A stretch of 64,000 bases of DNA from Agarophyton chilense (taxonomy: Eukaryota; Rhodophyta; Florideophyceae; Gracilariales; Gracilariaceae): positions 558,001 to 622,000 of the forward strand of contig JARGXX010000075.1 in NCBI GenBank assembly GCA_030374765.1, in the 5' to 3' direction. Position 1 is the first letter of the stretch; every line of letters begins with the position of its first letter. Made by a program: the position numbers and the translations under genes. Below, in pieces: positions 1 to 64,000 of this stretch. The notes under the pieces were generated by a model, which saw only the letters and a program-made list of their open reading frames with translations, ran no database searches and had not been told where the DNA came from.

Positions 1-11
1 GTGTATCGTAC

Positions 12-58
12 TGTAGTCCTCTCTAGCTACAGTAGCTAGAAGAGAGCTGCGCTCTCTG
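12..58. other. Two adjacent hairpin-forming inverted repeats
   Basis: A CTAGCT/AGCTAG inverted repeat around 22-40 is followed by a perfect 7-bp stem with 3-base loop, AGAGAGC-TGC-GCTCTCT, at about 42-58. They lie just beyond the stop of the MetRS gene, on its 3' side. They could be part of its 3' untranslated region or the edge of an unrelated short repeat running off the window. Function is not shown by sequence. Confidence 0.4.
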
Positions 59-85
59 GAGTGCTGTCTTTACGCGTTATCGAGG

Positions 86-2359
86 CTACTTCACCTTGCC
101 ACCTTCGGCTACTCCAATTGAGCGCACGCCCAGTTTCTCGTTGCCTTGTACTGCCAGCGGATAAGCCTTGTCGAACACTATTTGCCCGTCCTTCCCGACA
201 CGCAACAACTTGCTTAACGCTTGAAAGCCCCTTCGATCTAGACGCTTCTCCAAGTCACCCACCCCAGCACCCTTAGCAATAATTCGTTGCCCCACCTTAG
301 CCCCGTCATCAACGCTCAGAACCTTTGTAACCTTCTTCTTCTCGCCCACCAAAATCATACCCTGAGACTCCACCCCAGCCAAATTCGCCGCCGCTAGATT
401 ACACACCACAATTACTTTTTTTCCTTTTAGCTCGTCCATGGTGTACACATCACGCAAACCAGCCACCACTGTGCGCGCTTCTTTCTCTCCAACGTCCACT
501 CTTCCCACGAACAAACGTTCCGATTCCTCATGTTCTCTAATTTCTACGATTTCACCTACGCGTAAATCGAGAGCAAAGCTTTTTTCCGTCTCTTTGACTG
601 TGCTGCGTTCTGCGTTCGACGCATCGCCACTAAATTTCTGTCTAAACTCGGCGACTTGGTCTTTTGTAAGTGTAGTGAATAAGATCTGTGGCTTTCCGCT
701 TTTCGTACCCGGTTTAATCCAGTACAATGTTTCAAACCTCTCTGGTATCAAATTGTTCTCCCCCTCTTTATATTGTAGTCCGAGTTGTGAGAATACCTTT
801 GTCGAAAACTTTGTCCCCAAGAACGGTTCCAAAATCACTGTCACCAGTATCGCTAGGTTTGCAGCGTAGGTGAGAGCGCTGCCTGCTGTGCGAGTATCTC
901 CGCGCTTCAAAAAATTCCATGGTTGCTTTCGTTGCAGATACAAATTTCCAGTGCTTGCAATTGCCATTGCCTTTTTCAAGCCAGCTTTGAGACTCACTTC
1001 TTCCATCAGTCGTTTGTATTCCTCCAGTTGCTTGTTCACTATGGTCGTGAATTCCTCATCTTCTTCATCGTTTTCAATTAATTCTGGTATCACACCATTG
1101 TAAGACTTATACAGGAACGTGATCACCCGATTCATAAAGTTGCCTAGCGTTTTAATGAGCTCGTCATTATTCTTTATTGCGAGATCGTCCCATGTAAACA
1201 CTGCATCGGACCCTTCTGGGCGATTAAGCAGGAGATAATATCTCCATACTTCTGAAGGAATTCCTGTGTCGATAGCATCATTTCCGAACACTCCTATGTT
1301 ACGACTCTTGCTAAACTTTCCGACCTCGTAGTTGAGATAGTCTGTGGTTGAGATGTGATGTAACATAGTCCAGTGCTCACTGGTAGCCAGCAAAGATCCG
1401 GGGAATACAATCGTGTGAAATGGGACGTTGTCTTTCCCCATGAATTGTACAAGCTTAATGTCCACACCTTCATCCGGTAGCCACCATTTTTTCCAATCTT
1501 CACCGCATAATCCAGCCGTAATAGATGGATATCCGAACGGTGCATCGAACCAAACATAGAACACTTTATCCGTGAAGCCTTCCAAAGGAACAGGGACACC
1601 CCATTTCAAATCTCTTGTGATGCATCGAGCCTTGAGTTGGTCATTCAGCCACGTACGCGTCATTGCCAACGCATTATTAGTCCATTTTCCTCTCTCAGAA
1701 GCGTCTGCCACCCAGTTCTCTAGTTTGGATTGCAGTTTGGGCAAGTCCAAGAAAAGATGTGTCGTAGATCTTGGGATTGGTTCGTTACCACATGTGGAAC
1801 ATCTTGGGCGCAACAGTTCTGCAGGGTTCAGCATACGGCCACAGTTGTCACATTGATCACCTCTGGCATCGTCAAAACCACAATGGGGACAGTCGCCGTT
1901 TACATAGCGATCTGCCAAGAAACGATGACAAACTTTTTCGCAGAACAATTGTGTAATCGTGTCTTGTGTGACGTACCCATTTTCATAAACCTTTTCAAAC
2001 ACAGATTGCACAATGGTTTCATGTGCTTCTGTACTCGTTCTGCCAAATACATCGAAGCTTATGTCGAACCAAGCATAAACCTGTTTATGGAGAGCGTGAT
2101 ACTTATCACATATTTGACGGGGAGTTAACCCTTCTTGCTGTGCTTTTGTCTCGGTAGCTGTCCCATATTCATCAGTTCCACAAACATAAATCACATTGTA
2201 CGAACTTTGACGTGCGAAGCGAGCATAGACATCTGCGGATAATACAGCTCCGATTATATTGCCTAAGTGAGGGTAGTTGTTAACGTATGGAAGGGCTGAA
2301 GTTACGAGAATGTTGCGGCCTGAAGGACTGGGGAGTGGGAATTGGGCGCTATCAGTCAT
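86..2359 (-). CDS. Methionyl-tRNA synthetase, cytosolic type with C-terminal tRNA-binding domain
   Basis: Charges tRNA-Met with methionine in the cytosol. The 757-residue class I synthetase has the HIGH-type motif HLGN at residues 31-34 and the KMSKS-type loop KFSKS at about 348-352. Between them lies the connective zinc region with CxxC pairs (CPHCG, CDNCG, CSTCG), as in the two-knuckle MetRS type. The DALR-like helical anticodon-binding region follows. The last ~150 residues form an EMAPII/Arc1p-like OB-fold tRNA-binding domain (LDLRVGEIVEI, then VVCNLAAANLAGVESQGMIL), a fusion common in plants, algae and some protists. No organellar presequence is apparent, because the catalytic core begins near residue 16. 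The frame is uninterrupted with no sign of introns. The next gene upstream, on the same strand, ends 692 bp away. Family assignment is very secure; cytosolic location is inferred from the fusion and short N-terminus. Confidence 0.97.
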   Translation of the reverse strand: MTDSAQFPLPSPSGRNILVTSALPYVNNYPHLGNIIGAVLSADVYARFARQSSYNVIYVCGTDEYGTATETKAQQEGLTPRQICDKYHALHKQVYAWFDISFDVFGRTSTEAHETIVQSVFEKVYENGYVTQDTITQLFCEKVCHRFLADRYVNGDCPHCGFDDARGDQCDNCGRMLNPAELLRPRCSTCGNEPIPRSTTHLFLDLPKLQSKLENWVADASERGKWTNNALAMTRTWLNDQLKARCITRDLKWGVPVPLEGFTDKVFYVWFDAPFGYPSITAGLCGEDWKKWWLPDEGVDIKLVQFMGKDNVPFHTIVFPGSLLATSEHWTMLHHISTTDYLNYEVGKFSKSRNIGVFGNDAIDTGIPSEVWRYYLLLNRPEGSDAVFTWDDLAIKNNDELIKTLGNFMNRVITFLYKSYNGVIPELIENDEEDEEFTTIVNKQLEEYKRLMEEVSLKAGLKKAMAIASTGNLYLQRKQPWNFLKRGDTRTAGSALTYAANLAILVTVILEPFLGTKFSTKVFSQLGLQYKEGENNLIPERFETLYWIKPGTKSGKPQILFTTLTKDQVAEFRQKFSGDASNAERSTVKETEKSFALDLRVGEIVEIREHEESERLFVGRVDVGEKEARTVVAGLRDVYTMDELKGKKVIVVCNLAAANLAGVESQGMILVGEKKKVTKVLSVDDGAKVGQRIIAKGAGVGDLEKRLDRRGFQALSKLLRVGKDGQIVFDKAYPLAVQGNEKLGVRSIGVAEGGKVK

Positions 2360-3051
2360 TGTTTATGCGCCGCTACACTTTATGTGTCAAAACGGCGACG
2401 TGAACTCTCAATAACGACGGGAATGGATTGTTGTAGCCACCGACAAGTACTGCCGTCGACGCTCATCGGAGCGACAACAGCAGTGCAGACTGCTTTGATT
2501 GCACTGCTGTACAGTAGTACATCATCAAATTTGTGCTCAGACGGCTTATATTTTTCCTGGCATTTCTCGCTATCTAAGATTTTTTGTTTATAGCTTGACA
2601 GCCTGCAATCTGCCGAAGTTGGATCACTCTAACTTATTTTCCTGGGAGCACAATCTGCAGCAATATGTCGTTCGGCAGAAAGAAATTCATCGGCATAGAC
2701 CAAAGAGCTTCATGCTTTGAAAGAAGTAATTCCGCAATGTATCGTTGCGAGGTTTAACATATTTAATGGACGCTTGTACACAGGACGAGCGACACAGAAT
2801 CCAGTTGCCTCGTCCACCTCTGTTCATCCCCGAAAGCTCTTCAGGCGCGTAGTGTTTGCAACACGAACACTGGCTATAATGAGGCAATTCAAAGCAGTGC
2901 ATTTGGTTCAAGCAGTAATAAGTTTAGAGATATATACAGCAGTCATTTAGTACTTTTTGTCACTCTATCTCCGAAGCAGGTCACTTTGAGATGGAGTAAA
3001 ACGTTAACATTGGATGAATAAAACCAAACAAAAACACATCGATTCCATTCG
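2360..3051. other. Intergenic region upstream of MetRS
   Basis: About 690 bp between the MetRS start and the stop of the lactonase-like gene. Only short ORFs with no recognisable similarity are present. It must hold the MetRS promoter and the lactonase 3' end. A TACAGTA heptamer lies near 2512. I see no RNA gene. Confidence 0.5.
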
Positions 3052-4230
3052 TCACCAAATCGGTATCACTGACGTCGGGGATGATACATTCAGATTCAAA
3101 GCAGGGCGGTCCATGAGCATCCCAGAACCTCGGTCACGTTCGATAAGAACAAGATTGTCCGAATCTCTGTGAACAACAGCAACAAAGCTTATGCACCGAC
3201 CCTCAAACACTGCTCGTTCAATCACATAGAAGTCTCTAGGATGCACACCGAAAGCATCCCACATTCCAATCTGTGCTTGTATATCGCCTGTTCCGGCATC
3301 AAGCCTATATCCAGCGATATAGCCATTCGTTGTTCCAGGATACCTTACTGACACATAAAGGAATCGTCCATCTTTTGTAACTCGAATAGCTGCAAGTGAT
3401 ACATCCTTTGGTTTTTTCTTAAGCACATCAACTCTACTACATACCGAAAGTCCCCTGCCACATCCTTTCGGCTTCAACACTGATATCGTGGTGGAAACTT
3501 CACCAACGACGTACACCGTGTCTGTCGTGGGATGTTTCGCGGCGTGGCGAGGAGCATCTTGGAGGCTCATCTTGATTCGCTTCAGCATTGTGAGTTTTCC
3601 ATCAGTGGGGCATACCTTGAAGTGCCATACAATGTCAGAGCCAGCATCAGGTACAATTACACCGTCCATATACGGCAAGACCATATGAGGATGAGGCTGA
3701 CCAAACATGGGTCCCAGGGTGCGGTTTTGTACCTTTTCTGAAGCCAGTTCGAGAGGCACTTTAAAAGAATCACTCAGCCTCAGCACGCCATGATCACTAA
3801 TATATGAGTCAAAAGAGCTTAGAAAGTTGGCACCCATCGCCACTCTAGGAGAAATCACAGAAACATGATCGGTAAACATTCCAGAGGCGTTGGCACTCTT
3901 CGTGAAGATTGTTTTTCGATCATCAGACAAATAAACCCGCGACACTGAACCTCGTTCGTAAATTGAGTTGCCAATGAAGAGGTATGGCTTCCATGCGTCT
4001 ATGTAACTGGGGTTTTCACCTGTTATCGAAGTGTTTAACACTTGCGAGACGGCAATTGAGTTGTTTTCGTAGTCGACGATGTAGACACCTTTCCCCTTAG
4101 ATTCGGTAAACCAGGCATGATCAGTGTAGCTTCCAACAGCAAGTGAAAAAGTGTCAGGACAGGTCTGTCTGCAACCCGCCAAATGAGCGTAAAAGTAGCA
4201 CATCAACGCAAGCGGAGCGCTTAAAGCCAT
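3052..4230 (-). CDS. Lactonase-type beta-propeller protein with signal peptide
   Basis: A 392-residue protein resembling the 6-phosphogluconolactonase / carboxy-cis,cis-muconate cyclase family of seven-bladed propellers (Pfam Lactonase). Visible family features are repeated blades of the form GxSxVxxLxxx, the mid-protein segment with FGQPHPHMV followed by VIVPDAGSDIVWHF (usually 'HxHx...DLGxDrv'), and later blades with PRHAAKHPTTDTVYVVGE and KDGRFLYVSVRYPG ('PRH...hPng...y...E', 'dGrflyvsnR'). Residues 1 to ~19 are hydrophobic and end near a Cys-rich stretch, so the protein is probably secreted or enters the ER; several N-x-S/T sites (NTS, NAS, NRT, NVS) agree. The substrate cannot be read from sequence, and a function in the pentose phosphate pathway is not implied for a secreted member. 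Intronless. Confidence 0.8.
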   Translation of the reverse strand: MALSAPLALMCYFYAHLAGCRQTCPDTFSLAVGSYTDHAWFTESKGKGVYIVDYENNSIAVSQVLNTSITGENPSYIDAWKPYLFIGNSIYERGSVSRVYLSDDRKTIFTKSANASGMFTDHVSVISPRVAMGANFLSSFDSYISDHGVLRLSDSFKVPLELASEKVQNRTLGPMFGQPHPHMVLPYMDGVIVPDAGSDIVWHFKVCPTDGKLTMLKRIKMSLQDAPRHAAKHPTTDTVYVVGEVSTTISVLKPKGCGRGLSVCSRVDVLKKKPKDVSLAAIRVTKDGRFLYVSVRYPGTTNGYIAGYRLDAGTGDIQAQIGMWDAFGVHPRDFYVIERAVFEGRCISFVAVVHRDSDNLVLIERDRGSGMLMDRPALNLNVSSPTSVIPIW

Positions 4231-5570
4231 CGTTGCGGGGGAGTTGTAGCCTCAATTTCGCCAATAATATTGATGAAGAGGGTGCGCTGGCTTCGAGGTA
4301 CGAACAGAGATATGCTCAAGAAATAGTGATACAAATGTGAAGTTGCCAGAAGTGAAAAAAACCTCCTGTGGATGTGCCGCGCACAACTTTGGGTAGATGT
4401 TCGTTCGTATGTGTATCGTCTACACATGCTGGAACATATCAATGAAGCAATGAAGCCAACGTATGAAAAGTGAAAGCAATACAGCAGAGAATTGCAACAC
4501 GTACTCACAGCAGAGGCTCACGTCAGGAATATGGGCTGGGAAAGGGCTCCATGTGTGACTACGTATCTAGTCTACAAAGCGCAAATGCTCAAGCGTGATG
4601 AGGATTGCAGCAATTTCCTTGCTACGAGGCACATGCGATATCGCAACGATTACAGTACACGTCGACATTGTGAAGAAACTTGTCCACTTGACCTTTCGCT
4701 TTTGGTAGTGAATATGAAGGCCTGAATGCTAATCTATCCTGTCCCGCTGAGGCGATTAGCTGATGGGCGACGCTCGGAATGGCTACGTTGTAGGCATTGA
4801 ACGGCGTATGACTTTGTCCAGCCACCTTTCCTGCAACATTTTGGCTTGTCTCTGCTTGTGTTTTACCATGGGTGGCAAATGCGAAGTCGAAGCGATTCAG
4901 CGCACGAATGTACAGTACCAGAAACTCGCGCCACTTTTTTCCACAGCGAACATGGTTCTTTATTTCGTAATTTTTTTATCGACATCACAGTCTGTTCAGT
5001 TCCACCCGAAGATATTTGGTAATCAATTACAGACAAAAAAAATTTGTTCCTCATTCGTAAAAAAAGGCTTAGATACAGAACAGTAAAAGACAAGTGGAAC
5101 ATCTTCATGTGCCTTTGATGAAGGATAAGTAGATGTTTTGTTGTGGCCAAAGCAGAAGACGAGCCATCACGAGAAAGAAGAAGCAGATGTTCCTTTTACA
5201 GAATAATAGCAAGCGTACCAGTGTATACAGTACCCAAGGGTAGTACGTTTGGTACAGTAAAAAGATTTCAAGCATTGCTATATATCGTTCCTACTGGCCC
5301 ACTGGCTTAATAACAGTTTCACCCCCTATGATAAAAGCGCGCCAAAACGTATACGCTCTCAAATGCAAACCTATGGGCTCCCGCCAAGAGGCACTTTCCG
5401 CTGCCTGTAACGTAGGACAGCCAAAGCACCTTCCCAGTTCTCACGCCACCACGCTGGCAGAGGGGTGTTTCTACTTGTGCGATGTTGACTACTAATTGAT
5501 TAAACAGCTTACTAAGTATTGCAGCCACGTGCCTTCCAACCATAACCACTCCCCGTCCCAATCGCTAGAC
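4231..5570. other. Divergent intergenic region between lactonase-like and ESCO genes
   Basis: About 1.34 kb separating two divergently transcribed genes. No ORF in it has recognisable similarity. TACAGTA heptamers occur at about 4650, 4911, 5226 and 5253. No tRNA or snRNA was recognised by eye. Confidence 0.45.
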
Positions 5571-6467
5571 ATGCCAAACGTATACAGCAGAAAACGACTG
5601 CGTGCCCAAAGCCCCCATCTCAAAGCCGCCTCCCCCGAAAAGTCCACCCAATCCGTCGAAATATCGCGCACACCTTCTCCTCCACGGTTTCGACAAAAGC
5701 CACGTAAACGCCGTCGCCTCCAGCAGCTTCACATCGACGCTGGACAATCGACGCCTTCACACACTTTGTGTTGCCACTGCAATTTGCTCTACGTCCCGGG
5801 AACATCTGATGAGGCATTACATCGTGCTCGCCACTCAAGGCCCGCTGACTCATTTTCATGGCCATTGCGCAACGCGGTCTTGCTTCCCGAGTCTTCAGTT
5901 GACGAGGGGGTTTTCATTCCTATAAGAAATAAGGATTGTGAGGATGCTAGTGTTCATAGGCGGCTTCGGCGATTAGACTCATTTGTTTGCTCGCAATTGG
6001 TGAGTGATGTAGTTTCACAGCCAGATGTACCGATTGACGCTAGACTCAAATTGTCGTTGCGACGCGATGCTCAACAAGTTTGGATGATCATTGTGTATGT
6101 AGTGCGCGGCTTGGTTCGTGGCTTTGTACACGCAGAAAGAGTGCATGTAGCGGGTCGTGCGAGCGTGTGCGATGATGGCCTTACCGAGATTCCCAAGTCA
6201 AATGATTGCCATGAGACCCGTAAAACGATGTGTGGTATCAGAAAAATTTGGGTTCATCGAGACTTCAGAAACAAACGCATTGCGTCGACATTAGCAGACC
6301 TTTGCAGGACACATTTGTTATACGCTGCTGTTTTGACAAAAGACCATGTCGCCTTCACACCACCGACAACGGCGGGAGCTCTGTTCGCGAGAAACTATGT
6401 GAATCGTGCCGATAACCGTATTTGGGTGTATAAGTTAACAGAAAATGGGCGGCCGCTCGATAAATGA
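5571..6467 (+). CDS. Cohesin acetyltransferase, Eco1/ESCO family
   Basis: Acetylates the Smc3 cohesin subunit in S phase to lock sister-chromatid cohesion in the nucleus. The frame is open from 5496, but the chosen start at 5571 gives a basic N-terminus with the YSRKR-type motif seen in this family. The protein is then 298 residues. Domain order is family-like. A C2H2-type finger near residues 68-91 has CHC, then a spacer and HRARH, matching the Eco1 finger. The C-terminal GNAT domain, roughly residues 220-298, contains RKIWVHRDFRNKRIASTL (acetyl-CoA loop, usually R-x-x-G/R-I-A) and FTPPTTAGALFARNYV (usually 'AFSqPT..G..fA..Y'), ending in WVYKL. A disordered basic, proline-rich tail precedes the finger. 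It is convergent with the zinc-ribbon gene, 269 bp between stops. The conserved C-terminal block makes the assignment firm. Confidence 0.9.
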   Translation: MPNVYSRKRLRAQSPHLKAASPEKSTQSVEISRTPSPPRFRQKPRKRRRLQQLHIDAGQSTPSHTLCCHCNLLYVPGTSDEALHRARHSRPADSFSWPLRNAVLLPESSVDEGVFIPIRNKDCEDASVHRRLRRLDSFVCSQLVSDVVSQPDVPIDARLKLSLRRDAQQVWMIIVYVVRGLVRGFVHAERVHVAGRASVCDDGLTEIPKSNDCHETRKTMCGIRKIWVHRDFRNKRIASTLADLCRTHLLYAAVLTKDHVAFTPPTTAGALFARNYVNRADNRIWVYKLTENGRPLDK

Positions 6468-6736
6468 TTCGTAACAGCGGCCACTGTCGTTGCTTATGAT
6501 TGTGACCGGAACAAGCTGAAACAATCTCAAAACAGGGGGCCGTCCCTATTGCACCAAATCGAAGCAAAGGCGTGAAAGTTCTTGATGGGCTGGCGGGAAA
6601 CTTGTTGAGCAACAAGTAAAAAGGAGGAAAGTGAGTAGTGGAGCATACGTTAAGAATGGTGTCGGAAACGATATTGCGCTCCACGCTGTACATAAAATTG
6701 GCAGCCTCAGCCTCATGAAACCATGTTTGAAACTTG
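6468..6736. other. Convergent 3' spacer
   Basis: About 270 bp between the stops of the ESCO and zinc-ribbon genes. Nothing recognisable is present apart from shared 3' ends. Confidence 0.4.
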
Positions 6737-7594
6737 TTACCGATTCTTCTTTTGAGAGCTTCGTCGCCTATTCTCCTTTGCACAAATCTTGCACCAGGAA
6801 GGCTTCCTCGCCCCCGTCAAACTTCTATTCACATTATTGGGCGGTAGCCAAAACTCGTGGCCTGCCGCGCATCGCCACTTTAACTTTACGTGTTCCGAAA
6901 TATATTCCTGACTTAAGCATTCCCCACCTCTCTCCCTAGCAATCATTCTCATGTCTTCCAGGGTTCCCTTCCTCTTCCGTCTTGCACACTCAGGGCACCA
7001 CGACCCAGCATTTCGAACATTAGAAGCATTGGCCTTCCACACATGTCCTTTTTCACACCGCCACAAAAGCGGTGTCCTTGAATTTGAATAGTCTGTCGAA
7101 AGCAATTCGCCACGCCGTTCGATCGCCAACGCTTTTAGTTCGCATAGGCTTAACTTTCGGCGAGAGCGGTTCGTCTGTGGACATGCGGTTTGCGAAAAGC
7201 AGCTAGGACATGTTTGACAGGCTCTTGAACCAGGTTTGCAACTGATGAGATGTCCCTGTTGACAGCGGTAGCGAAGTCGACATGGGGCTAAGGATGTGGG
7301 CTGTTCATAGCCGAAGGTAAGGTTTTGCAGACGGTGAGAGATTGGGTCTGGCAGTGTTGGCTCTAGTCGGGCGCCGGACGGTAACTGGGTAAGGGGCGGG
7401 AGGCTTTCGGGTTGCCCACGCGCGACAAAGGTAACGGGTGATCTGCTTAACGTTGGGAAGACGGGAATGAAAAGAAGTTTTTCATATGCTACGTGTTTGA
7501 GGATGGGAAGAGGCATGATACGGGGCGGTGCTCGCGACGCAGCAAGTCCAGTTTGAGATGGGCGTGGCGTCTGCATCCCCATCAACGTGTGCAT
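6737..7594 (-). CDS. Protein with three treble-clef/zinc-ribbon repeats
   Basis: A 285-residue protein whose C-terminal ~180 residues hold three copies of a Cys/His unit. Each has a C-x3-H half (YRCQQGH, WRCEKGHVW, WRCAAGHEF) followed about 20 residues later by a CxxC half (CPSC, CPECA, CKICA). The first copy is more divergent. The pattern resembles the probable zinc-ribbon / treble-clef domains (DUF4379-like) found in bacteria, giant viruses and some algae, where they are thought to bind nucleic acid. Between units are helices of the form LxDMRMIARERGGECLSQEY, giving a ~60-residue repeat period. The N-terminal ~100 residues are proline-rich and may be a targeting region or disordered. The exact role is unknown. 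It is divergently transcribed from the CX9C gene with 214 bp between starts. Confidence 0.7.
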   Translation of the reverse strand: MHTLMGMQTPRPSQTGLAASRAPPRIMPLPILKHVAYEKLLFIPVFPTLSRSPVTFVARGQPESLPPLTQLPSGARLEPTLPDPISHRLQNLTFGYEQPTSLAPCRLRYRCQQGHLISCKPGSRACQTCPSCFSQTACPQTNRSRRKLSLCELKALAIERRGELLSTDYSNSRTPLLWRCEKGHVWKANASNVRNAGSWCPECARRKRKGTLEDMRMIARERGGECLSQEYISEHVKLKWRCAAGHEFWLPPNNVNRSLTGARKPSWCKICAKENRRRSSQKKNR

Positions 7595-7808
7595 CTACAC
7601 TAAGCTAACGTGAAGGCTGAGCCATAGATTTGAAGTGGATCAAAATACTTCTCTGTTCGGATCTTTTTTGAAACCCGGACTAGCTCTACCGAAGGTAGCT
7701 CCAGAGCGTGACAGGAAACAACACTTCCGGCCACCGGCGCTGTATATTTTTTAGTCGCGAGCCTCATCCAACAGCGAGAATCAAGCAGTTCGGCAGTGAC
7801 AAAGAAGA
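7595..7808. promoter_or_regulatory. Short bidirectional promoter region
   Basis: The 214 bp between two divergent start codons (zinc-ribbon gene on the minus strand, CX9C gene on the plus strand) must carry both promoters. No clear TATA box stands out. The call is inferred only from gene layout. Confidence 0.5.
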
Positions 7809-8069
7809 ATGTCGGCCTCAGAAGCGCCAGAAGCATCAGAAGCACAATCTTCAGATGACAAAACACAGTCAATGCAAGCCCAGACAGCGCTACCAGGTTT
7901 CAAGAAGCTGCTATACAACAATCCTTGCTTCGCAGAACATGAGGCCAGTCTACAGTGCATAACGAAGCGATCAAAGGCTGCCTGCAAACGGTACTTCGAT
8001 GACTACAACGAGTGTATGAAGGAGTGGCGTCGTTTGGAGCGTGAAGCCAAAATGAGCGGGGCCAGATGA
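7809..8069 (+). CDS. Twin CX9C mitochondrial protein, COX23/CHCHD7-like
   Basis: An 86-residue protein with an exact twin CX9C motif: CFAEHEASLQC and CKRYFDDYNEC, separated by 9 residues. That is the helix-turn-helix CHCH fold, oxidised by Mia40 in the mitochondrial intermembrane space. The segment NNPCFAEHEASLQC matches the COX23/CHCHD7 subgroup, which supports cytochrome c oxidase assembly. The N-terminal ~30 residues are Ser/Glu/Ala-rich and lack a cleavable presequence, as is usual for Mia40 substrates. The start follows the short divergent promoter and no upstream in-frame ATG fits better. Subgroup membership is less certain than the fold, because these proteins are short. Confidence 0.85.
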   Translation: MSASEAPEASEAQSSDDKTQSMQAQTALPGFKKLLYNNPCFAEHEASLQCITKRSKAACKRYFDDYNECMKEWRRLEREAKMSGAR

Positions 8070-8817
8070 GATAAAAGTGTGGACTTTGCCTTCTCCGTGG
8101 GGATTGTGGAGAAAGAGTTGTTTTCAGGTGTTCATGTGCATTCTTAATGATGGAAATGAAGGGTGTTTGGGTATTGTGTGGGAGGAAAAGACGTCAGGAC
8201 GTCACGTTTTCTGCTATTGCTTGTAAAGTATTTCTTACTTTTTGTCGGTGACGTTCAAATCATCTCTTGGGAACGCGCTCCATCCTTGGATTCAAAGTCG
8301 AAAGCCTTCTACGGTTTCAGCGGGTGCTCTAACGAGATGAAACGCGCGGATTTTAAGAACCGAAAGGATAACCTTCTCTCTAACATTTCACAAATGCTAT
8401 TTTTCGCCGTCGATATGCTATCGGCAAACCAACGTCCCTCTCCCGTCATCGAAGGATACTTCTCGGGGCATCACAATCAACAGCAAGCACACCACGTATG
8501 CCAGCGAGATAGCACACCTGATCTCCAAATGAAAAGTGGTTACATGCGCCAATCACAGCCGTCCACGTGTCTGCGCTGCAGCGATACTTGACCGGGGCCG
8601 TCCAATCAGCACAAAGCCGATACGAAGCGGAACGGACCCTTCCAAACTACTTGGGGTCTTATACCATCGCTGTTTCCACGCCCTCTGTCTTCTTCGCGCC
8701 CCAGCAGCGTCGCGCTTCCACCAGCGCCTCGCCCGACCGTTCTCAGCAGCGTGCGGTGGTTGCCTTTTGTTCCTTTGAAAATCTTTACTCTGGTTTGCGT
8801 CCTTTTTCGTTGCTGCC
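8070..8817. other. Intergenic region
   Basis: About 750 bp between the CX9C gene and the signal-peptidase-like gene, both on the plus strand. Small ORFs overlap in several frames without recognisable similarity. It presumably holds the downstream promoter. Confidence 0.4.
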
Positions 8818-9471
8818 ATGGTTCGGCTGCTGTACCGGCTTTTAAGAGCCTTTAACTTTGTCGGTTCCGTCAATGAGAATCAGAGGCGGTCTGCGATGCG
8901 CTCTTCATCGCTTCTGAAAGACCTTATCGTCGCAGATTTGGATAAACCTTTGTCATACGCACTGCCTCTGACTGGCAACGCAATGAGTCCTCTCCTCAAT
9001 ACCGACGTGAACGACATGCGCACCTCAAATGACCGTCTCATCATTCGTCGACTTTCAGGCAGCACTCAATCATTTCTCAACCGAGTGTACGTGGATGACG
9101 TCGTAGTTATCCTCGACCCAAACGATACGCGTCGAAAGTACGTACGAAAGATAGCGGCTATGGAAGGAGCACACATGCAAAGCATGCATGGAGACCCACC
9201 GTTCAACATTCCGAAGAGTCACTGCTGGGTAGAGCGAGAAAACAAACAAGTGGATGCGCCCGATAGCTCATCCTTCGGGCCGTTAAGTCTTCAAAACGTC
9301 ATCGGAAGAGTTATGTATGCTATACGAAGTGCTACAGATCACGGGCGAGTAAAAAATTCCCCATATGCTATGGCCAGTGATTCTATCGTTCTTGCTCACG
9401 AAAACATATCTAAACATTTCAGTTCTCCGCCTTCACAATCGCAATCTGGAACACAAGACAAGTCGAACTAG
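8818..9471 (+). CDS. S26-family signal-peptidase/IMP homologue lacking the catalytic Ser-Lys pair
   Basis: A 217-residue protein with the fold signature of the S24/S26 peptidase family (mitochondrial inner-membrane protease / LepB relatives). The box that normally reads G-x-S-M-x-P is GNAMSP at residues 53-58, placing Ala55 at the catalytic serine. The box normally K-R-V-x-G-x-x-G-D is RKIAAMEGA at about 110-118, placing Arg110 at the general-base lysine. The remaining boxes are well kept (ENKQVDAPDSSSFGPL, IGRVMYAIRS). The final segment ATDHGRVKNSPYAM resembles, from memory, a plant group annotated as S24/S26 peptidase-like whose members also look inactive. It is therefore probably a conserved pseudo-peptidase with a structural role, perhaps organellar; location is not shown. 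It is convergent with the WBP4-like gene, 89 bp between stops. Confidence 0.75.
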   Translation: MVRLLYRLLRAFNFVGSVNENQRRSAMRSSSLLKDLIVADLDKPLSYALPLTGNAMSPLLNTDVNDMRTSNDRLIIRRLSGSTQSFLNRVYVDDVVVILDPNDTRRKYVRKIAAMEGAHMQSMHGDPPFNIPKSHCWVERENKQVDAPDSSSFGPLSLQNVIGRVMYAIRSATDHGRVKNSPYAMASDSIVLAHENISKHFSSPPSQSQSGTQDKSN

Positions 9472-9560
9472 CTTGTACATTTGTTATTCTTTTAAGTAGC
9501 TCACGTCTTTCCTGCTCTTGTGTTGTGTAAACAAGCTAAACATAAACTTCAGACCATCAA

Positions 9561-10217
9561 TTACTTCTTTCGCCTCTTCTTTCGCCCTGCTGGTGCTTTT
9601 CGTTTTGTGAAAGTTGCCAGTGCTGTAAAGCGTTCTTCCGCATCCTCTGTAGGTGATGCATTTACCTCCTCACTTTCGCGTACTCGTTTCACGCCTGACT
9701 CCCATTTCTTACTAACAAGCTTAGCTATCACCTGTTCACCCTGTTCTTCTTCAAATTCGAACCCCTCTGTATGCGCTTCTCCGTCTCCTTCCCCATCTTG
9801 TGATGCGCGAACATCCTCTTCAGTGACTTCAGTCCAATGAAACACAGATTCAGCAGATAATGGATACCCATTTTCATCTACTTCTTGTCCAGGTATCACC
9901 GCTTCTTGCTTTTCACCCTCCACGTTTTCGACTAGTTTAATCTCTCCTTGAGTAGCCTGCATTGCAATTTCCATCATTTGTTGTATGGCACGGCTTTCAT
10001 TGTGGCCAGAGGTCCGTTTACCCTCCCTTCGTTCTTGGGCTCGCTGCTTCTCATTACGTTCGGCAATTTCTCGCAGCAGCCGTTGACGGTTTGCTATGTG
10101 TTTTGCTCCAGCCTCGTGTTGATCTCTTTGTGGCCTATTGTCTGCTATCCAAAGGTTACATATTTTGCACAGATGTTGCGTCGGCCCGCGTCGGCTTTGC
10201 TTTGCTTTTGGTGACAT
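9561..10217 (-). CDS. U1-C/matrin-type zinc-finger protein, WBP4/FBP21-like
   Basis: A 218-residue, highly charged protein. Its N-terminus carries a single U1-C/matrin C2H2 finger: CKICN, then H at DQHEAGAKHIAN (C-x2-C-x~15-H-x5-H). A basic helix RQRLLREIAERNEKQRAQERREG follows directly. This order, with the finger at residues ~17-40 and then a charged coil, is that of WBP4/FBP21, a spliceosomal protein of the pre-catalytic complex. A short segment, VDENGYPLSAESVFHW, may stand where a WW or OCRE-like element is found in some relatives, but I see no intact WW domain. The C-terminus is a lysine/arginine tail (RKKRRKK) typical of a nuclear localisation signal. Nuclear, RNA-associated function is likely; the exact orthologue is uncertain. 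Confidence 0.65.
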   Translation of the reverse strand: MSPKAKQSRRGPTQHLCKICNLWIADNRPQRDQHEAGAKHIANRQRLLREIAERNEKQRAQERREGKRTSGHNESRAIQQMMEIAMQATQGEIKLVENVEGEKQEAVIPGQEVDENGYPLSAESVFHWTEVTEEDVRASQDGEGDGEAHTEGFEFEEEQGEQVIAKLVSKKWESGVKRVRESEEVNASPTEDAEERFTALATFTKRKAPAGRKKRRKK

Positions 10218-10677
10218 GACATCTTGCGTTTCTGGTTTCAGCTTTGTGGTCTTCGCAGCAGTGCTCGCTGGGGAATTTCAAGGGCCCAAAACCGTCACCT
10301 TCGGATAGGAGACTCGAAAACATTTCTGTCTCGAATATTTAACGGAAAAATAAGGTACCGCGGCAGCGTAGTTTGACCTTTTTCATTCCACAAATTGATC
10401 CTCGTACGCCTTTCACCGTGAGAGATTTTGAGGAAACATGCAAAGCGGACGCCATTTCTTCTCCAGCCAACCATGAACATTGCGAGATTTCAAGTTTTGT
10501 TTCTTGCTGCCTTTATCGTATCACGGCCTGAATTATCTGCCGAACACTCCACCGTAAGAGGTGCCTGAGTTCGGGTCCTGGACGATTGCCGCTGCCCTAA
10601 GAAAGAAGGAAGGATCAAGGAGTCCTCCAATCGATTTCTAAGTTTTCTTCCGCACAAAAGCGGAACCGAAATACGAG
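10218..10677. promoter_or_regulatory. Bidirectional promoter region between WBP4-like gene and BRR2
   Basis: The 460 bp between two divergent starts, both of genes acting in splicing. No TATA box or other defined motif was identified; the call rests on layout. The shared promoter could co-express the two, which is inference. Confidence 0.45.
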
Positions 10678-13600
10678 ATGGTGGATGAACGCGACATTAT
10701 GAAGCAATATTCTTATAAGGCCACGTCAAAACTAGTCATTGAAAATGAAAAGCGAAGACCCCGTGAGCAGTCTTCTGGCATAACACCATTACAATCTGAA
10801 AACATGCCTGGGCGTATGGGTGACAAGGTTACCACATCCCGCCGTCCAACGTCAGTCGCCAAACGCATAGAAAAGAGAAAAGACCAAGGTTCCCAAGCTG
10901 AGCCAGCTGAATTCATTGACCAGTCAGTGCTGGACGTTGCAAAAGATTTAGATCTTGGAGGAAATGAGCACACTTATGTTCCAACCACTCGCGTATCTCA
11001 ACGAGCCTTCGAGGCGCTCTTAGCTTTCGTTATGTCAAAGCTTGGCGACCAGCCTCGTGAACTCCTACGGAGCGCAACGGATGAAGTCCTACTCACAATG
11101 AAGGATGAAAAGCTTCAAGAAACTGAGAAAAAAAAGTTAACCGAAGTTTTATTTGGCGTGAGCATGGATTCCGATGAGTTCACTAGGTTGAGTCTGTTTT
11201 GCTCTCAGATTAACGATTACAAGATGGATGACGATCCTGCTGTGCAAAGCGAAATCAATCCACAAGGCATTCTTCCGGTTCTACAAAACATCGATGATGA
11301 TGAAGATGAAATTGCAGATGAAGTTGTTGAAGTTGAAACAGAAGGAATTGCAGAAGAACGACATCAAGGTGTTCGCAGCAAAGATTTCAAGGCAGTTAAG
11401 GCTGCTAACGAACAGCTCAGTGCTGGAGGAACTAACACCGTTGATCTTAAGGATATCGATGCTTTTTGGCTAGAACGCCAATTGAGTGTCTTCTATGAAG
11501 ATACTGAGATATGTCGACACTTATCTAATAAAATATTAGATGTTCTTCAACATGATGACAACGACCGCATGATCGAGAACGAACTGGCATCAATATTGGA
11601 TTTCGACAAGCTCGACTTCATATCAATGCTGTTGGACAACAGGAAATCGATTTCTTTTTGCGTTAGGCTAGCACGAGCAAAGGATGCAGAAGAGAAACGT
11701 CGAATTAGGGAGGACATGCAAAATGATGAATTCGGGGCTAAACTTCTAGAGTCTCTCAGTGTTGACGATGAAACGCAAACCCTGCAAGATGAGAGGTGCA
11801 AACGTTCAGACGGTGATAAAACGAAAAAGCGTGAACGAACAAAATCGGTAGCATTTGTGGATGAAACCCGAAATAACGTTCATGGAGAAAGCCTCAAGCC
11901 TAACTTCACGCTACGAAAACTGGATATTGACAGTCTTAAGTTTCAGAGAGGCGGGAGGCTTATGACAGTAAGAGACTGCAAGTTACCAGAAGGATCTGAG
12001 CACGTGACAAACAAGGATTTCGAGGAGTGGCACATTCCAGCAGTAAGTGCTGTTCCGCACAAGTCTGTAAGGTTGATCCCGATAACACGAATGCCTGGTT
12101 GGGCTCAGCCAGCCTTCTCAAATACTCAACAACTGAATAGGATGCAATCACAGGTGTATCCTTGCGCTTTCGAATCTGACGAGAACATGCTACTATGTGC
12201 ACCCACCGGAGCAGGGAAGACAAACGTGGCTGTGCTAACAATACTGCGGTGCTTAGCGAACACAATTCCTGCTGGTGATACAAGCATCGCAAACGCAAAT
12301 GTTGAATCATTCAAAGTAGTCTACGTTGCACCGATGAAGGCCTTAGTTGCAGAAGTGGTTCACAACCTTTCTAAGAGGCTCGATTCCCTTGGACTTGAAG
12401 TCAGAGAGCTCACCGGTGATGTTGGGATGTCTAAAAAGGATATAGAAAAAACACAAGTCATTGTGACAACTCCTGAAAAATGGGACATCATTACTCGCAA
12501 AAGCAATGAAAAAACTTTCTTGACTTTGATTCAACTTCTCATAGTCGATGAAATTCATCTTCTACACGACGAACGTGGGCCGGTTCTTGAGACTCTCGTA
12601 GCTAGAACTTTGCGGAATGTAGAAGCCGGAACAGCAGCAACGCGTGTTGTGGGGCTAAGTGCAACTCTTCCAAACTACAAAGACGTAGCCACATTTCTAA
12701 GGGTCGATAAGACCAAAGGTTTATTCTACTTTGACTCTACTCATCGCCCTTGTCCATTACAACAGTGTTATGTGGGCATCACTGCAAAAAAGGCGTTCAA
12801 GAGGTTTCAGCTTATGAATGAGCTAACTTATAACAAAGTTAAGCTACAAGTTCAGACCTCAAACCAGGTCATAGTTTTTGTCCATAGCAGGAAGGAAACC
12901 GGGGCGACATGTCGTTTCCTCATCGAAAAAGCAATTGAAGACCAAATTGTGGACCAGTTCCTAAATCCTACAAGTGCTTCTTATGAGATCATTCAATCGG
13001 AGCTGGCAAATGTGACTGAGAAGGATCTTTCAAACATTCTTGAACATGGACTTGCCATACATCATGCCGGAATGGCTCGAAGCGATAGGCAGTTGGTGGA
13101 AGCCCTTTTTGAAAAAGGACACGTCAAGGTTTTGGTATCTACTGCTACACTAGCCTGGGGTGTAAACTTGCCGGCTCATGCAGTCATCATAAAAGGAACA
13201 CAAGTTTATTCCCCACAACACGGTCGTTGGATAGAACTTTCGTCGATGGACGTGATGCAAATGATGGGAAGGGCGGGTCGGCCTCAGTTTGACAATTATG
13301 GTGAGGGATACATTATTACTTCGAAAAGTGATGTCTTATATTATTTGTCACTCCTTAACAACCAGTTGCCGATTGAGTCCCAATTCATATCTAGCATTAC
13401 AGATATGTTGAACGCCGAAGTCGCGACCGGGTCGGTGTCTTCTGTAACGGAAGGTTCTCAGTGGTTATGTTACACTTATCTTTACGTAAGAATGCTCAGG
13501 AACCCCACGTTATACGGCATTGCGGCCGATGAAAGTCAAGAAGACAATGCATTGGAGCGCAGGAGGGCGGAATTGATTCATGCGGCAGCCTTAGAGCTTC

Positions 13601-16600
13601 ATCGTTGTGGCCTTGTCGTTTATGACAAGCGAACTGGAGAATTAACTGGTACAGCTCTGGGCAAAGTTGCATCCGGTTTTTATGTGGGTCATGATTCTAT
13701 GTCCATATACACTGAGCAAATGAGAAGTACAACAACAGACATAGATCTACTTCATATATTTTCAATGTCAAATGAATTTCAACATGTGCAGGTACGCGAA
13801 GAAGAAAAACTTGAATTAGCTAGGCTAGCTGAAAGAGTTCCAATACCAATCAAAGAATCTCTAGATGAACCCACAGCTAAAGTCAGCGTTCTTCTCCAAT
13901 CCTTCATTTCGAGACTTGGACTAGACGGACTTGCTCTTAAAGCAGATATGGTGTACGTTACACAAAGTGCTGCACGCCTTACACGAGCTCTGGTAGAGGT
14001 CGCGCTCCACGAGAACTGGGCCGGTTTATTTGACAGAGCACTGAGCTTGTACAAAAGCGTTACTGCTCAACAGTGGCCTTCCCAAACTCCTCTCCGACAA
14101 TTTGGACATGCTGTTGGAGATGAAGTGCTGCACAGAATCGAGAGAAAAGACATACCGTTCGAGAAGTACTACGATTTGACAGTTTCAGAGGTCGGGGAGC
14201 TTTTGCGCGATTCGAAGCTTGGCACGACGGTACATCGACTGGTCCATTCCCTTCCGCGGCTCGAGGTTGAAGCCAACGTTCGTCCGTTGTCAAGATCAAT
14301 ACTAGAGGTTGAGCTCGCAATTATTCCAGACTTCAGGTTCGACAGGAAGCTGCACAAATCAGGAGAGGGGTTTTGGATTGTAGTAGAAGATGCAGATTCT
14401 GAGAAGCTGCTTCATTCTGAGTTATTCTTCTTGAGGCCAGCTGTTGCAGCAGAGGAGCACACGCTCAGCTTTATAATGAAGCTTACAACTCCTACACCTC
14501 CACAATACTTTTTGCGATGTGTGAGTGATCGATGGATAGCGCCGGCAACCGTAGTGCCTTTGTCTTTTCAGGCTCTACATCTCCCAGAAAAGTTTGGGGC
14601 GTACACTGAACTGACCAGCGTAAAGCCGCTTTCAGTCTCCAAAGCCTTTAGGGAAGACGAGTCGATGGCTGATAAAGGAGACGAAGAAAAGCTGGTTTAT
14701 CGAGAAGCTATGTCGGAGAGCAAGCGATACTTTGAAACCGAGTCAACTCATTTCACAAAACTGCAGTCCCAAGCTTTTGAAGTGCTTTTTGACTCTGATG
14801 TGAACGCAGTTGTAGCTTCTCTTCCTGGCGAAGAACGAGACATCTGCGGGGAATTGTGTGTCGCCAGGTTGTTTACACAAAACCCGACAGCTACCGCCGT
14901 ATGGGTGGTAGGGAGGGGCAGGACTGCAGTTCACCGTAGATACAAGTCTTTCGTGGAAGGACTGGGAAGGCATTTGGAATTAGCTGTTCGCAAGTTTCTT
15001 TATGAAGGAAGCAAGGAGATCTCTTTTCTGCGCTCGGCATCGGGCGCTGTAATAATCACGACCCCAGAGCGCTGGGATATGTTCTCAAGACGATGGAGGC
15101 AAAAGCGAGAGAGTAAAATAATGAAGAAGATAGGCCTTCTTGTCTTGGATGGAGTGCATCACCTTTCGGATAAAGGCAGCGTAGGTTCTGTGATGGAGAT
15201 AATAGGATCGAGATCTAGATATCAAGCTGCCGAAGCCATGGAGCAAGGAACTGATACTATGCGCATCGTTGCTCTGAGTGACCCTGTAGCCAACGCCAGA
15301 GATATCGGGCATTGGATAGGAGCACCACCTTCGGCAGTGTTCTCATTTCATCCGAAGACTCTTCTTGAGAACTTCAGTCTGGATGTTATTGGTTCAGCTT
15401 TCAGCAGAGGACCCCGAAGTACAAGAGCTGCATCCCTTGCTAAACCTGTTTTCACATCCATTCAAAAGCATGTTGGGGCCAAACTGGAGAAAGCGATCGT
15501 CTTTGTCTCGTCTCGAAAAATGGCACGAAGCCTTGCCCAGCATCTTCTTGAATTAGCAACTCTTGGTGGTGATTCGAATCGATTTGGAAATGTTAATTCT
15601 ATTCCAAATCCAGTACTGGAACAAATACCAACGCTTAGTTTACGGCGGACTCTTTCTCATGGTATTGCCTATCTCCACGAAGGTTTGGAAGAAACTGAAC
15701 AAACTTTAGTGCTACAATTATTCGCGGAGCAAAAGTGTACCGTGTTGGTGGCAAACTCTGTTCTGTGCTGGACTGTGGGAAAGCTGAGCGCTCGCCTTGT
15801 GATTCTGGCGGGTACCTCATGTGATGACAGCGGTGCTTATGTCACTAGTCGAGCAGAATACAGTTCTAGTGATCTACTGAAGATGTTGTGCTGTGTCAGA
15901 GATGTTGAGAACCACACCAGCCGCCGAAAGGCTGTTATCATAACAGAACCACCGCTTCGAAAGCAATATGAGTTATATGCACTCGAGCCTTTTCCGGCTG
16001 AATCCCAACTGCCTCGCTTTCTCGCTGATCACTTCAATGCTGAGATTGAAGCGGGAGTAATTGATACAAAGCAAGAAGCAGTGGACTACTTAACATGGAC
16101 ATTCTTCTATAGAAGATTGCCAAAGAACCCTAACTACTACGGGATGAGTGGCGTGTCACACGTTGAAATCTCGAATCACTTATCCGAGATAGTAGAGACG
16201 ACTTTATCAGACTTGGAGTCTTCGAAATGTATTTCGCTGGAAACTGAAGACGAAGTTGGCGATGTCGAGCGTTCTCAACAGCGTTTGAGTACCCAAGACA
16301 TCGGCAGGGTTGCTGCTCACTTCTACATTAGGCATGCTACTGTTGAACTGTTTGCTTCCTCTGTCACTGCGAACACTAAGGTCAGAGGTCTCCTCGACAT
16401 CTTGTCTTTGGCTGCAGAGTTCAGTGAAATTCCCGTTCGACTAGGAGATGAAGAGGTTTTGGGCAAGTTGGTCGATAAAGCTCCGATTGCACTCGAAGAT
16501 GCTCGTGAAACATCTTTCTCGAGTCCACATGTTAAAGCACATCTTCTCTTACAGGCACAGTTAATTCGTGAACGACTCACAAATGAAATTGCAGAAGATC

Positions 16601-17355
16601 AAAAACGAATTGTGTTGACCGGTGTTCGTTTGCTAAGAGCAATGGTGGACGTCGTCGCAATCGAAGGCTGGTTGCAGCCGGTACTAGCGGCAATCGAACT
16701 TGGACAAATGCTGGTTCAAGGACTCTGGGATCAAGCATTTCCGTTGATGCAACTTCCTCACATTGACCGAACAATTGCACTTTCCTTAAGCGAGGAGCAC
16801 AATGTGTCTGATATTTTCGGATTTCTCGATATGGACGACGAGAATCGTTCCAAGGTGCTCAAATCCCTGACGAGTAATCAAGTATTGGAAATGTCGGAAG
16901 CGTGTCAAGTACTCCCAAACTTGAATGACTTCGTTATAGAGTCTGTGGTGAGTTCAACAGAAGACGATGGCACTACTGTGACTCGTATGGTTGTGGTGTT
17001 ATCACGAAACGAGGAAGATGAAGAGACCAATGACAACAACGCTCGAAATACTGTACCAACAGTCAGTGCTCCTCTCTATCCTGAGAAGAGGGAAGAAGGT
17101 TGGTGGGTGGTTGTAGGAAACCCGGACACAAACACTTTGCTGAGTTTGAGACATGTAGGTCTAAAGAAGCGTGCGAAGGTGAAGCTTGAGTTTGATTCTC
17201 CTCCTACTGGTCACCACAAATTGCAGCTCTCTCTTCTTTCTGATTCGTATATTGATTGTGACCAAGAAGACACATTTCAAGTGAAAATTCTCGGTCGTGG
17301 TGGTGGTGACGATCAGGGGCAGGGGGGACCATTGGCCTCCAAAGTGGTTGAATAA
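10678..17355 (+). CDS. BRR2: BRR2 (SNRNP200), U5 snRNP Ski2-like RNA helicase
   Basis: Unwinds U4/U6 snRNA to activate the spliceosome. The single 2,225-codon frame has no intron; family length is about 2,140-2,170. The N-terminus shows the BRR2 signature, with YSYKATSKLVIENEKRRPRE followed by PGRMGDKV. Cassette 1 has Walker A APTGAGKT at residues 508-515, the DExH box DEIH at 624-627, SATLPNY, and the helicase motif MMGRAGRPQFD, followed by winged-helix and Sec63-like domains. Cassette 2 keeps the overall plan (TTPERWDMFSRRW, NPNYYGM, second Sec63 unit). Its Walker A position reads LPGEERD at 1382-1388 and its motif II reads LDGVHHL near 1490-1496, so ATP binding there looks lost. This is further decay than in the human protein, where cassette 2 is inactive as a helicase but keeps GSGKT. 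The N-terminal region before cassette 1 contains acidic runs and the PWI-like section. Confidence 0.97.
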   Translation: MVDERDIMKQYSYKATSKLVIENEKRRPREQSSGITPLQSENMPGRMGDKVTTSRRPTSVAKRIEKRKDQGSQAEPAEFIDQSVLDVAKDLDLGGNEHTYVPTTRVSQRAFEALLAFVMSKLGDQPRELLRSATDEVLLTMKDEKLQETEKKKLTEVLFGVSMDSDEFTRLSLFCSQINDYKMDDDPAVQSEINPQGILPVLQNIDDDEDEIADEVVEVETEGIAEERHQGVRSKDFKAVKAANEQLSAGGTNTVDLKDIDAFWLERQLSVFYEDTEICRHLSNKILDVLQHDDNDRMIENELASILDFDKLDFISMLLDNRKSISFCVRLARAKDAEEKRRIREDMQNDEFGAKLLESLSVDDETQTLQDERCKRSDGDKTKKRERTKSVAFVDETRNNVHGESLKPNFTLRKLDIDSLKFQRGGRLMTVRDCKLPEGSEHVTNKDFEEWHIPAVSAVPHKSVRLIPITRMPGWAQPAFSNTQQLNRMQSQVYPCAFESDENMLLCAPTGAGKTNVAVLTILRCLANTIPAGDTSIANANVESFKVVYVAPMKALVAEVVHNLSKRLDSLGLEVRELTGDVGMSKKDIEKTQVIVTTPEKWDIITRKSNEKTFLTLIQLLIVDEIHLLHDERGPVLETLVARTLRNVEAGTAATRVVGLSATLPNYKDVATFLRVDKTKGLFYFDSTHRPCPLQQCYVGITAKKAFKRFQLMNELTYNKVKLQVQTSNQVIVFVHSRKETGATCRFLIEKAIEDQIVDQFLNPTSASYEIIQSELANVTEKDLSNILEHGLAIHHAGMARSDRQLVEALFEKGHVKVLVSTATLAWGVNLPAHAVIIKGTQVYSPQHGRWIELSSMDVMQMMGRAGRPQFDNYGEGYIITSKSDVLYYLSLLNNQLPIESQFISSITDMLNAEVATGSVSSVTEGSQWLCYTYLYVRMLRNPTLYGIAADESQEDNALERRRAELIHAAALELHRCGLVVYDKRTGELTGTALGKVASGFYVGHDSMSIYTEQMRSTTTDIDLLHIFSMSNEFQHVQVREEEKLELARLAERVPIPIKESLDEPTAKVSVLLQSFISRLGLDGLALKADMVYVTQSAARLTRALVEVALHENWAGLFDRALSLYKSVTAQQWPSQTPLRQFGHAVGDEVLHRIERKDIPFEKYYDLTVSEVGELLRDSKLGTTVHRLVHSLPRLEVEANVRPLSRSILEVELAIIPDFRFDRKLHKSGEGFWIVVEDADSEKLLHSELFFLRPAVAAEEHTLSFIMKLTTPTPPQYFLRCVSDRWIAPATVVPLSFQALHLPEKFGAYTELTSVKPLSVSKAFREDESMADKGDEEKLVYREAMSESKRYFETESTHFTKLQSQAFEVLFDSDVNAVVASLPGEERDICGELCVARLFTQNPTATAVWVVGRGRTAVHRRYKSFVEGLGRHLELAVRKFLYEGSKEISFLRSASGAVIITTPERWDMFSRRWRQKRESKIMKKIGLLVLDGVHHLSDKGSVGSVMEIIGSRSRYQAAEAMEQGTDTMRIVALSDPVANARDIGHWIGAPPSAVFSFHPKTLLENFSLDVIGSAFSRGPRSTRAASLAKPVFTSIQKHVGAKLEKAIVFVSSRKMARSLAQHLLELATLGGDSNRFGNVNSIPNPVLEQIPTLSLRRTLSHGIAYLHEGLEETEQTLVLQLFAEQKCTVLVANSVLCWTVGKLSARLVILAGTSCDDSGAYVTSRAEYSSSDLLKMLCCVRDVENHTSRRKAVIITEPPLRKQYELYALEPFPAESQLPRFLADHFNAEIEAGVIDTKQEAVDYLTWTFFYRRLPKNPNYYGMSGVSHVEISNHLSEIVETTLSDLESSKCISLETEDEVGDVERSQQRLSTQDIGRVAAHFYIRHATVELFASSVTANTKVRGLLDILSLAAEFSEIPVRLGDEEVLGKLVDKAPIALEDARETSFSSPHVKAHLLLQAQLIRERLTNEIAEDQKRIVLTGVRLLRAMVDVVAIEGWLQPVLAAIELGQMLVQGLWDQAFPLMQLPHIDRTIALSLSEEHNVSDIFGFLDMDDENRSKVLKSLTSNQVLEMSEACQVLPNLNDFVIESVVSSTEDDGTTVTRMVVVLSRNEEDEETNDNNARNTVPTVSAPLYPEKREEGWWVVVGNPDTNTLLSLRHVGLKKRAKVKLEFDSPPTGHHKLQLSLLSDSYIDCDQEDTFQVKILGRGGGDDQGQGGPLASKVVE

Positions 17356-19824
17356 ATTTAAGAGATTTTCTTGTACTCTACTGAAACCAAGCGAAATGAA
17401 CACCGGCGCTGAAGTTGTTTCTTTGTCTTCGTCTGTCCTTCATGATGTTCATTTCGCCCATCTCAAGCCCCAACTAACACAATCTGTATCTCAGTACTAA
17501 ATAATACGACGACCTCAATTAGACATTGTTATGGGGCAATCATCGGTTGCTTTTCGACCGAAAAGAGATTCGTGAACACTATCTCAAAGATAGAAATCAA
17601 AGATTGGTTCTGGTTTAAGCCACTACATGCACATGCAGATGGAACATATGAAGTCAACTTAGCGGTACCATTCAACACCACTGCCATCAGATTGCGTTCT
17701 AATAGATCCCCCATCGTATTCACGAGTTTTCTATTTAGGGCATTTTCTTTAAGAAGCGATAGCTATTTGAAGAACGAAACAGCTCCTAGTTTGTATGCTC
17801 CTTGTGTGCATGTGAAGAACCAAACTAGAATTCTGCAGCAAATGGCACAAGATGAGCAGTTGTCTGATTTTTGTTCATCAGATTGCGCCGATGACTGAAA
17901 TATCACAGAAACCCCTCGCGAAGAGGTATCTAGCCAGCTGAGAAATGATTAGAATGTATTCGACTATTCAGCGATAACACTGGAAAGTGTTCGTTCTGTC
18001 ACCGATCTGAATTGCGAGGATGTTGGTAAACAAATACCAAATTCAGGGATGTGGGAGTTGTAGACAGAATGTAGTCAATACTATAGATCACTACTTCCTA
18101 CAGTTGTCCAAAGCGGGCACCGTCAAGAAGGTTGTGTTTTCCTTCTCTTCGAATATGAACGTTTGAGTGTTGCCGGAATTATCATCAAGTAGCCTGATAG
18201 GGTGCTGGCCTTTATAGTGAGAGAACGTTTCTTTCAAAAGTACCTTTCTTTGCTGCGTATTAATAGAGAGTAGCATGCCCATACAAGAAAGGGGGAGAGA
18301 GAGAGAGAGACAGCGGTGTGATACAATCGATTGGAGTGTCATCAGATGGCATTGGGACTTGCTCATCTGTTTTAATAATGCGATTGGAGTTTCACATCAG
18401 GGTCCAAGATAGCGACCTCAGCGGTTGTAGCCCCGGGTTCTAGAAACGATTATCGCCCATCATTACGACCGATTTTCATTAGAATTTCGTTTCTACTCAT
18501 AGTTTTAAAGGTGTGTATTGCTTTAACGTCTTGAAGCGTATGCCTTTTCAGTTAAAAAAAAGAAATCCGATGGCGATTTCAGGAGAGGGCTTACTATCGG
18601 ACTGGAGTTTGTATCATCTGTAATAATTGTTGGACTGGAACTAGGCGTAACAATTTCTTCTCAATCGGATTTGTTAAACGCTCGTATTTTTGACTGTCTT
18701 TTGCCTTGTTCCTCAGAATGTCCCCCTTGATCATAAAAGCAGCCCGTCCTAGTGGAATTTACGTGTTTCGCGGATACGTTCGCTCACAAGTTGTGAATCA
18801 CAACCAGGCGTTAACTCCACAGTTTAAAACTGTACAAGTCGAGTGTTTATTCTTTTTTTTTGGAAGCTACTAGCTCCAAAAGAGCGGAAAAAAAATCGGC
18901 AAACGCAATGACTAAGAGATCAGTGTTTTTAGAGTTCTTAAAGGGAAATTTCTTCAAACCCATAAGCCACAAAGGGCAACAAACAAGAACGCCAACATTT
19001 ATCTCAAAAACACTAAACATATCAAATATGGCGCGACCATTCAGGCAAGTGTAGTATCTAATGAGAATAATAGCGTGTCTCTCGACAGCATACTATCGAT
19101 GGACGGTGAGGTTTCCTGCGTTCTTCCACTAGGGTAGTCCAACATCACTGGAGTATACTCTGGAACTCGGAAGTTCAAACACGAGCGAGATTAAACAAGT
19201 CGTCTACTCTCGGAACTTACCTGAACAGCTTCATGGCTTTCATTATGATATGATGGGCCATGTCGCACAACTTTCTGTTCTTCTCGACCCTTCGTCGGCA
19301 TCTCCTTCACTATATATAAGCTGAAGATACCCCCCCGAGAGATATCCTCTTGTCTGCAAAGCTTCACAGCAATTCTCTATGCAAGTGTACCATCAAAGGT
19401 CGTTTATCTCAAGCGCTTGTTTACGTAATAGAGTCAATTGTCGAGTTTGATGCCGATTAAGGTCCTGCTGTTGAGTGCATCCCTTGGGCTGTATTTGCCT
19501 TCCAGTGTGTACCGAGTATAAGGGCAACATATACTTGGCGCCTACTTATAAAAACGTATCATTGGTATTAAGAGTACTAGACTCTTTCCGCAGCCAGATT
19601 CTGCTCTTGCGGAAATGCTCGGTGGGTTCATGGAAAGCCCAAATGAGGCAGGGCTGATGCAAAGCTAGGGCTGATATTCTGTTCATATCACAGGAAATTA
19701 GTGCAATACTGCTTCGTTCTGAAACACATGGTTGTTCATTGGAGAGAAGGCACTACTCGAAAATCAGTAGGCAATCCCAGGGCGTCAATTAAAGAGAGAG
19801 ATATTTGTGCAGAGTAAAGAAAAG
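17356..19824. other. 2.5-kb intergenic region without recognisable genes
   Basis: Lies between the BRR2 stop and the 3' end of the phosphatase gene. The longest ORF (17,572-17,898, +, 108 codons) has no similarity I recognise and no supporting context. A short GA microsatellite lies at 18,295-18,310. A TATATATAAG string occurs near 19,312 without a convincing gene after it. No tRNA or snRNA was recognised. Confidence 0.4.
18295..18310. repeat. (GA)n microsatellite
   Basis: Eight consecutive GA dinucleotides are visible directly in the sequence, within the long intergenic region. Confidence 0.9.
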
Positions 19825-21310
19825 TTACTTTGAGAAGCTGGTCCGGGGAGTTGCAGGCTGCTCGCTTCTTTCTGGCAAATAGAATAATTGCATCTCAGCG
19901 GGAGCGTCGCGTTTTGTGAAAGAAGTGAACTCTGGTAAGACTTGCTTCTTTTCAGTTCCTTTTCCGTATATCGTGGCAAAGGCTCCCTTGTTCCCCCTTG
20001 GTTGATCTGGGGCTGCATTTTGAAAAGGAAGAATGAATGGTTTAGCATGTGCAATATGAACAACAATGAGATGGGTGTAAACTTACGATAATCAGCTGCA
20101 GTGAAAACCGTCGCAACGAATCCTTCAGCTAAATCCATGTCTATTGAATAGCCGTCATCTATTCTATTCATATCGGCCCGACGTTCGCGTACATCAGGAC
20201 CTTCATGTGCCCGAATCATTCCACAAAGACCATTGCGCTTAAAGAATGCCTGAACGGCTCCCGTGCCGTAAAGGATCCCAGCACCTCGTAGTATGTTGCA
20301 CGACACTTCGTTCTTTCCCGATGGATCGCTCCAGATTACGTCTTCCAGAAGACATTCATAAGGGTCATCATCTCGGCGATTCACTTCCGCCAAGTCAGAG
20401 AGATCTCCAATAGTCATGATGCATCGCTTTTTTGCCTTCCATGAGCGGAATAATCCGCCATGAACAACTAATATGCGCTTTTCGCCGGGGACTGGATCTG
20501 AACGCCATCCTTGTCCTTGGGGTACTGCATTCACTGCAGGAGAACCCGCCCGTTTTTTCCTCATTGTTGTACGCCGATGTTTTCCTGCAGCTCGGTTAAC
20601 GACTACAGGCAATTCCAATATCTCGGAAGGAAGTGACCGCAGTACAGCTGCAACAGGAAGCTCTCTAAAAGTTTTGCAAAACAAATCAAACGTCTTCGAG
20701 TCATACTTTCGATTCACCTCGTTCTCGAACCCATAGCTATAGCAACACGTCAGATACACTTTCAAGCAGTAGTGCAAAATAAGAGCTACGTGACGTACCG
20801 TTTAGTGCACCCGGTGGTTTCGTGATTTCCGCGCACAAGAAAAACGTAAGATGGGTTACATAGCTTTAGGGCAAAAATCAGTGTCACAATTTCCACACCC
20901 CAACAACCGCGGTCAACGCAGTCGCCAGCGAAGACGAAAATGTTGTTTGCCGAAGGCAGTCCTGCTCTATCGATGGCCTCCATTAATGAATGAAAGTCTC
21001 CATGGGTGTCGCCGAAAATGCGAACATTTCCACAATACGGTACGATAACGTCGACAATGTTCTGTTCTTCGGAAAATCTTTCTTTAGCATGGAGCAGAAT
21101 TTTGAGTAGATGTGCTTTGCGCAATGCAAACAGGTTTAGCAAGTCTGGTGGGCGGTGACTCGCTGCCAGTAGTCGCTTCGCAAGCGCTTTAACATAATCC
21201 AAGTCAACTTTTTCTATGCCAGGCCATGGAAGTGGCTTTACACATTCAAGGTTTTCACCACGTTCCCCAGCGTCGTCCGCTAGTGTCAGAAGCGGGTGGA
21301 TGCTGCTCAT
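19825..21310 (-). CDS. PP7-like Ser/Thr protein phosphatase (PPP family), three exons
   Basis: A metal-dependent PPP-family phosphatase assembled from exons 20,799-21,310, 20,087-20,736 and 19,825-20,012 (449 residues). Introns are 62 bp (20,737-20,798, GTACGT...TATAG) and 74 bp (20,013-20,086, GTAAGT...TGCAG). Splicing restores conserved sequence across both joins: RGNHETTGCTKR continues to YGFENEV, and TAADY continues to PPDQPRGNKGAFATI. Metal-binding motifs are GDTHGD, GDCVDRG, RGNHE, VVHGGLF, and RAHEGPD in place of the usual RSHE. The block RAHEGPDVRERR followed by DDGYSIDM is close to the plant PP7 subgroup. An insert of basic residues (HRRTTMRKKRAG) lies before the VHGG motif, where PP7 proteins carry a variable loop. 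There is no TPR or EF-hand domain. The last exon is read in a different frame from the unspliced sequence, so an intronless model would give a wrong C-terminus. Confidence 0.88.
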
Positions 21311-21831
21311 CAGTCACGAAAGGGTTGGCTTGTCGAAGAATCAATTAAATTCTGCTGGGTTTTACTTGTAAGCTTCTTGGCTGTCTTTTCTTTCTTGCAT
21401 CCCAAAGATGGGGTCAGATGCCCCTCTCCGCCGGCTCTTGAGGGTAGTGAAATTACGGGTATTATCAGGACTGAAAGAAACTGTTTAGGTCCCGTGGGTG
21501 GGGCTGGTCCAATGTTGCTGCCCTCTCAAGCGTTCGCTGCGCTTTATAGATTTTTTAAGAAAAACTCTTTGATTAACTGGTTAGGAAATTAGACAATAAT
21601 GTACGAAGTGTAGATACCGGATCACGGGTGACCGTGTTTTATCAACGACAAAAGATCCCTCAGCAAAGATCATTCCGTTGACTGGCTCAAGGCGCTCTGA
21701 ATGCCAACTGCGAGCTAGTAGGTAGATGCTACTGGAAGGATTTTCTACACAATTTCGCTTTAGAATCTGCTTTCACGCGAGCCCCGAGAATCTGCGAAAG
21801 ATTACCAGTTGTGCTGTATCTGAGTTGGTAG
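21311..21831. promoter_or_regulatory. Divergent promoter region between phosphatase and CIAO1
   Basis: About 520 bp between two divergent starts. No specific element was identified. Inferred from layout. Confidence 0.4.
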
Positions 21832-22866
21832 ATGGGTCGCTTGAAGCAGTTAATGACACTTCGCGGGCACACGGGCATTGTCTGGTCTGTGACCTGGTCA
21901 TCATCCGGCCTACTCGCATCTTGTGGTAGCGATAAAACCGTCCGGCTCTGGAAGATAGACCGACAAAGGTCTTCTTTCCAACTTGTTACCGTCTTCGACA
22001 GTCAAACTTTTCTACGCACTACCCGCGATTTAACCTTTTCCCCGGATGGACGCTCTCTGGCTGTAGCAAGTTTCGATGCGTCTGCAACCATACTCGAATT
22101 GTTCGGTGGCAAAAGTCCCCGATTCGACCCCGTCGTGGTTCTTGAAGGTCATGAAAGTGAAGTAAAAAGCGTTGCTTATAGTTCTTCGGGTGGACTGTTG
22201 GCCAGTTGTTCGCGAGATCGAAGCGTATGGCTATGGGAAGTTGGACTTGACTTTGATTACTCTTGCATCGCTGTGTTGCACGGACATGCTGGAGATGTAA
22301 AGTGCGTCACATGGCATCCAGATTGCGAGCTGCTTGTGTCATGTTCGTACGACGAAACTATACGCGTGTGGGTGGAGGACGAAGATGACTGGTTTTGCAG
22401 TGAGGTTCTTACCGGACACAATGGCACAGTATGGGCTGTTGCGTTCGAAGGCACAGAGATGGCCAGTGTATCTTCAGACGAAAGTCTCATTATTTGGCGG
22501 AGAGAAAGCACGGGTGATTACCCTGCTTTTCGTGTTACTGCGCGTGTAGATAAATTGCATGAAAATGGTATTCTAAGCGTGGATTGGAAGAAGCTAATCG
22601 TGACAGGTGGCGCTGATGATAGTATCTGCGTATTGCGAAGAAAGGATGAGACACCGAATGATCCCAATGATAGTCAAGTTGAAATCTCGAAGCTTAATGG
22701 CGGGTGGGATATTGTGGCTCGGCAGCCTCGTGCTCATCGTGGAGACGTAAACCGCGTGGCCTGGAGCCCAGTGGAAGACAATGTTCTTGCTTCATGTGGT
22801 GACGACAGTCAAGTGCGTATTTGGCTGTATGAAGAGGGCGAAGATGAGATAATTGCAGGTAGATGA
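21832..22866 (+). CDS. CIAO1: CIAO1, WD40 protein of cytosolic iron-sulfur assembly
   Basis: A 344-residue seven-bladed WD40 propeller that, with CIAO2 and MMS19, delivers Fe-S clusters to cytosolic and nuclear apoproteins. Blades are visible throughout: LRGHTGIVWSVTWSSSG with CGSDKTVRLW (blade 1), LEGHESEVKSVAYS with CSRDRSVWLWEV, LHGHAGDVKCVTWHP with CSYDETIRVW, LTGHNGTVWAVAF, and the last AHRGDVNRVAWSP with CGDDSQVRIW. The spacing, the EVLTGHNGTVWAVAF block and the length (family ~340) fit CIAO1 rather than generic WD proteins. The start was chosen because blade 1 begins within ten residues of it. It is convergent with the next gene, only 13 bp between stops. Confidence 0.88.
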   Translation: MGRLKQLMTLRGHTGIVWSVTWSSSGLLASCGSDKTVRLWKIDRQRSSFQLVTVFDSQTFLRTTRDLTFSPDGRSLAVASFDASATILELFGGKSPRFDPVVVLEGHESEVKSVAYSSSGGLLASCSRDRSVWLWEVGLDFDYSCIAVLHGHAGDVKCVTWHPDCELLVSCSYDETIRVWVEDEDDWFCSEVLTGHNGTVWAVAFEGTEMASVSSDESLIIWRRESTGDYPAFRVTARVDKLHENGILSVDWKKLIVTGGADDSICVLRRKDETPNDPNDSQVEISKLNGGWDIVARQPRAHRGDVNRVAWSPVEDNVLASCGDDSQVRIWLYEEGEDEIIAGR

Positions 22867-22879
22867 TCGGGGGAGAGCG

Positions 22880-23773
22880 CTAGTCAGGCACGCCATCCAT
22901 GTTATACTTGGAAACTCGCAGAATATCCCATGCAGTTTCTGAATCTAGTTGCTCGTTTTGGACCTCTGGTTCTTTTTCCGGGTCCCAAATATCTGGTCTT
23001 TTGAAGTCAATGATACAAAAGTAGCCATCAACAAAACGACCAGGATCCAGAACGAGATCAGATTTGAAGACATTAGAAGCTGACGGAACTCGTTGCATTT
23101 TAGGAGGAGCAACGACAAGTATCAGATCGTAGTTGATTGTACTGCGTTTCAAATGCAACAAGGACCTTACGGTACGCATTAAGGATAGGCCTGCGGTGTC
23201 GTTCGGAAGTTCACTGCTGCTCAATACAATGGCTGAATTTCGTAGTGGTTGACGAAATCGAACTGGGCGTCTGAGCTTAGCATAGAGTGTTTCCTTCCAT
23301 GATGATGGCAATTGAAAAACCGGCTTCTCTGTCAAGCCATCTGCGTAGCGACGGTGAACGACGATTAAGTCTTCTGTAAGGTATACTGGCCCTGATATTG
23401 CGTTGACGCTCGATGAGGATAAGAGTGCTGGGCCGGCTCTGGTATCCCAGCTAGCAGAGGTCTCATGCAATCCGGGTACATATACTACTCTTGGACATAT
23501 CTGTTCTAATTCGGCTATCGTAGCAGAATCGTTTCCTTGTTCGGCAAACAATTGATGCGGATATTCATGGGCAGGCGGCGGCCGGGATACGCCGATCACC
23601 AGAACGGAATCTATCGTAAAGGAAAAGTTATGTTCAGAAAGCCATTGCGAAAGTTGCGCAATTCTTTGGGGCGTGGCTCCGAGATCGGCCATGACGAGTA
23701 TACGAAGGCTTCTCGCAGTTGCTTGTGGCTGCGTGGATGAGAGAGACATAAATGGGATCACGCCGGGTGCCAT
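22880..23773 (-). CDS. Metallophosphoesterase-fold protein, degenerate active site
   Basis: A 297-residue protein that appears to follow the calcineurin-like phosphoesterase plan. The strand LRILVMADLGATPQRI stands where 'D-x-H' is expected, VLVIGVSRPP where 'GDxxD' is expected, and VVYVPGLHET where 'GN[HD]E' is expected. Then come IVVHRRYADG and a late strand DLILVVAPP where 'GHxH' elements normally sit. Most metal ligands are replaced, so catalysis is doubtful. Such proteins occur in plants and algae with unknown function. The reading frame is intact and tightly packed against CIAO1, which suggests a real gene. An unrelated alpha/beta fold cannot be excluded. Confidence 0.5.
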   Translation of the reverse strand: MAPGVIPFMSLSSTQPQATARSLRILVMADLGATPQRIAQLSQWLSEHNFSFTIDSVLVIGVSRPPPAHEYPHQLFAEQGNDSATIAELEQICPRVVYVPGLHETSASWDTRAGPALLSSSSVNAISGPVYLTEDLIVVHRRYADGLTEKPVFQLPSSWKETLYAKLRRPVRFRQPLRNSAIVLSSSELPNDTAGLSLMRTVRSLLHLKRSTINYDLILVVAPPKMQRVPSASNVFKSDLVLDPGRFVDGYFCIIDFKRPDIWDPEKEPEVQNEQLDSETAWDILRVSKYNMDGVPD

Positions 23774-24578
23774 TCTGAGAGGGGGGTGTCTGTGACGAAG
23801 GAAGCGATAGGAGCCTGGGATGATTGTGGTAAGGAATACTGCGAACCCGCTTGGGCTGGGCTATTGGAATGTTAAATGTCGGGGATGAGGAGTTTCAAAG
23901 CGAGACGGGCGCGACCGAAGTCGTGTGACAAGCTCGAGCGTGAACAACGGGAACGCTGTGCGATTTGATGCAGGCCAGAGTTCTTTGTCACTGGCTAACT
24001 AGAGGCAAGATCTGGATCATAAGAAAATTCTAGCTTTGAATTCAATAATGATCTACTTGCATTCTTCAGTCTCGCTGGGGAACTAAGGGCTGTACAGTGC
24101 GCGATATCTGGATAAAGCCACCACCCTTATCGCCCTTACTGCCATCCACAGTCGGCAAATGGGCCGTTTATCGTAGTCAGTACATAGAAAACCATTCAGA
24201 AACTAGCCCTCATGCGGGCTTAAATTGGCAGAGAATGGCAGGCTTGAAAAACCAAGCAATTCCCCACAAATATAACGATTTTGCTCAACTGCTTAATGCA
24301 AAGTTTTGACCAGCGATCCGCGAGGGCTCAAATTGGCAATCCGCCCTCACGTCGTTCATCACAGTCTAACGGTAGTGATGCATGGCAGGAAGGGCGCGAG
24401 CGGGTTCATTCTGAGAGAGTGAGCTTCCGAGCGTCGTTTGCGAAACTTTTTTCGGCCTTTTCCATTGCGCAATTGGAAAGTCGTCGAACGCAATCAACTC
24501 ATCGTTCTCATCTACTGCCAACCCCTTTAACACGCGTCCCAAACCACTGAAAGCTCTCAAAGCCTCATCATAAGCATT
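23774..24578. other. Intergenic region at the edge of the repeat-rich part
   Basis: About 800 bp with only short ORFs and no recognisable features. It marks the change from gene-dense to transposon-rich sequence. Confidence 0.4.
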
Positions 24579-25680
24579 TCATTGCGTTTTCTGAATATCT
24601 CTAACTTTCATTCTATTATTACAAACCTTTTTTATCTTTTTCAGCCCCAATTCCAGCGACCTATCAGGATTACATGTGACCTTTTCCTTCGTTGGCGTTA
24701 AAACTGTGTAATGTTTCCGGATCACACAGTTTGATGATGGGTTCTGCTGCAAAATGATCTCGATCTGTCGCAAGCAGTCCAACGCGATATTTACTTTGTT
24801 GGCGAAATCGCGAACCGCCGCACGAACAACAGAAGTCGAGAAGTGGTTGCTGTTTCCACTTCTAACGTCGTAGAAATCCTCTGGCCTAGGATTCTTGATG
24901 TTGGTTTTCTCGAACAACATTATTATTGACGGATCGAACGGCATAATCTGCATTTGAAGCTTTTTACAGCATGCAAAGAAGTTAAGGAATGGTATGCACT
25001 TGCTGCCAACTTCGAGTTGACGACCATATTGGCAATCATGTACGCTCTTGTATAAATGAATACCTCTAAAGCGTTTCTTACCATTTTTTTAGACACTTTG
25101 TTAATTCAATCATCGTAGACGTGCATTATATGCGATTTAGTGGCAGGGAGCTGAAGGCGTCGATATTTTTTTCTCGCGCGACTTCGAGTTTCTCTGTTTC
25201 CTTCCCAGAGCTATGGCCATCGATTTAGAGAAGAATCTTTTCGATTCGGGGCACGAAATTGCGGGCAAACATATTGAAATGTTGTACGACGTCCGTTAGA
25301 AGTTCTTCGGTGATCGACTCTTTGGCGCTGCAGCACAATTCTGTCCCATTATGCTCCCAGTTTTTGCTGGATAAGTAGATTCTGCTGGAAGCTTCGCAGT
25401 TCTAAGATCTGGTGTTGGCTTCCATCAGTTCTTCACAGGTTTCTTTCCTTTTGCAACGATAAACATCGGTGCAGTCATCCTCGCAGTTGAAGTGATGATT
25501 ACAGCCGTCAAATGCTTCCCACTGGCTTTCATGTTGATTTAGTATTCCACTGAAGACCGTAGAGGTCTCGGTGCAGTGGGTATCCACAGAAACAACTGCG
25601 AAGAGCGGGTGTCGCCTTGCGAGCGACGGTTCCTGGATATGAAGAGAATGTGCGGAAAGTAGCCAGGTGTACCTGAACAA
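24579..25680 (-). pseudogene. Decayed coding sequence of unknown family
   Basis: Coding-like sequence runs along the minus strand for about 1.1 kb but is interrupted. A Cys-rich upstream part (CNHHFNCEDDC, CTDVYRCKRKETC) reads in the same frame, past one stop, into a part with ELCCSAKESITEELL and FNMFARNFVPRIEKILL. A further part with ALEVFIYTRAYMIANMVV leads, after a frame change, into FEKTNIKNPRPEDFYDV and NPSSNCVIRKHYTVLTP. The helix-rich composition and order look like one protein with several breaks. I do not recognise the family. It could be a transposon protein or a dead host gene. An alternative is a gene with several introns, but I could not find convincing splice sites. Confidence 0.4.
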
Positions 25681-25810
25681 TGGGGAAAATACGTGTATTC
25701 ACAAAGCGGATGTCCAGATGCGGCTATACGTAATGCACACGAAATCGGCTCGACAGCCCTTGTGACAACACAAATAACCAGGTAACAGTAGACAAAACAA
25801 CAAAGAAACA

Positions 25811-25829
25811 ACACACACACACACACACA
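25811..25829. repeat. (AC)n microsatellite
   Basis: About nine consecutive AC dinucleotides are visible directly in the sequence. Confidence 0.9.
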
Positions 25830-26029
25830 GAAAGTTGTAGAAAAAGGGCGGTAAACGCGCAGCAGTAGAGTGTAGAGCAACGCCCAGTTAGGGGATACTT
25901 GAAGATGCAACTCATAGAATGAGGATTGAACCCTCCGAGGGTTATGAATATGATCCCCTCTAAGGTGTGCTGAGGTAGCACTGTTTTCTGGTTAGAGTTC
26001 GCCTATGAAGTGACAATTCGGATGGCCCA

Positions 26030-26830
26030 TGGCTGGATTGGCCCCGTGATACACGTGGCTTAATTTTGGCACCGATTTTCGGATATTTGTTAGAACGTTG
26101 GACTTTTGGGCCCTGACAGTGGGATCTCCACGTGTATGGCCCTGAGCAGGTGTGCACTACTGTAGAGTTTAGTTAGTGGGCCCTACTTAGGGAGATGAGA
26201 TCTGACAGTCCGAAGCTCAAAGTAAATGGTAACCAAGGTTGGTCTTCGATACCTTTAGAGGTTCTTCGTCGCCATCTTTTCGGCCTTACAACCCGGAACG
26301 GGCTCTGGTTAGCAACGCCTGCGTAGGGACACGACTCCACTTGGAGAGTGCCCACGTTTGGGTTCCGTGCAACCACCCCCTTGGGACCGCTCAGACGACC
26401 TGCGTGCACGATACCCCGTGGGGGTTCTGCTTACTTGTTGCGTGCTTTTTGTATTTCCTTTCGAGGACAGGTTTTCGCCCCTGTATTGGGTTTCTTTTGT
26501 TGTTTCGCCCCTTTTCTGGTTCTCGGGTCCGGTGCCTGTTAGTGCCCGACCCTCGCCCCGTTCCTCCTCTTCGCCGGATTTTCCCCCATTCTTTGGGATA
26601 CCCATACCCATTCCCGATCCAACGGTTTCTACCCCTCACCTCCGTCGGTACTGCCGGAATCCCACGTGGGAGTTACACCCCACACTACGGGTGGAACGGA
26701 GGGCTCTGTCTCTGAGTCTGCCTCCCCCAGGGAGCAAGGCTTCGAACACCTTGAGAGCACTTCCCGTCGCCGGGTTTTGCTCCACATAGAGGGTATCCTC
26801 GGAACAAGGGCTATAGCTCAAAACGGTTAA
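26030..26830 (+). repeat. LTR-like remnant (left of element 1), approximate ends
   Basis: Pyrimidine-rich, ORF-free block with landmarks in the same order as the LTR of element 1 and the block at 38.9-39.7 kb. These are ACGTGTATGG...TGCACTACT, then GGCTCTG followed by CGCCTGCG, a T/C-rich centre, and TTCGAACACC...GGGTTTTGC near the end. I read it as a degraded or solo LTR of a related Ty3/Gypsy family. No internal region or target duplication was identified, and the ends are uncertain. Confidence 0.4.
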
Positions 26831-27378
26831 GAAGTGATACTATAGGTGGCCCTTTGTGGTAAAACACTTTAGGATTTCTAGGACTCACCAAAATGGTGTT
26901 TAGGTTGGTTGGGTGGTTGTTGGCCTTCGCCGTCCTCACCTGGGCCTTGTGCTCTTTAATGTACCAAGAGGCAAAGCAAGTACTGTACAGTAAAGCATAC
27001 AAGTGGCGTGTCACTACGTAATTATCTAAATAATACCAAATAAAATATTTGGTGATGGCACCTTACAGTGTAAACTAAATACAGTACTTCCTAAGTAAAT
27101 GTCTCCTGTCCCAATCGTTCCGTGAAGTAATTCTTCTCATAACTTCTCGTAGTCGAGTATAGCCTAAGCAAAAGCTTATTAATGCCGTATCGCGTCTTCG
27201 TAGTATTTTTGAACGGTCGAACTTCGGTGCATCCAGAATGCTACGGTTGAGACGAATTTCTCCGCTGCAGTGACTGGCAGGACTATACCCGCGGTAATAT
27301 CGTCCGAAACAAGCAGATTCTGCCGTTTCATCAAGGTTCCAACACTCAAATGGGTCGTTAAATAGGTTGGCTATCTGT
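26831..27378. other. Spacer left of LTR element 1
   Basis: About 550 bp with no ORF of note. It contains TACTGTACAGTA-type sequence near 26,983 and another TACAGTA near 27,080. Probably more decayed repeat DNA. Confidence 0.3.
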
Positions 27379-27383
27379 GCTTT
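27379..27383. repeat. Target-site duplication of element 1, left copy
   Basis: GCTTT directly before the 5' LTR, repeated at 38,779-38,783 directly after the 3' LTR. Five base pairs is the usual size for Ty3/Gypsy integration. Confidence 0.85.
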
Positions 27384-28245
27384 TGAAGAGCAACGTCCTC
27401 CAGGGAGGTTTTTGGGGACTTAAGTTTTTTCCGGAGCCTCCGGCGTGCAACCTCGTTATGAGTAGTAGTAATCCGTTTTCACGGCGATGGCCGGAACGCC
27501 GGTGATGCACCGGCGGGACCGGGTGCCATACACGTGGCCGCAGCGCCCGCGCGACACGTGACCGCCAGATTGGCCCCTTTGTTAGACGGACATTTAGCTA
27601 TTTAGGAAAGACTTTATTTATTCTATTCTACGGTGACTACAGTACTTAGGCCGCCGGCCTCGCGGCCGCCGGTCCAGTAAAGTCACCCCAACAAGGGTGA
27701 TCTTGGTTTTCCAGATCTTGGCTCTGTGTCGAACCGCCTGCGCGGATATACAACTCCTTACGGAGGGATTTCCCGTGGTGCACGGCTTCCCAACCCCTTG
27801 GACGTTCAAGCAGCCTTCGTGTGTTGGGTATCTATTCCCACTTTCGTGGTTCCGCCCGTGTATACGGTTTGCTACACCCGGCAGTGCCGGCTATTCCCGA
27901 GTCCCCTCTTGCGACTCGTGGTCAACCTCGCCCCCTTGCCTCCGTTCCCATTTTCCTTCCCTTTTCCTCCCCTTCATTGGGCAATTCCCGCTCTTGCGGC
28001 TCGCACTGACACCTGTCGTGCTCGCCACTCTCGTGGGTTTTGCCTCCTCAGAGGATACGCAAGCACCGCTTCGGCGGATATTCTTGGCTTCTTTCAGCCT
28101 CCCTGCGCCCGTCGCGACGGTTCGGCTCCGACTTACACCCGGCATTTCGCGCCGATCCCTGGGAGGGCTCTACCGCGCCGTTACCTCGTGAGAGGAAGAT
28201 CCGGACGTCTTCGTAGGTTTTCCCCCTTGGGGGCATTGTCCTACA
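27384..28245 (+). repeat. 5' LTR of element 1
   Basis: Begins TGAAGAGCAA and ends GTCCTACA; matches 37,915-38,778 at about 98%. It holds an AT-rich stretch (near 27,598-27,625) followed by a TACAGTA heptamer and a perfect GC-rich palindrome around GGCCGCCGGCC/GGCCGCCGG. These may be promoter and RNA-structure elements, which is inference. Confidence 0.95.
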
Positions 28246-28251
28246 AATTAG

Positions 28252-28267
28252 TCTCCCGACTTAGAAG
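28252..28267 (+). promoter_or_regulatory. Candidate primer-binding block of element 1
   Basis: TCTCCCGACTTAGAAG lies 6 bases beyond the 5' LTR. A similar block lies at the same place in element 2 (13 or so of 16 positions alike). It does not begin TGG, so it is not complementary to a tRNA CCA end. Priming from an internal tRNA fragment is possible; this is inference. Confidence 0.4.
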
Positions 28268-28359
28268 TCAAGACCGCTTGCGTCGTCTCTGAGGTTGTTT
28301 TCCGTTGAACGGGTTTTCTCCGGTCTCACCGGTTTGCTTTCTATTCTTCCGTCGAGACG

Positions 28360-30480
28360 ATGTGGCCAATGCCAAGGAAACCGCCTAGCATGGAGCGTCC
28401 TGCAACACGCAGCCGTTCCCGCCAAAGCGGTGATGCCAGGGGCACTGATGTTCCACAGGCCCTGGCTCCAACACCGGATTCCCGGGAGATACCGGTCACC
28501 GGCACTGAAGACCCGCAGCCCGATTCCGGGTTAACGACCGTCGCAACGGTGGTTTCTCCGCCTCCGCGGTTGGTCGACCAAGCGCGGATTGTACGCTTGG
28601 AAGAGCAGCTCCGTTCCCTGCGGGCTGCTCACAATACCCTCTCGAGGGAGTTCACCTCTTTACGAGGAAGCCTCGCTAACCCCCCTCCAAGTGAGTTAGC
28701 CGAGGATATCCGCGTATTGCGGTCGGACGTTAATACACTACTCGAGTGTTTTGGCGCTCCGTCTTCCTTCGCAGAAGGTATGGAGAATCGCTTCGAGCGT
28801 CTCCGAAGCCGACTTGAGTGGGTCGAGAGGACGTTAACCTCGCCCGCGAACGCGGCTAGACCGGTTGTCTCTCATCGAGAGACCCAGTCGCGGAACCGGA
28901 AGAGCCGGAAGAACCGGGATTCTAACCGTAAGCACGGACACCCGTCCGACTCATCATCTGAGTCGGACGGTAAACCGAGTGACTCGGAGGGTTCCGATTC
29001 GTCGGTGAGCGAGGAGCCACAGGATCGTTATGGGCGCTCTTCCCGCTCAAAGCGGTCCTCTGCCACTTACGGGGCCATCCGGCCGCGTCCCAAGGGTCGG
29101 CGACATCCGGGCCTCAAACCCTTGAAGCCCACCAACCCTCTGTACAGGACACTCCTGTCCTACCGGTATTACCGGCTAGAAGATTTCTCTTGAGGTCGGA
29201 CACCGCGTGACACGGGTAAAGTGAAAGACTGCATCAAGCGGATGCAGCTTTCACTTCGTAACCAGTCGTTTACTGGGGATGATCCAATTCTGGTCTTGAA
29301 TTTCCTACACCGCTTTGTAGCGGAAGCCGATATACTCGGAGTGAACGAAGGACAAGCCTACGTGGCGCTACCCTACTTTCTACGGGGTGTCGCTGAGGAT
29401 CAGTTTTTGTCGGTTCGGGGCTCTTCGCGAGCCTCTGAAAGAGGTGTGACCTGCTGGCCCGAGGCCGTGCAGTACCTTCTGCGTTCCTACGCAATCAATT
29501 CCGCGATACAAGCGGCAATACTCGCTTTGCGAGACACTCGACAACGCTCCGGCGAGCTCGAGACTGATTACTCGGTACGCCTGAATAAGGCTTTCCACCG
29601 TTGTGGTAATGTATACCCCGCTGGGGAACGCTGTACGATGTTCCTTGATGGCTTGGATCCAGCCATCAAGACTCTTGTCGCCCGTTACAGGGAACAAGAG
29701 CCGAAGGTGACCTACCTTGAACTCGTACAGTTTGACCGCGCAGAGGGAGATGCACTACGTGCACGCAATCCGGGAACCCGGTCGAAGGCCGCTAAAGCAT
29801 TGCTGCTTGAGTCGGACTCTTCTTCACCGTCATTTGCGACGGATGGCATCCCCAAAAAGGGTTATGACAATATGAATGTCATCCATCACGATGGTTTATC
29901 TATTCCGAAAACGGAATTACCGTCTACGACGGATGGCTCGGTTGACTCAACCGCAAGGGACACGGAGAACGGGCAGGTCTTTTATCTTAATGACCGCCGC
30001 ACTCCGGCCCCCCGTATGCCGTACTCGAACGGAATGACACGAAGTCAGCGCCCTGGATGGGTTGGAAACCGGGAACCCGGAAGATACACCGATGCTCGGA
30101 ATACCGTACCGCGACTCGCGGGAGTGACGTTGGTGTGCCACTTGTGCTACGAGCGCGGGCACACCTCCCCGCAATGCCTTTCATCGCTACGCAATATGGC
30201 GCGAGTGGTGGATAATTACGAAGCCCTCTCCCCGCAGGAGAAGGGCTCCGTGCCACTGACGTCATATCTCCGCGCGAAGACGGACTTCCCCAACGCATTG
30301 GCTCACACTCCGAATTCTCGGTACAAACCGGCTCAGCCGGCACGCGCCGCACCAGCGCCAAACCACGCTGGTGGATCTCAACCCGCTCCTGCGGTAGCTA
30401 CCGTGCAACGGAATCATGCACTCGTTGCCGAGGAAGTCCGGCCTTCGCCCGACCAGGACCCTGTACAGGGAAAAGAATAG
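28360..30480 (+). other. gag region of element 1
   Basis: Codes for a structural protein with a proline/serine-rich basic N-terminal part, a coiled-coil-like stretch (LEEQLRSLRAAHNTLSREF), a capsid-like helical domain (around 29.2-29.75 kb) with ETDYSVRLNKAFHRC typical of retrotransposon Gag, and one CCHC knuckle, CHLCYERGHTSPQC, near 30,137-30,178. Belongs to the LTR element, not to the host. Confidence 0.85.
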
Positions 30481-30515
30481 AGGGAGTCTCCCCTTCGGGA
30501 GAGGCGTCCTCAGAG

Positions 30516-33500
30516 TTGAGGCTGACGACGCCGGAGGCGCCGATGCCTCGCTCCCCGGTGAAAATCCTGACAAGGAAGGACACCGCAGACGCGGACTCTA
30601 AACACCTCGGTGTTTTGCGTCGACTGTGGATACGGATTAGAAATAACCGGATCCCGGATAGAGTCTTGGTAATGGCCAAGCGTAATTACAAGGTTGACGC
30701 TGACCTTGGTCTGCACACGCAGTTTATGGTGAGATATCTCACTGTCCTGGATACAGGTGCTGGGCCGAACTTTATTGTGGAATCGGATTTACCCCCGCCA
30801 TTGCGGTCACTCATCCGTTCTGAAACGGTACCCGACGTCTCAGACGCCCATAACAACCCGTTGAAAACGGTTGGTGTGATCGACCTGGTCGTCAGGCTAG
30901 GGCGGATGGTGGTTAAACTAACTTTTATTGTGTGCCGCTCGCTGGCCGCGCCAGTTATACTGGGATGTGAGTACTGCGACAGGTTTGTCGACGCCATCCG
31001 CCCACGCCTTAAGCAGGTGGAACTTGAGGACGGATCGACCGTCCCCATTGTTCGTCAACCGCTGAAGCGGGCATCGAGGAAACACGTTCCTCTACCTGCT
31101 GCGCAGGAACCCACACCGGCGAACCGGGATTCTACGAAGCTACGCGTTGCCTCGTCAGTCACCATACCCCCGGAGAGCCAGGTTATGGTTTCAGTCAATT
31201 CCCGTCAACACGGTCTTCGGGTTGTTCAGCCCTTGCCCTCGTTGTACGAGAAATTTCAGTTAACCGTTGCGAACGGAATCGTGCAAGTCACGCCTAATTC
31301 CTCTTTCAGGGTGTTGGTTGCCAATCTGGGAAAGGCTCCCCAGACGCTGGCAAAGAACCAAGTCATTGGGTCTGTGACGCCGCACCCGCTCGCGATGCTC
31401 CCTACAAAGGTGACGGCTGCCGAAGTACTCGGAATAACTCCCTCTACCGAGGATGGTCTCCCGGTATCCGGTGCAGAAACCTCCAGGGAGTCACAGCAGT
31501 TGGCGCTCGATAAAACCGTCAAGACGGATGCATTTCAGACCTCGTCGGTTCCCACACCTGACACCAGGGCACAGCCTACGAGCTACGATAAGATAGACCC
31601 GATCAAGGCCCTCGAGGACCTGGACCTGAGTCATGTACCGGTCTCACACCGGGACCGCTTACGCGGAATGCTACGCGAGTTTACCACGATGTGGGACGGC
31701 TCACTGGGTGAGATCAATACAACCGAACATCGGATAGACTTGCTACCGGACGCACGTCCGGTTGCACAACCCCCTTACAGGGCGGGACAGAAAGCTCGGG
31801 AGGAGGAAGAATTTCAGGTGGACAAGATGCTCCGTGCTGGAGCCATCGAGCCCGCCCAATCTCCTTGGGCTTCACCGGTGGTGCTGGCCCTCAAGGCTGA
31901 CGGCAGGTGGCGGTTTTGCGTTGACTACCGCCGCCTCAATGCCGTCACCGTGAGGGACACCTACCCGATTCCGCGCATGGACGAGTGTATAGACTCACTC
32001 GGGGTCGCTACCGTGTTTACGGCTCTGGATGCTAACTGGGGCTACTGGAAAGTCCCAGTCCGGGAAGAGGACCGAGACAAAACCTCGTTTGTTTGCCACT
32101 CGGGTTCCTACCGCTTCAAGCGGATTCCGTTCGGTTTAACCAATGCACCGGCCACCTTTCAAAGGGCAATAGACATACTGATGTCGCGTTTGAAGTGGCG
32201 CACGTGCCTTGTCTACTTGGACGACATCATTGTCTTTTTCAGAAACCTGGACGACTACCTGACCCACGTGCGGGACGTGATGACCGTACTGCGAGACGCA
32301 GGAATAACCCTCAAGTTGAAGAAGAGCAAGTTCTTCACCGACACGGTAAAGTATCTCGGGCACGTCATCCGTCCAGGACGGTTAATGATCGAACAAGTTC
32401 ATATCAAGTCCCTCTGTGAGGCGAAGGAGCCCCGTACTGAAACGGAGCTCCGATCCTTTTTAGGTCTGGTCAACGTCTATCGACGGTTTATACCGAGTTT
32501 CTCGGATATCGCCGCTCCGCTAAACGCGCTACTGCGGAAGGGCCAGCCACCGAAGCTTGCGCCATTTACCACCGATCAGTCGGAATCTTTTCGCTCCTTG
32601 ATTAAGGCAGTTACGACAGCTCCCATCCTATCCTTGCCCAAACCTGGGCTTCCCTACTCCATCGACACCGACGCCAGCGACCACCAGGTGGGCTGCGCAC
32701 TGTTCCAAACCACCCCCGAGGGAGACCCCAAACCAATTGTCTATTGGTCCCGCACGCTGAACGTCCACGAGCGCAACTACTCGGTCTCCGAGAAGGATTG
32801 CCTCGCCGTGGTCTGGGGGCTATCCACTCTGCGCCCATACCTCAGGGGCGTTCATTTCACCGTGTACACGGACCATGCCTCGTTGAGGTGGCTGCTGAAC
32901 ATCGCAGATCCTTCTGGCCGCTTAATGCGGTGGCGCCTCCGCTTAGCGAAATTCGCCTTCGAGTTCGTCTACAAAAAGGGTGTCCAGAACACCCAAGCAG
33001 ACGCCCTCTCTCGATTACCTACGACAGGTGAAGCACTTGCCGACCCGGAGGTCGACGAGATACCGTGCTTTACCTTGGAAGGGGAAACACCGACGGAGTC
33101 GGATTGGCCCGAAACCGGGGAAGACACCTTGGAAATGGATGAGCTACTCGCAGCGCGGGAGAATGAAACACCCGTACCCGGGACCTTTGTACCCATCTCC
33201 ACCGAGGAGATGATCCGAGAACAGTTCGGCGACCCGTTCTGCACGCGCACACGGGCCCGCCTAAACGGTGGAGAGGACCTCCCATTCGAAGTAAACTACA
33301 TCGGTTACCTCGTCCGGACGGTGGACCACCGATCCCAGATCGTGGTCCCCCACACCCTGCAAACCAGGGTGCTCCACCTCTCACACTACCCGACCCTCGG
33401 GGGACACTTCGGTGGGAGAAAACTTTATCTAACCCTGCGAAGGGACTTTTATTGGCCCACTATGGCGGTTGATTGCTACGCTACGGTACAGTTCTGCACC

Positions 33501-35740
33501 CAATGCGCAAAGAACCGGGTGAAACTACGGAAGCACTCCAAACGGATGAAGCTTTTCCCCGCAAGGGCGCCCCTCGAGTTTGTCGCAATCGACATTCTCG
33601 GGCCTCTGCTCAAGACGCGCAAGTGAAACAAGTTCCTCTTGGTTATCACTGACCGCTTTTCGAAGCTGGTGCGCACCGTACCTTTACGGAAGATCACCGC
33701 TTTCACGGTTGCGAACGCCTTCGTTACGCACTGGGCGTTCGCTTATGGCCCTCCGATAGAGGTTCTATCCGGTAACGGTAAGCAGTTCGCCTCTAAGTTC
33801 TTTCAGGACGTCTGCCCCATCCTCGACGTCAAGAACCTGTTTACTACCACGTACCACCCGCAAACAAACGGGCAGGTGGAACGCTTCAACCGCACCCTAC
33901 TCGCGTCGCTACGCTCCTACGTATCCGATCACCCAATGACGTGGGACATTTATTCTGATGCTATCACCTACGCCTACAACACACAGGTTCACCGGACAAC
34001 CGGTCTGACTCCCTTCGAGCCTGTGATCTCCAGGACACCCCCGCCCGTGGCGGTCGAACCCCAACACAGGGTCAACTCTTTCCCATCCGTGGGTCAATAC
34101 CGCCTCAAGTGGAAGAACTGGCTTACCAAGCTCGTACCGGTCGCCCGGAAGTCCATGAAACGTGCCCAGGCCGCCTACAAGCGGGATTTTGATAACCGCT
34201 TACGCGGACCACTACCGGCACCGCCCAAGCCGGGAACCTACGTGTTCGTTCGCCGGGAGTACTACAACCCCCGGACCGACAAGCGTCACAAGCTCTCGCC
34301 TGTCGCTGAAGGTCCGATCCGGGTCGTGTCCTCCCTCCCCGGCACCGTTGTGGTGGACAAGAACGGCGACCACGAACGTCTTTCACAAGAACGCATCGTA
34401 GCCGCCCCACCGCCGCAGGCAGAAAACGCATCAGCCCCCGTCGAAACGGCCTCGGATACCACGGGTGCAACGGTGGCACAACGCCCCGCCGTGGTACCGC
34501 ACCCCTCACGGGGTCTCTCCGATATACCGTCTTTATCGAACCACCGGGAATGCCGGAAACACCTGGCCCTTGCGGCCAGCTACCCTTACGGGCGCCGCGC
34601 AGCGGTATTTAAACCTGCCATGCGGTTACCCCACCATCACCCGTCGCTCCGTCTAAGGAGGGGGAGGGGACCCACTCAATCGCGGAAGCATCGCCGTCGC
34701 AACGGAAGTTGAACCGGACACCCCGGGCAAGGCCCCGGAGCGGGCAACCGGCATCTTCGCCGGACGCCAATCCGCTCCCGCGGGACGCGGCGGTCAACCC
34801 GACCGCCACGCAACCCCGCAAGGGGGACCAAGGCGCTTGAAAACCCGAAGCCGGGAAGCGAGACCCTACGGACGCTCCGCATCGCGTGGAAGCAACTGAG
34901 GGCTCCCTGCACATTCGCGGTCGCACACCGAGCGTTTCGGTCGATACCGGTACTCCGGCGGGCGCTGCGCAAGCAGGTCTAGCGAGCCACTCCGTTGAGA
35001 ACGGTACGAACCCCATGGGGGAAAAGGGGCGCGACGACAAGTCGAAAACCGCCTCCCTTGCCGAACAATTGGAGCCAAGCGTCCGCGACGGTCCGACCAC
35101 CCGTCCTCAAGGTCACGTGACCCGGGCGGGAGATCGGACCAATGGGCACCCGGCATCCCGGTCATTGGCTGACAGCCACCCCGCGGAGGCGGATCGCCGG
35201 GACAGTGAACCACTCACCGCCCACGGCGCACCGCACGGCGGAAAATGCCCACCAATGGGAACGCCGCATGCTGCAAATCAAGCGGAGGGCTCCGGCGAAC
35301 CGTCACTAAGACGGAAGGACCCCCGCAAACTTGCGGTAGGAGCGGACTTCAGGGAAGCCCTTACAGCCCAGCGGAAACACAACCCGGCCGCGCCGGCAAC
35401 TTCCACGAAGCGGTACGGCAGCCCCGGCAACCCGGCAACAACCGCAGAGCGGAATGACAAACTGGGTGACCCGGAACAGGCGACGACGAGCCCAGCACCA
35501 CGCGGCGCTGAGGCTGGGGTCACCACCACCCGGCAAGGCCGCCAAGTTTACGTGTAGAAGTACGTCCTCGACCGAATCGTCGGACATAGCTACGATGGGC
35601 ACGGGGTGCTCCAGTACCAAACCCGCTGGTACGGATACGGGCCGGCGTGGGACACCCCGGAGCCCATCGAGCACCTCCCGCGCTCCGCGGTAATGCGATA
35701 CCACCGCCTTGCGGGGACCGCACTCCCAGCCACGCTGGTA
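30516..35740 (+). other. pol region of element 1 (protease, RT, RNase H, integrase, linker, chromodomain)
   Basis: Protease motif VLDTGAGPNFI near 30,745; RT with WRFCVDYRRLNAVT, FGLTNAPATFQ and the catalytic YLDD near 32,215; RNase H with IDTDASDHQVGCALF and YTDHASLRWLL; integrase zinc finger (HLSHYP...CTQCAKN), then the DDE core with YHPQTNGQVERFNRT. A ~250-residue low-complexity linker leads to a chromodomain at about 35,545-35,720 with VLDRIVGH, WYGYGPAWDTPEP and LPRSAVMRYH. Gag and pol lie in different frames, as is common in the family. Confidence 0.9.
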
Positions 35741-36091
35741 AACGCCCAAGAGGGATAAACCGTGAACACGGAATGGAATGGCTGATGGCGCCACGCGCCA
35801 TCTCCGTCCATGCCCCAACGCGGGGAAGGAAGCAACCGCTCACGCTATCCCAACGTCGTTGGTGGTCGTGCCAGTTACCTGGTCCGCGCGCGAAGCGCCC
35901 ACCGTTAAACACGGAACTTCCAGCTAGGCTGGTTCCCTGCAACGCCGGAACCCCGGTAGAAGGCCGGTACCCCGGAAAGAAAGAAGCGAACTTGGGAAAG
36001 GGCGTCGGAAAGGCGACCCTCTTCTTTTTATTTCTCACTACTGGCAAGGGCGCCCTAGTGGCGCCGCCCTACATTCTACCGGAAGCTCCGG

Positions 36092-37567
36092 TCATTCCTC
36101 CGCACGAGGTGGACCCCCGCCCAGGCGGTTGGCTAAGGCATCCCGCATGGCGGCCACATCACCCGAGATCTCGGAAGGGCGAAGCCCCACCTCCCGAAGG
36201 AAGCGCGCGATGACCTCGCCCCGTTCCGCGCCAGCGGCAGTTGCGGGCGGGCCCGCCACCGATGGAGTCGGATAGGAATCCGTTCGCACGGCATCAGCAG
36301 CCCCGGATGGAGCCGCACCACCGTATTCAACGGACTCCTCACCGGCCTCGCCGGACTCGTCATCCTCCGTCGGAGCGTAACCCGGATCCTCCGGTTCGTT
36401 GTCGACCATCGGATCACCATCCGCATAGCCGCGGTAATAGTCGCTCGAGTCGACATACCCTTGCGGGTGGTCGGCCGGGACTTCACGCGGCGCATGCCTG
36501 TTGGCTTCCGCTTCCTCGCAGCTGATCTCGTGGTACTCCCAGGGGTCGAAGTAGATGAAATCCCCCGCTAGCGCGTTATTCCTCCCGAATCCGGGGCCAG
36601 ACCCGCGACGCGGTTGAATGCGTTGGGAGTTCTCCAGTGGGACCTCATCCCACTGGACCCCCTCCACAAAGTCGAGGAGGCCCAGCATCTCTTCTTCGTT
36701 CGCCTCGCCCCCGAGGGGGATGCGCATGTCCAAACGGTGGATCGCAGCCCGCACACGCGGTGGCACGTACCACAATCGGTATTGGTCGTACGCCTCAGCG
36801 AGGATAAAAGCCGCAGTGCGGACGGCCCATTCCCTTACCACGACGGACCACCACCCCGACTGGGGATCGTTCAAGAACGACGACCCTACATAGGTGAAGA
36901 CTGGGGGCAGCTCAATGAAGCAACCCCAGCACGCCTCCAAGGAGGACCACCAGTATGGGAGACTGAAGTACCGAACACGTCGGTGAGCAGGCGCGATGCG
37001 CTCAATCTCCGTGTTCTGGTACAGTACGAAATACCCGGTCCGGGCCCGCCAACGCCGCTCATCGCGGATGAAGTTCTGAAGGAAGTTCGAGCACGACTGC
37101 CGCGGTTGGTAGCGGAACTCCGCCCGAAGAATCGGTCGTACCCAGCAAAGGGCTTCTTGCCGAGCGATCGGTGTGCCCCTCCAAGCGAGGGTTTCGAATC
37201 CGTTAAGACGGTCACAGTACGACATTTCCCCGCGAGTGCGGTAAAGGTGGACGTCGAATTCGACCTCTGGCGGTATCGGGAACTCGAAAGGCGCCCGATG
37301 GTGCCTGAGATAAGCGATCCGCACAAGCGCGGCCTGAGCCTCCGCAGAGGATTCACCGCGTCGGCGGAGTATGTGGTGTACCGGGATGGCGATACGATTA
37401 CGCCAATCCCAAGACATGGTCACCACGCCGGGCAGGTCGCCCGGGAGCATCTCCGAATTATCGGTGTAGGAGTGGATCAAATCCTCGTCGCGGACAGCCA
37501 ATGGGTGAAACCAAGGCGCATACCACAACATCGCGGAGCCATGCCGAGTTCTCGGATTTGCACCCAC
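36092..37567 (-). other. Antisense accessory gene of element 1
   Basis: A 491-codon open frame on the strand opposite to gag-pol, between the chromodomain region and the 3' LTR. The N-terminal two thirds are rich in Trp, Tyr and Arg and look globular: an APWF motif, ALCWVRPILRAEFR, ELPPVFTYVGSSFL, AAFILAEAYDQYRLWY, LLDFVEGVQWDEVPLEN. The C-terminal third is acidic and disordered, then ends in a short helix-rich tail. No known domain is recognised. The same protein, clearly homologous but divergent, is coded in antisense at the matching place in element 2. Conservation between two element families argues that it is a functional part of these elements rather than a chance ORF. Confidence 0.75.
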
Positions 37568-37914
37568 AAGGGCGTCGTAGGTCGGCCACTGCGGTGGGTC
37601 CGCCTATCCGCGAAAGCGGGCGCCAATACGGTGGTCTTCGTACGCGAGGTTGGTAACATCCCCAGGGTGGGGCGCGGACCGGAAGCCGGTGGAACTCCCA
37701 AGGGCGGGAGTCGCGGATGTGTTATGACGGTCGGGGTTGGACATGGTGCGTGTTGGTGTGCTGTGGTTGGAATCGGATGCGAAGAGCTTGCGTGGGATCC
37801 TTGGTGAAGGTGTGTTGGTTTCCAGAGACCCGGTGTCGGACGCGCTCTTATCATGACGAGCTGCCATGCCGACTTCCTCTTCGAGGTGTTCGCCTTGTCT
37901 TAAGGGGGGAGATA

Positions 37915-38778
37915 TGAAGAGCAAAGTCCTCCAGGGAGGTTTTTGGGGACTTAAGTCTTTTCCGGAGCCTCCGGCGTGCAACCTCGTTATGAGTAGGAGT
38001 AATCCGTTTTCACGGCGATGGCCGGAACGCCGGTGATGCACCGGCGGGACCGGGTGCCATACACGTGGCCGCAGCGCCCGCGCGACACGTGACCGCCAGA
38101 TTGGCCCCTTTGTTAGACGGACATTTAGCTATTTAGGAAAGACTTTATTTATTCTATTCTACGGTGACTACAGTACTTAGGCCGCCGGCCTCGCGGCCGC
38201 CGGTCCAGTAAAGTCACCCCAACAAGGGTGATCTTGGTTTTCCAGATCTTGGCTCTGTGTCGAACCGCCTGCGCGGATATACAACTCCTTACGGAAGGAT
38301 TTCCCGTGGTGCACGGCTTCCCAACCCCCTTGGACGTTCAAGCAGCCTTCGTGTGTTGGGTATCTATTCCCACTTTCGTGGTTCCGCCCGTGTATACGGT
38401 TTGCTACACTCGGCAGTGCCGGCTATTCCCGAGTCCCCTCTTGTGACTCGTGGTCAACCTCGCCCTCTTGCCTCCGTTCCCATTTTCCTTCCCTTTTCCT
38501 ACCCTTCATTGGGCAATTCCCGCTCTTGCGGCTCGCACTGACACCTGTCGTGCCCGCCACTCTCGTGGGTTTTGCCTTCTCAGAAAATACGCAAGCACCG
38601 CTTCGGCGGATATTCTCGGCTTCTTTCAGCCTCCCTGCGCCCGTCGCGACGGTTCGGCTCCGGCTTACACCCGGTATTGCGCGCCAATCCCTGGGAGGGC
38701 TCTACCGCGCCGGTTACCTCGTGAGAGGAAGATCCGGACGTCTTCGTAGGTTTTCCCCCTTGGGGGCATTGTCCTACA
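37915..38778 (+). repeat. 3' LTR of element 1
   Basis: Copy of the 5' LTR, preceded by a purine-rich tract (AAGGGGGGAGATA) that fits the plus-strand primer. Followed by GCTTT, the right target duplication. Confidence 0.95.
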
Positions 38779-38949
38779 GCTTTTACATTTGTATGATGTC
38801 AAGAAGTTGTACAGCAACGCGGGCGCGTATAACCGGTCGGGGCACCATTCATATGGCATCCGATATATCGGGGACCACGTCAACGGTTTTATGAGTAATA
38901 TTAGTTTTTATTATTTTAGACACCTTAGACGGTACGTTAGTTAAGTCTC

Positions 38950-39690
38950 TACAGTAGTACCGTAGTGGACGGATGGACGTGCAAGGCTGGGGTTACACAC
39001 ATGATACGTGTATGGACCAGGATTGGTTTGCACTACTATAGTCTACACGTGTAGTTCACTGTCTAGAATAGGCTTAAGCGATGGCTTCACCGCCATCGCT
39101 ACCACCAAGTCAATAGTAACCGAATGCTTGGCTCTGGATTATCTCGCCTACGCGAGTCTCTATCTCTTAAAGGGAGGAACCGCGACCGGTTTGGCTAATA
39201 TATCCCCTCCGGAAGCCCAGGCGTCACTGTACCATTGTTATTGGTGTGTTTCTTTCTTTTGTTGGTTTTCCTGTGTTTATGACAGAACACCGCCCCTTTA
39301 TAGGGTTGTTTTTACCCGACTTGGTTTGGGTTATCCAGTGTGGATACCCCTTCCATAGGTCGGTGCGCTTTGTCGTGCGTCCTATTTCGCCCTACATTTT
39401 CGCCCTACATTTTCGCCCTACATTTCGCTGTTTGCTACGGAGTATCCTTGTTCTTGGATCCCCCTTTGGTTCTTCCCCTTTTCCTGGGTTCATCACCTTC
39501 GTAGGTATTGCCTGAACCACTGTGGTCTTACACCCACGCATCGGCGGCAGGAAGGCTCGTTCGCTGAGTTTTCCCTCCTCTTCGCGAGAGCGAGACTCGA
39601 ACACCCGAGAGGTATTTCCCCATCTGGGACTGCTCTACAGAAGTATCTTTAGGTGCTCCGGGTTTTGCACATTTAAACGTTTTGTTACAA
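38950..39690 (+). repeat. LTR-like remnant (right of element 1), approximate ends
   Basis: Resembles the block at 26.0-26.8 kb and, more distantly, the LTR of element 1: TCTACAGTA, ACGTGTATGGACCAGG...TGCACTACT, GCTTGGCTCTG followed by CGCCTACGCG, a T/C-rich centre with a short tandem repeat TTCGCCCTACAT (about 39,388-39,425), then GACTCGAACACCCGAGAG and GGGTTTTGCAC. Probably a degraded or solo LTR of a related family. Confidence 0.4.
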
Positions 39691-40618
39691 TTCTTTCTGT
39701 TCTACGGTGAGTGAGCTCGCAATTTCTGGCTTGGAATGAGCGCAGCGCATATGCGGATAGCAGAGGCTTTTTTTATGTTTTTTGTCCGTCTCGTGGCACC
39801 TGGGCCATCATCGATTGCCTTTCGTGGTCCCCCATAGTAAACTCTCATTCTGAAGAGAAATTGCGGGTTCGACTATCATCTTTTCTTCACTTGGTGACAG
39901 AATGGGTGTACGTCTAGGACGTTTGCAAATTCCTCAAAGAGGTAAAACTATGTCTCGTCGGAGATTTGGAAGCTCATTGTGAGCCTTTACCTACGCCCTA
40001 CATATTGCCTGTTTGCAAATTTGGCTCTGCCACATTGAGCCCTTCTCCGATTTGAGCCCGAATGAGGGTTACCCTTCCAGACCAGAGTAATGTTGAACAC
40101 AAGGTAATTTGAAACAGGGACAAGAAGCTTTTTTCAAAGGGATCTGGGAGAATAACATTAGATTTACAAATGGCTAATCCTCATACGAAAAATTCTAACA
40201 AGTAGCCGTGTAGCGTATAACTCTCTGTTTTGAGATCGTACACTTCATCGTCACATATCTTAACACGGTACGATATCACTCCATACCCGCATCTATCAAT
40301 AGCTACAGTTCAAAAAATATATGACACCAAAACTCCCGCACTCTGACACAAACTCAACGCAGGATAGTCTTTCTGTAACTTTTGACCTTTTGTACCAAAC
40401 GAAACTCTCTCCGTACTATGACGCACTCGCCCACTACTCCCATCAATGAAATGGTGACTCATTTTGTGCGCAAACTGTCATGCGCAATAAGAAAGCGACG
40501 TTAATACGAAAAAAATGTTGTTTCACAACGATAACATGCGGTCAAACTCTTACAACAACACCAAATTATACGACATGTTGTATCCTGTACGGGTTTTTAA
40601 ATTGAAACAGTTCATCGT
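39691..40618. other. Intergenic, no genes seen
   Basis: About 930 bp, increasingly AT-rich towards the transposase remnant. Nothing recognisable. The left end of the pogo-type element may lie here, but I could not find matching terminal inverted repeats. Confidence 0.35.
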
Positions 40619-41635
40619 ATGAGCCAACATATGAAGCTCACAAAACAAGAAAAAACCTCTTACTGCAACCGTTTGTACAATATTCACAGAGGTCGTCAAA
40701 CAGTATTGAAGGAGCACGAAGCGCAGTTGATTGTCGACCGATTTGCGTTTGTCGCATTACGCAGTTTTACAGCGACTGTAGAAGTGCTGAAATTGATTGC
40801 CAGAAAGACAATTAAAGAAGGGCGCAAGGGGATTTCGAATGGTTCCCCTTCTGACGACTGGGTACGAGCATGTCGTGCCAGACACCGTGACATATCGCTT
40901 CGTAAAACTGAAAACAAAGACGCTAAGAAGTTGGTCGCAGAGCACCCTTCACATGTTGGGAGCTTTGTTCGGGCTCTGAAGGAGTGTGAAAAGGCAAATC
41001 CAGGAATTCTATCCGATCCGGATCGTATCTGGGATATGAATGAAACCACGGTAGGAGAACAATACGGTAAGCACGGTAAGTCATTTGTGTCATCTTCCAC
41101 GCATTGCAGTGAGTATAATATGTCATTCACGAAGCCAGGAAAGCACATCACTTCCTGCAATATTGCATCAGCTTTTGGCAAAGTGTGGCCACCGTTTCTT
41201 GTTTTCGCAGGTTAGAAAACTATGATGCATTGGTAGGACGCTCTGCCTCAACAAATTTTTTTCAAAAACGCTTCGGGGGCTCCACATTCGTTGGCAATTG
41301 AGGACTGGTTTCCAGGAGGTGCATCGGTTTGGGAAACCGAAAATGAGTCTTTTACGATGGAAATAATCGGATATGTCATGATTCATATCAATACTCACGT
41401 CAAAAGAAAGCCCGAACCAAACCGGAAGGTGCTGCTTTTGCTCAATGGGCACAAATCGCGTAATGGACTGACTTGGTTACAGAAAGCAAAAATGTTTGAC
41501 ATTGAATTTATACAGAGCCCAGCCAATACCTTTCACTTTTTACAAGCTTGCGACAACTCCATCAACCACATTTTCCAGAACTCCATCAGAACAACACAAG
41601 ATTATCTGAATATTTCCTCATTGTGTGTCTTTTGA
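40619..41635 (+). pseudogene. pogo/Tigger-type (DDE_1) transposase remnant
   Basis: One reading frame runs from 40,619 to 41,635 but carries two in-frame stops in the 41,213-41,255 region. The first part has a helix-turn-helix-like N-terminus and then IWDMNETTV, matching the 'i.N.DET' box with the first catalytic Asp moved or lost. It ends HITSCNIASAFGKVWPPFLVFAG, typical of pogo-like transposases. The second part has VLLLLNGHKSRNG (usually 'LLLDGHxSH', the Asp being Asn here), then FIQSPANTFHFLQACDNSI (usually 'lPpHtTH.lQPLD'). The element is dead, with stops and altered catalytic residues. Cut-and-paste DNA transposon of the Tc1/mariner superfamily, pogo branch. Confidence 0.8.
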
Positions 41636-41679
41636 GATATAGAAATATGGCTAAAGCTCTCCATCTCAGGGTATAGGGG

Positions 41680-42160
41680 CTGTTGTACAATCACCTCTGG
41701 GGTATGCTACTGTCTTGTCTCGGGAGCGTAGTGACGCTCAACCGTAGGGAGCGTGTTGACGCTCAACCTTAGAAGGTAGACGTAGTAAACCTCGATGATA
41801 AAAGGGCACCGTGAAAACCCGCAGGGGCAAACGGCGGGGCAACTAGCCTATACCGTGTAGGTGAACGATGGTAGGCATCGACGCGCGGGACAGCCTGTGT
41901 GGTAGTTGAGAAACGATGAACCAAAAGGTATAGTCGTGACCCAAGTGGTGCCAGTCTTTATCAGATAAGGATGGGGGAGGTGCAGTTCCCTATGTGCAGT
42001 GGACTGCACTCTCTAGATCACCCGGGAGGTGCCAGCAAGGCACGGTTTCTGACCTAGTTTCAGAGACCTGGCCAGCACTGGCTACAGTGCCAGGGGGCCA
42101 CTCCACTACTGTACTAAAATAAATATAATTACAATTACAATTAATATCAAATACTTAACC
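41680..42160 (+). other. Structured noncoding block with tandem hairpins and AT-rich tail
   Basis: ORF-poor block with two near-identical hairpins 25 bp apart (GAGCGTAGTGACGCTC at 41,724-41,739 and GAGCGTGTTGACGCTC at 41,749-41,764), each followed by AACC. Further short stems follow (GTGCC-AGCAA-GGCAC near 42,030; CAGCACTGG...CAGTGCCAGG near 42,073). It ends in an AT-rich tail with repeated ATTACA units near 42,126-42,145. A structured body with a simple-repeat tail would suit the 3' end of a LINE or a SINE, but a solo LTR or MITE is also possible. Orientation is a guess. Confidence 0.3.
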
Positions 42161-42231
42161 AGAAGGTACATGTCAACACTACACGTGGCTGAAAACATCT
42201 ATATGGTAGCTCGCCCGGAGCTGCATGGCCG

Positions 42232-42741
42232 ATGATCCCTCGCATCCATCACATACAGGGTCAGTGCAGTATATTGACAATCTCAAAGGTCAAACCTTCT
42301 GCCACTATACGACAGGGGCTTGTCGAAATCAATCGTAGAGAAATCATTTGTAGATGTAGGACTCTGGTCGATGGACTTTCGGTTCTTGGGTTGGGCGTGA
42401 CAGAAATATATTCTGATAGACAACAACACATGAAGACTAGGACGCAAAGGTTAGATGTGCGCAGAACAGTACACCGCGTAGAAGCTGCCTAAGCCATTTT
42501 CGAACAAAAGACACCACCATACCAAGCGTGGAAGTCCCTTTCAATTTACATGACGGAGGCAAACAGAGTCGAAAAAATAATTGTGGAATGCACACCAACC
42601 ACTACACTTATAATGAAGTACACGATAGAAAACCGTTCTGGTTTCGACCAATCTACTGAAGCGCCTGTCGCCTATTTGACGCACAAGGATATAATAGAAA
42701 TGCGAAAGAAAAGGGCAGATGAAACAAACAGTTGGTATTAG
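42232..42741 (+). pseudogene. Short coding remnant, unknown family
   Basis: About 170 codons in one frame, interrupted by one stop at 42,490-42,492. It includes ATIRQGLVEINRREIICRC and TEANRVEKIIVECTPTTTL. I do not recognise the family. The frame continuity across the stop is the only support, and it may be part of an unidentified transposon. Confidence 0.25.
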
Positions 42742-43091
42742 AGCAAAACTGGTTGCAAATGAGCAGCTTATGAACTTCTGTGTTCTCCGAATGCTAGTTT
42801 AGTGCGCTAGGTAGCTATGCAGGAGCGCAGAGTCCTTTAAAACTTACTGAAATTGCAGTTCGCGCCAGTTCACACCAGTTGCACTTTAAAATTTTTAGTT
42901 TTTGGAAATGTCGGTTCCATTCCCCGTAGAACCCACAGTGCTAATCGCAGTTCGATGATAGTTTAATGTGTCCTTCTTTTTCTCTCTAGTTTCACGTTCA
43001 AGAACGTCACCAGAATCACCAGTCAGCAACCAATTTTTTGTCAACACACATTTACTTATTCAACTGCGTTCCTCCATATCGGAACCCATAA
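42742..43091. other. Spacer left of LTR element 2
   Basis: About 350 bp without recognised features. Before insertion of element 2 it was continuous with the Plavaka-like remnant now at 53.6 kb, and may hold that transposon's 3' flank. Confidence 0.35.
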
Positions 43092-43096
43092 CTCAT
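43092..43096. repeat. Target-site duplication of element 2, left copy
   Basis: CTCAT, repeated at 53,635-53,639 just outside the other LTR. Confidence 0.85.
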
Positions 43097-43714
43097 TGTA
43101 GTATCCGCTCTACGGAGAGAGCACACACCTGCGACAGCGTTCGGGACTGCCGAATGGGTGCTTGTGGCTAAGGGGAAGGTGTGGTAGAGCACAACACTAG
43201 CGAGCTAGAATGGGGGTTGTAAGGCCGCACTCGCCATTGAGGGTGGTTGGTACTATTCAACGGACAACTACTTGTGGGAGCTTGTCCAGATCTCCGGTTA
43301 AGGAATCCTGAACAAGGAACAAGTGAGTTGTGAACCTGTTTGTTGTCTCCTTTACTTTGGAGTCGGCGCTCCTTTCTGTGCCTTAAGTACAGTGCACAGG
43401 GGTGAGCGCCGCACATAATAATATCTAGATATAAAATTGGTTAGCCGATTAACCTCTCTACAGTACGGGATAAAGGTTGCCACGGGGCTACTCACTACAG
43501 TATATGCGCCGTCGCCAATTCGGAATTTCCCTACAAAGGGTCGAGTCGGATGCGCTGTGTCAGACCGAGGTCCCACGTGTAACATACCACCTCACAGACC
43601 ATCTGTGGGGTGCCGCTTCATAACTTCATCCTAGCCGTTGCACTCACTTATGAGCATCATTATATTTGGCCAAAAAAATCTTCCATCGGCATTCCGACAG
43701 TGCATAATACTACA
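43097..43714 (-). repeat. 3' LTR of element 2
   Basis: 618 bp, matching 53,017-53,634 at about 94%. On the minus strand it is preceded by a purine run (AACGGGGGGATG) that fits the plus-strand primer. It contains TACAGTA heptamers near 43,458 and 43,496. Confidence 0.93.
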
Positions 43715-43836
43715 CATCCCCCCGTTAAGCGCGAAGTACCGGCAAAGCAAGACGTCCTTATATACGGGAGCATGCATCGGCGTTCCGAAATTTCCTCGTC
43801 TCCACGAAAGTACCATCTGTTCCAACTTGTTCAGCG

Positions 43837-45516
43837 ATGAACCCCTTTGCGTCGCACAACTCCAACAACGGAGACGTACCTTTCGAGGGTCCTTACGCCA
43901 CCAGTGGCTTTGATTCGCATACTGCGGCGCCTTTGCCCTACCGGTCAATGCGGTCTCCTCGCGTGGGTTTCCAATCCTTGCCCTTGCAGCATTCGGTTTC
44001 AGGTGTGATATCGAATGCGGCTTATGTATCCTCCACTGGGATCATTCGAGCGCCGTCTCATCGGGCTCAATGCATCTATCCACATCCCTCGGACTTGGTG
44101 GGACGAGACCCTCTTGACGATGCTGACCTCTTCGCGCAGGCTCCCTGGTTTGACCTAATCCCTCTTCGCGATCACGTGATGATCAACCGATATGTCTTCA
44201 GTGGTTACGTTCGCGACGGCCTTCTGTTTGCGGTTATCCGCAGCCACGATAGGTTTTCTCACTGTGCTTTGCCAGATAACGCGATTGCCCGGTTTACCAA
44301 CGAAAGTATGGACGAAGCCCGAACTCGATTCACCAAGCTGATATACCAGCATCTGCAACAGTTCATCAGCACGGTCGTTCTCACTGGAGATTGGAATCTG
44401 AATCCCTGGATGGCTCGCACGAATGGCGAAGGACACTCGTACATCGAGACCTTATACGAAGACGACGTCGACGAATGGCGCGGCTTACGCGATGTACGCA
44501 ACGCGGCACTCTGCTTTCGCCGGCCCTTGCTCCGTGCGGACTTCCGCTTTCTCCATAAGAGAGAAATTCCGTACTGGTATTATCGTCGTTGGGAACGACG
44601 TACGAGATTCCGCTTGGGGTACATGGTTCCCTAGCAAATGATCGAGATTGATCGAATTAGGCGGAATGCTCGCGTCAGACGCTATGTCGCGCTGCCAGAA
44701 CACTGGGCGGAGATCGAGAGCCCTCGTAGATGTCCGGTGGAGCTTCCTCCTGCCATTACCTATATCGGTTCGGCGTTGATCAACGACCCGTTCTCTGGAT
44801 ACTGGACTGTCGTGTTCCCCGAGTTCATTTCCAAGATGGCAGCGTATATCCTCTGGGACGCATACAATACCTTTCGGTTTTGGTACATGTCGCCAACAGC
44901 GCGGAGATATGCGAGACAACTCGGTCTTTTCCTTGTGCTAGGGTCCCGTGCCAGTTATGACGAATTCCTACTCTTGGTAGACTTGATCGACAGTATCGAC
45001 TGGCATGGGGTTCCATTGGAGCAAGCGGTTAGAGGCACAAGGGTGCGCCATCGAGGTCATTCGCCGTGACGCACAGATAATGCTGGAGGCTTTGTATGGT
45101 ACAATCCCTGGACCAGCCAGATAATCATGTTTGATCAGGCTCGTGACCTTCGTGCGAATCCTAGGAAGTGCCCTCCAAATCAGCATGCTGGATATATGTA
45201 CGAGTCCACACCGCCCGAGTTTGCAGATCAAGAGTTTGAAGAAGCTCCAGGTGCTGATGCAGAACTTGATTTCGAGGATGAACCCGAACTATCCGGTACG
45301 GCGCCTGTGACGGCTGCTTCGCCACCAACGGTTACGACATCAGGTGTCAACCAGTCGATGGGATACCGTCTTGGGTTCGCCCAACGACCTAGCGATGCGG
45401 AGGATCTCTTTTTGGCACCATTTGGACAATTCCTAGACACGGGTTTCCCCAAAACACAGCTGCAAGGCGATCATGCTGATCTTATCGTCATGCTGAATAA
45501 TCATACCAGCAGGTAA
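43837..45516 (+). other. Antisense accessory gene region of element 2
   Basis: Coding on the strand opposite to gag-pol, between the chromodomain and the 3' LTR, homologous to the antisense gene of element 1. Shared landmarks in order are APWF...RD, EWRG then ALC..RP(L/I)LRA(D/E)FR, RVR.Y, ELPP..TYIGSALINDP, SGYWTVVF, AAYILWDAYNTFRFWY, LLLVDLIDSIDWHGVPLEQ, then an acidic tail (EEAPGADAELDFEDEPEL). The region is broken in this copy. The N-terminal part before APWF is less alike. Confidence 0.7.
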
Positions 45517-45567
45517 GTACGTTGACCATTAGATGTCGTCAACACCCTTCAGGCCATAACATAAACT

Positions 45568-45745
45568 AGTTTCTTCGGTCTCCGTGGCTTTGCGTTCCTC
45601 TAAGTACTTCTTCTTCTTCTCGAGTCTTCTCGTCTTCTTCTGTCACATCCATCTAATAAACCAAATTCTTCTGTTTCCGTGACTTCACGTTTCTCGAAGT
45701 ATTTCTTCTTCTCGAGTCTTCTCGTCTTCTTCTCTCACATCCTTC
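45568..45745. repeat. Tandem duplication of a ~90-bp CTT-rich unit
   Basis: Two adjacent units share TTCTTCTTCTCGAGTCTTCTCGTCTTCTTCT-type sequence, each ending in CTCACATCC or GTCACATCC. They lie between the antisense gene and the chromodomain of element 2, where the two opposed coding regions end. Visible directly. Confidence 0.7.
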
Positions 45746-45763
45746 TTCGGAAGGGAAAGGGGA

Positions 45764-48700
45764 TTAGCAGTCGCTCCGTGAAATCGCGTCTACAAAGCGC
45801 ATCATCGCAGTGTCGATCTCTGCAGGGAGTGGTAGTCGAATGCGGCGATGATAACGCACAACCTGCAACCGCGGGAGATGATTCATAGGCTCCCACGTAT
45901 CCACTTCTGGAGAAAAACCGTACCAACGGATACAATACAGTAGTCTGTGGGTGTCTTCGTCTTCGCCGTGATCGATGATGCGATCCATGGCGTATTCCTG
46001 GGCATTTACCAAAGTTTCGAGGGAGGGCACGAGGTTCTGGTTCACCGGCTTTTACCGTCTGATAAACGAAAGCGTTGATTCCTGACGGGACATGATAACG
46101 TTGTCGTTTCCTTGAACCTCCCGAGCGAGCGTTTGGGAACTTCCTATATCTTCAGGTCAAACCTTGGCAATCTGTTCGAAAAGCTGGGGGCCTTTTTGTG
46201 CCACTGTAGCGTAGTTCTTGGCTTCTGACTGCACAGTTACCGGGTCTTCGGTTATCCGTTTTTCTTCACGTTTCTTGTTTTGTCTGTCCTTCTTAGGTTC
46301 CTGAGCCAAACTGGGCTTCTTCACCGAGGGTTCGGCCTGAGGTGCATCCACAAAAATTTGAAGATTTAGCTTCATCTTCGCCTTCTTCTCTTTGATCGGC
46401 TGGCAAGTGCAATCGCTCAGCGAATGGCGTTCTATATGACGTTTCAATCTGAACAGGTAGTCGCGTGTGTGCATCCGCTTGTGGACTGGATCTAATTGGA
46501 CCAAATTTGAAAATATCTTTCCTGTCTTCAGGTGCTGTGGTCGTACCAGAGTGCTAGCTCTTGCCACGGGGCTTATTCATATTTTTCGGAGAATTGCCGT
46601 GGGATGCCACTGTACTGCCGCGTAGCGGGAGATCACGAGCCATGTCAACGCTATGTGCCACGGGAGGCGGATCGTCTGATTCAACGGGTTGCTCCCGTTC
46701 CTGCTGATAAACAGCGTTTACTTTCTCAGCTTCCCGGGTTTCCAGGTTGTCTGGTGCGGTTTCAACAAGATCGCGCGAAAATCGTTCAACGTCCTCTCCT
46801 GTGTTCAGGACTACGGTGTCATCGGTGAGCTCCATTACCTTGAAAGGTCCGGATACTACCGGTACCAATTTGTGACGTGGTCCATCCTGCTTCTCAAGTC
46901 GTTCCACGCGGACAAACGCGTATCTTCCTACCCTGGGATCTGACAACTGTCTTCGACGTCAGGCGTCCGAATTACTTTTGTAACGCGCTTGCGTTTTCGC
47001 CAATTCTCGAGCCGCCTGCTCTGTTCTTAACCTCAGGTCGTTTCTCCACCTCAGATGGTTCTCCGCCCGTTTCAGTTCGTCTTCCTCGACTTCATCCAAC
47101 CTAATGGGTAGTGACTGTGGGCTACGTGATATCAAGAGATCAAAAGGAGCCGCCTTGGTAGACGTATGCACTTGCGTGTTGTACACATAACAGAGTGTAT
47201 CTGTGTACATGTCCCACTCCTTTGGGTGATCCGGGATGTCATGCCGAAGAGCGGCTACTAACGTACAGTTGTAGCGTTCCACCTGACCATTACACTGTGG
47301 ATGGTAGGTCGTGGTAAACACGTTCCTGATGCCTAATATTCGGCATACGTTCTGAAAGAACTTAGCGAAAAACTGTTTTCCATTATCTGATAGCAACACT
47401 TCTTGCGGTCCGTACACATACACCCAGTGTTTGATGAAAGCCTGGGCTATTACCGAGGCGGTTATCCTCTTCAACGGTACATTCCGTACAAGTTTCGAGA
47501 TTCGATCCATAATTACCAATAGGTAGCGATACCCTTGATTGGAACGAATTATCTCTCCCAGTATGTCGATGCTGACGAATTGTAGAGGCGTCTTCGCCGG
47601 GAATAGAGTCATCTTTTTCGTCTTCTTTTAGAGTTTCACGCGATTCATCACACACGTTTGGCATAGCTTTACCGTAGTACGGCAGTACATTGCCAAGGTT
47701 GGCCAATAGAAGTCCCTTCTTAGTGTAATAAAAAACTTTGTTCATGCTGGGTGTCCAGATAGCTTCACATAATGGGCCAAGTAGAGTAAACGAATCTTAA
47801 AAGCATGCGAAACCACGATCTGATCATGCTTTTCGACATGTGTGAGCAATATACCTCTTGAATCGAGCGAAAAGGGCAACTCCTCCCCCCAGTTAAGACG
47901 AGAGCGTATTGATGTACAGAAGTTATCTGTGAGTTGCTCATTGAGGAGCTCCGTGATCGAGGTACGCTCGAGTGGATCAGGAGATTCAGTTACATGGGTT
48001 GCCATTAGAGGGTCCAATTGGGAGTAGTCCCCTTCATCTTCTTGATCTTCAAGTTGCGTTTCATCGTTCTCCATCTCAATTGAGAAACACGGTAAATCGT
48101 AATCGATTTCTCCTTGGGTTTCCCCTAAAGTTTTCAATCGCGGTAAAACGTCTGCCTGTATGTTAGCCAATCCCTTCTTATATTTAACTTCGAATTCGAA
48201 TTCAGATAGTCGTAAGCGCCAGTGTGTTAATCTCCCGGAGGGGTCCTTTATTGATTATAACCATCGTAGGGACGAATGATTCGTATGGATGGTAAACGTT
48301 TCTCCCTGGAGATAGGGTCGTAAAGTAGTCAGCCCCCAAACTACCGCAAGGCATTCCTTTTCTCATACGGAGTAATTCTTCTGTGCAGAGTTCAGCATTC
48401 GTGACCGGTAACCGATTGGTTTCCTCTGCCGGTCCGGATGGGTCTGAAATAGGGCACACCCTACCTGACACTCACCGGAGTTTGTATCAAAAGCATAGAG
48501 TAGGCTAGGTTTGAGCAAGGCCAAGATTGGTGCTGTGACGAGTTTCGTCTTCAAAGTCTTGAAGGCTTCGTGTTCGGCGGGTCCGAATTCCTCGGGCTTA
48601 ATAGGCTGTCCTTTACGCAACAATGCGTTCAATGGAGCTGCAATGTGTGAGTAGCGCGGTATGAATCGTCTGTAGACAATACATTATCCAAGGAAGGATC

Positions 48701-50528
48701 GCAATTGAGTCTGTGTGGACGGTGGTTGCGATTTGCGGACTGCCGGTGTTTGAGCTTCATGAATTGCAAGCTGACCAGGCCTAATTATGTGGCCCAAATA
48801 CTTCAGAGTATTAGCGAACCATTCGCATTTTTTGAACTTCAAAGTTATACCTGCTGTCTGCGACGCTTTGAGGATTTCCTCCACATGTCTCAAATGAATT
48901 TCCATATCTTGAGGGAAGAGAACGACATCGTCCAAATAGACTAGACATGTTTTCCATTAACACTTCGAGTGTAATATGTCCAGGACGAGCAGGAAAGTCG
49001 CCGGAGCATTGGTGAGTCCAAAGGGCATCAGCTTGAAACGGTATAGTCTAGCGTGTGACACAAATGCTGTCTTATCCTGATCTTTTTCCGCTACAGGAAC
49101 CTGCCAATAGCCGGTGTTGGCGTCAAGCGTGATGAACACGTTCGAATTGGCTAAGCTGTCTATGCACTCGTCCATGCGAGGCAGTGGATCGAGATCCCGT
49201 AACGTAACTGCGTTGAGTTTCTGGTAGTCGACACAGAATCGCAAAGAGCCATCAGGATTTGGGACTAACACCACAGGTGAAGCCCAAGCAGATTTTGCTG
49301 TTTCCATTACTCCTGCTTGGCGCATCTTGGAAACATTTTCCTCCTTGATCTGACGAGTTCGCGGTCCTGCTCTGTAAGGTGGCTGAGAAATGCGACGAGA
49401 TCCCGAAATAACATCAATATGATGTTCTGTAGCGGAGATCTCTCCTAACTTGCCAGTCCACATAGAGGCGTGCGTTTTCAACATTTGTTTGATGCTTTCC
49501 TTATATCCTTCGGGAAATTTCTCGAGAACTAATTCGTTTACCAGCTTGTCTCGGTCATTCCGTTCTTCTGTCGGTTGCGGCTCCTCTCTTGGACCTTCGT
49601 ATGCGCCAGTGGATTCCTCTGACACATCAAAAAACCCTAGCACTTCTGCGGTAGATACATGAGTCGGAACCATTGCTATTGGGTGCGGCAGAGAAGCTGC
49701 AACGATCTGATTCTTCTGTAAATGATAATCATTATAGGAAAAGGTACCAATGAGTATTCAAAAGAGTTTGTCCGGTTCAACTTGGGAAATTCCGTTCGCT
49801 GCGAGAAGTCCTCGATGTTAGTACATCACAGCATGAGGCTGGATTACCACAAGACCGTGTGGTTGTGTTATCACTTGTACCCAGGTTTGGGATTCAGCCG
49901 TTAACACTGTAGGTTTCGACTCACGAATCTTTGGTGATGTAAGACCATGAGCCAACTCGTATTCCATTGAGGGTGGAAGTGGAACAGTAATAGGGACTCT
50001 TCTTAGTGGTCTTCTCACTATTGGAACTGTCGAGCCATCGTCTAACGTGATTAGTCGACTCCGAGGGCGGATTGCTTCGACAAATCTGTCACACTAATCA
50101 CATCCCAGAACAACTGTTGCGGCCAGGAACTTGCAGACAACCAACTTCACTTTCACCAGAAAGTGTCCGATTCGAACGGGCAACTTCACTGCTCCAAGTG
50201 TTCTCACTGCATTCCTATTAGCATCTCGGATATCCGGCAACGGACCGTAACGAGTTCGTTCCTGATTGTTGGGTCCTAGTTCGGGTATCCGAATAAAGTT
50301 CGGTCCGGCTCCTGTGTCAAGAACTGTCAGGCGGCGGGTCAATAAATCCTTGTCCAAGCCGATGTCTGCATAATCTTTATAGTTCCTCTTCTGCATTACC
50401 AAAATAATGTTTTCCCGATTCGACGGACAAGCATAACCTATCCAAGGACGTTTTAGTTCACAGTCAAACTGTACTCGCTTTCCAACGGACGGATTCAATC
50501 CGCTCGAGGGAAGATGATGAGTCCTCAC
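45764..50528 (-). other. pol region of element 2 (protease to chromodomain)
   Basis: On the minus strand: protease motif VLDTGAGPNFI near 50,330; RT with LRFCVDYQKLNAVT, TLDANTGYWQVP and FGLTNAPATF around 49.0-49.3 kb; RNase H remnants near 48.2-48.6 kb; integrase core with FVSIDILGE, LLSDNGKQF and YHPQCNGQVERYN around 47.0-47.6 kb; a lysine-rich linker at about 46.2-46.6 kb; and a chromodomain at about 45,810-45,990 with YAMDRIIDHGED and WYGFSPEVDTWEPMNHLP. Fossil; broken at several points. Confidence 0.85.
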
Positions 50529-50599
50529 CAGGATTTTGGGTTTCCAAGCGCAGGAACAAGAAGGCGAGTACTCCCTGGTCGGCTCTACGCGATGGAATA

Positions 50600-52816
50600 G
50601 GGCCGATTTTCTAGGGGTTCCCTGACTTAGTTTCCCGACTGAGGCGGGTCGTTCGCCCTTGGGACGTTGCTTCCAACTTGCGGATTAGCATGTGGTGCTT
50701 CAGTGTTCTGAATCACTGGAGCTCCAGATTGACGTCCAGAATGGTATCTAAGCCATCCTTTGACCTTCTAGTAGGTACAAGTCGGCACTCGGGTTCTTTT
50801 CTCCTCTGACAGAGTCTCGTAATTCGTCAGGACGCAAACTAAATCCTTTGCAGGAACGATACGTTCTGAAGAGAGATGATGACGGCCATAGCACAGATAG
50901 CATATAAACGCTTCACGGCGAGCTGCCGACCTCGGTTGTGATCGAAACGCTCTGCGCGGGTCCACTCATCCAGGTTTTTCATTCTTGAGTTCTCCCTACG
51001 GGGGCTTCATATATGCACGGGGTACTGGGCATCTGCCCTCCATAGCCACTAGAGCTTCTATCTCTTGGGATTCTGAGTGAGGTAGATCCTCTGTGGGCAC
51101 CGATGAGTGCCAATAATCCATAATGTGAATAGCATCGTGTTGCGATTGGTTATCGTGTCTAGCAAACGACGACCCTCGAGGGTCAACTAGAGATTTTAGG
51201 TGGAATAACTTTTGAGTGGACTTCGCGGCTTGTTTGTGCCTTTCCTTTGCTTTGGATGCGCCAAGCGTTGTAGTGTTTCGCGTAACTCCGCGAGCTCTTA
51301 CCGCGTCACCTTCAGCTTGGGCAAACTGATCCAACTCCAGAAATCTGTTTCTTTCATGCTTTTCTCGAAACCGAGCCATCAGATATTTGATGTTTGGATC
51401 GAGTCCATCGATGAACAAGATAATCTTTTCCTCTGTTGAGTGAAGGTTTCCGCAGCGCGTGGTCATTCTGTTAAGCCTCGAGCTGTACTCTGCATCTCCC
51501 TTATCAGGTTTCTTGGTCACATGACGAAGATCCAGGATAGTTTGTCGGATTGCGTTCTATGTCGCATAGCTGCCCAGTAAGTACTGTAATGACTCCGGCC
51601 AGGATTTCACACCTCCTTCGTCAGTGGTCAGGGATCCGCAAACGGAACGATATTGCTCGAACGCAAAACCCGTCAATAAATGTGGTAATGAAACCCAAGC
51701 TTATGGTTCACTCATTTCTAAGGTGTCCACCTCTGCAACAAAACGAGTAAGGAACTCGATATCGAGAATGGGCGTTTTTCCATCAAAGACCAGATCATTC
51801 AGTCCAATCTTCAACCGTCTAATGTGGTCCTTAACCTTTGCGGTTTCGCGACCCGATCGCTTCTTTTCTCCTTTCCTTAAGCGATTATACCTGTAGTCCA
51901 GGACTTTCCGATACAACGAATTCGTATAAGGAAGTGGCTTGAGAAGATTGTACTTAGGACCTTTCTTCCTTAATAGCCAAGAAGACTTGTTCCTCTTCCT
52001 AGAACGGGAACTACGATGATCATCATCACTGGCATCGTCAGTGGACGTGTTCGACGAGTCAGACTCGTCAGAACTAGAGTCTTCATTGTCCGATCCTGAT
52101 GAATCATCACACGTGTCCAGCTTGGACCTTCGCTTCTTACGACGTCTTGACTTCGATCTCCTCGATCGCTCTTCCCTCAAGGGGACTTCATTTTCGTCTT
52201 TCACGACTTGGGTAGCAGTAGTCTGCGCATTCACTACTGCATCCAAGCGTTTCAGACGCGGGTTAGCTCGAGTGAGGATTTCCTCCACGTCAACGGTCAG
52301 GCTCGGTAAAGCCTCCGGAGCATTACCATGCCTTTCCATTACTTGGTTCAAATCCTCTCGCAGGGATCTCACAACCGCGGGTATCGGGTCCCTTTCTTCT
52401 CGACGAGCGAGTACGTCTTGTTCTCGGCGCAAGGGCTCGACTTCTTCGGTAATGATCGCAATCTGCGATTCCAATCCAATGATTCGCTCACGATAGGCGT
52501 TTGACTCAAATTTGAGACTATGCACCTGAGCGCTTAAATCATTTTCTCCAACAAGGGTTACGACCTGTTGGTCTCTAGGTTCATAATGGGAACCATCTGC
52601 CTTCGTGAGGGGTTTAATAGCCAACTCCACGGACATGGGTACATCCGAGAGATCTCGTCTATCAGTCACCGAACGAGAACGCGTCATCGCCTGACGGTAT
52701 AGTCGCTCTCCGGTTTCTGTAGATGAGGCTGGCCTCGGTCGTGGGCGTGGATCTGAAGGACCCGGGGCCCCAGTACTAGACTGGGTCTTCTTTTTCGGCA
52801 TTCCGAACAATTCCAA
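50600..52816 (-). other. gag region of element 2
   Basis: Starts at 52,816 on the minus strand with a basic, Ser/Arg-rich N-terminus, coiled-coil segments (LKFESNAYRERIIGLESQIAI) and a strongly acidic/serine block with SGSDNEDSSSDESDSS. It then continues to a capsid-like part around 51.0-51.5 kb with AEYSSRLNRMTTRCGN, equivalent to the ETDYSVRLNKAFHRCGN block of element 1. A worn zinc knuckle (CYLCYGRHH) lies near 50.9 kb. Fossil. Confidence 0.75.
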
Positions 52817-52995
52817 TGTTTGGCGACGAAATAATTGACGTCTTCTATTGAATACGACGGCGTAGTTAACTACAAGACTCCGTAATAGCTTGAAGTGGTC
52901 GGAAACCGCGCCCGAGTTCGTATTCCAATCGAATTAAAGATCGGTTTCGATTCCACGTTCCAGGTGCGAAATATTTGGAGTAGCTCACCACAGTG

Positions 52996-53011
52996 TCTCT
53001 AAGGTGGGAGA
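52996..53011 (-). promoter_or_regulatory. Candidate primer-binding block of element 2
   Basis: On the minus strand TCTCCCACCTTAGAGA lies 5 bases beyond the 5' LTR, like the block in element 1. It is not TGG-initial. Confidence 0.4.
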
Positions 53012-53016
53012 ACACT

Positions 53017-53634
53017 TGTAGTATACGCTCTACGGAGAGAGCACAGACCTGCGACAGTGTTCGGGACTGTCGAACGGGTGCTTGCAGCTAAGGGGAAGGT
53101 GTGGTGGAGCACAACACTAGCGAGCTCGAATGGGGATTGTTAGGCCCCTCTCGCCGATGAGGGTGGTTGGTACTATTGAACGGACAACTACTTGTGGGAG
53201 CTTGTCCAGATCTCCGGTTAAGGAATCCTGAACAAGGAACAAGTGAGTTGTGAACCTGTTTGTTGTCTCCTTTACTTTGGAGTCGGCGCTCCTTTCTGTG
53301 CCTTAAGTACAGTGCACAGGGGTGAGCGCCGCACATAATAATATCTAGATATAAAATTGGTTAGCCGATTAACCTCTCTACAGTAAGGGATAAAGGTTGC
53401 CACGTGGCTACTCACTACAGTATATGCGCCTTTGCCAATCCGGTATTTCCCTACCAAGGGTCGAATCGGATGCGCCGTGTCAGACGGAGGTCCCACGTGT
53501 AACATACCACCTCACGGACCATCTGCGGGGTGCCGCTTCGTACCTTCATCTTAGCCGTTGTACTTACTTATGAGCATCATTATACTTAGCCAAAAAAATC
53601 TTTCATCGGCATTCCGACAGTGCAGAGTACTACA
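53017..53634 (-). repeat. 5' LTR of element 2
   Basis: 618 bp, pair of 43,097-43,714. Its right edge abuts the CTCAT duplication and the end of the Plavaka-like coding remnant. Confidence 0.93.
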
Positions 53635-53639
53635 CTCAT

Positions 53640-56260
53640 TTGGTATCCGGCCATTGCTTTACCGGATACAACATCGCATAAAAATCCCGGGGTACACTCT
53701 GTATCCCCTCTAACCGCTTACCTCGGCTCACGAGACGGATGTCGGGGTGGTGCTCGTGGATGGAAAGTGTTTCGAGGGTTAGGGTGATGAAGGAGGGGAG
53801 TGCAGTGGTTACTATTTTTGAGAGGGTGGAAATGGTGTCTGGAGAGAAGAGGTCTTTGAAGGAGGATGGGTTGGTGAGGGAGTTGAGGCGGGGGAGCTTG
53901 TGTGCGGTGATGAGGTCTGAGAGTGGTACGGTTCTGCCGTCACGGGCAAAGACGGGCTGACGAGGTGTGATAGCAGTTTGGGAGGAGAAGGAGAGGGAAG
54001 GGTGAGAGGGGATGGGGTTCCAGTGCTGTAGTGCGTGCGACCGGTCGATGTTGCGGATGGTTTCGGTATGGGCGGTGGATCGTCGCTTGGAGGTATGGCG
54101 GCAATGAGCTTTGAAGAGGGTGTCAGCGTGTTCGTAGATGCCAGCATCGTTGAAGTGGAGGCCGCCGTATCTTCGAATGACTTTGACAACGTGATCAAAG
54201 ATGTGAAACTTGAGGTTTCCAAGGTTGGAGGTGTGGTGAGGGCCAAGAGTGGTGACTGTCGCGAGTTTGAAGGAGCGATTGTGGTCCTCTAGTGTTGAGA
54301 GTGTATCTTCTGTCCATTCTGGGACGGTGGTGATCGGTGCGGTTTCTACTTCATTGCGGCACCTGTCGAAGAAAGCGCCGATTAAGAAGAAGACCATGTC
54401 GAGAGCGCGGTAGTCTTTGGCTTCGAGCATGCTGCGTATGCCTTCTGGAGTGAAGAATCTGTTGAGGTTACGAGCGCTGTAGGAGGTGTACAAGTTGATG
54501 CGGAGGCCTTGGGCGGGGGAGTGGGCTTCGATCGAGGCGAGAATATAGTTAGAGTGGTTGAATATGGAGGTGCAAACGAGCATGAAGGAACGGGAGGTGT
54601 TGGGGTGGCCGATGGATGGTGGTGAAGAGAGATTCGGATTTGAGCCTTCGATGGCTGTGAGTTTGATGAGCTTGGAGATTCCGAGGTGCAAGTTGTGGAG
54701 GGGTTCAAATGCGAAGGTTTGTGGGGGGTGAGCTCTTGGGAGATGGCGTGGAGGGGGTACGATTCGAGAATGAAGCTGCATTTCGCGAGGGATACTTCTT
54801 GGAGGGCTGTGAGTGCTTCCTCTTTCTTGGTGTGGGCCACTCTTGGTTTTTGCGAGAGGTGCGCCTGTTCAGAGTCATGGAGGAGAGAGGGGTGCATCTC
54901 TTGAGTGTTGGAGGTGTGATGGGAGGTGCGGGAGGGAGCGTTGTGAGAGGGTTCGCGGAGGAGGGAGCAAGTGAGGAGACATCGATGGCAGGGTCTCTTG
55001 GGGCGTGTTTCGTGGAAGACGGCGAGGATGTCCTCGGCCTCGGGGATTTCTGGGCAGTAACTTGCGAGAACTGGTGGACATTGGCAGAGAACTTTGTGAG
55101 CGTCGCGGAAGGGGAACCCGAGGAGAACGGAAGAGAGAAGGGGCTGGAGGATAGTTTTGATGGCGGCTTATGTTAGTTCCATTCTTGTTTTGAGATGGAT
55201 ATCTGCGGACGAGCGGGGCATAGCGTCTGCCTCGGGGGCAGATGCGGTGGGTTGGAAGGGGTTTGGGAGGTAACCGACAAGGGTGAGGTTTTGAGAGATT
55301 CATTTTCGTCTGAACGAGTCCGAAAAGTTGAGGAGGGTGATGTGGAGGGGGTAGGAGGTGATGAAACAGGCTTTGAAGGTGGTGGAGGACTTGTCCGAGT
55401 AAAGCTGGATGAACCCGATGAAGGAGTATATTCCGGTTGTGTGGGGGCAGTGCCATATGATCTTGTCGTTCTTGGACTGTATGATGGCGGATTTGAGTGC
55501 GGGGAAGACGTTGTGCCCGAGAGAGGCGGCCATGATATGAGCGAAGGCGGAGGAATCGGATTGTGACTTTAAGGCGATGGGGTGAAAGAAGGTGTTGTGG
55601 TGGTGTGCGAGGGAGATCTGATATTTAAGGACATCGATTGGGTTTTTGAGGCAGACGGTTGCAGAGAAGCGGTTGGGAGTGTGAGTGATGGAGTGCGGGA
55701 CGAAGCCGAAGGAACTGATGCAGTGTTTGAAAAAGTTTTCCTGGAGCTTGATGCATTGACGGGCAGAGGAGATGTTTCGCTGGAAGGTTGACTTGGAGAA
55801 GCTTGGATCGTTGAGGATGCCGATGAGCTCGTCCGCCTTTTGGCGGCCGAGGTTGATGGCAATGGAGGAGATGTAGAGGGCGAGGTGCTCTACTTGTGGT
55901 TGTTCGAAGATGGGGGTGAAAGGGGGTGGGGGAGTGGAATTGAGGATGAGAAGTAGCAAAGAGGTCTGTTAGCGATGTGGTGTGCGTCTGCGGTGTGGAG
56001 AGAGAGGGCATGTTGCTGGTGGTGGTCGAGGTCTGCATCTTCGAGGAGGACGTTATCGGAGGGGCAGTTTGAGGGGTTGGGAGGGGCGTGCAGTTGAGGA
56101 ATGGGCTTGTGGCCTTTTGTGTGTGGGGGGAAGTGGGTTATGGTTTGTGGGGCGTGCGTTTGGTGGAGGAGAGCCGGTGAGGGCACCTTAGTTGCTGGCG
56201 CTGTAGGGCAGGAGTAGTGCGGGCGAAGAAGGAGCAACGGGAGAAGCAGCAGCAAGGCAT
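53640..56260 (-). pseudogene. Plavaka/KDZ-like DNA transposase remnant
   Basis: A long, broken coding region on the minus strand. In order, it has a C/P-rich beginning near 56.2 kb, FIQLYSDKSSTTFKACFITSYPLH (usual 'l.lYSDkT..s..g...YPvyl'), LVGYLPNP, CPPVLASYCPEIPEAEDILAV and PCHRCLLT (the 'dyPE...C..C' box), FEPLHNLHLGISKLIK, GNLKFHIFDHVVKVIRRYG and LFKAHCRHTSKRRSTAHTE. These match the fungal/algal Plavaka group as I recall it. At least two in-frame stops lie between about 55.30 and 55.15 kb, and there is a frame change near 54.8 kb. The final frame ends in a stop that falls within the target duplication of LTR element 2. The family name is less certain than that it is a DNA transposase. Confidence 0.55.
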
Positions 56261-56769
56261 GGTGTGGAATGCGGGGGACGCTTTGATGTGGAAGAAGGGA
56301 AAAGAATCAGGGGGCGTAGAGGTTATGGCGCATGCGGTGCGGTGATAATCACGTGGGGAGAGTTGTATGCCATGCAGTTCACGTGATGCAGGGCTGTGGG
56401 GAGGAGTCGAGACGTACTGCGGGCACTGACAGCTGTGTTGTGGTAATATGAGAATTTGGCTATGTGCCACCGATGTGCCAGATTTCTATTCCTATTTTGA
56501 TACTTATTGCTATTGCCAGGCTTCATTTACTAGTATGCGAACATGAGTGAGGGTAACGAAATTTTGAAATACATACATAATGTTTTAGTATGCACACCTG
56601 ATTGCGGCTGGCAAAAACTTCGGGATATGCAGTTATTTGCTATTTCATTTTTTATAAAAACTAGCAACTTTGAACGAGTGAAGTTATTTTGAGAAAATAC
56701 GGAACTGCAACAAATGAAACAATTTATGGGTTCTCTAACCATTTTAGTTCGTCCGTTTTTGACTCCTAA

Positions 56770-57543
56770 ACAAGCATTCCGAGAACACAGACGAAGCGAA
56801 AGAATACAGTTATTGAGCGTGAAGAAAGGAATCGTGAAGCGGCCGCCAGACGGAAGGCAAAGCAGGAGGTATCTGTAACCAAACGGCAGCAAAAAGAAGA
56901 GATGAGAAAGTTAAAAGAGGAACAGAATTCCAAGAAGATTATTAGATCTGCGTTGAAAGTCACATATACCACAGGAAATGTTTCATCGAGTAACAGTGCA
57001 AACGATGCGACAAAGGTGGATAATTCATTTTCAGAAAGCATAGAAAAAGGGAAAACGTTTCGGGATCGTATGAATCAAGCAAAAGCCGACGCAAAGATCA
57101 TGAAGGAGAACAACCTTGATAAAGAAAACGACTCCCAAGAAGCCGCCCGAGGGCTTCTGGAAATTCACGAGCTTGACCCAAGACTGGTTGAAACTCATGA
57201 GCTCTTCTTTCAAGAGTCGTTGGCGGATCAGAGTTACTTCGATGACCAAAGGTTCAAGCCGTTAAAGTTGGTGCAAAAACGAGCAGCCGTTCCAAATAGC
57301 CCTGTTTTGACTGCGAAGACGGGCACAGAGACCATGGCCGAAAAAAAGTGTAGTTTGCTTGACGATGGGGCATGGCGGCGGAGAGTTTGTGATGACGTGG
57401 GCAGAAGTCCTTGGATCGGTCTGAATAAAAGTATGATTAAAATGTTTGCGCTTTGGTCGCGAGACCGGAACTGGAGCAGAAAGGCGTTCCAGAATACCCT
57501 GATCTGGAAGAGTAGTTCCCGAGTTTTGCAGAACCAGACCTAA
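56770..57543 (+). CDS. Hypothetical charged coiled-coil protein or 3' exon
   Basis: A frame open from about 56,770 to a stop at 57,541, with its first ATG at 56,902 (213 codons from there). The codons before the ATG are just as protein-like (REEERNREAAARRKAKQE), suggesting a 3' exon or a gene truncated upstream. The N-terminal half is a charged helix rich in Lys, Glu and Arg. The middle has a helical segment, QEAARGLLEIHELDPRLVETHELFFQ, followed by a basic, Trp-containing tail. No family is recognised. It sits among transposon remnants, so it may be a transposon-borne protein or a captured host fragment. Confidence 0.35.
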   Translation, partial: TSIPRTQTKRKNTVIEREERNREAAARRKAKQEVSVTKRQQKEEMRKLKEEQNSKKIIRSALKVTYTTGNVSSSNSANDATKVDNSFSESIEKGKTFRDRMNQAKADAKIMKENNLDKENDSQEAARGLLEIHELDPRLVETHELFFQESLADQSYFDDQRFKPLKLVQKRAAVPNSPVLTAKTGTETMAEKKCSLLDDGAWRRRVCDDVGRSPWIGLNKSMIKMFALWSRDRNWSRKAFQNTLIWKSSSRVLQNQT

Positions 57544-57629
57544 TCCACAGCTTTCTGATCTTTACAAACTTCTGAAGAAGATAGCAAAATCTAAAAAAAG
57601 GCCAGAACAAAGAAACACATTTATTTCAT

Positions 57630-58626
57630 TCAATACTTAGTCATTTCACCCTTTTTTTCCACTAGGACACAGCGCTCCTGTATAGAGCTGTAAAGTGATT
57701 TCATAAACTCTTCGCGCAAATTGTTCCAATATTCAATAACACCATCCAAAAGCGTTCCAACGTCTTGGAATCGGCGCTGATTAGCGTAAACGCTGGGGGC
57801 CAAAACCCCCCAAATGTTTTCCATAATGTTCAGGTCAGGTTACTTGGCCGGCCACTGTAAAACATTAACATTATGATCAGACAACCACTTTGTAGTATAC
57901 ACTGAACGTTTTATAGAAGCACCGCCCCGTCTTGATGAAAAGAAAAATTTTCTCCGATTGTTTCGGCCGCAATTGCTAATAATTTCTTCTGCAACACCTT
58001 GCCGTACTTCGTAGAATCCGTTTTACAGGCACAAATGACCAGATTACTTAAACCATAGTAGGAACAGGCACCCTAAAGAATCACAAAATCCCCTCCATTT
58101 TGTCGCTTAAAAATATTAATCTCTTTCTTCCTTTAATCGTCATAATAATGAGCAAATTCATCTGTTCCATCTAGATTTGTTTTCTTTTCATCTGAAAAAA
58201 TAGTTTTCTTCCATTTTGTCAAAGATAAAGTCATTTTCTCTCGAGCCCGTATAAATATTTCGTTTTTATGCATTTTATTCATCATTGGTACATTCTTCAT
58301 CTTCTTATAGATCAAATTTGGATCACTATGGGACAATTGTTGTACGGTTCTTACAGAAACCGGAAGAGAAAGATAATTACGGAGTTCTTTGGCAGAGCTA
58401 GATGAGTTTGAAGCCGAACGTAGTAGAGCTCTTTTAGCCGTAACACTCATTTTTTTGTTTTTAGAGCATTTGGTTTGTTGTAGTTGTCAGGATCTTTGAA
58501 GAAGTTCTGGGCCACAGTGCGAAAGCGTCTGGTGGTTTCAGAAATCTCTCTTTGAGAACAGCAATGAAATGAAGCTGCAAGTATCATACCTTTTTCTTTA
58601 TCTGTCAAAGGTTTTCCACGGCCCAT
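57630..58626 (-). pseudogene. Tc1/mariner transposase remnant
   Basis: About 1 kb of minus-strand coding from ATG at 58,626 (GRGKPLTDKEKGMILA, helix-turn-helix start) through VSVRTVQQL (second HTH) and WKKTIFSDEKKTNLDGTDEF (first catalytic Asp box). It continues to WLSDHNVNVLQWPAK, then PDLNIMENIWGVLA, ending at KGEMTKY. The three parts lie in three different frames. A stop replaces the usual Ser before PDLN, and the second Asp box is damaged (a QDG-type string in the wrong frame). It is dead. I could not define terminal inverted repeats. Confidence 0.85.
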
Positions 58627-59422
58627 TTTTATGTTTTTTTGAACTTTGAGGTTGTCGGAGGTTTAGAGGAGAATGTTTTCAGAGCTTTTATTTTATTCAA
58701 AATGCGCGCGTTTGTTCAAAGGAAAACTTACTGTAGTGCACTTTAATAAGACTTCGGGGGTGTTCTTTCTACATAGTGTTATGGGCAGTGTAGAGAAGTA
58801 TTGTTCTTTTTAAACGTTACAAGAGATTAGGTTAAGGGAAACCAAGAGAAATGCAATGCATCAACAAAAAAAGTGTTGCCCTTAGTTGGATTTCTCGCAC
58901 TGCATAATCAGATTCCTCGTGACTGGCAGCGCTTTGAACGAGGAGACGCTAGAGATAGATAAAATAGAGTGAGAGCGTCTCTTCGCTCTCTGCAACAAGG
59001 ATTCTACGAAAGTTTCTTGTTTAAAACCAAAAATCTCTGTCTTTCATATCTCCGCAGCGGTTGTGGCTTTGTGGTGCCTAGCGAGACATTTAATCAAGGC
59101 TTCGGTGCCTTTTGCCCTCCGGCGTTATTCGCCCGCGTGTAATAGGGAAACAATTAAAATTTTTTATTATTATTGCCAAACACATTTCGGGAGATGCGTT
59201 GAGCTCTCTGACAGATATGTATCTGGCGCGGGCCACCCACGTACAAATAATCTTACGTTGTTCGGGCACGGGGACAACCGCTGAGAGAATCGTTGGATAA
59301 ACGACAGTTCTTATCGTTTGCCTCCCACATAATGTAGGATGAGTTGCCTCTCTGACCTTGTAATGCACTGCAGTACACGAATCATTCCTCCTACTCTCTA
59401 TCATCACAGAGCCAGTGGAATC
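58627..59422. other. Intergenic, no clear genes
   Basis: About 800 bp with AT-rich sequence. A hairpin-capable string GAGAGCGTCTCTTCGCTCTC lies near 58,971. Short ORFs have no recognised similarity. Confidence 0.35.
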
Positions 59423-59742
59423 GTAGCAAATCAAGAAAAGACTTTGGCCGACGACGAGCGACCATCAAGATGGAAATCGATTTGCTGTTGTCAAAAAATA
59501 TGGGCACCATCGCACCACCAATCAAATCGAAACCGCTAACATCGCTCCACGATCAGATCTTTGCTTCCGTGCCTGCAGGGCCTATCTCCGGAACCAACAT
59601 AGCATAGCGTTCTTATGCAAAACACCTCAAGAAAGACGCCAATTCTTTCACAATACTCACGAAGTTTGGTCTGAACGATTTGACAACTCCAAACCTGAGA
59701 CTGGTCCCACAACAATTCTGAAAATAATCAAAGAATTGTAAG
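59423..59742 (+). pseudogene. Fragment of unknown protein-coding sequence
   Basis: An ATG-less open frame of about 105 codons ending in TAA at 59,740-59,742. It includes GNRFAVVKKYGHHRTTNQI, FRACRAYLRNQHSIAFLC and HEVWSERFDNSKPETGP. The amino-acid composition looks like real coding. The start may lie in a lost or intron-separated part. It may belong with the adjacent Harbinger-like remnant as a DNA-binding piece. No family is recognised. Confidence 0.25.
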
Positions 59743-59983
59743 CTACTAGCCCTTTAAGAATAAGGGAAAATTTGGAATAAGGGACGCTTTCGGAACGTCC
59801 CGTTTTTAAATAGGAAACCTACAATACTTTTTTTCTGGCCTTCATTTCAAATGAGCAAGTTTATAAGAGCAAGCCTTGCCACTGTTCACTAAATTTGTCC
59901 CTTCACTTCAGGCGACGACCACGCCACTGCCCTCCCCCCGTCCCGCGCCCCCGCAGTTCCTCATCTACTGCACTATTATCAGA

Positions 59984-60928
59984 ATGGTTAAGGCTCCGAT
60001 TCAGGAAGCTACAGCTCGAGACCCATCCATACCGAACGATGTAGACTTCATTGATGCCAGCGCCAACTCGTCTCCCAGTAAGCTTGCATCCACAACTTCA
60101 AAACCGAGACCGATTGGGTTTGTCATGAACAAGGTGGAGAAGGTGTGAATCATTTTGTATCTGATAGCTCTTGAAGCACCGCTGAAGAAGATGAAAACCC
60201 TTGATGCTACACGCACTCGAGGAGCAAGCAACGCCCAGATGCAGCACAGTAAGGACTCTGCTATCGTCGAAGAGCAAAAAATGCACAAAATAAGCTGGAG
60301 GAGAGGTTACAAGGCAGGCGTCAATCCTGAAAACGCCAGGCTTGTAGCAAACAGCATTAGCTAGTTGGCCAAGAAGGTGATTGTGGAAGACATAGGTGCA
60401 GCGGACCGCGACTTTGAGGGTCTCATTGCCAATGCGCGTGCAAAAAATGGCGACGTGCAGCACGTTCTCAATCAAAGAGTCCTGGACTACAAGCATGCAT
60501 CTTTAAAGCCAACATTAGCTTCAGATGAAAACGCATCCAAACCGCTCTTCATGCTACACGAGTCACGCACAGAGAAGCAAAAGCGCAATCGCGAGATAAT
60601 GAAGGCATTTGAGAGAGTCAAGATGCGGTGTACACAAGCGCGGGACGAGCGAGGCCGACGTTGGTCGGCCTGACAGTCGCAGCTTCAGCGAGCTCAAACT
60701 CTAAAACTCTAATTTCTAATGCTTCAAACGCAATTTTTGCCCTGCAAAGGCGCCAGAGCTAGCAGTTTGGCAAGCTCACTAAGCTGCCGGCGCAGATCCA
60801 CAACCTCCATCAGCAGCATCCAGGCACCCTTTTGCCGCCATCACTTCCTGAAGATCCTCTTTTGATGGATCCTGCGTTAAAAGCGACCTTGGCCTCGGAG
60901 AAAAGCTCCAACTCACCGGCCTAAGACT
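59984..60928 (+). pseudogene. Decayed ORF, possible Harbinger companion (second ORF)
   Basis: From ATG at 59,984 one frame runs to 60,673 with two in-frame stops (60,146-60,148 and 60,362-60,364). Coding-like sequence continues in another frame to about 60,928. Content includes KPRPIGFVMNKVEKV, WRRGYKAGVNPENARLVANS, DVQHVLNQRVLDYKHASLKP and a charged helix EKQKRNREIMKAFERVKMR. It is tail-to-tail with the Harbinger-like transposase. PIF/Harbinger elements usually carry a second DNA-binding ORF, so this could be it, but no Myb/SANT motif is visible. Confidence 0.35.
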
Positions 60929-61046
60929 TAGTAGTTGGGGCCTGCTCTGCAGCCATATCACCCATCGATCCCTCAGAATGACGTTAGAGTTGCGCGCGAA
61001 GCGCGCGGCTTGCATTATAATGAAGTGAAAATGTTACTATTTATTC

Positions 61047-62204
61047 TCAATTCTGCTCCGATTCCGAGTCCGATCGGTGCATGTGTGCGTAGATCTTAGA
61101 CAAATACCTTTCCCTTGATTGCAGGACGTATCCAAGTTTGAGAAATTGCCTGTTACATAACATGGCTTCGGTAGTGTAGGCGATGGGGAAGAGCTTTTTC
61201 TGAAGCAGCCAGAGTCCTAGAAACAGGCTGTGGCTATTGTTCAAAAACCCAGATGCCCCATTCTTTTACCATTCGCAGCTTACGGATGTAGTGGTTGTTC
61301 AGAACTGGATGCATCCAATCTGTGCTCTCGACGCGTTTGTACGGAACAACCAACGCCCCATCTCCCGTGAATCCCATGTCTGCCATCCTGTGCTGGTCAT
61401 CCTGTAGAAAATGGAAGGCGTTTCGATAGATCTCCAGGTTTTTATAGAGGTTGCGGTCGTTCCCGGCGCCTTTGTCCGAATTCTTCAGCCAAATAAAGTG
61501 GCCCAAAAGGTCACAGATCACCACAATCGGCCATGCATGTGCCTTTTTGTAACTATCGTACGCTCGCTTGTTCCCGCTTACTCTTAGGTTTCCAGCGCTT
61601 GCTTTTATTCCCGCCCACGAAATGCACGCACTTTGGGAAGCCTATCATCAAAACTTCCATATCCGCTCGCTCCGTCTCCGACGCCCATTCAATGAGTCTG
61701 GGAGTGGCGCTCCAGTGTAAACGAAACAGGGTACAAATCGTGACGAAAGTAGTTTGATACAGTCCCCGTTGATAATCCGTATCGATGTCCAACACGCTCG
61801 ACGCCCAGATCGTTTTCGTTGCTCACACCATCTAAATCTAAGAATATGAAAAGCATTGCTTCACTACTTAACTTGCGTCTACGGGAAACACGCAGAACAG
61901 AGCAATTTTGTTGGCCTGGTACATCTATAGGAGCAGCAATTCTAGATGACACCATATCATGTAGTACTTTAAACGGTTCACGACTCATGTGAATTGTTTT
62001 GTGAAACAGCATAATATCAAGATTTACATCGCGAATGTTGTAGAGAAGATGCTGAAGCATACGTCCTGCATAAAGTGCCCTCACTCCGCATAAGTATTTC
62101 CCTTTTCCTGGACTTTCCGCTTTTCTTTGGCTACTGCTATACGATGTCATGTTTTTGTCGTTCGCGAGAAGGACGCTTTCTTGGACGAGCGCTTCCGTGG
62201 GCAT
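61047..62204 (-). pseudogene. PIF/Harbinger-like DDE transposase remnant
   Basis: Coding-like minus-strand sequence in at least four pieces in shifting frames. They are IMLFHKTIHMSREPFKVLHDMV and GHRYGLSTGTVSNYFRHDLY (61,689-62,204); ATPRLIEWASETERADMEVL then IGFPKCVHFVGG (first Asp box, usually 'GFPkcvg.vDGT', the Asp missing); ICDLLGHFIWLKNSDKGAGNDR and MADMGFTGDGALVVPYKR (second box); and, after a frame change, NNSHSLFLGLWLL (usually 'N..hs..R...E..fG.lk') with FLKLGYVLQSRERYLSKIY at the C-terminus. The order is that of Harbinger (DDE_Tnp_4) transposases. The element has at least three frame changes and is dead. Confidence 0.7.
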
Positions 62205-62870
62205 TGTGTTTTGTTGTCTTTGCTGAAAAATTCATAAAGCAAGAACGATATTATTTACATCTGCCAGTATGCGCAACTGAATGCGCCTCGCTCTTTGCCA
62301 AGAAGAAGATGACATTAAGTGTAACCCCGTGGTATACGTGTTATACGTGACATAAATAGTTGAGAGTTTGGCTTTATCGGCGAATTAACGATTGCTCAGA
62401 ACCGACGTGTTAACCTGCGAAGAAGAAATGCTTATTTAAAAATGGCTACACATGTTTTCCAAACAGCTTAGATTTTATGGCAATTCCAAGAAGAGATAGT
62501 CCAACCAACAGTTAACCAACAATTAACAACTAATTTCAATATATACAAAATCCGTGAGAGTTTATCACAGTATATGACTATAGAAACCTTTTGCAATTAT
62601 CTTTTTAACAATACCGTAATCACGTGCAGGAAGCCATTCCAATTCTTCGATGTTTTTGAAAGCTTGTTTTCGGGCAATCGTACCCTTTCGTTTAAAGCTC
62701 AATACAGAAGCAAACGTGCTACCCAACTCAAACTACGCCACGCGGTGGCGTAGCAAGGAGGGTTGCGGTCTGTGACGATTTAATACCTCTGACAATGTCT
62801 GAAAATTGCTGGCGGTTAATTCTAAGCACCAAGCGTTTGCCAATTGTGTGCCGCCGTTTTAATTAGCGCA
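62205..62870. other. Intergenic, AT-rich
   Basis: About 670 bp without recognised genes. Contains a short palindrome CGCCACGCGGTGGCG near 62,736. Possible flank of the Harbinger-like element. Confidence 0.3.
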
Positions 62871-62879
62871 TCTATTGCT

Positions 62880-63180
62880 CGACATTTGCGCGACCGCCTC
62901 TCGTTCGTCCCATCTTTCGCAAGCCGTAGCTTGCGAGCTTTTTGCGCTATTCCCGCTCTTATCACGCTTCTCGCCTGCTCCCTCCGCCTTTCCGCGTCTG
63001 TTCCGCGCTTTGTGCGCGCTTGGGCCTCATTGCCTCTCTGTGCCTTTTCAGCGCTTTCTCGCGCTTTTTCTGCGCTTGCTCCGCTCTTAGGCCTCGTTTC
63101 CTCAACGCGCCTTGTCCGCGCTTGCCCGCGCTTTATCTGCGCTTGCTCGATCGCTCCGGTTCTGCTCTTGTACTGCGTCC
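62880..63180. repeat. Imperfect GCGCTT-rich repeat
   Basis: About ten GCGCTT or GCGCTTT/GCGCTTG units occur irregularly, 10-40 bp apart, on a C/T-rich background. They produce long open frames by composition alone (Ala/Leu/Arg/Ser-rich). Visible directly; no unit is regular enough for a simple tandem array. Confidence 0.55.
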
Positions 63181-64000
63181 TCGCGTGAGACGTCTCGTCT
63201 TTTCTTGGGCCCCGTCACTCCAAGCGCTCTCTCCGGCGACTGACGTGTGCAGGTTGGTGTTGCAGTCCCAGTTCATATATTCGTCGGACGTCGTTCTTCG
63301 GCGGGGCCAATGGTAAGCGCGGGGCGACCATATCTGTGCCTACACAGCTAGTGAGGGTGCAGCGTACCCACAAAGTTTCTCGAATAAATTGGAAAGCGGT
63401 GGAAATGCCCGTGTCACCGTGACTCCATAATGAGCGCCGGAACCTCATGGCTCATCTCCTCGATAAAAACGACATCGCCGATTTCTCCCTAGAACCTCAT
63501 CAGGCCCATCGGCACCCCGCGTACAGCCTTCCTCTTTCTGATCCTCAGAAGGTCGTTCGAATTTTCTTCGAGGAGCTCGTTAAGATCGTTGGGAATCAAA
63601 TTGTGTTGTTCCTTGAAGCAAGCCCTGACTAGGCGCTTTGGGCCTCCATTTTGCGGGAGCTTGGGCTGACCGAGCCCATTTACGATACGAATGACTATTC
63701 GTGTCATTGTTCTGGTTCAGGTTCGAACATTACCGCCGTTTGTTGGGACAATTCTCATACCTAATTTGTTTGGAATGACGAAGCCACTGACAACGATCAC
63801 TCTATTCTTCATTACACCATGTTTTTGGAATGCGCCGACGAAGGAATTCCAAACTGTGTGGAGAGCAATCAAGGGCGCTTCGTTCATGGGAATCAAATCC
63901 GAAAACTTGGCCACATTCCAAAATTCACACGTAGTGCGTGAAGATAAGGAAGCAGGTACGCCACTTACTCATGGCTTGTTCTCTTTCTCGAAGTCAGAGT
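63181..64000. other. End of window, no confident genes
   Basis: Short ORFs on both strands (for example 63,447-63,632 + and 63,489-63,914 -) have no recognised similarity. A gene running off the right edge cannot be judged. Confidence 0.3.

Follow-up and report, generated by a model that had tools for sequence, protein, structure and literature searches.

An antisense gene shared by families of chromodomain Ty3/Gypsy elements in the red alga Agarophyton chilense

Two LTR retrotransposons, E1 and E2, lie within 64,000 nt of contig JARGXX010000075.1 from the 79.8 Mb genome of Agarophyton chilense ("the window" denotes this whole stretch), and each carries a gene on the strand opposite to gag-pol between the chromodomain and the 3' LTR, as a preliminary description had noted. 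How did elements that contrast in LTRs and base composition come to share such a gene, is it a real protein-coding gene, and what might its product do? Antisense accessory open reading frames of LTR elements are known and their role is open, according to excerpts of two published accounts (PMC7264820, PMC11963269).

Two related elements with homologous antisense genes

Both insertions are full-length chromodomain Ty3/Gypsy elements (Table 1). They had been presented as different families, which holds insofar as they are separate, but they are still relatives with tblastn identities of 46 to 48% in pol and 36% in gag. The reported difference in base composition is evident from GC contents of 0.55 to 0.65 across E1 and 0.46 to 0.53 across E2. 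The E1 gag has no Pfam match and is labeled from its position and a CCHC-like motif judged by eye, and the window copy of E1 has an in-frame stop ahead of the chromodomain in the tblastn alignment with E2. PF00385 also scores above cut-off in one copy of a further family, E3 (see below), and E1, E2, and this E3 copy are chromoviruses by the criterion of a chromodomain downstream of the integrase.

The two antisense proteins are homologous over several hundred residues as described previously (34% identity over 425 aa, E 9e-51, tblastn against E2; shorter alignments with 31% over 138 aa, E 2e-14, and 41% over 131 aa, E 4e-31), and the motifs APWF, RP(I/L)LRA(D/E)FR, ELPP, Y(V/I)GS, NDP.SG(W/Y)W, AA(F/Y)IL..AY...R(L/F)WY, and W..VPLE are present in this order. 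The 491-codon frame credited to E1 exists (36092-37567) but is not the intact gene: It begins at a GTG that is codon 101 of the full gene, and codon 88 is an in-frame stop in the window copy (37604-37606). Of 30 fetched copies of this family, 21 have an intact frame of 591 to 597 aa (19 of the 28 that are distinct), and the start ATG is at the same place in 25 of the 30. This ATG lies 47 nt inward of the 3' LTR in E1 and 121 nt in E2.

Table 1. Features of E1 and E2 (positions in the window)
Feature	Position	Strand	Details
E1 whole element	27384-38778	+	LTR pair and GCTTT target duplication
E1 5' LTR	27384..28245	+	TG...CA ends, GCTTT target duplication
E1 gag	29221..30480	+	open frame; 36% over 374 aa with E2 equivalent
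E1 pol, two frames	30516-33626, 33639-34712 (overall 30516..34712)	+	RVT_1, RNase H, integrase (Pfam)
E1 chromodomain	35558..35716	+	PF00385, 25.8 bits (cut-off 25.1)
E1 antisense gene	36092..37867	-	591 codons as judged from intact copies; stop at codon 88
Motif FLxxxGxxxxxxxGDxA of E1 antisense protein	36146..36202	-	C-terminal, conserved
Motif ERRxRxRxGY of E1 antisense protein	37025..37063	-	arginine-rich, conserved
E1 3' LTR	37915..38778	+	845/864 identical with 5' LTR (BLASTN)
E2 whole element	43096-53635	-	LTR pair and ATGAG target duplication
E2 3' LTR	43096..43715	-	582/620 identical with 5' LTR
E2 antisense gene	43837..45516	+	single frame; stops at 44632-44634 and 45067-45069
E2 chromodomain	45833..45997	-	PF00385, 34.7 bits
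E2 pol fragments	46959..50528	-	several broken frames; rve match; 48% and 46% with E1 pol
E2 5' LTR	53016..53635	-	ATGAG target duplication

Conservation and descent across the genome

A search for further homologues in related elements was successful and revealed the families E2b, E3, and E4, so that at least five families of this genome carry the antisense gene. Scoring covered the best 87 of 1825 genome matches for the E1 antisense gene, the best 150 of 1389 for the E2-type gene, the best 118 of 1646 for E3 and E4 (sorted into these two families by hand), and the best 150 of 3344 and best 150 of 3159 for reverse transcriptase (RT); all copy numbers are thus lower bounds. One E2-type antisense gene was located upstream of an E1-type RT, at a distance of 5.3 kb, and we read it as part of a neighboring element.

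The antisense gene is opposite to and downstream of RT in all pairable copies of E1 (58/58) and E2-type elements (61/61), with 29 of 87 and 89 of 150 antisense genes as well as 92 of 150 and 89 of 150 RTs unpaired among the matches listed. The same arrangement was found for 5/5 pairable E3 and 8/8 pairable E4 copies in a comparison restricted to 20 of 150 RT rows (those with ca. 84% identity) and to antisense genes on the downstream side of RT, where 7 of the 20 RTs had no antisense partner among the matches listed. As far as sequence tells, the gene keeps its place and orientation in the checkable copies of five families.

Comparing synonymous with nonsynonymous change showed that the antisense frame is constrained, with dN/dS of 0.12 to 0.25 between families and 0.62 to 0.82 within them. 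Across 162 E2b-E2 pairs (27 E2 rows, L031-L059 without L056 and L057, against 6 E2b rows), dN was 0.30 and dS 2.03 for a ratio of 0.15, compared to 1.35 and 1.52 in the other forward frames. Ratios by family pair were 0.25 for E1-E3, 0.21 for E1-E4, and 0.12 for E2b-E2 (RT 0.15), with dS saturated in 7 of 10 family pairs for the antisense gene and 9 of 10 for RT. At the protein level, E1 and E3 share 55% identity in the antisense protein versus 86% in RT.

For the tests on indels and on change within the family, E1 copies were chosen as gap-free over codons 101 to 591, which makes the lack of indels there uninformative but leaves codons 1 to 41 and the flanks unaffected; frame-breaking indels number 0 in codons 1 to 41 and 12 in the 250 nt upstream. 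Within E1, the ratio is 0.82 for changes common to copies (119 such changes) and 0.62 for singletons, which is the opposite of the order predicted from purifying selection before insertion. Taken together, comparison of the aligned copies shows the antisense gene to be protein-coding and to have been under purifying selection while the elements were active. We rejected the idea that the long frame arose by chance in GC-rich DNA on the basis of the frame-specific dN/dS and the pattern of start codons and indels.

The RT tree and the antisense-gene tree have the same topology, and we therefore rejected a swapping of the gene between families. Their agreement implies that the gene was already present in the common ancestor of these families and was inherited with the element, so no separate explanation is required for the differing LTRs and composition of E1 and E2.

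Candidate functions of the antisense protein

The preliminary description knew of no protein like this one, and we found no credible match in Pfam or NCBIfam and none up to E 10 among PDB sequences (profiles A1 and A2). Relatives were equally absent from viral contigs (queried with a protein each from E1 and E2b) and from a collection of prokaryote genome contigs without eukaryotes (queried with the E1 protein). The best Pfam row, E3_binding, was taken as chance (E 0.029; 4 of 17 members and 2 of 6 in another set; single-protein score of 14.1 bits against a cut-off of 23.7). The two AlphaFold runs gave no usable fold, with pLDDT of 27.4 for A1 (17 rows) and 32.9 for the core alignment A2 (30 rows). 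Searches of openly available papers listed no description of an antisense accessory gene in chromoviruses of this host group, and both the protein family and the host lineage for such a gene appear to be new.

Our main reading, to which we give a probability of roughly one half, is that a lineage of chromodomain Ty3/Gypsy elements has an accessory gene in antisense that dates back to its ancestor and whose product regulates the element, probably in the nucleus. The mRNA would start from an antisense promoter within or beside the 3' LTR, run toward the interior of the element, and stop short of the chromodomain or close to it. Given that the ATG is so close to the 3' LTR, this promoter could hardly be elsewhere. 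What speaks against the model is that neither TATAAA nor TATATA was found in the E1 3' LTR in either orientation. The product would be an internal, probably nuclear protein with a putative layout of an S/T/P-rich N-terminal tail, a tryptophan- and arginine-rich core that holds an invariant arginine-rich motif, an acidic tail, and the conserved C-terminal motif. It may regulate expression of the element or the nuclear handling of its DNA and would thereby resemble, in mode of action, the aORF-3R proteins of plants or the antisense regulators of retroviruses, to neither of which it has known sequence kinship. In favor of this reading, the antisense proteins share one conserved basic cluster and the four family proteins examined have no transmembrane segment; against it, the Pfam and NCBIfam scans gave no domain match in support of DNA binding. 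Nuclear action is our best guess by analogy, and a regulator or nuclear factor is likewise the best guess among the roles proposed before. More tentatively, at somewhat less than even odds, the lineage may be ambisense, with an ancestral and required nuclear regulator of new fold that is expressed from a 3' LTR antisense promoter and kept in at least five families. If so, it would be an invention independent of the antisense accessory genes of plant elements, fungi, and deltaretroviruses.

Alternatively, the protein could be an accessory of the particle or of replication that joins Gag or aids cytoplasmic reverse transcription or integration, with antisense expression serving only for timing. 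Its rate of evolution is close to that of gag (E1-E2 identity of 34% versus 36%) and it co-descends with RT, but Pfam scans found no Gag, capsid, or nucleocapsid signature and gag is already in its usual place, so we consider this role rather unlikely. A suppressor that protects the element from silencing by small RNAs or chromatin seems still a little less likely: Amino acid change that is faster than in RT would fit an arms race, and antisense transcription would itself expose the element to double-stranded-RNA silencing, but dN/dS between families is well under 1 and known suppressor domains are unmatched in Pfam scans. The unrelated protein and unusual orientation would also suit a gene of the host or of some other mobile element that was captured in the distant past and retained for a non-regulatory role, which we find improbable with all curated families unmatched; the genome matches listed for the antisense gene are filled by element copies, which would hide any copy outside elements.

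Two further explanations appear highly improbable. The antisense RNA might be the functional part and the open frame a by-product, like the non-coding antisense RNAs that an excerpt of the literature reports for other retrotransposons (PMC7264820), but the constraint is frame-specific, start codons and indels follow a coding pattern, and protein similarity persists despite saturated or near-saturated synonymous sites. This reading is contradicted by the between-family dN/dS, and the RNA could still add to the role of the protein. The least credible candidate is the previously suggested envelope substitute, which would match the env position of retroviruses between pol and the 3' LTR but is disfavored by the antisense orientation and by the absence of a transmembrane segment in 4/4 family proteins (19-residue Kyte-Doolittle maxima of only 0.93 to 1.54).

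Comparison with known antisense genes

One small genome offers many near-intact copies, five families at graded divergence, clear purifying selection, and a history in common with RT, so that the essential residues, the conservation of an antisense promoter, and the convergence of solutions between lineages become accessible to study. With these elements, the known range of the trait would come to include chromoviruses of the red-algal host group.

HBZ of HTLV-1 is a bZIP protein, unlike the algal antisense proteins, in which Pfam scans did not match this domain. Excerpts of two accounts describe HBZ and its relatives as nuclear regulators encoded by an antisense gene from the 3' LTR side (PMC7264820, PMC11963269). 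According to an excerpt of one of them, the plant aORF-3R genes (Grande gene23, RIRE2, Retand, and PvRetro13) and fungal Boty are likewise antisense between pol and the 3' LTR, most copies of a family retain them, and the product of Grande gene23 is nuclear and its gene has its own promoter (PMC7264820). The proteins of Grande, RIRE2, PvRetro13, and Boty were likened to the algal protein by description only. Retand belongs to a non-chromovirus lineage (PMC11963269), whereas the algal elements carry a chromodomain, and its TRP28 domain (PF04195) was unmatched at E up to 1 in A1 (17 members) and A3 (6 members); a genome-wide search with PF04195 gave no match, but its controls were equally silent. 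The aORF-3R arrangement itself, antisense and between pol and the 3' LTR, is present in the anatomy of the window elements and in the pairable copies, and the algal antisense gene is best read as an analog of plant aORF-3R with an architecture of known kind.

Two insertions, each with one antisense gene

The two full-length chromodomain Ty3/Gypsy insertions of the window, E1 and E2, each carry one opposite-strand gene between the chromodomain and the 3' LTR, as the preliminary description had claimed for both elements. Integrase and chromodomain are present in E2, the gag-pol of E2 is split over several frames, and a G-rich tract adjoins the 3' LTR of E1. Among genome copies close to the RT of E1, E3 and E4 (the last two being further families with the antisense gene elsewhere in this genome), many RT matches lie within open frames of 1786 to 1926 codons, so that gag-pol of this lineage, in contrast to the broken copies of the window, probably forms one continuous frame. 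Just inside their 5' LTRs, E1 and E2 share a common motif and lack the initial TGG usual for a tRNA-complementary primer site, so that their priming mechanism may be unusual.

Features of the two elements and their surroundings
Feature	Position	Strand	Remarks
E1, whole element	27384-38778	+	LTRs 98% alike; GCTTT target duplication
E1 gag		+	called by position
E1 pol		+	RT, RNase H and integrase parts present
E1 chromodomain	35558-35716	+	
E1 stretch just inside 5' LTR, with shared motif	28246-28275		TCTCCC..CTTAGA
E2, whole element	43096-53635	-	LTRs 94% alike; ATGAG target duplication
E2 antisense gene	43837-45516	+	one frame, two stops
E2 stretch just inside 5' LTR, with shared motif	52985-53015	-	TCTCCC..CTTAGA
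198-codon frame	40619-41215	+	between E1 and E2; by eye looks like part of a pogo/Tigger-type transposase; no credible Pfam match
GC-skewed tract	53000-57000		adjoins E2; strong positive skew of 0.33-0.48 over about 4 kb; open frames on -; no Pfam family matched where scanned (53636-54781)

The 491-codon open frame previously listed for E1 exists (36092-37567, GTG start), but it makes up most, not all, of a longer gene. Elsewhere in the genome, 21 of the 30 E1-family copies that were fetched (19 of the 28 distinct ones) have a frame of 591 to 597 codons, which begins at an ATG lying 47 nt into the 3' LTR; an ATG stands at this position in 25 of the 30. Frame-breaking indels among the 28 distinct copies support this start, with 12 distinct ones in the 250 nt upstream of the ATG, none in codons 1 to 41 and three in codons 42 to 100. 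The window copy of E1 has a stop at codon 88, and four fetched antisense copies of E2b, a related subfamily, have 556 to 560 codons. An AATAAA resembling a poly(A) signal lies at about 36000 on the - strand, 3' of the E1 antisense stop and before the chromodomain. Each of two host-type genes, one for a methionyl-tRNA synthetase and one of 2225 codons for a Brr2-type helicase, occupies one open frame, and GC is 0.42-0.51 across the first 26 kb of the window. These features would fit a red alga such as Gracilaria, with long-read assemblies at 46.6 and 48.9% GC (PMC10388701).

Position, shared history and constraint

Across the 79.76-Mb assembly (135 contigs), the best 87 of 1825 E1-type and the best 150 of 1389 E2-type candidates were scored, and 62 of the 87 are stop-free across the 491 codons. 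The gene lies opposite to and downstream of RT in all 58 E1-type and all 61 E2-type pairs among the matches listed; 29 of the 87 and 89 of the 150 genes are unpaired, which the limited number of scored matches may account for. Of 20 RTs, 5 have an E3 gene and 8 an E4 gene in this arrangement, and 7 have no such partner. Some element copies are closely and evenly spaced along a single strand, as in LTR-sharing tandem arrays (contig C68 at 3138481, 3147678 and 3156875, 9197 nt apart twice; C77 at 296189 and 305438; C26 at 287365 and 293174; C22 at 1511174, 1518316 and 1528533).

The homology proposed earlier for the E1 and E2 antisense proteins is borne out by an alignment of E1 and E2-type proteins that extends from GFRS near the N-terminus as far as the C-terminal motif FLxxxGxxxxxxxGDxA. 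In the additional families E3 (7 rows) and E4 (51 rows), the antisense proteins share about 55% and 49% of their residues with that of E1. Among the best-conserved stretches are an arginine-rich RxERRxRxRxGY and an ELPP...Y.GS...DP..G.W block. RT and antisense trees (10 and 8 sequences) have the same unrooted topology, joining E1 with E3, then E4, then E2 with E2b; judging from these sequences, the gene was most likely already present in the common ancestor of the families. The protein changes faster than RT (E1-E3 identity 55% vs 86%) and at about the rate of gag (E1-E2 identity 34% vs 36%).

Synonymous and nonsynonymous changes, whose comparison among copies had been proposed at the outset, reveal a coding frame under protein-level constraint. 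Over 162 E2b-E2 pairs, dN is 0.30 and dS 2.03 (ratio 0.15, 5-95% range 0.12-0.21), while dN/dS is 0.25 for E1-E3 and 0.21 for E1-E4. For the same E2b-E2 pairs, the ratio is 1.35 and 1.52 in the two remaining forward frames and 1.21, 0.31 and 1.77 in the reverse frames; in our reading, the value of 0.31 belongs to the reverse frame that shares its third positions with the coding frame. On other rows of these two families, the antisense ratio is 0.12 vs 0.15 for RT. Ratios of 0.82 inside E2b and 0.65 inside E2 are as expected if changes after insertion are unselected. Contrary to expectation, changes shared between copies inside E1 give 0.82 (119 changes) and singletons 0.62 (404 changes).

Possible roles and known counterparts

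No credible domain or sequence match for the antisense proteins was found in Pfam, NCBIfam or PDB sequences. Judging from one protein of each of four families, the N-terminal 110 residues are 33-37% proline, serine and threonine, the core is rich in tryptophan and arginine, and the tail is acidic (net -15 to -26); each has a single basic cluster, at the conserved motif, and no transmembrane segment. Two AlphaFold predictions (pLDDT 27 and 33) were not used as structures; pLDDT exceeds 50 only near the C-terminal motif in one and near GDFxYFDPW in the other.

We favor, at a probability of roughly 0.5 and with the doubt lying mostly in the function, an antisense accessory gene that would be transcribed from the 3' LTR and whose product would act on the element inside the nucleus, in a putative regulatory role. 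That the product is instead a component of the particle or of replication seems unlikely, and a silencing suppressor somewhat more so. An old capture serving another role is improbable. We give very little weight to the antisense RNA alone being what matters, and least of all to an envelope.

An accessory gene of this kind can be compared with that of the plant Retand elements, 97% of whose clusters encode TRP28 (PMC11963269). Our searches, which covered open-access papers, turned up no red-algal or chromoviral case of such a gene. Unlike their Retand counterparts, the antisense proteins described here have no TRP28 match in Pfam scans. From this comparison, the gene arrangement is of a known kind, while the protein family it carries is apparently new, as judged against Pfam, NCBIfam and PDB sequences.
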